Below, in pieces: positions 1-64,000 of a DNA stretch of 64,000 bases. Origin of the DNA: Alitta virens (lineage: Eukaryota; Annelida; Polychaeta; Phyllodocida; Nereididae); the NCBI GenBank assembly GCA_932294295.1, contig OW028584.1:26318970-26382969 (forward strand). Reading direction: 5' to 3'. The position numbers were made by a program, and so were the translations under genes. How positions within the stretch are numbered: the first letter of the stretch is position 1; every line of letters starts with the position of its first letter. Under the pieces are notes generated by a model, which was not told the DNA's origin, ran no database searches, and was given only the letters and a program-made list of their open reading frames with translations.

Positions 1-60
1 GAATTGAACCTTGGACCCAGTGGTTGGAAGCCCAGCGCATTACCACTGAGCTAGGCCTCA
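1..60 (-). repeat. tRNA-derived SINE head, truncated by window edge
   Basis: The minus strand reads as a tRNA-like sequence: an A-box-like TAGCTCAGTGGTAATGCGC near position 50, then a B-box-like GGTTCAATTC at the very edge. A closely similar head with a SINE body occurs at 54,480-54,655, so this is a SINE end and not a functional tRNA gene; no 3' acceptor strand is visible. Confidence 0.6.
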
Positions 61-171
61 GTTTGATGTCAGCCTAATGAGACGTTTTACTGGACTTTCC
101 AGATGCCTTAACCATTAGGCCATCCAGCTGCCATATAGTCTGACAATTAAGGTTTTTCATACATTTAACAG

Positions 172-3637
<3,466 letters not shown>

Positions 3638-4150
3638 ACGACTTTTCACTTTTCGTTCATCACATTGCACCAAGTCGTCATTTGATTTTTTTCTAAATTA
3701 AGGGACATCGCTTGTTTAAACAGAGAGCTGGCAACATGTTAAAGGCACTCTTGCAATGTGTTGTTTTTTTTCATATTTTTGTAAAAGCTAAGCTAGTCAC
3801 AGTACTATTTCACCCCTATTTCTTTCTTTTAACCTTCTAGTGTAACGCCCGCATTAAGCCAATGCCTGGAACTTTTCACTCACCTGTTTTATACATGTAT
3901 ACTTTATATCAATTAGATTCATTGTAAGCAATGTATAACCAATCACACAATCCGTCCAAAATATTATATATGTGCCATAACAGAACTTGTAGATGTTGGT
4001 TCAAAATTATATTATAATATAATAATGTATGTAGGACACATGACAACCCAAAGGTTGGACTTTAACAATGTATAGTGTACTATTTTTAAGAGCTGCTATA
4101 CCCATTAAGTGGTATCCAGCAGCTCCCCCTGGCCTCAATAAATCATTCAT
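3638..4150. other. Cyclase 3' flank
   Basis: AT-rich sequence after the cyclase stop. AATAAA hexamers near 4137 and 4160 could serve as polyadenylation signals, although they abut the LINE fragment and could belong to an insertion. Nothing else seen. Confidence 0.4.
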
Positions 4151-5119
4151 GTGTCATTCAATAAATCAAGCTCAGTGAGACTTCTTTTGAAATGTGGCGT
4201 TCCCCAGGGCTCAATCCTTGGACCTTTATTGTTCTTGATTTACATCAACGATCTCCCTAATGTCAGTAATATTATCTTTTCTATCATATTTGCAGATGAC
4301 ACTAATTTTTTTATAACTGGAAGGGACATAGATGATTTGATAAATACGATGAACATTGAATTAAATAAAACAATTAACTGGGTAAATGCTAATAAACTAT
4401 CACTAAATGCAAAGAAAACCAAATTTTTAATATTCCATCCTCCCAAAAAATAAGTTAGCAACACAAATAGATTATTCATGAATAAGAATGAGGTAACCCG
4501 TGTCAATTTTATTAAATTTTTAGGAGTGCATTTGGATGAAAAACTACAATGGATATCTCATATTAATTATGTAAAAGCTAAAATATCAAAGGGAATAGGT
4601 ATTATTTGCAAAGCAAAAAAAGCAGTAAAATTATCAACTCTAATTACCCTCTACAACAGTTTTATTTACCCATATTTAATTTATTGTATTGAGTCTTGGG
4701 GAACTGCCACAAACACTCATCTACATTGTTTAATCAAACTTCAAAAAAAGTTCTTAAGAATTATTTCAAATGTTCCGTACAATACAGAATCATGTCCGTT
4801 GTTTATGAAACACAATATACTTAATGTAAAGAAAATATTTCAACTCCGTATTTTGATATTTATGTATAAATTTAGTCGACAAATGTTACCCAATATATTT
4901 CTTAACTTTTTTCAATTTCCAAATCATGTGCATGATACTCATACAAATAGCCTGTATAGAATACCTGTGTATAAAACTAAATGTTCTCAACAATCAATAA
5001 GATATCAAGGTGTTAAATTGTTCAACAGTTTATCGACTGTAATAGATAGAAAATGTTGTATACAAACTTATAAAACTAGATTGAAAAGATACCTAATTAG
5101 TAATGAACTTAATTTGTAA
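4151..5119 (+). pseudogene. Non-LTR retrotransposon reverse transcriptase, C-terminal half (5' truncated)
   Basis: Translation shows GVPQGSILGPLLFLIYINDL (RT motifs 4/A region) and FADDTN (catalytic YADD-type box), then the post-RT stretch FLGVHLDEKLQW and a C-terminal region typical of CR1/Jockey-group LINEs. An in-frame TAA at 4451-4453 separates two otherwise collinear parts, 4151-4450 and 4454-5119. The endonuclease and N-terminal RT are absent, as is usual for 5'-truncated LINE insertions. The 3' UTR runs to about 5400. Clade assignment is tentative. Confidence 0.85.
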
Positions 5120-5400
5120 TATCTGTAATACTTATATTCAAATTGAAAATTTTTATTTAATTTTCCTCTCTGTCTGTGTATTATTTATTTTAGTTATTAT
5201 AATATTATTTTCTTTTTTGTTATTTTATTTTATTTTATTTGTTATAATATTCATTATTATTTCGTTAATCACAAAAAGAAAGGGAATATATGCTATTGGC
5301 ATCATCCCTGTGCATTGCACAAAAACTATAATGTTTCTGTGTATTGTAATTCATGTATGTATTATTTCTGGACAATAAACAAATATACTCAAACTCAGAG
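5120..5400 (+). mobile_element. LINE 3' untranslated region
   Basis: Follows directly from the RT frame, is strongly T-rich, and ends near GGACAATAAACAAATATACTC at about 5370-5395, a likely 3' tail. The hydrophobic 91-residue frame across it results from T-richness and is not a gene. Confidence 0.5.
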
Positions 5401-5659
5401 CTCTCCTTTCTATGGGAGAAAACAGCACATGCGCCTTAATTATGGGCACTATGGCATTGAACTTTTTTAAACTAGTCCAACTCCTCTCCCTTAAGGTCAA
5501 ACATACGTAAAAATAAGCACATGATTGTAATATTTATGCTAGTTTTGATACAGCAAAACATTGTGAATTGAATGGAAGCAATAAACCAACTTAACCATCC
5601 ATCCAATCTCAATCTTTTTAGATGAACTTAACAAGATGAGGTTCCCGACACAAATTTTT

Positions 5660-6050
5660 TATTTGGCAAACGATAATTTTGATGAAATTCACATGCAGTC
5701 TATGACAGAACATTCATACGACAAACATTTTGATATACATATGAAAATGCTGTTTATGACAGCACCTTCTGTATGTCAGCAATCGTTTTAATGAAATTCA
5801 CATGCTGTCTATGAACATTTTCATATGACCAAAAACAATTTGATGAAACTCAGAACATTTAATATGATAAAATAATTAATGGTATTCACACTCTGATTAT
5901 GACACATTTATTTCATACAACAGCCATTTGTCGATTTAATTCACATGCTGTTTATAACAGAGCATTTTAATTTGACAGCTATTGTTTTGATGACCGAACA
6001 TTTGTCCGACGGTTCGTTGGTCGGACGGTTCGTTGACAGATAATAATTAA
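5660..6050. repeat. Degenerate tandem repeat, ~60-70-bp unit
   Basis: About six imperfect copies of a unit with consensus near TTTGATGAAATTCACATGC followed by TGTCTATGACAGAACATTT. It ends near 6000 with a short inverted GTCCGACGGTTCGTTGGTC cluster. A lone copy of the unit occurs at 49,485-49,545, so the repeat is dispersed as well as tandem. Confidence 0.65.
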
Positions 6051-6169
6051 TAGAGCTCCTTTGCCAGTAAGCAAACTGTCATACTGGCAACAACTAAAAC
6101 ACATATTTTGGATAAGTTTACGCAACTAAATTACAAACAAGTAGATGCCCTTGAAACCAAATGTTACGA

Positions 6170-6300
6170 CAGTATTTGTATAATGTAAATCTAATTTATT
6201 TTTTATCATATAAATCTAATTTTAATAATGTAAATCATCTAAATTTTATAATGTAAATCAAATTTGTATAATGAAAATCACATTTATTTAATTTTCTTCT
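6170..6300. repeat. Short degenerate tandem repeat (~24 bp)
   Basis: Repeats of a TATAATGTAAATCTAATTT-like unit, about five copies, AT-rich. No coding signal. The rest of 5400-6540 is AT-rich DNA with nothing recognisable. Confidence 0.5.
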
Positions 6301-6544
6301 CCTATTTGAGCATGTTTAGCCATCATTTGTGTTTATGTTTAATTAAAAATGTATGTAGAAAACAATTATTATGGGGAAATTATTTTGACAAGTTTGCTTG
6401 GTAATATCAGTTATAATATTTCTGCAGGCTTTTCTGGGATCCTCACTTTATAATACGACAATATGTTCTTCAAACATTGACATGATGTTAATAAAAATAA
6501 TAATTAAAAAAAAAATTTAGTTGATATATTTGATAATATATATA

Positions 6545-8429
6545 TATAGAATTTTATTGACCTCAGAGCATCAAAGAGATACATGTGTCATAAAAAATAA
6601 AATACAAGGATAAAAAAATAAAAATATACACATATATAATGATTAAGTAAAATAAAAGAACAATCTACATAAACATAATTTAGTTACATATTAAAAGCAT
6701 CTTTTGATAATTATGTACAACTATAAGCATATGAAAAAAAACAAGGCACCATCAGGGTAATTAGCAGAAATATATGCACCATAGAAGATTAATACTGAAT
6801 ACAAATAAGCAGCAGGAGTGGGTATTTACATATGTACAGATTTTATATTGTCTATTTAGGAACTATATATAATAATAATAATAGTAAAAATAATTATATG
6901 TACAAATCCTTATTTGGAGCAGCAATAAATTAAATAAACAAGCCTATCAACATCCAAATATATTTACAAACAAACAATCAAGCATGCACCATGCAACCAC
7001 AAATCAAACCATGCGAGTCCGCATGTCCAGTGCCTACAGCTACCCATGACCATGTGGTGAACTTTATGAATGAAAATGTACATTAAACGATATTATCAGT
7101 TTTTAGGACTATGTTTAAAAATTTACCTAATGCATAAATCATTTCTGAGTTTTTATTAATCATTATTTTTAAGAGTTGTTCTTTGGGGTGAAAGATAGTG
7201 AAGTCTTCAATATGATTATAAGCTACTTGGTAGAGATCCATTCTAGCTGTTTCCCAATTTCTACAAATTATCAAACAATGAAACTCATCTTCAGTGTCAT
7301 TTGTGTCGCATCTTTTACAAATGCGCTCTTCAGCTACTACATAAGGTCTCTTGTGTCTTCCTAATTCTATATGGAGATTATGAGAACTCAGTCTAAATCT
7401 GGCTATACTACAATACAGATACTTAGGTAGGTTGTAATTTAAATAAGATTCTAGACATAGTTCCTTTTTGAAGAGTTTGTAAGTTCTAAGCTTAGGATTT
7501 TTTACATTGTCATTAATATCCGTTAACATCTTGCTTTGTGCCTGTTCATACAACTTAGTGATAATTGAAGCTGGGATTTCATCATCATTAATATTTAAGC
7601 TATCTGTAACCTGATGTATCCTACTTAGCCAGCATGGCTGGTTGTTGCGATAAAGGGATACTTGAACGTCATAGCATTTGCGTAATAATAAGGGACAATT
7701 TTCAGATTTTAGCCTATTCCAGTATTTAATAGCAGAAGCTTGCTGTCTATATATCAATGGGAATCTGCCCGTATCTGCTAGTACAGCAACAGATGATGTT
7801 TGGTTTCTCACACCTAATAGGTTCTTAAGGAATTTGAGCTGTATCCTTTCCAATACGTCTATCTCTTTTTTATTTGGAAACCAGATTTCACTATTATAGT
7901 CCAAAATTGGCAAAATGTGTGTATCAAAAATTTTAAGGCTTATTTTAGGTGGAAGGTAGCCTAGAGTTGATTTAATTCTTTCTTTAAGAGCATGCATGGC
8001 TCGTTGCGATTGTGTGGCCAGATGATCATACATTGTATTATGTGTCTTCAAAGAGTTACTAATGACGTGCCCCAAATATTTATATGAGTCAACTATTTCT
8101 AAATTCTCACCATCAATAGAGAATTTTGGGTTGTTTACATTTAGTCTACTCCTACGATTTGGTTGAATTATCATTACTTGGCTCTTCTGTGAGTTAATTA
8201 GTAAGTGCCATTTTTTACAATAGACTGCAAGGTTGTCTAAAAGTACCTGCATACCAGTTGCACTTTCAGAGACAAGGACTAAGTCATCTGCATAGAGAAG
8301 ATGTGTAAAATTATTTTCATTTATAGTGACTCCATGTCTTTGATCAAAGTATTCATTCATATCTGAAAGATAATGAGTTGTTTTCAAGCTGTCCTGCCAA
8401 TCTTTTTTTGGAATATTACTTGAAAACAT
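6545..8429 (-). pseudogene. Non-LTR retrotransposon, C-terminal RT region and 3' UTR (5' truncated)
   Basis: A 448-residue open frame (8429 to 7083) lacks the N-terminal RT and endonuclease. LLYADDLVLVSE near residue 45 is the catalytic YADD box. SYKYLGHVIS and the thumb follow, and near residue 385 a CCHC-type motif, CKRC...EDEFHCLIIC, is typical of LINE C-termini. The frame is uninterrupted, so the insertion may be fairly young. The ATG at 8429 is probably fortuitous, since RT homology begins some 20 residues later. The 3' UTR (7082-6545) ends with AATAAA and a (TA)n tail at about 6537-6555. The clade differs from the LINE at 4.2 kb but is not resolved. Confidence 0.85.
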
Positions 8430-8814
8430 GACCGGTAAGTTTTAAGGCAACACTTTTGATATTTTGACAAAATGCATTTGTTTCCAGACTTCACAGGAAA
8501 ATTACACCTCAAACTTGATGTTATATATAAGACTAAGCTTGTCTCGAGGCCAGAACCAGCCTAGATGAAGCGGGCATCACGAGGTGAAAACTAATCCAAA
8601 AAAGGTAAATATCTTCGTTTTTCATCTGAAAAACTAAGTAACAAGTTTATTATTTTAGAGGTTTGGCATAAGTTTTGGGACACTTTTAAGGCTTTAATTC
8701 CTCTGTAAATCTCAGAAACAATGCATAAACGGACGCATGTAATATTGTTTACGTTGATGGCCGACCACTGAATTTGGTGTAAATAATGGGTGACCTGTAG
8801 GTAAATTCGGCGCA

Positions 8815-9130
8815 TATCAATTTCGGTGCCGCCGAATTCACTCGAATCGACTGGTGGAGTTTAGTGAATTCGGCGATCGCTTTTGGTGAATTCGGTGCGT
8901 AAATTTGGTGAATTCGGCGCGTACTTTCATGTGGAATAACTTAGCATCTATGCTCTATGTAGACAATGAAGTGCATCTTGACTCAGCAAAAATTTGGTGT
9001 TGCTTAACAGTAGGGGAGAACCCAGGCACAGGGGAACTCTCGCGAAGTCTCCCTCTCTGGGGAACTCTGCTTAGCGAAGTCTACTTATCAAGTGGACTCC
9101 CTTGGGGGCTCAGATTTGAGTTCCCTGCTG
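8815..9130 (+). repeat. Left inverted terminus with GAATTCGGCG boxes
   Basis: Four to five AATTCGGCG or AATTCGGTG boxes at 8810-8925, then AGTAGGGGAGAACCCAG at about 9010 and repeated GGGGAACTCT / CGAAGTCT words. The same words recur on the opposite strand at 20,420-21,050. Confidence 0.7.
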
Positions 9131-12100
9131 AGGGGGACTGTAAAAATCTTCAAAGGCCTCTAAAATCTGTTCTAATTGAGATATCAAGTTAATTGCTTCC
9201 AGTGCAGTGTGATGTGAAATCTCATTAACTATCTCTGAGAATTTTTGCAGGCAAAGTGCTCGAGCCAAAAAAAAAGTTCTCAGAGAAAAACATGATTTAA
9301 TGTGCCATAAGTACCCTTAACAGGTGGACTCACTGGCCACTAATTTGTCACATCAGCACCAGAGGTCAGGCCTGCCCTTTGTAATCTGATACCTCTCATT
9401 TGATCTTTGACCTCAGAACTCATACCCCTCTCCCCTCATGGAGCTCCATGACCAAAGGGGGTTTTATACATGACACTGATGACCCTTTTGGAGGGTGGCC
9501 ACTTGTGGACAAAACCCTGGCCCCTTTAAGAAACCAACACCTCTAATTAGGCAGACCATGGAGTCTCTCTAGTGACTCCATGGGCAGACTTGGCTTAGCT
9601 AATAAGTTCATACATATATATATATATAGCACTTGTAAGGTAATCAAAACTTAGAGAGAGATAAAATTAAAATAATATAAAAAGCTAAGAATGAATAATT
9701 TATTGCCCTTTTGTTTTCAATGTTTAGGAATACATTCAACTTAAAAGAAAAATAATTTAGGTTGTTATTTTTGTTTATTCCTTCATAAGTTATAAATATG
9801 ACTTGAACCTCTGTACTAAATAAAATAAAACTTGAAGCCCCTCCCCAACTTTAATAAATACTGGGCTAGTGGTTGCATAATATGCAGGGTGGTTGCCTGG
9901 TACTAATTAAGACTAACAGAGTGGCAATTAAGATTGTCAGTTCAAGTATCTAAGTTAGTTGCACTTGGATTTTGTGGTAACTTGATATGAAAGATGTGTT
10001 TATCAAGAAAAATACATGTAAAATGATACCAAACATGACATGTATCTCATAATCATAACTGTAATAGCTCATTTTAAAGGGTCAAATAATGCATCCTACT
10101 TTAAATAAATAAGAAAAAAAAACTAGTCAATGAAGAATTATCTGTATAGGGAAAATTTGACTTATTCATAATAAAAGCTGTTGCTGAAGTGAAACCTCAT
10201 TTAAATAAGTAAAATATAGATATTTTTTGGTCAAATGAATATCAGCACCAGTTTTCTACATGAAACAATTGCCTAGAAGCTTGGATATCCAAGGTTAACT
10301 CTTGCTGAAAGGGCATGTGTTTTCAATCAATTGCCCCCCCCCCCCCTACATTCATATCCTCACTTCATCAGTATCACTCAGGCCATGGACATCAGGCTCA
10401 TGCTGAGATCCAAGTCAGTAGACTCTGTGCATTTTCTCTCTGTTCACAGTTACTCAAAAGAAATTTGCAATTTAGAAGGCTTACTGTAAATTTTTTTTTT
10501 TTACATCTGCAAGCATCAATATCACCAGACAGTCCTGTTTTTTGGCCATTAAAGTAAACTTGAGTGTGACTTATGTGAAAAGCATCAGAGTTATCCATAA
10601 TATATAATGTATGATGTCACTGGAATTACAAATCTTTACTTTTATTTAAAAATAAAAGATGTGGCATTAATTATGGGGGGTGGGGGAGGGGAGGGTGTAA
10701 TCTATATAAAGCATGAATTTTCCAGTTGTAAGAACATGGGACTTACAATTAATTGATATAATTCCAGATATGCTAAATAGTAGGAAGGTTGTAGCTATAA
10801 AGAGCAGACAACAGTTGCAGTGTATAATAACATGGAGCCACCAGAACCAGAAATGGTGGCTCCCTGATAATAATACTTCACACAGCATGTTTCTCAATCA
10901 GTCAAGGTGCCATTAAAAGTTAAAAGGGTAAAGGGGTCAGGGAGAGGGGGGGGGGGGGGGCCTACAGTCCGAAAAAGGGTGCTGTCATGATTTGTCCCAT
11001 TTGGCTCTTACAAGCTGTTGTAAATCCATAGAGACAAGAGTAGCTGTCTTCACAGTAAATCTCAGAACTCCCTCCCTTGCATAGTTATTATGGAAAATTC
11101 AGCAAACTAAGAATATATTTAAAATTTTGCCCCCCCCCCCCCCATCCTCCCAAATATTTTGAAAGATCTTGAGGACTCGACTAAATAATGACCTAACAAA
11201 TTTTAAATATAAACAGATTTGTTTAATCTTTTCTTATTTGTATTAAAATGTTGGAGGGGGGGGGGGTTAAGCCACCCCCCCCCCCCATCATAGCCCCCTT
11301 TAGGTGGCTTTTGGTTATGCACTTGAGTATCATATATCCAAGAGGTGTGAATAAAGGAAGTGAGGCCAGAAATATTCTTGAAGGGAGATTAGGCTCTTGA
11401 ACTATTGTTATTTTTTATAATTTATCAACAACATTGTTGAATTATTATCATTAACAATAATCATTTGTAATTCTGGGAAACTGCAATCTAAAGAGGGTTA
11501 ATGTTCAAATTAAAATCTCAGGTTTGTATGAGCACACAAGTAATGTGACATATGGCACAAAAGCTGCAAAGTGTCTCTACAGCTATCTCTAAAGTTTGCC
11601 AAACCGTTAATTGTATTTATTATTTTCTAAATGTATTGACTGTGTTTGTCATTTATGCCCTGTGCACAACTATTATCAAATTAACAATATAATTGCATTG
11701 GTTTGCACATGAGCTTTAATTTAGTGAGGACCACTTCTTCAACTCAAAGTTGCCAGTAAACATTTTATCTCTCTACCCCCCTCCCCTCCTCTACCACCCC
11801 CTTCCCTCTGCTCACAGGATGGGGGGTTACAAATTGGGGTGTGTGACCATGGAGGCTCCTATATCTCAATGTTTTATAGTTTGTTGACATCTACATGTCC
11901 GTAAAAAATTAATTCATTCCAACATTTCAAATTTTTTTAAATGCAGAAAAAGTGTTAATGCATATAATTTTTCGATATAGCCTGTTATCATAATAATAAA
12001 AAAATATATATATATATTTTTCAGAAGAGCATCAGACATTTTAAATCTGAAAAATCCATTAAAAAAAACTAAATAAGCCGATTATGACGCAAGTCTGTGT

Positions 12101-12640
12101 TAGTAACTTAATACAAGGACCTGATAACATAGACTTCTATTGCCAGAAATTTATAATTTTCTGAAAGGCACATGTCTTCAATCAGTTAGTTGCACCTCTT
12201 TTGCACCCACCAGTGCTATCACTCAAGCTGAGATCAAAGGGCAAGCCTTGTGTCAAATGCAGAACTCTGTACAGGAAAGTTCTTTTGTCAATTTTGTTTC
12301 ACAGTCATTCTAAATTTGGTAAAACAATGATGGGGGAGCAGTAATTCACTTACTTGATACCAAATATGCCCATGTGGAAACAAGGTGAAGTACTCAAAAT
12401 GATATTTATGATAAGTATCTCAGTCAATTTATCCATAATATGAATGATCACTAACATACAATGTATCTGGTCATTATATTCATTATGAATTAAGATGAAT
12501 GTCCTTTCCCTAAAAAAAAGCCAAAAAAAGCTAGTTAATCCAATTTGTCCAAACATGGGAATTGTGAAATGTGTAGACTGAATATCAGATAGGTATGTAG
12601 ATTGGCAGGCATGATGTCAGTTTCCTTAGTTTTGAATCAC
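9131..12640. other. Non-coding interior with poly-G/poly-C runs and a diverged direct repeat
   Basis: No gene found. It contains homopolymer runs of about 8-15 C or G near 10,331, 10,950, 11,132, 11,257 and 11,275. The G-run and C-run at 11,257-11,286 face each other across GTTAAGCCA. A diverged ~170-bp direct repeat links about 10,300-10,480 with 12,160-12,330 (both contain GAAAGG(G)CA..TGT.TTCAATCA and ATCACTCA..GCTGAGATC). Confidence 0.5.
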
Positions 12641-13887
12641 CTTAGTCACAGTATAAGTCAAACGTTAGCCTTAGTTCAATTGTTCAGGGAACAGTCATTG
12701 ACTATAATCTTGACTGTCTTATAGTTTATATGAATGGACTGAAGTATTGCTAATAAAGCTAAACGAGTACCACAGGTGACTATTGACTGTTTGAGTTACT
12801 GTAGTCACAGTATAAGACAAATAAATGACATAGTCCCCTTGTGCAGGGAACTGTAGTCATTGACTATAACCATGACTGTCTTATAGTCTATATGAATGAA
12901 CTAAAGTCTTTGTTAATAAAGCTACATAAGTACCGCAGGCGAATATTGACTGTTTCAGTTACTTTAGTCACAGTACCAGACAAATTTATGATACAGTCCC
13001 CTTGTGCAGGGAACTGTAGTCATTGACTATAATCATGACTGTCTTATAGTCCATATGAATGGACAAAAGTATTGCTAATAAAGCTAAACGAGTACCACAT
13101 GAGACTATTGGCTACTTGAGTTACTGCAGTCACAGTTGAGACAAATTAATAACATAGTTCCCTTCTACTGGGAACTGTAGTCATTAACTATAATCTTAGT
13201 CTAAATTAATGGACTAAAGTATTGCTAATAAAGCTACATGAGTACCACAGACGACTATTGGCTATTTGAGTTACATTGGTCACAGTATAAGACAAATTAA
13301 TGATATAGTCCCCTTGTGCAGGGAACTGTAATCATTGACTATAACCATGACTGTCTTATAGTCTATATGAATGAACTGAAGTCTTGCTAATAAAGCTACA
13401 TGAGTACCAGAGATGACTATTGGCTATTTGAGTTACAGTGGTCACAGCATAAGACAAGTTAATGATATAGTCCCCTTGTGCAGGGAACTGTAGTCATTGA
13501 CTATAACCATGACTGTCTTATAGTCTATATGAATGAACTAAAGTCTTTGTTAATAAAGCTACATAAGTACCGCAGGCGAATATTGACTGTTTGAGTTACT
13601 TTAGTCACAGTACAAGACAAATTAATGATACAGTCCCCTTGTGCAGGGAACTGTAGTCATATTGACTATAATTATGACTGTCTATATGAATGGACTTAAG
13701 TCTTGCTAAAGAAGCTACATCAGTACCAGTGATGACTATTGGCTTTTTGAGTTACTGTAGTATAGGACAAATTACAGACATAGTTCCCTTGTGCAGGGAA
13801 CTGTAGTCATTGACTATGATCGTGACTGTCTTATAGTCTATATGAATGGATTAAAATATTGCTAATAAAGCTAAATGAGTAACAAAG
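12640..13887 (+). repeat. Tandem array, ~150-165-bp unit (part 1)
   Basis: About eight units, each with the landmark TTGTGCAGGGAACTGTAGTC at 150-165-bp spacing (near 12,841, 13,004, 13,316, 13,479, 13,641 and 13,791). CATTGACTATAAYCATGACTG and AATAAAGCTACATRAGTACC follow in each. The 61-residue open frame at 12,841-13,026 is simply one unit read through. The array is interrupted by the BEL element and continues at 20,032. Confidence 0.9.
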
Positions 13888-13892
13888 ATTAC

Positions 13893-14423
13893 TATTGAAT
13901 TGTGCCGAACTAAAGTTAGATGAAGATGCCTTTATTCACGCGAATCATTATACGAGCGGTGAATCTGTAAATGTTTTGAACAAAAATAATAATATTACAA
14001 TATAATAATCACAAAATAATATTACAATAATTATTAATATCATTTTTAATATCATCTATAAATATCCAGCAAATGAATAATATACAAATATACAAATAAT
14101 AATAATGCCTAAATTAACTACCATTTACTTACAAAACACATGGCATCATCAGCACAATCCAAGGATAAGAAACAATTTTTGCCTGATAATGTTCAGTTTT
14201 GACCATTGCATATTCTTCTTAAAGTAATAGCCTATTCTATGAGCTACATGTTAGCTCCTCAGCTTCTCTGGCATGACTGGCACTAATTGAGTGACCAATC
14301 ACATGACCAAATTAAAAGTTAATTAATATTCCACCAGGGGGAGAAAAAATCAACATTGACCTGTAGTGCCCCCTTGAGAATATGTATACAATATGAATGA
14401 TAACAGCCTAGATGGCTGTTACA
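13893..14423 (-). repeat. BEL 3' LTR
   Basis: Same length as the right copy. On the minus strand it begins TGTAACAGCC. The terminal bases on the other side (TATTG on the plus strand) do not form a perfect TG…CA pair, and flanking microhomology (TATTG) makes the outer boundary slightly ambiguous. Confidence 0.9.
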
Positions 14424-15180
14424 CTCCCAAACCTTAAATTTACCGCAAATTTAACATCATACAGAAAATCAAACATCAAATTTACATCTCATTAATTGAC
14501 ATAAATCAACATACATAGTAAAACATCACAATTGAATTTAAACTGACATAATTTAATCTGAGCATTCTAACAATACAAGTTTTGTTATGGGTCTAACAAA
14601 AGATGATGACTTTGTCCTAATTTTAGCAGATCTGATAAGACCATCATTGCTTGGCATGACTTGTTCAACAATGCCCATGGGCCACACTCCCCTAGGAGTT
14701 TGTTCATTAGATATCAGAACCAGATCTCCAACTTTGAAGTTTCTGCTTTTGTCAAGCCACTTACACCTTCTCTGAAGCTCTGGAACATATTCTCTGAGCC
14801 ATCGATGCCAAAATTGATCTGCAAGGTGCTGCACAGCACGCCACTTTTTACGATAAAGGTCAGCTTCACAAAATTGGCCTGGTGACACAACAACATATTC
14901 TCGTGATAATATCAGGTGATTTGGTGTGAGGGCTCTGTCATCCAGAACATCGCCACTAACTTTTGTTAATTGTCGACCATTTAAGATGCATTCGATTTCG
15001 CACAATACAGTTTGTAACATATCATCAGACATTCGGGATTGACATCGAGCAAACCAGCTAACACTTTTTTAACTGTTCTATGCGATGCATATGGGGGCTT
15101 TAATTTCCACTCTATCTCTTTAAAAACAGCATACCTTTCAATCTTTTGAAAATCAAGTGTTTTTTATGCTTTTAGCCAAC
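14424..15180 (-). pseudogene. BEL integrase C-terminal part and DUF5641-type domain, broken
   Basis: A 159-residue frame (15,032-14,553) has the BEL/Pao C-terminal signature: LNGRQLTKVS, LTPNHLIL, FWHRWLREYVPELQ and a GDLVLI β-strand motif. Upstream (about 15,130-15,040) the integrase core continues through WKLKPPYASH and then jumps straight to RTVKKVLAGLL. The family normally has a GGVWER-type segment with the third catalytic residue between these, so about 24 bp including the catalytic Glu appear deleted. A frameshift near 15,040 separates this from the C-terminal frame. Confidence 0.8.
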
Positions 15181-15893
15181 TCAGATTTCCCTCCAATGAA
15201 ATTTGTGCCATTTATCACAAAATATGGTCTGAGGTTGACCACGTCTAGCCATGAACCTTTTTAAACCATTGATAAAGCTATCAGTATCCATTCCTGCTAA
15301 AACTTCGAGATGAACAGCACGACACGCCAAACAAGTAAAAATACACCCATACCTTTTGACTTGAGATCTACCTTGCTTGATCAAAATTGGCCGAAGCAAT
15401 CCAAACCAACATCAACAAATGGCGGTTTTCCGGGGTCTATTCTTTCTGAAGGCAAATCTGCCATAAACTGAGTACTGGGTGAAGCAAACAACCTTTTGCA
15501 CTTGAAACAATTGCGAGCCATTACAAATTTAACAACATTTCTCACATGTGTGATCCAATACCTTCGTCGAATAAGAGACACGACCCATTCGGTACCAAGA
15601 TGTGCAATATCATGGAACTCGCATGCAATTAGTTTGGCAATTGTATGAGAATGGGGTATCAAATAGGGATTCTTGAAATCTCTACTAAACATAGCATTCT
15701 TGAGACGACCAACTACTCTGATCATACCATTCTCATCAATGAAAGGAGACAAATTCCTGACCGAACTTGATTTTGCAACACTTTGACCCCTTTTAAGGGT
15801 CTTGAACTCATCTGCATAACACTTGTGTTGAACATACTCTATAATGGCAACTTCAGAATTCCTGACATCGTGAACAGTAAGTCCAGTATGCAA
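15181..15893 (-). pseudogene. BEL integrase: zinc-binding and core domains, frameshifted
   Basis: The first frame (15,893-15,381) contains the HHCC domain (His pair in LIPHSHTIAKL…HDIAHLGTEW, Cys pair in NCFKCKR) and reaches the first catalytic Asp in VGLDCFG. A frameshift near 15,390 moves the rest to the frame 15,399-15,181, which holds CRAVHLEV and the second Asp in FCDKWHKF (the usual Asn-Gly after the Asp is altered). The zinc-binding part is intact. Confidence 0.85.
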
Positions 15894-17389
15894 ACCATCT
15901 TTACCAGTTTTGAGATATTGTTTGAATTTGAGAAACCACCCACGGCCCGTTTAAGCCTGTACCAGCTCGAGTAATACTCAAGGAGCTTATCAGTTGCACA
16001 AATTTCTCCTGCACTAACAGCACATGATTTAACCTCAGACTTAACTTCTGGATCATCACTTGGCACCATGACATCAATCGAATGAGATGGCCACTCAGAT
16101 TTGTATTGTTTGAAAAATTCAGGACCATCATAGAACTTGCTTGCATCAAAAGAATCCAAAGTTTGGCCTCGAGTTAGAACATCCGCTGGATTTTCAGATC
16201 CAGGTATATGATGCCACTGCTCAGGTTCAGTCGATTCTCTAATGATACTGACCCGATTTGCTACAAATACTTTGAATCTGCGACTCTCATTTGCGATATA
16301 TTTTAACACCAACTCACTATCGACCCAGAAGTGTGAAGACACAAGTTCTAAATTCAATTGTTTTCTGAGCAAGACATCCATTTGAGAAGCCAAAACAGCT
16401 GCCTGCAACTCCAAGCGGGGTATTGTTACTACTTTCATAGGAGCCACCTTGCTCTTGCTAATGAGTAGAGTACTATGAATGCATCCCTCCTTATTAATAC
16501 ACTGCAAATAGCTACAGCAACCGTAGGCACGTTCACTGCTATCACTAAAATGATGCAATTCCATCACAGAGTCATCAAATTCATGTGGTTTCACACACCT
16601 ATGAATTCTGATTTTACTCAGCTCACGCAAACCTATAAGCCAGGAAATCCACCTATTTCTCAATTCAAGAGGCAACTCTTCATCCCATCCATACTTTAGC
16701 CTGGTAGCCTCCTGAAACAATATCTTGCCTACAATAATCATTGGACTAACCAAGCCTAATGGATCATAAATTGATGCAATTGTACTTAGCATGGATTTTC
16801 TTGTCACTACCTTTTCAGTGTCAACATTGACCACAAAATACAATTCATCAGACTGAACATTCCAATGAATGCCAAGGGCTTTGCTACCTGAATCTGGGTC
16901 AAGCTGTTTTACCTCTTTAGCCCGATTCTCTTCTGGTATGCTAGATAGGACTTTGGAATCATTAACGACAAATTTTGTAAGATTGAAACCTCCGCTTGAC
17001 AACAGTTTCCTGGTCTCATGGACAACCTGTACCGCTTCATCCACACTGGGAACTGACTTGAGACAATCATCAACATAAAAGTCCTTGAGTACTACATCTG
17101 AAATAAGTGGAGTAACCTCTTGATTATCTTCTACAGTGCATCTCAAAGCATATGTGGCACTGCTAGAGCACCATATGCCTCCAAATACATGACATTTCAT
17201 TCTGTAATGTACCAAATTTCCTTCGGAAACAAACCATACAAAACGCAAGACATCTCTATCCTCAGGTGGAACACGGACCTGGTAATACATGGACTCAACA
17301 TCCGCCATCACGCAAACTTCATGCTGTCGAAACCTAAGAAGGACATGAATCAACTTGTTTATCAGATCAGGCCCTTGATGACACATCAT
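15839..17389 (-). pseudogene. BEL reverse transcriptase and RNase H
   Basis: A 516-residue frame. MADVESMYYQV supplies the first RT Asp, FYVDDCL is the catalytic YVDD box, SIYDPLGLVSP marks the RT thumb/connection typical of BEL/Pao, and LHHFSDSSERAYG and IPRLELQAAVL mark RNase H. It is joined to the gag-protease frame by a frameshift near 17,375, and to the integrase frame by another near 15,900-15,950. RT and RNase H catalytic residues are intact. Confidence 0.92.
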
Positions 17390-18803
17390 TTAAAGACTCT
17401 CCTTCGAAACGTGAGGCACAGTCGAAAACTACGCGAAGTTTGTCAGGCTTCTTTTCACTAATAACAGCGTGATGTGGGAGATACCAGACTTTATCAACCT
17501 TGTCAATTTCATTGACTGGAACCAGTTCTGCATAGCCAGAGTATGGAGGTTCATTCTTTTCAAGACCTTCATTTTCCAAATTCCATAGGCATTCTACATT
17601 ATTTTCAGGAGAAGACTTGATGAAGTGAGAGACTGCCCTTTTGTTTGTTACAAAATTGAGAACATCTGGCCCATTTATTGACCACCCAAACAGAGTTTTA
17701 CTTGCAAATGGCTCACCTCTATTCCCTTTCCTAATATCCAAAGGAACTAAAGCCTCCGCATTGCCCTGACCTATCAGAAGATGCACGGGTTGACCACCAG
17801 CTACAAACTGCAAACCTTGAAAGTGAGCATAATCTTTAAGATTTGGATAAGTTGTGTACACTGGTATTTTATCGACAACATAGACATCTTTAATGGATAA
17901 GGTTTCTTCACCATCTAAGGACGACAACTTCAAATTGACTGCTTTTGACTTAACCTCTTCATCAGAGTTCAAGGTACTAAGAGAATAAGTGACAGGAGTA
18001 CCATTGAGACCTAACGATTCTATTAAATCTCTAGAGCAAAATGAATTACTGGAAGCTGTATCCAGCAAGGCGCACACTTCACGTGAGTTATTGATTTTGA
18101 CTGCAACTACAGGCATGTGTACATTTGTAGACACATTTGCGTTTGCATTTACAAGCCTGACATTTGTAGAAGAACTAGCACCCTGACATTGCAATCGCCA
18201 AGGACGAGAATTGTTATCATCGACATGTATGAACTTATTGTGTCTTTTGTCACAACCGGGTACAGTACAACCTGATTCTCTGCGACATTCGGCAGTTTTG
18301 TGGTTATCATAGAAGCAAACTTCACAAAGATTTTTACTGACAACAAATTCTAATCTCTGCGCTGGTCGCATGTCTTTGAATTCATTACAATAAGAGAGCT
18401 TGTGGTTTCCCTTACACAAAACACATGGATACACCTTTTGATTTGTTTTGGAAGTGAAAGAGTTGCTTTTCTTAGAACTCACATTTGCAACCGTATGCTG
18501 ATTGGACCTAACATTCAACTTGCCATAAACTGGGTCTGAGGCTTCACGTGCCTCCTTTGAAATAAACTGGACAAGTTCCTCAAACGTAGGATACCTTTTC
18601 TTGTTATCCTTTATCTCCATTGCTTTTCTTTTCCACCTAGTTCTCAGATACAGTTGCAAACGTTCTACAATTTTGATCATATAAGCTTGACTCTCAACTT
18701 CAGTCAGGCGTTTCATACCTTTGAGTGTTGCCAAACTATTGCTCAGTTCATCTGAAAATTCCAGCATTGCTGGCTCAGAACGAATTTGTTTACCATCAAT
18801 CAA
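17367..18803 (-). pseudogene. BEL gag C-terminal part, zinc knuckles, aspartic protease and start of RT
   Basis: In order: remainder of the DUF1759-type gag domain, two Cys/His clusters (CVLCKGNHKLSYC and CEVCFYDNHKTAEC) that bind RNA in the family, the retropepsin site ALLDTASSNSFCS near residue 245, and the RT entry VWYLPHHAVIS with KLRVVFDCA at the end. It is in the same frame as 19,187-18,807 but separated by a single TAA at 18,807-18,809. Confidence 0.9.
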
Positions 18804-18806
18804 ATT

Positions 18807-19465
18807 TTATACAATTCTTTCGGTAACCAAGTAATCATTACCAAATCTGTCTAACAAAAACAACAAAATTTCTTTGGCCTTTTTATACCCTTCATTGGCC
18901 TCCATGAGTACACATGGACTAATGGCAACATTTGCATCCTTACACGTATATTGCAACAATCTGGTAAGTTTGATTTTATCACTTTCATCAGAAGCATCAA
19001 CAGTTTCATTGAACACTGCCATAAACATGTGATATTTTAATGGATTGCCATCAAATTTTTCAAGTTCTATTTTCGGTAAATTCATATACCTGACAAGAGC
19101 TTCAGCCATGGTTTCTTGCAGTTTTGCCGCACCTGCTTGCGATTCTATGGCCACTTTCTTCTCATCTAATAGACTGATTTCTTTCAAGATTTTGCGTCTT
19201 TAACAACATTGATGTACCTATCATACATTTCAGTAAAATAATTGTCACATGATTCAATGTCTTCATTACTTGCTTCTTCTGTGATTATTGCCACATAATC
19301 ATCGTGAGCTGTTTCAAAGTTTGTAAGTTTCTCTCGAATAGATTTTACATGTTCCTCGACATTGTCAATATCTTCTTCAATTATGAACTTAAGTAAGTCA
19401 TTTATTGATCTTGACAGAGCTGATTTTCTCGCTGCCCTGGACTTCTTCATTTCTGCTGCCGACAT
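18807..19465 (-). pseudogene. BEL gag N-terminal part
   Basis: The probable start is the ATG at 19,465 (MSAAEMKKSR). A coiled-coil-like charged N-terminal region leads to a frameshift near 19,185. The second frame then carries the DUF1759 core (LPKIELEKFDGNPLKY, LTRLLQYT, LLDRFGND). It stops at the premature TAA at 18,807. Confidence 0.85.
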
Positions 19466-19495
19466 CTTGTTGACGTTCCGAAGTGTTTTATTCAC

Positions 19496-20026
19496 TATTG
19501 AATAGTGCCGAACTAAAGTTAGATGAAGATGCCTTTATTCACGAGAATCATTATACGAGCGGTGAAACTGTAAATTTTTTGAACAAAAATAATAATATTA
19601 CAATATAATAATCACAATTTAATATTACAATAATTATTAATATCATTATTAATATCATCTATAAATATCCAGCAAATGCATAATATACAAATATACAAAT
19701 AATAATAATGCCTAAATTAACTACCAATTACTTACAAAACACATGGCATCATCAGCACAATCCAAGGATAAGAAACAATTTTCGCCTGATAATGTTCAGT
19801 TTTGACCATTGCATATTCTTCTTAAAGTAATAGCCTATTCTATGAGCTACATGTTAGCTCCTCAGCTTCTCTGGCATGACTGGCACTAATTGAGTGACCA
19901 ATCACATGACCAAATTAAAAGTTAATTAATATTCCACCAGGGGGAGAAAATATCAACATTGACCTGTAGTGCCCCCTTGAGAATATGTATACAATATGAA
20001 TGATAACAGCCTAGATGGCTGTTACA
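19496..20026 (-). repeat. BEL 5' LTR
   Basis: 531 bp, about 98% identical to the other LTR. The internal sequence beginning at 19,495 on the minus strand (GTGAATAAAACACTTC) does not show the usual TGG that starts a primer-binding site, so the primer tRNA is not evident. Confidence 0.9.
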
Positions 20027-20031
20027 ATTAC

Positions 20032-20260
20032 TATTGGCAATTTGAATCACCATAGTCACAATATAAGTCAAATTATAGACATAGTCCCATTGTAGGGGGA
20101 ACTCTATAGTCATTGACTATGTACATGACTGTCTTAGAGATATATAGTCTATATGAATAAAAAAAGGGCATGATAAATGAAATAATTTTAGTGTAGGGAT
20201 ATAACTAAAATCACAAAATAACTAATGCAGAGTCCCCATGTGCTGGGAACTGTGTCTGCT
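20032..20260 (+). repeat. Tandem array, ~150-165-bp unit (part 2)
   Basis: Continuation of the array beyond the BEL insertion: two diverged units with GTCATTGACTATGTACATGACTG and GTGCTGGGAACTGTG. The continuity across the target duplication shows the array predates the BEL insertion. Confidence 0.8.
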
Positions 20261-20399
20261 TTCTGTCCCTTTTATAAATGGAATTCTTCAAAATTTGTTT
20301 CAGTTTAGATAAACTTATAATTAATATCAAATTTGCTGCTTTTACTCCAAGTAGCCTTTATCTTTGATGGTGAGCAGTTTAACTCCCCATGCCATTAAT

Positions 20400-21055
20400 T
20401 ACATGAGTAATCAACACACTGATAGCTTGTCAAATAGGGGTTTTAAAACTGGTCCTGGTGGAGCCCTCTTGGGAGTTTTAGAAACATCTCTAGAGTCCCC
20501 CACTGAGGTAGACTTCGCAGAGTTCCCCTGTGGCTGGGTTCTCCCCTACTGCTTAATACAACATGACATGCAAATATATACCACAAAAACAACAACAAAA
20601 AACTCATTAAATAATTAAAATTCCTTCTTTTTTTTTCATGAAATGATAAAGTGTAATAGATTGGAATAGTTCTTCATGAAGAAATAAAATTATTTTACAT
20701 CACAATAAAACTTTCAAATATTTTATGTTCCATAACTTGCTGAATTGTATGACAAGCAATTGTGAAAAAAAAAATATATATATATATAATTAAATTTTGT
20801 TACTTTCTGATTAATCATTTTCAATCGTATTTCACAAATTCTCTTTTTTCTCTTTATGAAAATTGTAATATACATATATATGATCTTTTTTTATGGTGGG
20901 CTATAAATGGGCGGACATAATAAGCCTATATATCTATGGCGCCGAATTTACCGTTCGCCAAATTCACTTAGCCGAGTTTACTATTTTTTTGCGCCGAATT
21001 CACCGTTCTAGACGCGCCGAATGCTCATTTGCGCCGAATTCCCCCAAATTCTAAA
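20400..21055 (-). repeat. Right inverted terminus with GAATTCGGCG boxes
   Basis: Reverse-complement relative of 8815-9130: AGAGTTCCCCTGTGGCTGGG and TTCTCCCCTACTGCTTAATA near 20,520-20,560, then CGCCGAATTCACC-type boxes at 20,938-21,050. About 380 bp of AT-rich DNA with (TA)n separates the two blocks, against about 90 bp on the left. Confidence 0.7.
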
Positions 21056-21077
21056 TAATGAGTGTTTTAACACATTT

Positions 21078-21170
21078 GCGCAGTGACTCTCATTAAAAAT
21101 CAAGTTTGAACTCAATTAAGACTAATTCAGGCATACATTAGTGCAAAAATTTTGGTGAGAGCCACTGCGC
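21078..21170. mobile_element. Short MITE-like inverted repeat
   Basis: The 93-bp element has ends GCGCAGTGACTCTCA and TGAGAGCCACTGCGC as near-perfect inverted repeats; no coding capacity. Confidence 0.6.
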
Positions 21171-21510
21171 CGGGCTTGTGACTGGACATTGAAATTGTAA
21201 CATGCCTCTTACATGACTTGTATTGTCTAGAAAATGCCATGGTTTCATACTCTGGGTGAATAATATTGTTGATTTTAGACTTGCAAATAATTTTTTACAC
21301 ATTTACACTAAAGTAGAAATGGGTGAATATGTTGAATACTATCAAATGCAGTAGCTTTTCGGCAAAACCTGATAAAAGAATAAAAGGTCCAATATATTGA
21401 TACATGTACTATATTTACTGTTTCTATTTCTATGCCATTCTGATAGAAACATGATTTTGAACAATAGTTTGTAAAAAACAAATACATAAATTTTGTTATT
21501 ATTTTACAGT

Positions 21511-22129
21511 ATGGATCCTGCTGTAGGGCAGAGTAATTTGTGTCGTCTATTTTGAAAAGTATTTCATGGAAAAGGGAGTTTGGCTGCAAAATATCGGAGT
21601 TTCATTCAAAATGTGTTTAACGTAAGTTCATTTGAGACTGTAAACCCTGAGGGCTAATATGAAATATTTGGTTTTGTCAAATTAATTGTGGTGATTATCA
21701 TAACATTTATGTGATGTTCTCTTTTTACAGGTCGACATATGCCAAGATGACCCTGCAATATATCCAAAGGTCATTTGTAGAAGTTGTCATTCACGGATCT
21801 CCAGGGTGTTCAATCAGTGAAAATGTAATAGCCTAAGGCCAGAGGATTTCAAAGGTGAGGAAGTCCGGCACAATTGAAGATGCTGTTCAGTCTCAACTGA
21901 GAAAATTCACCTGGCATGTGTTCATCAAAGACAAACAGGCCAAGAGCTATGAAACTGACAAAAAAGATGCCCAGAAAGATGACACTGACATTGTGTGTGT
22001 ACAATTTGATTTCAGTGAAAATGCCCCGTCATTCTATCAAGATGAAATTCAGTCAGCTTATTATCACAAAAAAAAAAATTACTTTGGCACTACTGGATTT
22101 CATGCCAGAGATTCTCCCTCTCTGCTATA
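21511..22129 (+). pseudogene. Zinc-finger (ZAD-like) gene remnant, probably transposon-derived
   Basis: An ATG at 21,511 opens a frame with NLCRLF, then an in-frame TGA (about 21,553). It continues HGKGSLAAKYRSF up to a GTAAGT donor at 21,620. A TTTTTACAG acceptor at about 21,730 joins in frame to DICQDDPAIYPKVICRSCHSR, giving paired Cys motifs like ZAD/transposon zinc fingers. After a stop, 21,855-22,129 encodes VCVQFDFSENAPSFYQDEIQSAY, resembling an uncharacterised family often found near transposons in aquatic invertebrates. A stop early in both exons makes it a pseudogene. Family identity is by motif memory only. Confidence 0.5.
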
Positions 22130-23890
22130 AATTTGCTTTTAATGCATTGATATCAAATATAATTATATATTTTATGTATACGCATTGCATTCAGCGACAT
22201 AGTGGCCTTCGGCATCATGCTTTGGCATTAACATATTAGCATTGGGAGGGCAGTGAGTTACTAACACCAGGAAAGTCTCTGATAATGCCCCCCCCCCCCT
22301 ACCTAACATGCATAGTGCAATCGGTAAGATATACATCTATTGAACAGCAAACTGACAGATCCCAGGTTGCCAGGTCAAGCTTTCTTTGTCCTTTCTTTTT
22401 TTCCTGGTGCCTGGCCTGGCTGCAGTAGCAAATTTGAGAAAATTACATAATCATTCACTGGCTTTTGGCCCTTTCTCAACTTTAGACCCCCTCTATATCA
22501 CTCCCTCCCTTCACTCCATCTGAAAATCTTTTGACAGTACAGCTTCTGACATCTACGGTTAATTTGTAGGACTAGTGGTACTTGTGAATTACAATCAAGA
22601 AATCCACGCAATGATATTAGAGATGTTGCATTTACAGGATATTATTTTATTTTTATCTTTTATATTTCTAAAGAATTGATTATAGAGTTGTTATCCATAT
22701 TACCTACACTCCCATGCAGCATTATTGACTTGTCAGGGTGATATAAGCTGAAGGATTGTCAATAAAAATCTATGCAGTTTAAAAAATAAAGCTGCAAAAA
22801 TCTGAAACATAGACCTTAAGTATCTTAATATTTAGTGACTTTAATATCAACATGCTGTTTACAAGATAGAACTTAAGACACGTTTGTCCATGTCAAAACT
22901 TTCTTTTTATGAGACAATACACACATAAGACAAAATATATTCTATCTCTATAAATATTACACCTAAGTGAAGAAATTGACAATAATAAAATTTTACATTT
23001 TTCATGGAAATTAAATTTCAAAGGCAGTACATATTTCATGGTTATCTACATGTTAATTCGAATAGACATCTATGTGTCTGAAAATTATTTAAGTAATAGG
23101 ATTAGTGCAAAGTGTGAATTCAATGGTTCATGAATTGCAATTAAATATGACAGGTGACAGGGGATTCCCCAGCTCAGCAACACCTGGTCCCTTGAAATTG
23201 CTTACAGTCATGCATGAGTGAACGATGCTACCATTTAAACATGAAAATTTGTAAATGCATTGTTTGTTTCTTAGTTTGCTGGTCTTTGATAACAACGCAC
23301 TTTATGAAATATCCCAAAGAAGATTTTATATTGCATGCAATTTAAAAGCCACATCGAAATTGGCAGAAAGGCAAGTAATCATATTTTTCCTATTATTTGG
23401 GTATATGTTTTTAATAAATAAATCATAAACAAAGAGTATGACAATAAAAATATGAAATTTCAAACATATAAACTTCCACAAATACACTTCTACAAAATGG
23501 TATGAATACCATAGTAAACACACATTGCCAAGGTTTAGAGTATGCCATATTTTCCATTATTATGAATACGTACTAAATAGACGTAAAATTGAAGTTTTGA
23601 AAGTGAAACTGCTGTGATTTAGACATTTTAAAGCTATATTTCATGCATGTAGGTATAATAGTGGTTGAGATATAGGGGTTTAGGAAAATGTCTATCTTCC
23701 CCCATCATTATAATATAATGTACAAAGAATATGACACTGAAAATGTTACAAAATACATTTATACACTTTGATTCTCCAAAATGCTATGCATGTAATTTTG
23801 ATGAATGAGATCAATTTTGTGAGAAAAGATAGGTTCCCATATATTTGAAATAAAGAGGTGATGAATATTATTGTCATTGGGAGGGAGTCA
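22130..23890. other. Intergenic, no gene seen
   Basis: AT-rich. It holds a C-run at 22,290 and a weak tRNA-like stretch at 22,315-22,375 (CATAGTGCAATCGGTAAGA with a decayed B box), probably an old SINE. No conserved frame. Confidence 0.4.
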
Positions 23891-24871
23891 TCATTGTAAT
23901 TGCAGGTCTGTTCTGGCAAAAACAATATCAAGGGTATCAATTATTTTGACTTCTTTGTAGACTTTCAAACTTTTAAAATAATCACGGAACATTTGGAGCC
24001 TTTGCTCTGAGACTTTTCCTCCATCTGGTGTATAAGGAATAGCTCTGTATTCAATAGTGAACACATTGATCTTGACTTTGTCCCAAGGAATAGTCTTCAG
24101 TACGGGCATCTCCTGACCTTCAATGTCAAGCGAATAGTAATCAATAGTGTCCACGCCAACTGCTTTTAATAATGTATACAGTGGGAAGCATTGTGCAGTA
24201 GTTCCTTTTGCATCAGGCTTAGTCAAACCCCCATTAAATTGAAAATTCATTTTTCCTGTGGCATTAGATCCACTTAGACAGCAATTAATGGAATGAGACC
24301 GGGGCCGATTTTTGGGAATTTCTTTGGATGGATTTGGTAAAACTTCCACGAGTAATCCCGTCCATCCTCTGTATTTCTCAAAAAACATTGTGTTTGAACT
24401 CCCAATGCCATCATGTGCTCCGCTTTCTATGTAAAATCCATTCCTCTTCTTTTTGAAATACTCATCGATAACCTTCGATTGTCCAACTTGTGAGTAGTCC
24501 TTCTCTGGGCCTGTGGAATTGAGAGTTCTATTCGATGGATATCTCAGCCAGCGCCTCTGGACAAATTCTACTAAACCAGGATCATCCATTGGTTGAAAGC
24601 CATTTTCGTACTTCTGAATTTCTTCATTTGTGTAATCCCGGTTACCTTTAGGTTTGGTCTTTGCTTTTTTTCCACTAATTGTTGAGTTTTGTAATTTTTC
24701 AAGTTGCTTGACCTTTTTCTGTAAGTCCACAATTTGTGCTGCACTGTTGTTAATTGCTTGTAGTTGGTAGGCTATTCTTGACACTGCTTCATGGTATACA
24801 CATTTAGCTATAAATAAAGTGCATAGTACAGCAAAAACTGTTATGATGGTTACATTTGTACGATGAAACAT
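23891..24871 (-). CDS. FkbM-family methyltransferase domain protein, type II membrane protein (Star-like)
   Basis: Single-exon, 326 residues, intact; ATG at 24,871 and TGA at 23,891. A hydrophobic segment at residues 8-25 has no cleavage site, suggesting a signal anchor. A coiled-coil-prone stretch follows at about 35-62, then a Lys-rich stalk. The FkbM (Methyltransf_21) domain is at about 140-300: GFYIESGAHDG at 145-155 is the SAM-binding glycine loop, TGLLVEVLPN the second strand, and DYYSLDIEGQE at 244-254 the conserved acidic motif. Several N-x-S/T sequons fit a Golgi/ER lumenal domain. Domain and topology resemble the Drosophila Star family and invertebrate expansions of it. Whether it methylates anything is unknown. 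The lack of introns suggests retroposition or an intronless family. Confidence 0.85.
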   Translation of the reverse strand: MFHRTNVTIITVFAVLCTLFIAKCVYHEAVSRIAYQLQAINNSAAQIVDLQKKVKQLEKLQNSTISGKKAKTKPKGNRDYTNEEIQKYENGFQPMDDPGLVEFVQRRWLRYPSNRTLNSTGPEKDYSQVGQSKVIDEYFKKKRNGFYIESGAHDGIGSSNTMFFEKYRGWTGLLVEVLPNPSKEIPKNRPRSHSINCCLSGSNATGKMNFQFNGGLTKPDAKGTTAQCFPLYTLLKAVGVDTIDYYSLDIEGQEMPVLKTIPWDKVKINVFTIEYRAIPYTPDGGKVSEQRLQMFRDYFKSLKVYKEVKIIDTLDIVFARTDLQLQ

Positions 24872-24902
24872 ATCCTTCTTTTAAATGGTTTAACAATGAA
24901 CT

Positions 24903-25015
24903 GAGGTGAGGAGGCTCTCTGTGAGGTGAGGCTCTCTGCTAGGTGAGGCTCTCGGTTAGGTGAGGCTCTCTGTGAGGTGAGGCTTTCTGTGAGGTGAGGC
25001 TCTCTATGCTTTGAA
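24903..25015. repeat. Minisatellite, ~19-bp unit, upstream of the FkbM gene
   Basis: About six copies of GTGAGGTGAGGCTCTCT with small variants, starting 32 bp upstream of the ATG, so it is probably in the 5' UTR or promoter of the FkbM gene. It is open in one frame only because the unit lacks stops. Confidence 0.85.
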
Positions 25016-25480
25016 TCAGTCTTTCCAACTTGATTTCTCAAAAAAGACTTCTTATACAATCCAATAATTATTGTTTGTGATAACCGTTGAGCTGCTTATG
25101 CATAAAGAAGGTTCCGGTAATGATGACCTAATAAAACTGGAGAATAAAAGTGATTATTCTTAAACTAAATCCACAACTTGATGCATACTAGGTAACTCTT
25201 CAGCTGATGCAACAAGAGGCATAAATCTCTGCATAAATTATGCTAAACAGTCGCATGGCACTGAAAAATCAATCGGCACAATTGGCATATGTAATGGTTA
25301 AATTATGAGTTGGTAGTGATGGTCGTGTTGTTAGGCATATAAACAATAATAAACAACATTGATTATATATATATATACAAAGTGTGCACGGTCAAAAGGT
25401 CTGCACTGTCAGTCATGCAGCTAATATATAGATTTTTATTAAAATCAAAAGTACCAAATGTGTCTGCATGGCAAAAAATA
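25016..25480. other. Upstream flank of FkbM gene
   Basis: AT-rich, with a short (TA)n at about 25,365. No gene or clear promoter element recognised. Confidence 0.35.
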
Positions 25481-25483
25481 ATA

Positions 25484-26900
25484 CAGTTGCTGTCGAAAGT
25501 AAGTACACCCTATGTGATTTTAGAAACTTTTATTTGTCAGGATAATAACACATCTTGAATTTAAAGAAAAACATGGAAATATCATTCAACAATAACTATT
25601 AAAGACATTCATAGAAAGTACACCCTCATAGTCAATACTTAGTAGGTCCTCCTTTTGCAGCTATTACAGCTTTTATTACGTTTTTTGTACTCACGGACAA
25701 GGCACTGGCACTGGCACCTTTCTATGGGAATTTTTTGCCATTCTTCCAAGCAATATTGCTTCAACTCGCCTATTTTTCTGGGGTTTCTTGCATGAACTTG
25801 CTGCTTTAGATCATGCCATAGCATCTCAATTGAATTTAGATCTGGGCTTTGGCTAGGCCACTCAAAAACCTTGTATTTCTTCTTCTTCATCCAGGCTTTT
25901 GTAGAAGCACTGGTGTGTTTAGGATCATTGTCCTGCTGGAACACCCATGAGCGCTTCAACTTCAGTTGCTTGACTGATGCAGATACATTATTTTACAGTA
26001 GTCCTTTCCTGGTAAAGTTGTGAATTCATGATACCTTCATTGTGGGCAAGTTTTCCAGTGCCTGTCGATGCGAAACAACCCCACAGCATGACATTCCCTC
26101 CTCGATGTTTCACTGTGGGCACTAGGTTCTTCTCAAGAAAAGCAGTGTTCGGGGTGCGCCAAACATACTGTGATCGCATGTGACCAAAGAGTTCAATTTT
26201 GGTTTCGTCAGACCAAAGGACATTCTCCCAAAATTCTTTGGGCTTGTCAAGATGCATCTTAGCAAAGCGATGGCCTGCTTCTATGCATTTTTTTTTGTGA
26301 GTAATGGCTTTTTTCTGGGCACTCTGGCTGATACACCTTCTGCATTCAGATGCCTGCATATTGTGGATAAATGGACATGCATGTCTGATGCCAACTGCTC
26401 CTGCAGTTCTCGGGATGTCACTCTAGGGTTCTTAAATGCCTCCTGCAGGAGTTTCCTAGCTGTTATTTTTGATATTTTTGGAGGTCTTCCTGTTCGAGGC
26501 AATGCTGCAGTTGTTTTCCATACCTTCCACTTGCCTATACCCTTCCTCACTGTTGATATGTGCACTCTGAGTTCTTTAGGAATTTTCTTATACCCTGATT
26601 CAAACTTTATAGGTATCAATAATTGTTTTTCTGAGTCTTTCAGATAATTCTTTAGTTCTTGGCATGTTGATCAACTTGCAGCTCAATGAAAATTGTCAGT
26701 TTCATGATATTTAAGGATATAAACCTTTAATTGTTATTAAAAGAGCTCTTAAAATTTTTAACAAAGTATGCAAATTAACCAGGCAGAACATCATAACAAC
26801 TGTAAAGTTGTGTTACTTTAACAATAACAACCAAAGAACTCTAGTCAATACAAGGTCAAGTTTGTTTGGGGTGTACTTACTTTTGCAATGCACAAATTTT
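25484..26900 (-). mobile_element. Tc1/mariner-type DNA transposon
   Basis: The left inverted repeat starts CAGTTGCTGTCGAAAGTAAG after a TA at 25,482-25,483. The right end retains GGTGTACTTACTTTTGCA at about 26,871-26,889, matching the AAAGTAAGTACACC core in inverse, but its outer part has decayed. The minus-strand transposase lies between. Length about 1.4 kb. Confidence 0.9.
25639..26665 (-). pseudogene. Tc1 transposase, frameshifted
   Basis: The probable start is the ATG at 26,665 (MPRTKELSE). After a frameshift come the paired HTH domains with the GRPPKIS linker (26,619-26,281). A further shift leads to LWSDETKIELFG (first catalytic Asp), HRGGNVMLWGCF and then FQQDNDPKHT (second Asp). SPDLNSIEMLW gives a Glu 34 residues after the second Asp, the DD34E spacing of Tc1. 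At least three frameshifts mean it is inactive, though all catalytic residues survive. Confidence 0.92.
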
Positions 26901-27011
26901 ATATCTGGGACTGCAGATTGAAAAGTGTTTAATATTTCATGGCATCTTTATATATTCTGATGTATGACTTCACGGAGTATATATCTATTGCTTAAATGAG
27001 TTCATATTTTG
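26901..27011. other. Spacer between Tc1 and LTR element
   Basis: About 110 bp of AT-rich DNA; nothing recognised. Confidence 0.4.
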
Positions 27012-27833
27012 TGTCATATAGTGACGTTTATGTGCCAGGTCATCTTGTGGTTAATTGTTTTAAACAGTTGTTTTCAAGATAATTCTGAAATATTGTTCAT
27101 TCTAAATTCATTAAACTTATGAGTGAGTTCAGTATGTTCTGCTGATTTTGTTAAGTCTCTAACAAAATCCAGAAATGTTTGGCTTCCTAAGTTATAAGTA
27201 ATTCCTACACAACTCCCTAGGTGGAGAAATTCAGTATTTAGTGAAGTTCCTATAAGTTCTATAAATTCCCACTAGGATAGTTTTCTGAGGGCCCACAAGG
27301 GTTCTGGGGTAAAACGGGGCTGCAGCCAGATTGCAGACACACTCAGAGTCACACACACTGAGAGAGAGAGAGAGAATCCAAATTATGCACTAGATGAGTA
27401 GCTCTCAGCTATCTCTGATCCTAGAGACAAAATTCACTGTAGGAATAAGTCAGGACTTCTGATTATAGACTAAATTGTCGTGATGAATCCACTGATATCG
27501 AGTCGGACTTAATGACTACCTAATTGCCAGATGAACTCAAACTTGTGAGATAAGACATTTTTATATGGACTAATATGTCTTGAATACTCAAGCAATATCA
27601 ATACCACTTTGACATGGATTTTTGACAATACATATTGGAATCTTATCTTCAGACTTTGTCTCATTTATTCCTTATTATCTGAGATCTAATGGAAGCATGG
27701 TATTGTTCAGCCGTCTCTTAGGTATGACAGCCTGAGAGGGGGTCTGTTCGGTTCTGGACACTAAACCTCTCGCCAAGCTTGTGATGCTCAATTTCCCCAA
27801 ATGACTATTAAGAAGAAACCACACTCTACCGCA
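27012..27833 (+). repeat. 5' LTR
   Basis: 822 bp, TG…CA ends, alignable to the 3' copy over its full length with many substitutions and small indels. It contains a (GA)n run near 27,360, also present in the 3' LTR. Confidence 0.9.
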
Positions 27834-27851
27834 TGGTGGCATTCATCCGGG
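27834..27851 (+). promoter_or_regulatory. Putative primer-binding site
   Basis: Directly after the LTR CA, TGGTGGCATTCATCCGGG begins with the TGG expected to pair with tRNA CCA. The first 8 bases match the complement of some tRNA-Leu ends, but the rest does not, so the primer is undetermined. Confidence 0.5.
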
Positions 27852-28603
27852 TAACGAGCCATGTTCCATCTCAGTGAATTTGGAAGTATGTTTGGACTCC
27901 ACTGTTATTTGTGCCTTTTGGTGATGACTTTGCCATGCTCTAAAGCGATACTGCAGCATTTATTGAATTGATGACAAGAACTTTGCAGAAAAATTATAAT
28001 TTCGAAATTGTAATACTCTTCTTTTTCGTCATTTTGAATGGCTAGATACTGATGACATTCTCAGGTATAATTGACCTTGATGCAGAGGCCCTGCCTCACG
28101 TATTTTGAGGATGGAATGGAACATAATCATGCAGAATTTGCTATCCATTCAGTGACCAGTGGACCAGTTATTTTCTCCAGTTTCATCACCACTTCGTCTT
28201 TTGTTGATAAACTTTTAATCCGAAAGTATTTTTGAACAAGGATGACTTTATCAACCTTATAAAATATTCATTTGAACTGATAACCTATGTAATGGCTGGA
28301 GACAACGTTTCTACTAGTGATTCGTCGCATCTCGTTCGTCAGTCAGTGACCACCACATCGACCAATGACCAATCCGGTCCGTCAGAACAATTGCCTTTGT
28401 GGCCACAAACATTTGAACCTAAGCTTTTCAGAAGAAGAAGAAGACATACATTTTTCAAGATTCTACTTGTGCCTGCGTTTGGATGACCAATGTTTGCATG
28501 CTTTGTGCAATAGACTGATACACATCTTTAAATGCCAGATTTGTGAAACACCATCAATGAAAGGACCTTCCAAAATATGTAAGTAACGATTTACTGTTAT
28601 CAA
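27852..28603 (+). other. Leader between PBS and gag
   Basis: 750 bp. A frame at 28,257-28,486 and an overlapping one at 28,365-28,586 look partly coding (the latter is Cys-rich) and may be decayed gag N-terminus. GTAAGTA at 28,580 is a good splice-donor match and could be the major donor for a spliced env message. Confidence 0.35.
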
Positions 28604-30598
28604 TGGAGTCTAAAAATATTATAAATTTCTGTGGTAAGGTATCAAAATTGGTCGGATAAATTACGAAGTGAGATTAAGGAAGCAGAGATTTATGGTATAT
28701 TGCCAGAGCGTACCAAAAGATTACTTAGTAGGTCTGAATCCTCATTATTTGAGTCATGGGTTTTATTACAAGACTCTGAAAATAAAACATGGCGAGATGA
28801 TAGGTCTCTTATCGTTGAATCGGGTTTTCTTCAGCTTAAGGATTGTTTAAATGATGTAATACAATGTGAAGAAAATTTACATAGCTTGTTAACCCGTTCT
28901 TATAGAGAGGATATAAAAAAGGGTATTTATGCAGCTGATACATCATTTACTGGAGTTTGGTCTGATCGTTTGTATTCCGCTCCTGTAGTTGGTGCCACTA
29001 TGAGTTCTAAAGAGTCCGATAATACTGAAAGTGCTGGTCAAGATAAAGACAATTCAGGGCCTCCTCCTACTGAACAAGAAAGTGATGCCGAAATAGATCT
29101 CACAGGGCGAAAGTCTCCTGATTTTTCGGATCCAAATATAAATCATGAATTGAGAGTTTCAGGTGCTTCTGCTGGTTTAGGCGATTCACAATTTACAAGC
29201 ACGACCAGTCTGTCAGGTAACAGGTTTGAGAAGTATGGAGTAAGTTCTTCAATTGGTCGTGGTATTCACTCGATAGGTCGAGGAAGTAGTTTTAGTAGTC
29301 GTGGTGTTGGTAGTCGAGTCCATTTTACTGTGCCAGAAGAACCTAGATTTAGCACAATGGAAGGGTATATGGAACGAGGTCGTAGGGCCCAATCTTTAAA
29401 GTTTTCAGAAATGATGCCTAAAACCTTTTCTGGTGAAGACAAGCTGCAAGATCCGACTTCTTGGTTTATTAAATTTAAGGATTATATCAGTCTGCATCAA
29501 TTGACAGAACAGGAAGTATGGGAGAGATTATGTCTATGTACAAAAGGCGTTGCAAGGTCATGGGTGGCAAATTTAAGGGTCATGTCAGTTGAAGACTTGG
29601 AAAAGTCCTTTTTACAAAGATTTGGTTTGTTACATTCTAGAGAAGCTGTCTTTGAGTCGCTGTCACAAAAGAAGCTAGTACCAGGTGTGTCAGTCTCTAA
29701 GTATTTAGCAGACATACAAGATCTTGTGTGTAGATTGGGATTATCACCTGAAGTGGTTCGTGATTATTTTGTCAAGGGATTGCCTCGTTCGATTAAATCG
29801 AGTATTCAAATTGTTCGTGGTGTTAGTTTAGATGAATTAATTCCCATTGTAGAAGGTCTCTTGGAATGTCATCAATTTACACCTGAAACGCAAACGTCAG
29901 ATACTGGAGGTACGTCTAATCATAATTTTACACTTAGTATGTCAGCTTTGGTTGATTCGGTTAGCCGTCTTGAACGAGAAATGCAAAAAAGGCCTGTTCA
30001 AGTAGTTGAGAAAGAAGTGGTTTTAAATGATGGTGACAAACGTGATGCTCGAAGAGTTGCTAATGCTAGTCCTTCTAGGGATGCCCGAGGTGTTGCTAAA
30101 GTTAATCCTTCTGGAAACTCATTTCGAGGCAGAGGTCGTCAGCCTGGATATTATGGAAGAAGTACTCGTGGTAATTATGTAAGTGGATTCAGTGGCAATT
30201 GCTTTTATTGTGGTAATGTTGGCCACGTCATGCGTAACTGTCCATTATACCAGAGTGATGGATTTGTCCCAAATGTGCCAAGTGTCACTAATGACTATCC
30301 AGTAAATGAATATAATTATGCTCCGAGTAATTATCCTACAGGTAGGTCCTATGATTATCAGACAGGCTATGACCCTAATACTCATTACCAATATCCTGGT
30401 AGCGGATATAACTCTTCAAGAGGGAGAGGTTATTATGGCGATTATGTTCCCTATTTTCCGCAAAATGTGAGAGGACGAAGTTCTTATGGTCCTAATTTTA
30501 GAGATCGAAGCCAGTTGTCCATCACAGGTCGTGATTCCAATGTACAAGGAGGTCCGCCTAGGCAGAATCCTGTTGGAAACTCGAATAATCGAGCCTGA
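28604..30598 (+). CDS. Gag polyprotein (one probable early frameshift)
   Basis: A long open frame (28,631-30,598) with no early ATG. The ATG at 28,604 in a neighbouring frame is the likeliest start, implying a frameshift near 28,635. The capsid-like retrotransposon gag domain spans about residues 262-415 of the open frame (PKTFSGEDKL, DPTSWFIKFKDYI, VARSWVANL, FGLLHSREAVFESL). An RGRG-rich nucleic-acid-binding part includes one CCHC zinc knuckle, CFYCGNVGHVMRNC, at about 523-537. A second Tyr/Gly/Arg-rich tail follows, ending in TGA at 30,596. The survival of 655 open codons in an otherwise decayed copy is notable. The function inferred is capsid assembly and RNA packaging. Confidence 0.85.
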
Positions 30599-31000
30599 CG
30601 AACGGCATCCGCTGAGGGTGCTGCGTCAGCCGCAAAGGCTCCCTATGTTTCTTTGCCGCAAAATGTTGGTCAAAAATCTGATTTTGCGTCTTCTGATGAC
30701 GTATTGTCTGGTTCAGTGAGTAATAATGAAGTTATGGCTTGTGCTAGTAGTGTTAAGGCTTCTGATGAGTGTCAGAATTCATTGGATTCAGTTATGGTGT
30801 TTACAGTTAAATTGGGTGAACAGAATTTAATTGCTACTAGATTACCTGATGGCACTCGATTTATGTCTTTGTTTGATAGTGGTAGTTCCAAAACGCTTGT
30901 CTCGGTGTTTTTAGTGAAAAAGAGTCCATTCCTGATGTCCTTGCCTGTTGTGAAGATTGATAAGGTTATAGAAATGGTAGTTGGAAATGGTCAATGGCTT
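30599..31000 (+). pseudogene. Retroelement aspartic protease, in frame with gag
   Basis: The frame continues directly from gag, separated only by the TGA at 30,596-30,598. The retropepsin site reads SLFDSGSSKTLVS near 30,865-30,905. The domain runs to MVVGNGQW at about 31,000, where homology breaks off at the RT deletion junction. Confidence 0.75.
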
Positions 31001-33365
31001 GTGGAGGAGCTCTTTTTCAATTACAAAAGAATGAGAAAGGAGAAACAGAAAGAGTTTTGTTAGGGTATTCTAGTCGAGTTTTTAGTCGAATTTCAGCTAC
31101 GTCATTAAGTATCACTGAATTGGAACTGCAGGCTTTGTATGTTGCTTGTTTGCAATTTAAGCATTTACTGGGACCACAACACTCGTAACTGATCATTTAC
31201 CTTTGCAGCAGATTTATAATTCCTCTGCGAAATTTGCTACGCAAAGAATAGCTAAAATGTATTGGAGGTTGCAACAGTTTGTTTTTACAATAGTTTATCG
31301 TAAGCCAGACACTGATGAGATCTTATTAGTTGATTTATTGAGTCGACATCCTAATAAGTTTTGGCAAGTTCCGGATCCTTTGGTTATTCCTTTGGGAGTC
31401 GATGAGAAAGACATCTCTGAAAATGATATTTTGTGTAAAGAATTGTGTTCTGTTATTACTGAAATGAATATTACTTCAATTACTGATGGGGATGATATGC
31501 AGGAGTGCGAAGACCGTGCTTTTGGAAATGACTGTAATCTTTGTTTCGGTGACTCTCAGGGTCATTTCTTATTTCCAGTTGTGACAAGATCAGTGGCTAA
31601 AACAATAGAGCTTCAGATGTTGTTTCAGTTGACTCTAAATCCTCGGATGTGCTTACACATGATGAAGTTCAAATGGCGAAATCTTCGCTTAGAAATGAGA
31701 ATAATGTAAAGAGCAATGATACTAAAATAGCTAAAAAGGTGCGTTTTAATGTTCCACATGATCAGGATGCCTCTTTAGATAAAGCCCTGGGTTCCAATCT
31801 AGCTAGTAGTGATGTTCGTTTATCTGATAGATTAGGTGAACCGAAGGTTGGCATAATGGTTAAAGAGCCTGGTCATATTGTACAATTACCTAAAGAGAGC
31901 CCCAGAGACCTTTTGACTTCTGAGGCCAAAGAAACTAAGATTTTGTCCAGAATGCCTCACCAAGGTGAGCTGGATAAAGTCATACGAAAATATATTGAGG
32001 AAGTGCTTGTGAATGTTAAAGTTCCTAATACTCCAGCTGAGATTAGGCTTGCTCAATAGGAAGATCCCTTTCTAGGTCCTTCGGATATATATTTGCAGAA
32101 TGGCAAATTAAGTGGGACTAAAAATCAAAAGAAGACTACTTTATCTTTAGCTGACAATTTTGCTTTGATTGGTGATATGCTTTTTCGGGTGTCCTATAAT
32201 AGCAGACTTGATGACGTTATGGTACAGCTTACATTGGCTGAGAAACATGTTTTTGATTTATTGGAATTTTATCATTTTGGTTTAGGTGTTCACGTTCGTA
32301 TCAATAAATTGTATGATTCAGTCCGACGTCATTTCTATGTTAGAAATTTGTACAAATATGTATTGGATTATGTTAGAAGTTGCTTAGTGTGTCAGAGGGC
32401 TATTGGGCCTAAGGAAAATGAGCAAAATAGAGAATTTGTTCCTAGAATTATTGTGGATGCTAGGCCATTTTCAGTGGTTCATTTTGACCTTAAGGCTTTT
32501 CCTGGTCAACATGCTCAATATGAATATTGTATGGTTATGCAGTGTGAGCTTACTAGATTTGTTGTCGTATCTCCTGTTAGGAATCGTCAAGCAACTACAT
32601 TGGCTAATTGCTTTATTGAAGAATTGTGCTTGAAGTATTTTATTCCTGATAAAGTTGTGTGCGATCTGGAGCCAGCTTTTGCAAGTGAATTAATGAATAA
32701 AGTTTTTGAGGTTCTTGGTGTTTAACCTCATTTTGTTAAGCCAGGGGGACATGGTTCTTTAATTGCTGAAAGAGCCATTCAGTCTGTCACTAACCTATTA
32801 ATTAGTTTTATGGAATATAGATATTCACATTGGCCTTTATTGATTAAGATGGCAGCTAAGGTATTTAATGATTTGCCTGGCTCTCAAATGCAATATTCTC
32901 CAAATTTTTTATGTTTTCTAAGAGAAGAGAAGCCTCTTGGTAATTTGAAGGTAGAAGCATTATCTTTGTTAGCCAGAGACTATGGCCAATATGTGTCTTT
33001 ATTGAAAGAACGTATGGATTTCGTTAGAAGAAATGCTGTTCGCATGCACAATGAAATTAAAATAAAGCAAAGTCAAGCGCAATTATTTGGTGCTAAAAAG
33101 ATTGAGAAATATAAATGGTCAATTAGTCTTATTAAATAGTCCTATTCATAGTGGACTGCATGCTAGTCGAAAGATACAAATGAAATATATTGGTCCTTTG
33201 TATATAAGTCATCAGGCTGATTGCAATTCTTGTGTGTTAGCTACAATAGATGGATATAAACTACCTAAGTATTTTCATGTTAATAGGCTTAAGAAGTGTT
33301 GTATTAAAGGAATCGATGGAGTTCTTCTTAATGATATTGATAAGTTCGAACTCAGGTCAAAATGA
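31001..33365 (+). pseudogene. pol remnant: RNase H and integrase; reverse transcriptase deleted
   Basis: Immediately after the protease comes the RNase H tether (ACGGALFQL, LGYSSRVFSR, SITELELQALYVA, 31,000-31,180), so the whole RT with its YxDD box is missing. A second frame (31,203-31,709) finishes RNase H (RIAKMYWRLQQF, DLLSRHPNKF). A third frame (31,649-33,139), with TAG at 32,057 and TAA at 32,723, carries the HHCC domain (His pair about 32,270-32,290, CLVCQR at about 32,385), first Asp in VVHFDLK, second in VCDLEPAF, and Glu in SLIAERAI after the stop. The frame 33,087-33,365 ends with a KYIGPLYIS / FHVNRLKK module. This Ty3/gypsy-type integrase keeps all three catalytic residues. Confidence 0.85.
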
Positions 33366-33742
33366 AGAAATTGAGCGTTGCCCAATTTGAGAAGGCACAA
33401 GTTAGGGAAAGTGAAGGTCAAATAGAATTGCAATTATCATATATGGAGAATACTGCTTGTATGTTATGTGAAAAGACTATTGAGTATAAAGAATTTGATG
33501 AGAATGTTCTAAATTATATACCTACTGCTATATATAGTAATTATAGGGATACTGAGAGAGGATTTATTTCTATTTATGAGTCAGATGATGAGTCTGAAGG
33601 TCATCTTGAAGTTTATGTTAAGTTTGAAGGTCCATTGAAGGCTTTAAGTATGTGGCATCTTATGATGTCTAGTCCGTTCATGCTGGATGCAGTCGATCCA
33701 GATGATACTAGATTTAAATTAACGGGAAGAATTTCAAGTTAA
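33362..33742 (+). CDS. Small ORF overlapping the pol stop (126 aa, unknown)
   Basis: ATG at 33,362 overlaps the pol stop as ATGA (TGA 33,363-33,365). It encodes an acidic 126-residue protein containing CMLCEK, a Tyr-rich middle (IYSNYRD) and an acidic ESDDESEGH segment, with no recognised domain or membrane segment. The ATGA overlap resembles start-stop reinitiation, but a simple pol frameshift remains possible. Confidence 0.5.
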   Translation: MKKLSVAQFEKAQVRESEGQIELQLSYMENTACMLCEKTIEYKEFDENVLNYIPTAIYSNYRDTERGFISIYESDDESEGHLEVYVKFEGPLKALSMWHLMMSSPFMLDAVDPDDTRFKLTGRISS

Positions 33743-35096
33743 AAAGGTTAAAATGGTGGAAATAATGATGTGGAGTAATTGGCAAAGTAGATGATGGTTG
33801 TGTTCTTTGAGGCAGCTGGTGTCTCTGAATATTTGTAAATGAAACCTTGGTAGGTGCCTTTATCTTTATATTTAAAAAAATGGAGTGTCTGTCCGTTTTC
33901 TATGCTTCATCTATGTGTTTCAAAGAGTTAGTATGATCATATCCATTCATTATTGTGAGTTCAGTGCATATTAAGAAGGAATTAAGAGCAACTTGCGTTG
34001 TTTAATGAAATACATTTTAATACCAGTGCCAGTATTTATGTATATGTAATTATCTTGGTAATTAGTCTTGGTATTATAATTACTAAAATATCTTTAAGCT
34101 TGCCTGCTTTGTCTATGCATTTTAGTACATGTTACTGTTATTATAGCCTAACGAAATTGTCGATATTTTATAGAAATTGGTAAAATTTAGTAGTTAATTT
34201 AAATGTTTAATTCTTTCAGTGGATAGCTTAAAAGTCTGCATTTTGTATTTTTGGCTTTGCTCACTGTGAAATAGGAAAAGTTTCAGTTTTCTAGTTCGAA
34301 GAGAATATTTGAAAGTGTTTAGGTTGTAGGCCATGTGTTTTTCTCTGGATGAATAAGGGTTTCGTTTTTATATTAAAATGGTAAGGAATAGAGTTGCAGT
34401 TTACAGCTCCAAGTACTTGAAAGTGGAATGTGTTGAGATTTGCCTGAATTGTTCCTTCAGAATTTCCATTAGATTCTCTTGTATAAATAACCACTTAAAA
34501 TCGATTAAATTGTTTACTTCATAATCTCTTGGGTTTGAATCTGGTCTTCTACTTGTGAAGTGTTTATGTCTTCTGATATCTGCGTGCCTATCTCTTTCTA
34601 AGTCTGTTTAGATTAAAATTCTGTGTGTGTCATTTTCTGATGCAAAGTTTGGGGTTTGGTTTTAATTGCTAATTGCATAATTGGCACATCTGCTTTTGCT
34701 TTCAAGGCACTTGTTAATTGATGTGTAATTACTTTAAGTTCGTTATTGCTTAATGACAGACGGTTCTTGAGTATTTTCGGATGTGTCTAAAGTTTCTTTA
34801 AAGTAGCACTTAATATTATGTCACACGTTAATTGCGAAAGATTCATAATTAATAATTGAAATATTCAAGAGATAATTAATGAGAGTTGACTGTAATTATG
34901 AATTAGTAGATATTATCTGTTTACTTAAGTTTTGACCAGATGGTCTCCGCCCCTTTGACTATCAATGAGGAGGCGTGTCTAAGATAGTGTCCATCTGATT
35001 TATAGCCGTTGGCCACAATAGTGACACTTCACACAGTATTCTTGACCGATACACTTGTGGAATTTATTTTTGGAATTTTCGATTATCATTGGAATT
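33743..35096 (+). other. Untranslated/unknown region of the LTR element
   Basis: No open frame with coding character. The last 150 bp (from about 34,940) become less AT-rich and include a possible TATA-like TTTATAGCC at 35,000, upstream of the ORF at 35,097. A downstream promoter is possible but unproven. Confidence 0.35.
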
Positions 35097-35583
35097 ATGA
35101 GTGCTGCTCCTTCTGACGTCCGCGCCACTCCAATCTGGAGTTTGGGCCGAGGACAATATGTCATGTTAAAGTACTTGACTCCACAAAGGCCCTCTGGTCT
35201 CGCTAAAGGTCGGACTGACCTGTCTCTTTAACCGGAAGTGGCTCTTAAACTGCAAAAACCTTGTTTCATCGTTCGCCTTGATGGCCTTGGAACTTTTCAA
35301 GATCTGGACAGTGAGGAAGCGTTGGCGGATGATGCTGCGCAAACAGTGTTGCATACCAATTGGATTCCGAAAGAAAAGATAATTGACAGATTTACTAAGA
35401 TCGATAAGCATATGGGGATTCCCTTTGTGATAAGAGTATCCCAATGTCAAAAGCCACACAGGCTTGTCCCAGGGATATCGAATCTTCCCTGACAAGACCG
35501 GTTCGCAGAAAGGTCATTTTGCCTAGTGCAAAGGTCCTCAGAGCGATAGTAGAAATGAAGATAGAAGGAGAATTGAGTTCCTG
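35097..35583 (+). pseudogene. Accessory ORF, unknown (~160 aa, one stop and one frameshift)
   Basis: ATG at 35,097 (MSAAPSDVRATP) opens a frame interrupted by TAA at 35,229. It stays open in the same frame to 35,492, and a +1 shift near 35,485 continues to a TGA at 35,581-35,583 with a basic segment (RPVRRKV). No recognised domain. Base composition here is visibly richer in G+C than the surrounding element. It could be a retroviral-style accessory gene or a captured host fragment. Confidence 0.4.
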
Positions 35584-37465
35584 AAACACTTTAATGATGA
35601 ACAATTTTTGAACACATCTATTTTTGATAAATTTATTGTATTTTTATGTTTAATTCCTATTTGGACTGTTTTAAATTGGAAAAATTGTATTACTACTTTA
35701 ATTTTTATTGAAATGATGTAAGAATTCTGCTATTGAAATGACTCCAAAGATTCTTTCATTATGTTCGGTGGGGTTTAAATAATGTTTAGGTATTGCTGGA
35801 TCTAGCTCAGTCTTGGCGCTTATCTGCGCATGCTCTTTGCTTGTTTAATTTTGTATTGCTTGAGTGCTTTCTAAACTGCGTCGAATTGTAGGCTATGCCT
35901 ATTTCATCTCTTGCCATGGTGCTCGAGTTGCTTTCCATAGAAGATTGCCGATTGTTGATTGTTCGGATTGATTATCCAGTTAGTGTGTGAGGACGCTCAT
36001 TTCTAGTGGAAAGTTCTTCTGACTACTGCTTTCACTTGAATTAGTTTTGGTACGTATATTAATGTTATTGTGCACTGTTCTATATAAAGTACTATCAGAA
36101 ATGGTATGAGGCTCCACGTTTACTGGTTTCCGAAGCTGGCCTGAAATCACTAAAGCGGTTTAATTTAATATAGTGAAGGTTACTTATAATTAGGTGTAAT
36201 TTGCGAATTTGAATGATGATGACTTTAAATGTAGAGTATTGAGAATTGTGCGTTGTAAGTAGTTACAACATATCATGTATAAGTTACAATTACTTTAAGT
36301 AATTTAGTGTTAATTGTGAAGAGACGGACTCGTTCGCATGTTTTTGTGATTAAAGTAAGTTGAGAAAAGCGAAATTAATTGGAGGCGATGAAATTAGATA
36401 AGGCATTATGATTATCTTAAATGTAGGAATTTGGAACCTCTGGTTGGGATGGTTGACAGATTTATATTGAGAAATGAGAATCCGTTCTGATGAAGAATGA
36501 TGAAGGTCAAGTATCCGGTCGAGGAGGACTTGAATTCACATTGAATTAAAGAAAAAGAAGGTAAGGAGTTCAAATATCCGTTAGGGAGGATTTGAATCCA
36601 AATTGGAGGTCAGGTATCCCGTTGAGAAGGACTTGGATCCAAGTAAATTAGAAGCAAGTAAGGTCAAGTACAAAGAGGACTTGAATTACTGTAGATGTAA
36701 AGAAAAGGTAAGGTCAAGTACAGAGAGGACTTGAATTACGGTAAAGTAGATTAAAGAAAAGTAGATTAAAGAATGGGGAAAATGAAGGGGAAGGTGTATC
36801 TTTATAAAGTCATTTGTCAATCTAAATGAATATTGTACCAGTACCAAAATCTTGAGTTGATCTAGCTTAACATCGTCGTTTGCTCTTTGTTCTAATTATT
36901 TCTTACCATGTCCATTGTAATTTCAGTGGAATTTGCCTGCCATTTTGGGGGAGTATCAGATATCCATATTGACTTGAAAGTCGAGTTCACATCCTATCGT
37001 TTATTCATCATATAAGAACAATCGATTTACTGTGCATAAGAATCAGCCAAATTGTTCAGAAATCCTCTAGAAATCTATATCATTCTGCACTTTCTTACAG
37101 TCTTGTCCAATTTCCAGAGGAGTTATATTCTTCCCTCTATCCATCATAAGGAATGAACCCGGTTTATAGATGGTTTTTACCTGATTACTGAATTATTCTT
37201 GGTTCTTTGATTGCTGCGATTTTGATTATTGTATTGATTGTATGTTGTTGTACACGTCGATAATTCATTTATTGCATTGTTATATATGTAATTGATTAGT
37301 ATAATTCTTGAAATCTACGTTAGGAATATGTGTTATGAGTGTCATTTAATATATCTATCTTGTGTTTGTGTATACATATCTATATATATGTGCATATTAC
37401 TCTTAAGTAAAGTTTGGGAAGAACTTTAGAATGATACTTTGAAATTATATCTCAGTGTTAGCTAT
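35584..37465 (+). other. Long non-coding region upstream of env-like gene
   Basis: No convincing frame. It includes the hairpin array at 36,505-36,740 and AT-rich sequence after it. Candidate splice acceptors exist but none can be assigned. Confidence 0.4.
36505..36740 (+). repeat. Five iterated hairpins with compensatory changes
   Basis: Five units spaced about 50-60 bp, each TCAAGT…GGACTTGA-like: about 36,508, 36,567, 36,608, 36,662 and 36,712. Stem changes are compensated: unit 2 has TCAAAT with ATTTGA, unit 3 TCAGGT with ACTTGG (pairing through G-U). Units 1-3 also keep CC…GG inside the stem. This pattern argues for conserved RNA stem-loops and not a mere repeat. Confidence 0.6.
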
Positions 37466-39505
37466 ATGAATGCTGAAGGTAGTGAAGAATCGGAAGATTC
37501 AGAAATTAGTAGAATAGAACGTTGTATTGATGTTTGCTTTACGACTGGCATCGATTGGCAAAATCCAACTAATGTCATAAGCGACATGCTTATGACATTA
37601 GTTGGATTTTGTCTTTTTCATGTAGTAATTGGAGTTACTCATAGTCCTCCAAGATATGTAATTCCTGGTCAGAATGACACATGGGCATCCTGCAGTGAAG
37701 GCACCATGAGAAGCATTGCTAGGCCTTTACCTAATACTTTTAATAATTCTTGGAAATTTCATCCTAGAAATGCTTTACCAGCATTGAATTGCTTTGTTGA
37801 TGGACCATCGGTTATTAAGACGATATTTGTTGAAGGAATGCATGGGCATGCTTCTGCTTTTCGTCCATACAGTTCTTTGCCTAATCTGGATAAGTTGTAT
37901 TTTCGAAATTGGAAAAACATTATTTCTTTTAGATCTTTATTAGAAATGTATCCGCATTTGAAATTATTGCAACTTAAAGACACAGAATTGTATGATTTCC
38001 AACATATGCATACAAAATCTTCATTGAATGAACTGACTGGATTAACAGCGGACATTAATACTCCTGTTCTTACGTCCATTAATTTGCCTCATTTGACTAA
38101 TTTGTCGGTAACTATTAAGGGTTCTGTCAGTCGTAATTTATTGACAGGTCTTGATTTATTAAAGCTTAATTATATAGATCCTGATATTCCATATTTTTCC
38201 TGGGATGCTTTGAAATCTAATGCGTCTAGTATGCGTGAGTTGTCATTACATATTCCTAATTCTTGAGTTATTCTTAAAGGTGGATGTCCTTATCCACATT
38301 TGACGAAATTAGAAATGACTTCGAAATATGCAGAGTTTAGTATGGCTATTTTTGGTCATACAGATCGATTGGCTTTTGAAGATTTGCGTGAATTATGGTT
38401 AAGATATTTCCGTTTGGCCCAATACATACCTATGTTTAAGTTAACTTCTTTAGAAAAGTTTGTTTTGGAAGCTCCTCCTGGTTCATTGTCTAGTATTAAA
38501 TTTGTTCCTAAGACTTTGAAAGAATTTTAGGTAACGAAAGGTAATTATCCTTTATTACTGCCAGATTCTTTTGGTGCTCCAATGATGGTTGAGAAATTGA
38601 CGCTTAGATATTGTCATATTAAAGTTATTTCTGCTAATGCTTTCGAAAATTTCCTAATTTGCGTGTGCTCAATCTTGTGCAAAATGAATTGTCTTCATTT
38701 GTAGTTTCTCCTGATACAATGCGTAATCTTGAAGAATTGAATTTAGCTGGAAATCAATTAGTTGTTTTTCCAATGGAAACTCTGTCATTTCCTAAATTAG
38801 TTACTCTAAATGTGATTTGGAATCAGATTGAAACAGTATATACTACTAAAATTACTATGGAGCGTAACTCCTACTCTTAAACTTGTGGCAGCATTTACTA
38901 ACCCAGCTGTTTGTGACTGTAATTGGGTAATACTCGATACTATATTGCCTGAAAATGCTACTTTGTCTGGAAGATGTGATAATCATACTTTAAGGTTTTC
39001 TGACTTAAATGTCACTTTGTGTGGTCCTGAAAAAGTTTCTCGTTTCAGTAGATCTTTAACTTCGGACAAATTACCTGATGTAGTAAAAGAACCTGAATTA
39101 TTCGATGTTTCAAATGTTAAAATCTATTTATCTGAACAGCGTAAGCAGTTACTTTCCTTAGCTGCGTCGTCCATCAATGATGCTAAAGAGAATTTCGTCA
39201 GATCAGAATTAGGAGTTGGTTTTGATAGATTTCAATATTTATATCCTGGAGTTGAGAATTACTTTGTTCATATGCATGTTAGTTGGCTTGAAATTAATTT
39301 ACCTGACGCAAATTTTATGGATGACGCATAAGGGCAAATTTGTACTTCTCAGGATAGTTTAATTAAGGCTATTTGTTCGGATTTTCAACCTTTGATCACT
39401 TATGCTAAGTCTCATTCGTTAAAATTGAGAGCTAAAGTTCAGACACAAATTTCAGAAGTCACTAATGCTTTTTGTAAGTCATTTTCACCTCTTAGAGAAG
39501 AAAGT
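37466..39505 (+). pseudogene. Env-like glycoprotein, N-terminal (SU-like) half: LRR ectodomain
   Basis: ATG at 37,466 is followed by about 40 acidic/polar residues and a hydrophobic segment (about residues 41-59) that could be an internal signal sequence. An LRR solenoid follows: diverged repeats from about 37,900, and clear LxxLxLxxNxL repeats at 38,660-38,870 (LRVLNLVQNELSSF, LEELNLAGNQLVVF, LVTLNVIWNQIETV). It is capped by an LRRCT with NPAVCDCNW and two further Cys. Breaks: TGA 38,264, TAG 38,528, a frameshift excursion about 38,650-38,865, TAA 39,329. All blocks otherwise lie in one frame, shared with the downstream half, so this was one ancestral reading frame. Role inferred: receptor binding. 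Confidence 0.7.
37560..37610 (+). repeat. Perfect 23-bp inverted repeat in env-like frame
   Basis: Arms 37,560-37,582 and 37,588-37,610 are exact reverse complements around the 5-base loop GACAT. It spans the start of the hydrophobic signal-like segment. Confidence 0.97.
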
Positions 39506-41887
39506 AGACAGAAAAGAGAATTTACTACTAATGATATTACCTCTTTGCTTAATGATTCATCTTGGGATTCTCATCATAAGAAAGCTTTTTGGCTTGGTAT
39601 CTTTATTCCTCCTGCTGGGGTTGCTGTTCATGCTACCTTGACTAGGAAATGATCTAGAGCTTTTAAGTATGGGTTACAAATATTATCTGGTAGACAAAAT
39701 ATTATGAAAGAAAGTCATTTGGATCTTCGTAATGATCTCACTAAGGCCTTTAATTTATTAGCCAATCAATTTGATAACACTACATCAAATATCCGTACTT
39801 TGTTTCAATTACTGAATGATACAAATCGAGAAATGTCAGTTATCTTTGGAGATATACAGAAAAGTTTTAACATGTTACAACAGAAAATTCAAGCAGTTCG
39901 AGTGTTAAGTGTCCTTACTTCTAGATATTTACAATTGTGGAATTCTCATGCAGGTCAGTATGATAAATTAATAGGTGAATTAGATCAATTGTTACAGTCC
40001 ATTCATGAGCTACAGCATGGACGAATTTCTCCTAAATTGGTTCCTCCATCTAGTATGCTGAAAGCCATAGCTTCATGTGAAAAGTCTTTGTCTAGTTGGC
40101 ATCGTGACTATAAACTGATTTTCATTTCTCTTGCTGAATATTATAGTTCATCTCAAGTGGTGTTTGTTCCTATGGAAAGAGGTTTGTTACTTCAGTTAAT
40201 TTGGCCTATCACTCCACGTAATAGTCCTAAATATAGTTTATTTCATGTACAGTCGGTTCATGTTCCTGTCAATACTAATCCCACTTTTGTTTCTCCTGAT
40301 TCTAATCATGATTATACTAAAGTCACTCTTCCTCATCCATATTTGACCGTAGCGAAAAATGAGCATTTTATTGAAATGAATACTGAAATGTTGGAAAAAT
40401 GTGCATTGATCGGTGATACATACTATTGCTATGAATCTTTTCTGGAATTAGATAAGATCGAATTAACATGTTTAACAGCTTTATATTTGAATGCTTCAGC
40501 TAGTATAATTGCTGATAAGTGTGATATCACCTATTTCTTTGAACCTTTCAAGCCCGAACCATCTATTCTTGATTTGGATTCACAATTGCTTGTCAGTGGA
40601 CTTAATCAACCTTGGAGATATCAATGTCAGGAAGATAGAATTCCTAAAGATTTGACCGGTTCACCATACGCACTCATTGAGCGTTCTGCTCTTTGCCAAT
40701 GTAGCATAACTTCAACGAATGGACACATAGCTCGTCGAATAACAAATTGTGCTTTGAATCCACAACCTACGTTGCAGTTAACTTATGTTGCTAATTCGCT
40801 AATTTCTACAACTTTTCCTAATATTACGATGACTCCTCTTGATCCTAATGAAGTCTTAGCTACTGATAAACCTATCGAATTACCCAAATTAAAGGTTTTA
40901 CAGAAACTTAAGGAAGTTCGTTTAAAGAACACCACTACTGGATCTATTCAACTACGTCGTTTGGCCCAATTAATTGATGATAAAGGAAAGAAATTTGAAG
41001 ATGAATGGGACAGGATTGCCGCTGATATTGCTTTTGAAGCTTGGTTCACTCGAAATCAATGGCCTAAAGCTTTAGCTTTTATAGGAGGAATTTTAGGTCT
41101 TGTTTCCCTCTTGATGTCTTGTTATTTTTGCTGTTTTGGTCAGTTTACCAATGGTATGGTTCGATCTATGATGTTTGTATCAGCTCCTCACGTTGCTCAA
41201 GCAGCTACACTTCAAAGTGGGAACATTGTTGAGTTAAGCAAAATGTCTTATTTTTATTTAACTTTATCTCACATGGCCGTTGCAATAGTCGTTGTGATGC
41301 TTTTGTATAGTGGTAAACAATTGATTTCGTATTGTTTTAGAGAGGCTCGTGTTCTTATGGCTCATCCTGAATTAAGAAAACACCCTAGAGTTGAGATATT
41401 TCTTGAAATCCATAGTGGATGTGACCGAGTTTTAATGTATGTGATGACTGTTCAAGCTCCCATTGCTCAATTACACTTTACTGGTAATTTGAAAGTTTCT
41501 GATCTGATTGTTGATAATCATCGTTTGTATAGTGTTCTGCGACCTAATTGGAACGCCGGAAGTTGTGCTTTAAGAGTAAGGCATTTATCGTTAGAATTAC
41601 CATCATTGGTTCCCATTGCTTTTTATAAGAGAAAGAAGTTTCAGGAAATAGTAAAGAAAGAATGTATGTGTGAGATAATTGCTACAGATGGCCTATATCT
41701 CTATCGTTTAGCAAATGATACTCATGAGGTTATTTCTGATGAGAAAATTATGTCTCCTTATTCAGCCCTCATTGAGGAATTACGTCAGAAAGAAATTGAA
41801 TGCCAGGCATCTGGATTCAAAGTTAATTATCTTGGTCCTCCTATTAGGAAACCTAATGCTCCTGAAGGTGAGCCTATTGAAGTATAA
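39506..41887 (+). CDS. Env-like glycoprotein, C-terminal (TM/fusion-like) half
   Basis: It begins at a furin-type RQKR site (39,506-39,517). A hydrophobic stretch (FWLGIFIPPAGVAV, about 39,587-39,630) could be a fusion peptide. TGA at 39,650 breaks the frame; from 39,704 it is open for 727 codons. A long heptad coiled coil leads to LQHGRISPKLV near 40,014, resembling the LSP-type motif of baculovirus-F/errantivirus Env proteins. A Cys-rich part with several N-glycan sequons follows, then TM1 at about 41,065-41,136 (GGILGLVSLLMSCYF) and a second hydrophobic segment at about 41,255-41,335. A ~170-residue C-terminal domain of unknown type closes the frame. TAA at 41,885. The second membrane segment and long tail are unusual for Env. 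Confidence 0.7.
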
Positions 41888-42969
41888 GGAACTGGATTGT
41901 GCATTCTGACTTGGCAAATAACATGATTCTTGTGACTAATTAGGTTTATTTAGACGTATTTCATAAATAATCATATATATATATATGTATGTATACGTAA
42001 TTGGCATATCTTGCTATATTATCTTTTGCATGTGTTACATGCATAATTGCTGATTGGGATAGTCGAGCTACGCTTTTGCTAAAATGTATCAGTTAGGAGT
42101 GCACGTTAGTATACTGACTCCATTGGTAACTTAGAGACGTAAATCGTTGCTAAAGGTATTGATAATTATTATATATGAATTAAATGTTCTTGAAATAGTA
42201 TACAAGAAAATCAATTCATTTTGTATTGATGTAATCATTAATTCGTAATTGATATGTTGTTCATGTATGTACATTTGTTTTTGTAAGATTGTTTCAGTGA
42301 CCAAGAATTATCTTGATGAATTTCCGGATTACGAATGGATTTATTACAAACATTATGTCTGTGAACAATGTGAAAGTGACTTCGATTTTCACTCAGACTT
42401 TGTGAAAGAACGCTTCCAAACTGAAGTGACACGTTCATTCGAGTTCATCGAAATGACTTTCAAACTTGACTTTGGTCCTGTGACATTTAATTGCTTTATG
42501 GCACATATCTTGTGTTAGCATGTCTTATTTGCTAAGATATTTGTCTAATTTTATTATTATATTACTTCACTTGTTCTTTACGGGTTTGACAAGGCTTGCA
42601 CTTCATCCCTCATCAACCTTGTTATCTTCAAGGAATGTCTGCGTCTTGCATTGTTCATATCTAAGTATTACATCTATACATGTACCTCTTATATTTAATC
42701 ATGCATTGCTATGGGATTGTACCCAGATTCATATATATATGAACAGAGTAATTAACTCAAGTGTATTATGCATGTTTTATGATTCTCTGTATTTGTATAT
42801 TTTACCTGTATTATCGATTTTATTGTACTTTGTATCTGTATCTTTGGTATTGCTTGAGTGGCGCGCTTCTTATGACAAAAGTTAAGGTTCTACATTTGGA
42901 AATTTTTCGATAAAAAGAAATTGAAGTATCAAAATCTTGTAAAACGAACTGTTTTCTGACAGGGCGGCA
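41888..42969 (+). other. Region between env-like gene and 3' LTR with a small candidate ORF
   Basis: A frame from ATG 42,267 to the TAG at 42,516 (about 83 residues) looks coding-like, with CEQCESDFDF and an acidic/aromatic composition, and follows TTGTTTCAG, a good splice acceptor, near 42,290. No domain recognised. The segment before the LTR (CTGACAGGGCGGCA) is a poor polypurine tract. Confidence 0.35.
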
Positions 42970-43776
42970 TGTCATATAGTGACGTTTATGTGCCAGGTTA
43001 TTTTATGATCAATTGTTTTAAACAGTTGTTTTCAAGATTCTTCTGAAATATTGTTTATTCTAAATTCATTTAAACTTGTGAGTGAGTTCAGTATGTTCTG
43101 CTGATTTTGTTAAGTCTCTAACAAAATCCAGAGATGTTTGGCTTCTTAATTTAGGAGTGATTCCTACACTGCTCCCTAGGTGGAGAAATCCAGTATTTGG
43201 TAGAAGTTTTGATAAGTTCTAAAAGTTTTCACTAGGATCGTTTCCTCAGGGCCCACAAGGGTACTAGGGTAAAAAGGGGCTGCAGCCAGCTCTGCAGAAA
43301 CAGAGAGAAAAACAGAGAGAGAGAGAGTCCAGAATATGCAATAGCTTCAAGCTATCTCTGATCCTAGACTCAAAATTCACTGTAGGAATCAGTCAGGACT
43401 TCTGATCACTGACTGAATTGTCGTGATGGATTCACTGATATCAAGTCGGATTTAATGACTATCTAAACTGCCAAATGAACTCACACTCACGAGATAAGAT
43501 AATCTGTATGGACTAATATGTCTTGAATAACTCAAGCATTATCAATACCAATTTTGACATGGATTTTTGACAAATACATTTTGGAATCTTATCTTCAGAC
43601 TCTGTCTACTTTATTTCTTGTTTACCTGAGATCTAATGAGCATGGTATTGTTCAGCCGCCTCTTAGGTATGACATCCTGAGAGGGGGTCTGTTCGGTTCT
43701 GGACAATAAGCCTCTCGCCAAGCAAGTGAAGCTCATTTTTCCCCAAATGACTAAGAAGAAACCGCACTCTACCACA
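42970..43776 (+). repeat. 3' LTR
   Basis: 807 bp, same ends as the 5' LTR, with visible substitutions throughout; the polyadenylation signal could not be assigned. Confidence 0.9.
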
Positions 43777-43968
43777 ATACACACAGTACAAACCAACTAA
43801 AATAAAGTGTTATAACTACCTTTTGAGCAAACAGGAGTCACTACTTTTCTCTTTCTGAACATTCAGCCGGAGTTTCATTCTTATGAGTCATGACAGTATT
43901 TTCAACGGGCAATGCCAAAACCTTGAGTACACTAGAATGCTTATATGGGATGATGTAAAATAAAAATA
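43777..43968. other. Flank after LTR element
   Basis: No feature recognised. Confidence 0.3.
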
Positions 43969-44103
43969 TGTACATGGCCAAATGTGCTATGTGCTTTTTC
44001 CAGGAGAAGGATAAACGCATGGAAAACGCATGGTTTTTAGCTGATTATAATGAGGCAGAAACCATGCGTTTTCCAAACGCACATAGCACATTTGGCCATG
44101 TAC
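43969..44103. mobile_element. Palindromic MITE, copy 1 (with internal duplication)
   Basis: Ends TACATGGCCAAATGTGCTAT and its reverse complement. The inside contains a second, nested inverted repeat, CGCATGGTTT…AAACCATGCG. Same family as 45,632-45,713. Confidence 0.8.
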
Positions 44104-45631
44104 CGCAAAACTATGGCAGATTGCGAAAAACGGCTGTTTTCATCTGGAATGTGATCGGCGATTTTGGCGGGAAAGGCACCAGTGGTATGTGTGAATTGCA
44201 ATTAACATGGGGTTGAGCTCATTATATTTGGTGTCCATGCGGTGAGTGTATAACATGCTCTAATCATAATCATCAAATTAATACATCCGCCTATGGCAGC
44301 TGGTCATATTCACTAGCTTTAGGCCAGTAGCATTACAGTTCACTCACAACGTCAATATATATATTTTTTTCTTTCTTGTGCCACCCTTTAAAACCTTCCA
44401 ACTTTTCGAAAATAAAAAGAGAACCTTATTTTCCAACGTCTTTCACGCCCTATGCCCAAAACTAAGACTCTCGTTAAATCAGCTTTTTCATAAAACACCG
44501 CTTTAACTCATTTTTAAGTCTCATGGTTCACAATCTAGATAACACTGATGTAGATATTTTCTTCTTTTCTCTATTCACTTTGTGCTTCTGCCTCAAGATA
44601 TAACCAACATAAAAAAGACAGCAATTAAAAGGTAATAATTTCTCTGACATGTGGCATTTTTTGAAAGTCAATTAAACCAATTTCACGGGTATAATTTTCA
44701 CAGCATTTCTACGAAATATTTGGGCATGAATCCACTTGTGTCTGTTCACCCAGTCATTTTTAGGTCATACCTGGCAAAAGGGGTTTGGATGTGCCATGTC
44801 AAATACACTTTAAAATATTAAAAAAAAAACTACAGTTGATTTTTCTAAAAGAGTTAATAACCCAAATCTTAGCAGTATTTCGTTGCCTTTGAAGGAAAGT
44901 CATGAAAAGAGTCTCAAAATCCACGGAGCCCATTATATGCATGAAAAATAAAAATAAAACCCCCATTGCAACAGAGAAATTGTGATGTATAGGACTAAAT
45001 TTGAACCTGCTTATGGCTGTGGTAAAAAATAAATAAAAAATAAAATAAAATGAAGCAAGAGGCAAATATTCTTCATTTATAAATTTAATATCCTACTTTA
45101 ATGTTTAAGAAGCTGGCGAAATTTTGGTTGTGGAATAAAGAAAATACAACTTTTCCTGAAAAAATTGTGTCAATCCGATGACTTTTAGAAAAGATACAGG
45201 ACGACTTTTTGCTTATTTTTTTGTGACAACGGTGTTTTGCACTTCAATGTATTTAAAATTTCAGTAAAGGGGAGTCCATAGATCCTAAGAATTTGAGTCC
45301 TCGTCCTAAAGAGCCTAACTTGACGATTATGAAACTCTGACACCATTTTAAAAATTACAACCCGCTTTATAATTTTTCTGCTGAAATTGCCATGTATTAA
45401 TTATAATTTCTGCAACTCTTACTTCCTCTGCAGCTAAACAAGCAAGCATTTCTTGAATGAATACACTTTCTCTTTCCATACTACTCGTTCTAATAAGGCA
45501 TCTACCAATCAGTCAGGAGTGTAACACTTTCATTAACTTATCGTTTTTGTAGGCTTTTTTTTTAAATATAAATGCTTTGAGTACAAATTTGAAGTTTGGT
45601 CACTAACTGTAAGATTCGAACCCGGGTCCAT
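44104..45631. other. Intergenic, no gene seen
   Basis: AT-rich unique-looking sequence; no conserved frame, RNA gene or transposon protein recognised. Just before the next MITE, GATTCGAACCCGGGTCC (45,614-45,630) resembles a tRNA/SINE B box. Confidence 0.4.
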
Positions 45632-45713
45632 TACATGGCCAAATGTGCCACGTGCGTTTTCCATGAGAAGGATAAACGCATGGAAAACGCACATAGCACA
45701 TTTGGCCATGTAC
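45632..45713. mobile_element. Palindromic MITE, copy 2
   Basis: 82-bp near-perfect palindrome. The arms TACATGGCCAAATGTG / CACATTTGGCCATGTA extend inward to GCGTTTTCCATG / CATGGAAAACGC with a short loop. Confidence 0.85.
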
Positions 45714-46420
45714 AAGATAAAGGTTCTAAGAAACAGTGCAAGAGCCACAAACTGTCATCAGAAAAGCAGCTTTCAGTTTTTTGTGGGTAACCCCCTTGGC
45801 CCATGCTAGTACCAGCCAGTACCTTTTGGGATTGTGATTTCATGATTTTTTTGTACTTTATTCAAAATTGCTGGCAAGATGGCTGACACGCTTATCGCTA
45901 ATGGCTGAAGACCAACAGGACCGGAGCAAGATGGCTCGGTCCAAAACATTTAGCCAACCATTGATTGTTACATTATGTGAGACACATAAACATCTTTGTG
46001 TGTCAATAGTCAATGTTATATGCATGCCCATTATTTAAGGTGCAGATCTGCTCTTTAATGAAGACAACTAAAATACATAGATCTTAGAGGGGTGACACAT
46101 GGTATAATTTCAGATTCAGATTCCGATCATGTTTAATGAAAAATGAAGTTTTTAATCCTGTACATTAATGGTGTTGTTTTCATGAAGTATCTGAGCAATT
46201 AGACAAGGCCATGCAAATCTATAGGTTTTGGATGTGGGTATTGTTTCAAAACGTTTTGTAAAGGTAGATGTAAAACGTTTCCTTGAAACGTTTTGAAACG
46301 AAGTTGAAAGTCTACAAAAATATGTCTTCAAAACGTACAACCAAAACATTTTTTCAACTAAAGTAAAGTGTTTCCAAGATGTTGCAAAAACGTGGAATTG
46401 TTTGCTGGGATACTGGTTTG
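45714..46420. other. Intergenic, no gene seen
   Basis: Contains repeated CAAGATGGCT words (45,870-45,940) and an AACGTTTT-rich stretch at 46,245-46,350; class unknown. Confidence 0.35.
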
Positions 46421-46429
46421 TGTAATGTT

Positions 46430-47370
46430 AGCTCACATTTTGTGCTGGCCCACTATTAACCAATTTGCTCAATCCTTGATACATGCTACGTCGGCCCAAT
46501 GTTGGTCCCACGTTGCCCACATAGGGCCGACGCCTATCCGATGTCAGATGCTATCGGAGATGTCAGTCTGGCTCACTGTTACAATTGAAAGGCCCACCTT
46601 CGGCCAAATGAATGGTCAGCCTAACATTGGCCATATGTCAGTTTAGCCCACTCTGGGCCAATGACAGCTATATATAGGTCTACCCATCAACAGATGGGCC
46701 CATCATTCGCCAAATGTAATGTCAGGCCAAAGTCGACCTGATTTTGGCCCACTTTCAGTCAACAGCAGGTCACTGTTAAGGGGCATTTACACTGTCACGG
46801 ATGGGCATGGCGAGTGGGCTTGGATAAAAAAAACATTTTTAATCTTGGCCATACGTAATTCACTTGCCAAGCGATGTATGGTAGAATGCCCCTGGTAGTG
46901 CTAAATCATCCGTGACCATCCGTGGAGAGGGCAAAAATTGTTGAACATGTTTAAAAATTTGGTGGACGTTCTTCGTACGAGTTATTTGTTTACGTTAATT
47001 ATGTAACTCGCTTGGGAGATCTATGAGTGCCTCAAGGATGCAAGGATGCCTCACGGATGCCTCTAGGATGCTTGGTGATGGACGTTCGGTGAGCGGTTGA
47101 CGGACGTTTGGGGAGTGGTCGACGGACTTTCTTCGAATGCTCGTCGAAAGAATTTATACGTGACTAACAGAACCACGAGTGATCGAGCATATATAGCCCA
47201 TGTCCGTGGTCACTTGTAGGTTTTTTCTGTGATAGTGTGAACTGGCCTTTAGCTGAATGACCTATTGACCTATCAACCTAAAGCCAAGGTAGCCCACTCT
47301 TTAGTTGGCCTAATGACTATAGTACTGTTGGCCCCGTGTTGGCCCACTTTTGCTCAATGTGGTCTGGGTA
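46430..47370. repeat. Degenerate GGCCCA…TTGGCC repeat, split by a MITE
   Basis: Many iterations of words such as GGCCCAATGTTGG, GGCCCACTTT and TTGGCCCAC at 46,440-46,775, resuming at 47,250-47,370. The interruption is the Harbinger-like MITE at 46,779-47,248. Function unknown; no protein. Confidence 0.65.
46779..47248. mobile_element. PIF/Harbinger-like MITE
   Basis: 470 bp, flanked by TTA target duplications (46,776-46,778 and 47,249-47,251). Terminal inverted repeats AGGGGCATTTACACTGTCAC and AGGCCAGTTCACACTATCAC. No transposase. The TTA duplication fits the PIF/Harbinger group. Confidence 0.75.
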
Positions 47371-47371
47371 A

Positions 47372-48050
47372 TCTAAAAAAAATGAAGAAAGAAGCCGCAT
47401 CTGTCTATACATCATGGCAATAACTTTTAAAAATTCTTCTGGATCCAGTATCCACAATGTAATCACGATCAAATATTATAAACTGCTATACTATACCACC
47501 CATTAACAAATGATTAACTTCAGGCGTTTGAACAAGAAAAAGAAAATAAAGACCAACATTAGCCATTGGGCCAGTAGGATTAATTATATGTATACTGGAA
47601 GAGTCTACCAGATCCAGGATCAAGTTATGATATGATCCAAATTACCTCCAAAATGTATTTCTGTGCATAACATTTGAAATAAATAAATACGGGACCAAAA
47701 AGATAAGCTATGTAAATAAATCTTTTCTATTACTAGGTTTGGACAGCTGTTGTAAACTTAGGAATTCGATATTTTATGGAATTTCGTGCAAATTCATGTC
47801 TGATAACTGGAATTAAAATGTTATTAGTAAATCTAGTATTAATTGAAAAGTCGAGTTCCTAAAATATATAGCTAGCTAGCTAGAATCTTTATTTGTGTAG
47901 GGTAAACCCATCAGTAATGCATTATTCATTATAGATAGCTAGATACATGTATATGGTCGGACCAATTAACTGTCGAACCAATGAACTGTCGGACCAATGA
48001 ATTAGAAAATAACCCGAAAGGGCATTAGTAAGGTAATTACCTATATGAGC
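47372..48050. other. Intergenic, no gene seen
   Basis: AT-rich; includes GTCGAACCAATGAACTGTCG at about 47,972, resembling the GTCCGACGGTTCGTTGG cluster near 6010 and possibly a decayed transposon terminus. Confidence 0.35.
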
Positions 48051-48054
48051 ATAT

Positions 48055-48190
48055 ATCAAGATATGTAAAAGAGGTTGGTGGATTAGGGCTTTACATCCTG
48101 TATTTCTGCACCTAATGGGCTTAGCATGCTTAGTAGGACAGACAGGGACCATGGCAATGAGATGATGGATGAAACAGCCATCCAACTTAG
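48055..48190 (-). repeat. SINE body fragment
   Basis: GGTGGATTAGGGCTTTACRT, CCTGTATTTCTGCACCTRAT and AAACAGCCATCCAACTTAG are shared with 54,480-54,655, where they are followed by a tRNA-like head on the minus strand. The head is missing here. Confidence 0.65.
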
Positions 48191-48406
48191 AAGATATGTA
48201 AACTGGTAAAGAAAATGAAGAGGAGACTCGGATCTTGTGGAGGATATTTATTATGACATTGTATTTAGAACTCCTATAATAGCAGCAGGGCCTACTTTTG
48301 AAAAACAGGTCCTTCATAGAGTCAGCTATATAAATTAACCTAAGATATTGATAGGACTAAAACATGGTATATTTATGTAAATATGTGTAAATAATATAAT
48401 AGGTTA

Positions 48407-49470
48407 TTGAAAATGGACAGAGAAAGACTAACTAGAAAAATATTTGATTACAATATAATTAGTAAATGTAGAAATAATTGGTCACATGAGTTAAAACAAA
48501 TTTTTAGCAAAGTAGGAAAGGTTGAATTATTGCATTATAATTTAGAATGTGATATTAGACTGCTTAAATGTAAAATAAAACAAATATATTGGGAGAATTG
48601 GGAAACTACTAGACTAAGGTATGACAATATTTATAGGATGTCATGTTCATTGGAAAAGTATAGATCATTGTCTTGTGTGCAACTTTCCTGCACTCTAACA
48701 GTAAGCTAAAGAGCAGCTGCCCACCAGCCAAGTGCTAGTAGGCGAGGTAGTTGTGTACCCCTGGATCGTAATACTATATCCCCAATGACCACATGAGGTT
48801 TTGACCACTCCTAGTCAACAACCTCACCCCACGAACAGGATTCGAACCAACTACCCAACTACACCAGGGGTCAGAGGGGACCGGATTCTACACCATCTTG
48901 TGTGCAACTTTCCTGCACTCTAACAGTAAGCTTAATAGCAGCTGCCCACCAGCCTGGTGCTAGTAGGCAAGGTAGTTGTGTACCCCTGGATCGTAATACT
49001 ATAATTGTTAGCTCAATTTAGAGCAGGGATATTGCCTATTAATGTCGAAATTGGAAGATTTAGAAAATGTTCCATAGGAAGACAGAGTTTGTTAACTATG
49101 TAATTCTGTCACAAATAATATAGAAGATGAATTTCATGTACTATGCATGTGTATGTAATGCGTATAATGATATAAGAACTAGTCTTTATAATAATATTAG
49201 TTAGGCCTACATTGATAGTAATTTTGATGAGTATGATAATTTTGAAAAACTTGTGTTTATTAATAAGGAATATCAGGTAAAATTGGCTAACTTTTTGCTG
49301 AAAGCTATGGAAATAAGAAAACAGTTCCTTTTTGTTATTTAGACGTCATGTATTTAAGCACTAAAATGGAGTGACATATAACCCCTTATGGGGCTGCGTG
49401 GTTTATGTTTCTACGTATGATGTCTGTATTGTTGTAATGTAAAACCACATGTCAATAAAGATAAATAATA
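48407..49470 (+). pseudogene. LINE C-terminal fragment interrupted by a nested duplication
   Basis: 48,407-48,665 encodes KMDRERLTRKIFDYNI… and a LINE C-terminal-like stretch ending ENWETTRLRYD. The homology resumes at 49,012 (LAQFRAGILPINVEIGRF) and ends in a decayed Cys motif with NIEDEFH, like the LINE at 7.1-8.4 kb. The interruption at 48,671-49,005 contains two ~105-bp direct copies around a SINE-like segment. The 3' end lies near 49,470 after AATAAAGATAAATAATAAA. Confidence 0.65.
48671..49005. repeat. Nested insertion with ~105-bp direct repeats
   Basis: Copies at 48,671-48,774 and 48,898-49,002 begin CTTGTGTGCAACTTTCCTGC and end CCTGGATCGTAATACTATA. About 120 bp between them include GGATTCGAACCAACTACCC, a B-box-like tRNA-derived segment. 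Confidence 0.75.
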
Positions 49471-49484
49471 AAAAAATAAATACT

Positions 49485-49545
49485 ACAACAAATTGATGAT
49501 ATTCACATGCTGTTTAAGACGGAAAATTTTGATATTTTGGAATGG
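49485..49545. repeat. Single copy of the 5.7-kb tandem-repeat unit
   Basis: AATTGATGATATTCACATGC followed by TGTTTAAGACGGAAAATTTT matches the unit of the array at 5660-6050. The rest up to 49,927 is AT-rich with no gene. Confidence 0.6.
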
Positions 49546-49927
49546 GCAACTACAGTTTAGTTTCAAAAAAAATGGTAGACTCTGGACAGCTGTAGTGACC
49601 TATTCCTGGCTGTACCTAAAGTCAGCTCCTTCTGTCTAGAGCTCCTAGCTTATAGTCGGCTACTGCAAAACATTATCAACCTTGGCAATGTAAGCAATTT
49701 ATTTAAGCTAACAAAACAAAGAGGAAAAAATAAATATTAGCACCAGCATATCATAATATTCTTAAGTAATAGTTAATGTGTTTTGCATTATGATTCACTA
49801 TTCGTAATTGTAATTTATAATTGATTTGATTGCGTATGTTGTATATGAGAAATCTCGGGTCAATATGTACTACATGTACATCCTTAAATTATGAATAAAT
49901 AAATAATCCTTAAAAGGCACACATCAT

Positions 49928-52574
49928 TTAAATCTTGTTGAAAGCAGCAACGTCAACTGATTGAACGTAGTCTTCAAATTCACAAATCGCCTCTTCAAGG
50001 AAATCAGTTCCCACTTTATCGTCTACAACCACACAACAGATCTGCAGTTTCTTGACGCCGTATGCAATTGGAACTAGTTTTGATGCACCCCAGAGCAAAC
50101 CGTCAGTTTCTACTGACCTCACACATTCCTGAAATATATATACAAGGTTTATTTAGTCATCATATCTAGTCAAAATTAATACAGTATTTTCTGACCTCTA
50201 CCAAACAATTTAAGACTAAGTTATGAAATATATTATTTACAACAAAATTTAAACTGTTAATGCAAAATTGTAACATCCTAGCAACTGCTAATATTCGGTC
50301 CATACATTGACCTCATTCTTGGCGCTCCCTGAGGGATCCCAAACCATAATTGTGGACTCAAATGACAATGCTTTCTTGTGTAATATAATTTCTCCGTATG
50401 CTTGATTGCCTGTGTTTATTCATCCTTAGATAATTTTGTTATTCTTTGTTCTTGTGTAGAATATACTCGGTTTAGCCTCTAGTCCATAGCTGTGCTAGTC
50501 AACATGTATGTCAAACGTTAAACACACTGTTCACAATCCTGTCATTGGTATCAAATACTGCAGCCAACATGTATGTCATGTATACTTATATATATTATCA
50601 TAAATCCAATATAGTAAATAAATAATTATAATTTACCCAAATTAACCTTGTTTCTCTGTTTGTGAAAAATACATAATGTATGCCTGGCAAATTTATGATT
50701 AACATAAAAATAGTCTATTTTTGGTTAAGATATATCTTGATAATATATTTTTATTATTATTTAAATAATTCAACTACACCTATTGTTTGTTAATAACTGC
50801 ACTTTTATTGTTTTATTTTAATTTGCCACTCATTTTTGTTTCATTTGTTTATACATTTGTAGAAGGAATGACTTGTAAGCCCAAGTGGGCTGGGTGTGAA
50901 TAAAATTGTTTTGTTATTGTTGTCATTTAATGTGTATCGTACACACAAGTCAATAAATAAATAATAACAAAACGCACCTCTAATTTCTTCATGTCCGTTT
51001 CATCATCCCAAGGTTTAATATCGAGGATTATGTTGGACTTTGCAATTAATGGAGTTTTTTTAGACTTCTTCTCTTCGTATGCCTACATAAATAAATAAAT
51101 AAATAAATTATGCTTGACACTGCAAATCCAAATAGGTTTGGCATTTGTATTAATGCACAATAAAACAAAATCCATACTTTTATTTGAATGACCAGCGCAA
51201 AACAGGTAACAGTGGCAATAAGTGTTGAATTTTCAAATTTGCAAAAAGCAAAGTTACTTTGAAGGTGTTTCTAAAACATTAATTCCTTGTTCAAATAATG
51301 TATTTGCAGCATCACATAGGTAATGTTGCTAACTGTACTGCCTGTCAGCTGTTATCCAGTGCATTCGGAAGCATTCTACAATTACTATCACTGACTGTAG
51401 CCCATTTACAATGCTTAAACAGCACAGCCCACAAAGACGAGTTCTTCCCATTTCCAAGGGTTACACACCTTCAACCTTTCTTGCTTGACCCTCTCAGCCT
51501 CTGCATCATCCTCATCATCTGACCCAAAAAGATCAAAATCGTCGTCAGCATCTTTTTTCGAATCTTTAGTAGCATCTCCTCCTCCAAATCCGAGATCTTC
51601 TAGCGTCCTCCTTGGTCCAGGGAAGTTTGAAACCTTCGAAATAAAAAATCATAAATTCCAGTATTCACATACAAAGACAATACCATTTATTTTCTGCTAC
51701 TTTGATGGTGTTTCTAATCAAATATCAAAAACCATTCGCAGTAGCGTGGAGACTTGATATGCCAAATAATTTTAATTCAGACAAATATCATAAACATATA
51801 CAGTCTAATAATGAGTCATTCGGGGCCCATCAAAAATTATTTGCTATAACTAGGTCTCGATACATACGCTGGTATGATTTTTTATGAGGCACATAAGAGT
51901 AAATTCTGTTTCTGGACAATGTAGTCACACCTTAGTTACAGGCGTGCTTTTTCTAAATGGATTCAGCATTTCACAAAAATATCTGGCAAAATTATGTTGC
52001 TGCAGCCATAAAAATATACCATCAAAAATTATTGCTATAACTAGGTCTCGATACATATGGTGGTCTGATTTTTAATGACGCAAATAAATTATGCTTCTGG
52101 ACCGCATAGTCACAACTTATAGTTACAGGCATGCTTTTTCTAAATGATTCAGCATTTAAAAGAAAAATTCAGCAATTATGTTGCAGCCATAAAATATACA
52201 AAATCCATCTGTATTGCATTGTATCAATACACTTCCTGCGGGATTTTTGGTGCTAGACTACATGACCTAAATGCTCCAAAACAAAGGCATGCTCTAACAG
52301 ATCTGTACGTTGAAGTAATACTTACCCCAATATCAAACAATACAAAATTGTGTGACAACAAAAGCAGTGACAAGAAGTCCATATTTTTAAATTAACCTGA
52401 TATTTCAATCATTCTCACCTCATTTCCATAAGAGGCAATGTTTCTGTACCACCGAGCTGCATGTATGAAGTCACCAGACGGAACTTTTGAAAGAAAGGCA
52501 AAAACAATGCTGTCCGATTGGCTGGGGACATAGCCATCGACGTAACTTCTATCGGCAAGATAAGAATTCAATTT
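49928..52574 (-). CDS. EEF1B2: Translation elongation factor eEF1B (beta/alpha-chain, guanine exchange subunit), first exon not found
   Basis: Nucleotide exchange factor that reloads eEF1A with GTP during elongation, in the cytoplasm. Exons on the minus strand: 52,574-52,419; 51,633-51,469; 51,082-50,978; 50,128-49,928 (TAA 49,928-49,930), all phase 0 with AG/GT borders, giving 208 residues. The first visible exon is the GST-C-like N-domain ([24 protein letters not shown]), which marks the B2 form and not the leucine-zipper eEF1D. The acidic [20 protein letters not shown] is the classic CK2-target region. The exchange domain runs from [17 protein letters not shown] to the invariant end [14 protein letters not shown]. 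About 15 N-terminal residues are missing: their exon should lie beyond the retroelement at 52.6-54.4 kb and was not recognised. Confidence 0.95.
50870..50970 (+). repeat. LINE/SINE 3'-tail-like repeat in eEF1B intron
   Basis: GACTTGTAAGCCCAAGTGGG…AATAAAATTGTTTTGTTATTG…GTCAATAAATAAATAATAA. Similar words (GACCTGTAAGCCCAATGTGG) occur at about 59,832 in an AARS intron, and GCCTGTAGGGCTGG…TTTGTTATTGTTG…GTCAGTAAAG near 55,400. Confidence 0.5.
51826..52200. repeat. Tandem duplication, ~190-bp unit, in eEF1B intron
   Basis: Two copies starting CCATCAAAAATTATT at 51,826 and 52,018. Both contain GCTATAACTAGGTCTCGATA, GTCACA(C/A)CTTA and TTGC(TGC)AGCCATAAAA. Roughly 10-15% diverged by eye; no coding capacity. 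Confidence 0.85.
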
Positions 52575-52591
52575 CTGAAATAAATAAGATA

Positions 52592-54400
52592 TGTGTAACC
52601 AGTCACTCTTTAAAGACTGGCTTTGTGTTGAGTAATTCTGTTACTAGAGGGCAGGAGATTACAGCAGTGCTTCACATGGTTATGAAGTTAGGTTTACAAG
52701 AGGCATATGAGAAAGCCAGCTTCTACTAACATCAAGAAATCTGTTCAGAAAATGAGTGCTCAGTACAAGAAGAAGATCAGAGGTGCAAAGTTACAGGTTG
52801 GTGACAAAGTTAAGATGAGTCAGGTTCGATGGGAAACAAAAATTAGATGATTTCTGGGAAGAGGAAGTCATATGTGGTTGTGAATCAGCATGATCCAAAG
52901 GTGCGTCATTGACAAAAGAGTTAGATGGCAAAGGAAAGATAAGGAAGTTGCACAGAAATTTGATGTTAGGTTTACTTTCAAGAACAGGAATGTGAAGAGG
53001 TGGATAAACCAGAGGACGATGAAGTCCCTGTGTTGGAAAAGGACAGTTCAAGTGCTGAGGGAGAGGAATTTGAACCGCAGTCGACTCGCAGTCAAGTTTC
53101 TGCAGATGACTGTAAAGTTGGCCAGACAGAGGTACGTGAAGATGACAGAAGTTGGGGAAGAGAATCCAAAGGAGGCAGATAAAGGTCAAATAGCAGAGGA
53201 CAGGGAGGATGGAGAATTGAGAGGTAGCGAAGAGGAACGGAAAACTGATTCTGAGATAGCAGAACTAATTGAAGAATCTGATGATCACCCTATTGCTCAG
53301 CGGAAACATCAAAGGAACAGAAAACAACTACCTTGGATGACTTCAGGAGAATATGTAACATATTAGTGTCAGGTGTCATCAGAACCATCGAAGATGGAAA
53401 AATTGGCTTTGAACAAAATGTTTTGTCGTAGGAATTTCATTAGATTCCCTCTTTGTATTGTTCAGGGTTTCTGTGGAAGTTCGGCTCTGGCACTTTCTGA
53501 TTTATTGTCTTTGGATAGTTTTGACTAGTCTTGGTATTTGCTTATGCTTCATGTTTCTTGTAGATTTAAATTTTTCTGGTATAGGTTAGGTTTTCTTTTG
53601 TCTAGCCAATGGTGAGGGCATTTCATTTTCAATTGTGGCAGGGTGTATGTAACCAGTCTTCTATGCAGACTCAATTTCTGCCGAAAGACGGCGCTTGTCC
53701 GGTGCGTAGCACCTGTCTTTCTGATAACTGACGCAAAGCATCAAGGGATAACGTAAAAAATGGATCGGTGAATAAGCGTCGCAACGCCGTTACAACGCTT
53801 GTTCAGTGCCATTTACTTCGTTAGAACGCTTGTTCAGATCTTTTTACAAAAATAGTACCTTCTGCAGTGGGTGGAATTCGACGGTAAAGTTGTTCAATTT
53901 CATGACGTTAGTAGAGTTAAAGTCAAAAGAAATCGTCTGAACCAGTGTCACAGCGAGTGGCTTCTTGGAAGAAAGAAATAAGGCGTATTAATCGCACTAC
54001 TTTGTATACAGACGACGCGCGGAAGCATTTCCCTCCCCGATTCTGGGGGAGCGGCAAATCGGTTATGAGAAAAGCCGGTGCTTCGCACCGGATCGTAGCA
54101 CCACCTTACAGAAGAAAACGATGCAGACTGGCTTTGTGTTGAGTAGTAATTCTGTTACTAGAGGGCAGGAGTATACAGCATCTTGGCAGTACACTAGGTG
54201 GCACTGCAAGGCTTCACCTGGTTATGTGCTAGGTGGCTCTGGGGTCACTTTCCCTCCAGAGATTCAGGCAGTACAACACCAGAAGCCTTCAGGTCAAGAC
54301 AGTTTGAGGGCTTGCCTCTTTCTTCTTTCTCAGTACAGATTGCTAACCTTTGGTAAGCAGGTAAGTGTTCTTTTATACGGGGATATGGGATAATTTGCTT
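52592..54400 (+). mobile_element. Internally deleted Ty3/gypsy element
   Basis: A truncated 5' LTR (52,592-52,680, TGTGTAACCAGTC … TTACTAGAGGGCAGGAG) passes directly into the integrase C-terminus. The fuller 3' LTR starts at 53,644 (TGTATGTAACCAGTC) and repeats GGCTTTGTGTTGAGTA…TACTAGAGGGCAGGAG near 54,127-54,170. All of gag and most of pol are gone. It lies in the eEF1B2 intron or flank, antisense to that gene. Confidence 0.8.
52690..53366 (+). pseudogene. Ty3/gypsy integrase C-terminal fragment
   Basis: Pieces in several frames: KLQVGDKVKMSQVR (chromo/SH3-like entry), then WEEEVICGCESA-type sequence whose shifted frame reads like the family's VVVNQHDP segment, then an acidic tail ending HQRNRKQLPWMTSGEYVTY. 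Multiple frameshifts; non-functional. Confidence 0.75.
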
Positions 54401-54479
54401 TAAAAGTTAAATGAGTAATTCAATTGTCTATTTCAATATTATTATAACACTTACAAATGTTGCATAGTCGTGTGGAGCA

Positions 54480-54655
54480 TTACTGGATGGGTGGTGGATT
54501 AGGGCTTTACGTCCTGTATTTCTGCACCTGATGGGCTAATTAGAGCAGGCAGGGACCATGGTAATGAGATGATGGGTGAAACAGCCATCCAACTTAGGCT
54601 CAACAAGGAATCAAACCCGAAACCCAGTGGTAGGAAGCCCAATGAGCTAGCCCCC
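54480..54655 (-). repeat. tRNA-derived SINE
   Basis: Minus-strand head GAGCTAG/CTAGCTCATTGGGCTTCC and GGGTTTCGGGTTTGATTCC. The body matches 48,055-48,190 and the head matches 1-60. A C-run (54,652-54,666) abuts the head. Confidence 0.75.
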
Positions 54656-54666
54656 CCCCCCCCCCC

Positions 54667-55732
54667 ACCCAGCATTACTTGGTAGTTCATTGGGATTTCA
54701 AATATCCAAATATAGCATTTATGCAAGCAGCCTGCAATATCTAGGTGTTGGTATTGGCTACAATATATTGATGTTAAATAGTTTTGAGTCAAATTAGTAT
54801 ATTTCAAAACATGTGATAAGTAGAATTCATGGTTTTAAAAATATATACAAAAATAAACATAAATATTTGTGCCATGCTTACATAATATATGTATTTAGTG
54901 ACCTTATGTTTATGTTATACATGTTTTCTTAATTACAGATGTGTAGTTTTTTTGGCCGAGGTTAAAGAGTCCAAATAAAATTTGTAAACTGAAACCAATG
55001 AAGGATGTTTTATGTGACAAGATAAAAACAAAATTAAAATGCTGATCATTGGTGATTTATTTCGAGAATCAAAACCTTTCAATCACATTATAAGTTCATT
55101 TGCCGACACCAGTTTACAACAAAAGACATGTAATGTAAGAAACCAAATTTTTAATTAATATCTTTGATGTGACAACACAGTCAAAATGTTAAAAAAAAAT
55201 CAGTTAGCAACAAAACCAGGACTATATCTAAACTCATACTTCATAATATAACCTTTTTAATGTGTAATGATATTTTAATCAAATAGTTGTGTATTATTTA
55301 TTTTAATCTCTTTGATTGACAAATGTAACCATGGTGTTAGTTGTGGTTGTTGGCATCTGTGCCCGTATTGTTAGTAGTAATAAGATGATTTGTGATCTAT
55401 AAGCCTGTAGGGCTGGTAGTCAATGTTTTGTTATTGTTGACTACAGGTCAGTAAAGATTTATACATACATACATACATACAAACATGCATGCATACATAC
55501 ACACATGCATACATGCATACATACATAGTGACATATGGTGATGCAATAGGCAAGCAAGCCAACATGAGGCACAGATCATCCGATTTATCAAGCACACACT
55601 ATATATTGAGACCAACTCATATTAAAGACAAATATATTTTACCGCATAAGTGATCACAATTGTGAGGTTCCTTACTTTTCATTTTATCAATGTCTCAGAT
55701 TTTCCTAAATCATTCGGAATGTACAAACGATT
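54667..55732. other. Intergenic between eEF1B2 and AARS1
   Basis: AT-rich; an (ATAC)n microsatellite at 55,465-55,530 follows a LINE/SINE-tail-like stretch (55,400-55,460). No gene recognised. The 3' UTR of AARS1 should lie within the right part. Confidence 0.5.
55465..55530. repeat. (ATAC)n/(ATGC) microsatellite
   Basis: Uninterrupted then imperfect ATAC/CATG units. Confidence 0.9.
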
Positions 55733-58700
55733 TCACTTATCATCAGCATCAGTTATCACAACTTTCTCGAAAGCACTCGTTACCTGCAAACCAGCGGGAG
55801 AGTTTATATCACCTCCACCAGGTGTCACTTGAGGTTCCGGCTGCAAACCCAATTTTTCCTGAGCGTACTTTATTGTGATATTCATGGCTTCTTGAAGACA
55901 TCCAATGTTGGTCCCTGTAGCCTGAGCAGAAGCATCTTTTCCTCCTCCTTTGCCGTTCATTAAGTTTGAGACTTGCGTCACCCACTCGTTTGCTTTTAAG
56001 CCTTTGGCGATCAAGTCCTGTGCAACAAAAGTATGTGATAAGTATATTAGGGCACTATACTTATTTGATCTTTAGCTTCTAGGATGTTCTCAGGGCAATT
56101 CTTAAGGGTCAGTTGGTCAAAAATAAAAATAAAAATTGAATATATTAAATTACATTTGGACTTATCATTTTTAAATTACTTCCTCCCTGACAAATAAAAT
56201 TTTATCATCTTATCGACAGATCCGAGAAGTTAAAAATTAGCTAAGTGTCACCCGGGATAAAATTGTAATCAGTACAGTGTTACATCAACAGGTAATTAAA
56301 ACAAATTGGTGCATTAAATGTTATGCCAGGAATATTCCCCGTACTTATTGAATAAGTTTGTATCCAAGCATAAATTTTGTTTGTAAGTTTATTTACCAGA
56401 AGAAGCATATTATATGCTTATCGAGCTGGTAAAAATTAAAGATAGAAAATTTAGAACAATACATTGTGATACTGAGATAATAATTACATGTGTATTAAAA
56501 AATTGAAATTATAGTGTATTAAAAAATTGAAATTATAATGAAAATAAAACAGAGTTGAATAAAGTAATCTATATACTATAAAAAGGTAGTTAAAAGCAAA
56601 ATTTTGATAATTTGGAATAATATCTGGAAATATTTTTTAAATTACGATTGTTGATAATTCATGTATATAAGATGATTCTTTATCGTTCAACTACATGATT
56701 TAATGAAACTTTCCCCATTTCAAAATGTGATGGCAGTTGTGTCTCTAATATGACTGATTGCATAATTTCCAGGGGTCATTTAAGTGTATTTGCAGATGCT
56801 CCCTTTATCATTGTGCATTTTCCTTGATGATAAATCTGATAGGTACAGTTATAGGTAGATCGAATTGATTCAAATCGCACATTAAAATGAAAATTAGCTA
56901 ATATCACAAGTCTTATGACTTTCACCATATCATCACCATTTTAGAAAATGCCACACTACTAATTTTTCACAAATGTTGTCGACTGTAAATGATATTACAC
57001 AATTACCTTTGGAGCCCTAGCCATGCATAGAATCTTTCCTAATTCATCGTCAACAGAGAAGAACATGCAAGCGGTGTTCGGAGAACTTGTGTTGTAAACC
57101 TTACACGCTCCGTCCAATGCCTGGAATATTAAATATCAAGATAAATAAGAGATATCAAGAAAATTAGTTATCATCGATAGCAATAATTAGAATGTTGGTA
57201 GAGATTTCAATGGCTGAATATAGATGTAAAATCTTAATATAATTAAAACCAGATCTCTTACTACTCCTTCGGACATTACTGCCATTTTGATTTTTCCGCC
57301 AAATATCGTAACAAAGATTTTCGGGGCAAAAATGAATGATTGTAGACTCTACAAGTTTATGCCTTCCGCCATTTGCACATATCACTTCTGTTTCAGTACA
57401 AGACCATTGATAACTTCATAATGACCATGCAGGTAAATACAATGGTCACTTTGTGACATCACAAAACTGACCATTGGTCAATTGCACTGAAACTGAGGTC
57501 ATATATGCAAAAGGCTGAGACATAAATAGAGCCTACTCAATCCTTAAATTCTGAACTGATGTTCAACGACATTCAATATTCAAAGGAAAAAACCAGAATA
57601 AAATCAATTCAAAATCAGCATTTACCTTAGCATTAGACAATGCTTTGAACTCATGAACGATAAAAACCTGGTCGGGGTTTTTCTCGATCATTCCTTTGCA
57701 TTCTTCTTGAACCTGTGAATATTAAAGACCCTGGATAAATGACAATAAAACTCTCAGGTAACCAGTTACATGCATTATATTTGCTTCCTTCAAATAAAAT
57801 TTAAGATTTAGATTCATTTGTCTGCTAATGATATTAAAATTCAGTTTTGTTCACAAAATGTTAAGCATTTCAATTTGTTCAAGTTATTTGTCGAGATAAC
57901 TAAAAATGACTCTTTTTGGGACACATTATTTGAAAACTAGAATATGAGATTGTCAATAAAAATTATATATATATAATATTAACTGAACCTAACATAAAGC
58001 TTTTGCTAAACACTGTTAAAAAACTGCAGAATCGATACAAAACAGCTATACAGACTACTAGTGTATACATTTACAAAATCAGAGGCTATATCTCCTTTAG
58101 GTGATCATAACAAATAAGGAAAATATCATTTTTTCTTCTTCGGTGTATCATTACTTTGAGAACGGAATTTGAGTCCTCCTGACTCTTAGTTGTTGTTTTT
58201 TTAAGGTCTCAAATACACACCAGTCACTTTCACTGTAACCACTCTTCAGCAAGAAGCATCGCCTGCCGTTCAAAGAAAGCAAAATAAATCACATCACTTA
58301 CGTCAGTCAGGATAGAAGCCTTCCTATTCTTGTCTAAATTGTCGACAGATAACTTCAATTTCTTCAAGTTATTTCTCAATTCGTCCCTTCTCCAGTACGG
58401 CGTTGATGATTGAGAAACTTCCTACAACAGGAAATTGAGAAATATAAGTAAGTCAGTAGGTAAGTAAGGGGTGTTCAGTAAGTAAGTCAGTAAGGGCTGT
58501 TCCATTTAAAAAAGAGGGGGGGGGGGAGTGGACTTAAATTTTTTTAGATCCCCACCCCCGATATCTGGTTTTTGCTCTAAGAATGAACATAAGTTTTATT
58601 TATTTCACAATTTTAGTTTTTGAAATAAATCAACAATAAAAATCATGTTGTATTCAAATAAATCCTGCTTTGAGTCGTACAAAAATCTAGTTTTCAACTG

Positions 58701-61700
58701 AATAATCTTGTTAAATTTCCAAAAAAATCTAAAAAAAAAAATTGTAATCTTTGATTTTTTTTGCCTTGATTTAAATCTTAATTTTTGTTATTACAACCAT
58801 GCCTCTTAGAATGTTGGTTTTGATAACTTATTACAATATCGTAAAACTTCATCCCAGCATCACCAAAGATACAACAGTATGCCTTGCATCTCTAATAAAA
58901 AGAAGTTGAGGCATCATTCTGACAAAATATAAGATGTAAAGCCCAAGCATTTTACGCTGATCAGATAGATCATACCTCTGTTAAGTCCACGATCTCTCTG
59001 TTCAGTGCCTTGTGAGAAAATTGCTTTGTCTTCACTGCTTCGTCAACTGTTAATTTCAACTTCTGATATGACTGTTCGAGCAACTCGGCTTTGTGGAGAG
59101 ACTGTAAGTAAATATAAATTGAATTTGGAATATTTTCTAACTAAATTGATAGTCAACATCACCATAGAATCATTTAATTGAAATGATTATTTCACCGTTT
59201 TTCACAGCCCAATCATCAAAAATAATATCAAGTAAGATACAAAATTTAGTACAGGCCATTACTTCATGAATATAATATAATTTATCAGCCAATATTTTTC
59301 ATGAATAAATACACAAGCACACAAATAAATATACAAATAAATTCAAACATGAACATGTGAATGTCAACATAGATTATGATGATAGACAATAGGTTATATC
59401 AAATCCCTTAAACAAAGTTGCAGTTTCAGACTGGCTATTAATTTGCCAAAACAATAGTTTTACCAAAGGTAAATACTGTAACAATATATATTACAAATTA
59501 CCCTGTTAGCCTCGGCACCAGTAACGGCCACAATTCTCCGGATTCCTTTAGCGATGGCTTCCTCTGTGATGATCACAAATTTTCCGATGTGTCCGCTCTT
59601 TTGCAAATGGCTGAAAAAATAAATAAATAATTGTAACCAAAAATTGTACGTTGTTGACCGCCAGTTCAATATCAATCACATTACTCTGAATGAAGAAGAG
59701 TAATAGATTATAAATTCTGAAAAAAAAAACCTAATTCACTTAGTACAATCCACTTGCGTAACTTGTTTAACTATATTAAACCATGATACAGCAATGTTGC
59801 CACTACGTCTTTTGACTTAATTATGATTAGTGACCTGTAAGCCCAATGTGGGATTGGTGACATTTACATATATTTTCTGTCAGATGACACCATAACAAAA
59901 AAAATTCTTGACTTACGTTCCACCACAAAATTCAACAGAATAGAGGGCGCCACCAGGTCCATCGGGGTCAGATAGAAGGTCATCCACAGAAGAGCCAATA
60001 GAGATCACGCGAACTGGGTCAGGATATACCTAAAAATAGTTTAACATTAAATACTATAAATACATTAATGAATAAACACTTGACACTTTTAAAGTGACCT
60101 CAAGTTGTAAATATTGCAAAAATCCACCCATAAAAATATATCTGCTAATTTTGACAACTATATTGACCAACAGACAGACAATAAATTTATTTGACAACAT
60201 TAGGTACAAAATATGTGAAATATAGTTTGGAGATGTTGTTATAGTCATTAATTAGGAGCTTCAGTGTCACTTTGTCTCTGGTTAAGAAGGGCAATGGCAC
60301 ACTGTCGATTTTTCCCATGTAGACCCATCTTAATCAGGTTCCCACTTGAAATATTCAAAACAATCTCAAAATAAAATTAAAATACCTCGTCAAAAACAGC
60401 ACGGAGTCCCTGAATGGCCTTAGCTTGAGCAAGAGAGGATTCCTTAGCATAAACCGAAAGATTTTGGCTCACGACTTCGTTGGCAATTCTCTCGGCTTCC
60501 TTCACCTGAGCAGCTGTCATGGCACCCTGGAATACAACATGACAATGCAGTTGATTTTCTTTCATGTTTAAGTTATAAGTTGTGACTTTATATCGATAAT
60601 TGATGAAATATGTTGATCTTTAAAGTAGAACTAAGTCCAGAAACTCCTAATTATTATTTTTGAAATAACAGGCACAACTAGTAATAAATACAGGCATAAC
60701 TAGTTATAAATTTAAGACTTGTTATTCAGAGAGGGAGGCAGCAAGCACTGAGATGTCAAAACCAATGTTTCTTGACATAATCTATTTTCCCGCTGGCAAA
60801 GATCGCCATGGAGCTAGCACAGTGACCTTTCCCCTGAATGGCCTTATTTCTGAAGATTGCAACTGTCGCCATCTATAATTACAGCTAGCAATAGTCAATG
60901 CTGGGCCAAATGATGTCATCGAACAATGTTTAGTTTCGTCTGCTTGTATTTAACGAGTTTCCTTTTGGTCAACTTTGCTTTTGATTATATACTATTTTCA
61001 CCAGAATGTCCAGTAATCTTATATAATGAATTGAACATAATTACCGGTAAAATTAAACAAACACATAATACAAAAATATAAGAGCACTGTGAAGAACTAA
61101 ACAATTTTAAATCCTGGAAAAGATGAAGTACCTTTGCAGTAAAGTCAAATCGCAGTCTATCGGCAGCAACCAGTGACCCTTTTTGGTCAGCTTCTCCGAG
61201 AACTTTTCGCAGTGCAAAATTTAGAACGTGGGTCGCAGTGTGGTTGCTCATGATCGGGCGTCTACGTGACTGGTCCACAAACAATTTAACTTTATCGCCA
61301 ACTTTCAAAGTCCCCTCGATGTTTCCTATGTGAAGCACATATCCGGCCCGGACCTGGACATTTTTGACGGTAAATTCTGTTTCCTGAAAAAGGAGATAAA
61401 ACATGTATAGTTCAATCTGTCAGAACAGAATTTATTTCATGAAATTGACTGTTATAATATAGCACCAAATAATCTTTTCTGTGTATTTATTTTTTTTGGG
61501 GAGGGGGGGTTGTCTTTCCTTAGAAGATCTGAGATGAATGCAGCATTTCACTGCAGTGCCCCTGTGTAATATATTTACTAGTTGCATGGGTATTTTTATT
61601 ATTGTTATACTATATCTAGGGAGTCTTCAGTCAAATAATATGGTAGATCACCATTTTAGTTTTCAGAAAAAAATGAATAAATTGTAAAAAAATTAGGTAA

Positions 61701-62084
61701 ATATTTAAGTATTGAATTGCTACAGCTGTTTTGCCACAATTCTTATGGAATTACCTTGTCCCAATGAAAGAAAGGTTTCATACAAAGGTATTTTTGAACT
61801 ACACAGCCTTGTCTTATGCAACAAAAAATATTCAAAAACTGTAAAAAGAAAATTCTAATGATGGTATCCATTACCTCATCGCCCTCTTTTGTCAAGAATC
61901 CAGTGTCATAGGTCTGTCCTCCCTGTTCCGCATAAAAACATGTCCGGTCCAGCAGAACTCCGCACTCCTGTCCAGATGAGATGGACTGGACAAACTGTTT
62001 GTTACATCTGATAGCTTTCACCTCTGCAGTACAAGGTTCTAGGACTGAAACAAAAAGGGGGTAGATCATTCAACATCATAAAAT

Positions 62085-62124
<40 letters not shown>

Positions 62125-63728
62125 CCACACATTTTACAGGTGTATTCTGAGAAGGTTTTTCATTCCACTAAAATCAGCAAACACAGTGCTTCCAGAATGA
62201 ACAGACCCCGAAATGCATAAAAAAACAAGTGCCTTCTCTAACATGTATCCGTAAAGTGACACTTATATTATTTTAGCATCTCCGACCCGCTGATAAGATG
62301 AGAAATGTGCCGATGGAAAAATAAAACAACACGTCTCAACGTTATTAACGACAAATTTTTATCTTATTTTGAGATTTTTGTTCGACCAATTTAAAATTAC
62401 CTTGAACTTGAGAGAATCTGAAAAGCCAAAGATAAAATAAGTGTGGCTTAAGTGTCGCCTTTTACATCTATTTTACGGTTTCTAACCAGTCAGAGGCCGT
62501 CTCCTAAGATTTCTACTAACATATTAGCATTATACACACCATATTCTCCTGTCTCATTCGATGTGTACATGTACTTGGGAAGGTCGTTTGTTGTCGCTTG
62601 GTTCAGGTTCTGAAGGTCGCTGATTGAGTGGACATCCAGGTTAATGGAATCGGCCACACCTCCCCCACTGCCCTGGGACATCAACTGATAAAATACATCA
62701 AGATTTAGTCATATCAAACATATAAAAAATTGCATTACCAGAAGAGCTGCAGTTTCCTTGAAATCAAATTTACGAGTCAGATATTACTACCTTTTAATAC
62801 TTTTTCAAGACCAATATTTACAATATTTAAGACCCAAGTTATAGGCATGCACACCCAAAGATGATTGCACAAATAACCATATGTGCTTAAAATTAAAGTA
62901 AAATATAAAGTGATATAGTTGTAATGATATCTAGGTATCCATGTTCGAACTCATTTAAGCTTTCCCTGTAATTTACAGATCAGCGTAAGTTTGGGTTGCA
63001 TAGCATCAATGGAGTTATTTTGTCCTCAAGACATTAGCAGACAAAGATCATTGCAATATCCTATGAATATCCAAGTGTATAATAAAAACAGCATATTTCT
63101 CAATCTATTTCTCTCATAGTATTAAGAAATTCCTTTGGCAGGAACTTACAATTGCTTTAGGAAGCTTTTCGACCATATCACATGGTCATCGTCAGCCTTC
63201 TGCTGGGCAACGCTCAAGCATTGTCGAAAGCTTCCTACAGCAATTGTAAGTTCCTGCGAAAAGAATTTCTTAATACTATGTACAGGGATGTGATTGATCA
63301 GTGATAAAAAAACCGGAAAATGTCAGGATGAACGAAAAAAAGCCAAAAAATTGAATTTGTACATATCACAAGGGTCAATTTCACATGCCAAAAAAACCGG
63401 ATTTCCGGAAAAAAACGGAAAAATCACATCCCTGTATGTATCTCCAGGCACAAGATAACTTTCATGGAATTATTTCCCTCATAGTTACCTGAGCAGCTTT
63501 CTTTGCTTCCTCGTAACCCTGACAGTCGATTGTCATGTTTCTTTCTTCAACCATCAACTGCGTGAGATCAACCGGGAACCCGTAAGTGTCGTACAACCTC
63601 CAGGCGACATCACCGGGCAGAGTGGTGGAACCTTTTGGCATCTTGTTGATCGTGCGTTCAAGGAGACGTTGTCCTCGAGTCAACGTCTTCAAGAACTGAT
63701 CCTCCTCTTCATTGATGATTTCCTTGAC
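55733..63728 (-). CDS. AARS1: Cytosolic alanyl-tRNA synthetase, 3' twelve exons (5' part outside window)
   Basis: Charges tRNA-Ala in the cytosol and edits mischarged Ser/Gly. Exons (minus): 63,728-63,489; 62,684-62,540; 62,044-61,875; 61,383-61,132; 60,526-60,386; 60,029-59,917; 59,610-59,502; 59,101-58,976; 58,421-~58,302; 57,712-57,626; 57,120-57,007; 56,017-55,733 (TGA). Phases are consistent; about 633 residues. Seen in order: end of the catalytic/tRNA-recognition part ([19 protein letters not shown]), editing-domain barrel ([20 protein letters not shown]), editing zinc ligands HTATH and CGGTH (the latter split across the 59,917/59,610 junction), [13 protein letters not shown], coiled coil, and C-Ala domain with [17 protein letters not shown] ~30-residue tail after the C-Ala domain extends past the human C-terminus. 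All editing residues are present. Confidence 0.96.
57390..57540. mobile_element. Foldback element relative in AARS1 intron
   Basis: Shares CTGACCATTGGTCAATTG, ACTGAAACTG and GGCTGAG.CAT with 1160-1340. Confidence 0.6.
57721..58300. other. AARS1 intron, nothing further seen
   Basis: AT-rich intron; no repeat family or gene recognised. The other AARS1 introns are similar. The one after exon 58,976 holds nothing recognised; the one near 58,520 has a G-run (58,516-58,526), and the one near 61,500 a second G-run. Confidence 0.4.
62088..62121. repeat. (TA)n microsatellite
   Basis: About 15 TA units in an AARS1 intron. Confidence 0.9.
63115..63284. mobile_element. Foldback/MITE-like inverted repeat in AARS1 intron
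   Basis: Arms about 63,115-63,175 and 63,220-63,284 are near-perfect reverse complements (CATAGTATTAAGAAATTC, GCAGGAACTTACAATTGCT, AGGAAGCTTT), with about 45 bp of loop. No coding capacity. Confidence 0.8.
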
Positions 63729-64000
63729 CTGTTTAAAGAGTTAATTAAAATACCTGACTGAAGCTTAGTCAGCTCATATGGTCAGCGGTCACTGGCAGAC
63801 TTAATGTTATTGCAGGTCAAGTCTAATATTAACTTAAATAGTGCCAATGGTGTAGTAACATTGTAGTGATTAATTTTGGTTTATCATTATAAAACATATT
63901 GTGATTTTGAGCATATTATTTAGTTCTGGCACAATTAGTGTAACAATGACAGCCCCCAAGAAAAAAAAAAAAACTATATCAAAATATCCCAAATAAAGTA
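63729..64000. other. AARS1 intron to window edge
   Basis: AT-rich; no exon recognised. Upstream AARS1 exons (aminoacylation domain) are expected beyond 64,000. Confidence 0.6.

What the first reader, a model, noticed from the sequence alone, without database searches (positions are those of the whole stretch)
37466..41887. Env-like retroelement glycoprotein with a leucine-rich-repeat receptor-type ectodomain
One ancestral reading frame (now broken) joins an LRR solenoid plus LRRCT cap (CDCNW and two later Cys) to a furin-type RQKR site, a coiled coil, an LSP-like motif and a membrane anchor, all inside a pair of LTRs. I know of no described Env whose surface subunit is an LRR domain. LRR ectodomains are normally host adhesion or Toll-type receptors. 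The element may have captured a host receptor to choose its target cells, or the fold may mimic one. Seen: motifs, frame and LTR context. Inferred: receptor role and capture.
Basis: partly seen in the sequence, partly recalled or inferred. Interest (0 to 1): 0.95.

Follow-up and report, generated by a model that had tools for sequence, protein, structure and literature searches.

The report
Retroelement envelope with leucine-rich-repeat ectodomain
A retrovirus-like element of a ragworm carries an envelope protein in which a receptor-type leucine-rich-repeat domain is joined to a baculovirus-type membrane-fusion protein; many other copies in the same genome keep this as one unbroken gene, so it is a real and unusual viral entry protein.

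Summary
The window lies in a genome whose 14 large contigs match Alitta virens (king ragworm), chromosome 12. The element has LTRs, primer site, CCHC gag, integrase and an env frame from 37.43 to 41.89 kb, broken in this copy. Same-genome copies settle the fusion: 13 of 18 near-full-length matches lie in one uninterrupted 1518-aa frame; all 12 that I read carry five LRR cores, CDCNW and RQKR at the same places. The C-terminal half is a baculovirus-F/errantivirus-type fusogen, shown through a 48% homolog. The LRR part is under purifying selection (pN/pS 0.17; F1 0.06); three LTR pairs differ by 0-0.25%. Four further Env lineages here have LRRs, two fused and two in a separate ORF just upstream; nine Env ORFs of plain F elements show none. 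Most likely the LRR is the attachment subunit of the fusogen; binding, cleavage and fusion are inferred. Capture from a host LRR gene could not be tested: that search did not complete. New variant of a known kind.

The parts
27012..27833 (+). 5' LTR, followed by a primer-site-like TGGTGGCATTCATCCGGG at 27834
   Evidence: the same LTR end and TGGTGGCATTCATC stand at another copy's LTR (L059)
28625..30598 (+). gag-like ORF with CCHC zinc knuckle
   Evidence: Pfam zf-CCHC 6.7e-05
30599..31709 (+). protease remnant (DSG motif) and RNase H remnant; no reverse transcriptase seen between them
   Evidence: sequence reading; RT_RNaseH only E 0.16, no RT hit in the pieces scanned
32060..33139 (+). integrase, in two ORF pieces (the second, 32726-33139, by reading only)
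   Evidence: first piece: Integrase_H2C2 4.1e-11, rve 1.7e-05 below its cut-off; second piece no integrase hit
37430..38530 (+). env, N-terminal part: signal-peptide-like segment (about 37586-37645) and first LRRs; two in-frame stops
   Evidence: the same segment is open in intact copies
38568..38877 (+). env, clearest LRRs, partly in a shifted frame in this copy
   Evidence: LRR_4 2.3e-10, LRR_8 2.7e-9; PDB LRR hits
38897..39031 (+). LRRCT-like cysteine cap (CDCNW ... C ... C)
   Evidence: sequence; NP..CD kept in three Env lineages
39080..39505 (+). F2-like segment between LRR cap and cleavage site; one in-frame stop
   Evidence: GV.F ... NLP ... C..F.PL kept in three lineages
39506..39517 (+). 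furin-type RQKR
   Evidence: sequence; residue 716 in all 12 intact copies read
39518..41071 (+). F1 fusion subunit: hydrophobic segment 39584-39640, helical region, SPKLVPP motif, cysteine-rich ectodomain; one in-frame stop near its start
   Evidence: homolog P0001 48% identity over 96%, which hits Baculo_F 5.8e-11
41072..41887 (+). two hydrophobic segments (41072-41128, 41252-41308) and a conserved C-terminal domain
42970..43776 (+). 3' LTR

Best explanation
The element is an envelope-carrying Ty3/gypsy (errantivirus-like) provirus of Alitta virens. Its Env is made as one precursor: signal peptide, a long LRR solenoid with an LRRCT-like cap, F2, a furin-type site, F1 with fusion machinery, membrane anchor and a conserved C-terminal domain. 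The LRR part most likely works as the attachment subunit: it binds a surface protein of the target cell, and the F2/F1 fusogen, after cleavage at RQKR, merges the membranes. In other lineages of the genome the LRR is a separate ORF with its own signal-peptide-like start just before the fusogen, so it seems a module paired with the fusogen. Shown: architecture, integrity of many copies, purifying selection on the LRR, recurrence, recent insertion of three copies. Inferred: cleavage, fusion, receptor binding, origin of the LRR.
For: Fusogen homology through P0001. One open frame of 1518 aa in 13 of 18 near-full matches, 12 of 16 fetched; five LRR cores, CDCNW at 518 and RQKR at 716 in all 12. 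LRR family hits on natural ORFs. Codon usage of the LRR part is like that of gag, integrase and F1, not like the few host-like pieces and other TEs of the window. pN/pS: LRR 0.17, LRRCT-F2 0.10, F1 0.06; the LRR has relatively more replacement-variable codons than F1 (27:45 against 13:59, p 0.015). LTR pairs 0-0.25% apart in the three fetched. LRR with F-type Env in four further lineages. Nine Env ORFs of plain F elements show no LRR.
Against: No experiment and no receptor. Both AlphaFold jobs failed (pLDDT 43 and 31), so neither the N-terminal solenoid nor the fusogen fold is confirmed by structure. Neither the window's F1 ORF nor the intact 1518-aa proteins L009 and L012 reach Baculo_F; the link runs through P0001 and lineage fam3 (23.4 bits, cut-off 24.1). 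pN/pS among very similar copies rests on few events. Whether P0001's own gene has an LRR is unknown (2859-base contig). LRR signals of fam2 and fam4 are weak (Pfam 0.0018 and none; PDB 0.0043 and 7.9e-5).
Confidence: 0.7

Rival explanations
1. The LRR does not bind the entry receptor: it shields or stabilises the fusogen, or acts as a decoy for the worm's LRR or Toll-type immune ligands or defence proteins.
For: The best PDB hit of the LRR is Toll-like receptor 13 (8.2e-19), and a TIR-domain protein leads the list for fam4 and fam2b; in lineage fam2 ORF1 has a signal-peptide-like start and no anchor segment passed my threshold, so it could be secreted.
Against: In fam1, fam3 and fam4 it is fused N-terminally to the fusogen, the usual place of a surface subunit. 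LRR families are too alike in sequence for a best hit to mean kinship.
Confidence: 0.2
2. A host LRR pseudogene lies by chance next to an ordinary env.
For: This copy is broken in the LRR half.
Against: 13 of 18 near-full matches carry one uninterrupted 1518-aa frame; 13 of 18 have LTR matches on both sides 11-18 kb apart (my reading); codon usage matches the element.
Confidence: 0.01
3. The LRR-Env is a domesticated host gene rather than a viral entry protein.
For: Purifying selection and open frames.
Against: Many dispersed copies inside LTR pairs, with 4-bp target duplications and near-identical LTRs at the three copies read: the pattern of a recently active element.
Confidence: 0.03
4. The LRR-Env lineages gained their LRR parts independently, by repeated capture of different LRR genes.
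For: LRR sequences of the lineages are very different; fam1 and fam2 share only 29% over 129 residues; BLAST between fam1 and fam4 starts only at F2; fam2 and fam2b have the LRR in another ORF; L028, a relative on the same side of the tree, shows no LRR in the four ORF pieces scanned. If L028 and P0001 count as without LRR, the label needs three changes on the tree and well supported branches force at least two.
Against: fam1 with fam3, and fam3 with fam4, align from the LRRs through the cap into F2 and F1, and all five LRR lineages lie on one side of a 99/99 branch from five plain F Envs. The state of P0001 is unknown and L028 is in pieces.
Confidence: 0.3

Closest known systems
F-type Env of errantiviruses (gypsy, ZAM) and the baculovirus F protein (Pfam PF12259)
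   Same: Furin-type site, F2/F1 order, cysteine-rich ectodomain, anchor, position after pol; Baculo_F profile via P0001 and, just under the cut-off, fam3. Passages of PMC12992720 name signal peptide, furin site, fusion peptide, conserved cysteines and TM as the marks of Env-F.
   Different: An LRR solenoid with LRRCT-like cap of about 450 aa precedes F2; a second hydrophobic segment and a conserved C-terminal domain follow. Plain F Envs of the same genome show no LRR; in L045, L047 and L053 the first furin-type site lies at residue 117-126.
Envelope-carrying Ty3/gypsy elements across Metazoa (Chary and Hayashi, eLife 2025, RP108449; not held, known only from passages in PMC12859917 and PMC13172572)
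   Same: Env-carrying gypsy elements outside insects.
   Different: I could not read whether LRR-bearing Envs are described there.
Extracellular LRR receptors (Toll/TLR, LGR5, Slit, LRRC proteins)
   Same: LRRs with a cysteine cap; PDB hits.
   Different: No TIR hit; joined to a fusogen inside an LTR element.
Two-protein entry systems (paramyxovirus attachment protein plus F; recalled, from no call)
   Same: fam2 has a separate LRR ORF directly before the fusogen ORF.
   Different: LRR instead of a beta-propeller; no shown interaction.

Membership tests
F-type Env (Baculo_F, PF12259) | Match to the Baculo_F profile | tested here: inconclusive
   Window ORF: none at E<=1; intact L009 and L012: none at 0.1; 48% homolog P0001 5.8e-11; fam3 L025 2.6e-5 at 23.4 bits, cut-off 24.1.
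F-type Env (Baculo_F, PF12259) | Furin-type site between F2 and F1, hydrophobic segment after it, TM anchor | tested here: met
   RQKR 39506-39517; hydrophobic 39584-39640; anchor 41072-41128. By sequence only.
F-type Env (Baculo_F, PF12259) | Class I fusion fold | tested here: inconclusive
   AlphaFold mean pLDDT 31 with two sequences.
Ty3/gypsy LTR element (Metaviridae) | LTRs, primer site, CCHC gag, protease - RNase H - integrase order | tested here: met
   protease by reading, RNase H only weakly (E 0.16).
Ty3/gypsy LTR element (Metaviridae) | 4-bp target duplication | tested here: met
   Read from the printed ends of three other copies: TTAT, TTTT, CTTT. The window copy has TTTG against ATAC: not met there.
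Ty3/gypsy LTR element (Metaviridae) | Reverse transcriptase places it with errantiviruses | not tested
   No RT found in the window copy; pol of other copies was not fetched.
Extracellular LRR proteins | Tandem LRRs with about 22-28-residue period | tested here: met
   Pfam and PDB hits; in L009 the 11-residue LRR core occurs 5 times against 0.82 in shuffles, 0 of 1000 as many. The N-terminal part alone is weaker (1 core, p 0.39; LxxLxL p 0.03).
Extracellular LRR proteins | LRRCT cap | tested here: inconclusive
   Cysteine pattern present and NP..CD conserved, but no Pfam LRRCT hit.
Toll-like receptor | TIR domain | tested here: not met
   No TIR hit at E<=0.1 in the 1518-aa ORFs L009 and L012.

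The most novel reading that the evidence does not exclude
A clade of animal gypsy-type retroviruses uses an LRR attachment module, gained once near its root and kept through great divergence (about 21% identity in the fusogen), now fused to the F-type fusogen in some lineages and made as a separate, possibly secreted, glycoprotein in others: a retroviral entry system built on the same recognition scaffold as the host's Toll-type and adhesion receptors.
Probability: 0.45. Interest if true: 0.88.

Novelty: new variant of a known kind. Interest (0 to 1): 0.8.

Why it matters
Little is known of how env-carrying gypsy elements of invertebrates choose their cells (recalled, not searched). An LRR surface domain gives a concrete, testable receptor-binding part on a well-known scaffold, and a possible point where viral Env and the host's own LRR recognition proteins share ligands. 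The lineages with fused and with separate LRR show how a retroviral surface subunit can be gained or split, all within one genome that also holds plain F-type Envs as the comparison.

Tried and rejected
Host pseudogene beside env: rejected by intact copies. Dating the window insertion from its 12% LTR divergence: set aside, because this copy is a mosaic (87-96% identical to five other copies up to about 39.8 kb, then 96-100% apart from one last bin at 94%) and lacks a target duplication, so its LTRs need not be sisters.

Led nowhere: seven scans of viral contigs with Env, P0001, A1, integrase, LRR, LRRCT and gag queries, none confirmed; genome contigs with A1, none; protein search with the N-terminal LRR piece, none; a second Env search with A1 returned only P0001, and by its length rule proteins over about 1300 aa were not candidates; AlphaFold of the LRR piece and of the F1 piece, both weak; NCBIfam, only weak LRR matches far under the cut-offs. 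A crude LRR motif scan of the window pieces was not significant at 5%. PHROGs gave one match of the LRR stretch to a family of unknown function, 2.6e-8. Host LRR genes as source: the same protein query was sent fourteen times and each time the tool was busy.

Literature: ten searches were answered, nine on Env, LRR or animal gypsy questions and one on the host. In their listings I saw no Env with an LRR surface domain. Passages only were read in PMC8672886, PMC8220671, PMC12992720, PMC5408684, PMC12859917, PMC13172572 and PMC10352625. The most relevant paper (eLife RP108449) is not held.
Full report
What the window is. The search tool placed the window at G000 contig 12, 26318970-26382969, in a genome of 671 Mb and 23 contigs. 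The lengths of contigs 1 to 14 agree within about 0.012 Mb with the 14 chromosomes of Alitta virens wpAliVire1.1 in Table 2 of PMC10352625, which gives 671.2 Mb in 24 scaffolds (passages read). The host is therefore taken to be the king ragworm, an annelid.

The element. Two LTRs, 27012-27833 and 42970-43776, share 696 matches against 97 mismatches. A TGGTGGCATTCATCCGGG primer site follows the first. Between them stand a gag with a CCHC knuckle, a protease DSG motif, an RNase H remnant and an integrase. I found no reverse transcriptase between protease and RNase H, so this copy lacks part of pol. The stretch 33.4-37.4 kb has 88-105 stops in each forward frame; then comes the env frame.

The env frame. 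In 37466-38640 the claimed frame has 2 stops against 31 and 49 in the other forward frames. A codon score, trained on the F1, gag, protease and integrase pieces, switches on at 37.4 kb and off after 41.8 kb in one and the same frame, except for a shifted stretch at 38.6-38.9 kb. This copy is broken by four in-frame stops outside that stretch and by the shift. Codon usage of the LRR pieces (T at third positions 0.48-0.50) is like F2, F1, gag, protease and integrase pieces (0.42-0.57) and unlike BEL, LINE, FkbM and AlaRS-like pieces of the window (0.30-0.38); the host sample is small.

The fusogen half. The ORF 39653-41887 matched no Env family in Pfam by itself, but its only homolog found in a library of 5.8 billion proteins, P0001 (732 aa, metagenomic), is 48% identical over 96% and hits Baculo_F at 5.8e-11. 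Only 7995 candidates of limited length were scored, so other relatives may exist.

The copies. P0001 searched against the worm's genome gave 69 matches, of which 18 are near full length at 49%. Thirteen of the 18 lie in an open frame of 1518 aa, stop to stop; the others have 1341, 1130, 965, 955 and, for the window copy itself, 744. I fetched 16 of the 18, leaving out the window and L002, which differs from L001 by one base over 5142; 12 of the 16 hold the 1518-aa ORF. In all 12 CDCNW is at 518, RQKR at 716 and five LRR cores lie in 130-515; the first Met is at 44 in 11 and at 10 in one. L009 and L012, the two scanned whole, give LRR_4 at 4.1e-10 and 3.3e-10; the LRR part of L009 hits Toll-like receptor 13 at 8.2e-19 and LGR5 at 5e-17. 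The 12 copies are 96.7-99.5% identical; pN/pS is 0.54 for the first 85 residues (which include 43 before the usual first Met), 0.17 LRR, 0.10 LRRCT-F2, 0.06 F1, 0.09 tail (66 pairs, few independent events). The LRR has more replacement-variable codons than F1 (27 to 45 synonymous, against 13 to 59; p 0.015; regions were set by me).

Activity. Forty LTR matches were scored, a lower bound. By my reading 13 of the 18 env copies have LTR matches on both sides 11-18 kb apart. The three LTR pairs that I fetched differ by 1 of 792, 0 of 795 and 2 of 804 positions, and 4-bp target duplications can be read at all three. These three insertions are recent.

Related lineages in the same genome. fam3 (L025, 34% to L009) joins LRRs, a CDC cap, F2 and F1 in one ORF, with Baculo_F at 2.6e-5 just under the cut-off. 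fam4 (L029 and L030, intact 1269 aa, 21%) has LRR-like repeats (PDB 8suf, a TIR-domain protein, 7.9e-5), a GNPFHCDW cap and F2/F1, with furin-type sites both before and after F2; Pfam does not see its LRR. fam2 (L034, L035, L036, L038, L039; L033 is in more pieces) has a 572-aa LRR ORF with a signal-peptide-like start before an 863-aa fusogen ORF with its own; both are whole in L035 and L036. Its Pfam LRR hit is 0.0018, under the cut-off, and its best PDB hit 0.0043. fam2b (L037) has a 572-aa ORF with LRR at 4.9e-15 in PDB, 218 bases before the fusogen ORF. L026, a broken copy at about 47%, gives LRR_4 1.8e-14. L028 shows no LRR in the four ORF pieces scanned. fam1 with fam3 and fam3 with fam4 align from the LRRs into F1, while fam1 with fam4 aligns by BLAST from F2 on; a three-way alignment keeps NP..CD of the cap and several F2 residues. 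Other fetched relatives (such as L040-L044) were not scanned for LRRs, apart from one ORF each of L041 and L042 that matched RT and Baculo_F.

Controls. Baculo_F searched over the genome gave 20 matches; one lies in fam3 (L025) and one in L043, not scanned. I fetched ten further loci and scanned nine Env ORFs: eight hit Baculo_F, one (L050) did not, and none hit an LRR family at E<=0.1. Of the ORFs upstream of them only that of L053 was scanned (RVT_1 2.7e-24). A tree of 12 F1 parts puts five plain F Envs on one side of a 99/99 branch and the five LRR lineages, P0001 and L028 on the other. With P0001 and L028 counted as a third group, the LRR label needs three changes and starred branches force two; as their state is unknown, a single gain fits but is not shown. 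plain_L049 is a long branch. The LRR core motif exceeds shuffles in fam1, fam4, fam2 and fam2b and is absent from two control Env stretches; for the fam3 piece it is not significant (p 0.106).

Mechanism. The order signal peptide, LRR, cap, F2, cleavage site, F1, anchor is that of a precursor whose outermost part is the LRR. LRR ectodomains usually bind proteins or glycans and F-type Envs carry the fusion function (established knowledge); hence attachment by the LRR and fusion by F. The separate LRR ORF in fam2 suggests the module can also act next to the fusogen. None of this was tested.

Limits. Two structure predictions were too weak to use. Host origin of the LRR was not tested because the genome search did not complete. 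Literature was searched in one open library only; in the listings I saw no LRR-bearing Env, and the main paper on animal env-carrying gypsy elements is not held.

Noticed in passing
37559-37611: A perfect inverted repeat with 24-base arms and a 5-base loop lies over the signal-peptide codons; an 18-base word of its arm is absent from the 16 other env copies fetched, so it looks like a copy-specific template-switch mutation.
   Followed up: yes
37300-41999: The window env is a mosaic: 87-96% identical to five other copies up to about 39.8 kb, 96-100% beyond it (one last bin 94%); the stops and the shifted stretch all lie in the first part. Gene conversion or recombination is likely.
   Followed up: partly
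41309-41887: A C-terminal domain after a second hydrophobic segment aligns in P0001, fam2 and fam4 (20-48% overall identity) and has no significant Pfam match.
   Followed up: no
33363-33742: A small open frame of about 126 aa after integrase without Pfam hit; a possible accessory gene.
   Followed up: no
L035 and L036 (overlap at L036:2188-2191): In lineage fam2 the LRR ORF and the fusogen ORF overlap by 4 bases stop-to-stop in different frames, each with its own signal-peptide-like start.
   Followed up: partly
G000:C2:65032247-65066605: Three LTR matches 16.8 kb apart with an env between each pair: a tandem LTR-env-LTR-env-LTR array whose two env stretches differ by one base over 5142.
   Followed up: partly
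14553-19534 (-): BEL/Pao element (Peptidase_A17 4.2e-49).
   Followed up: no
12693-13898: Tandem array of a unit of 162 bases, 7.6 copies.
   Followed up: no
55733-61419 (-): Exon-like pieces of an alanyl-tRNA synthetase (DHHA1 5.3e-9, tRNA-synt_2c 8.8e-6, below its cut-off) and, at 119-487 (+), a guanylate cyclase piece (1.4e-16).
   Followed up: no
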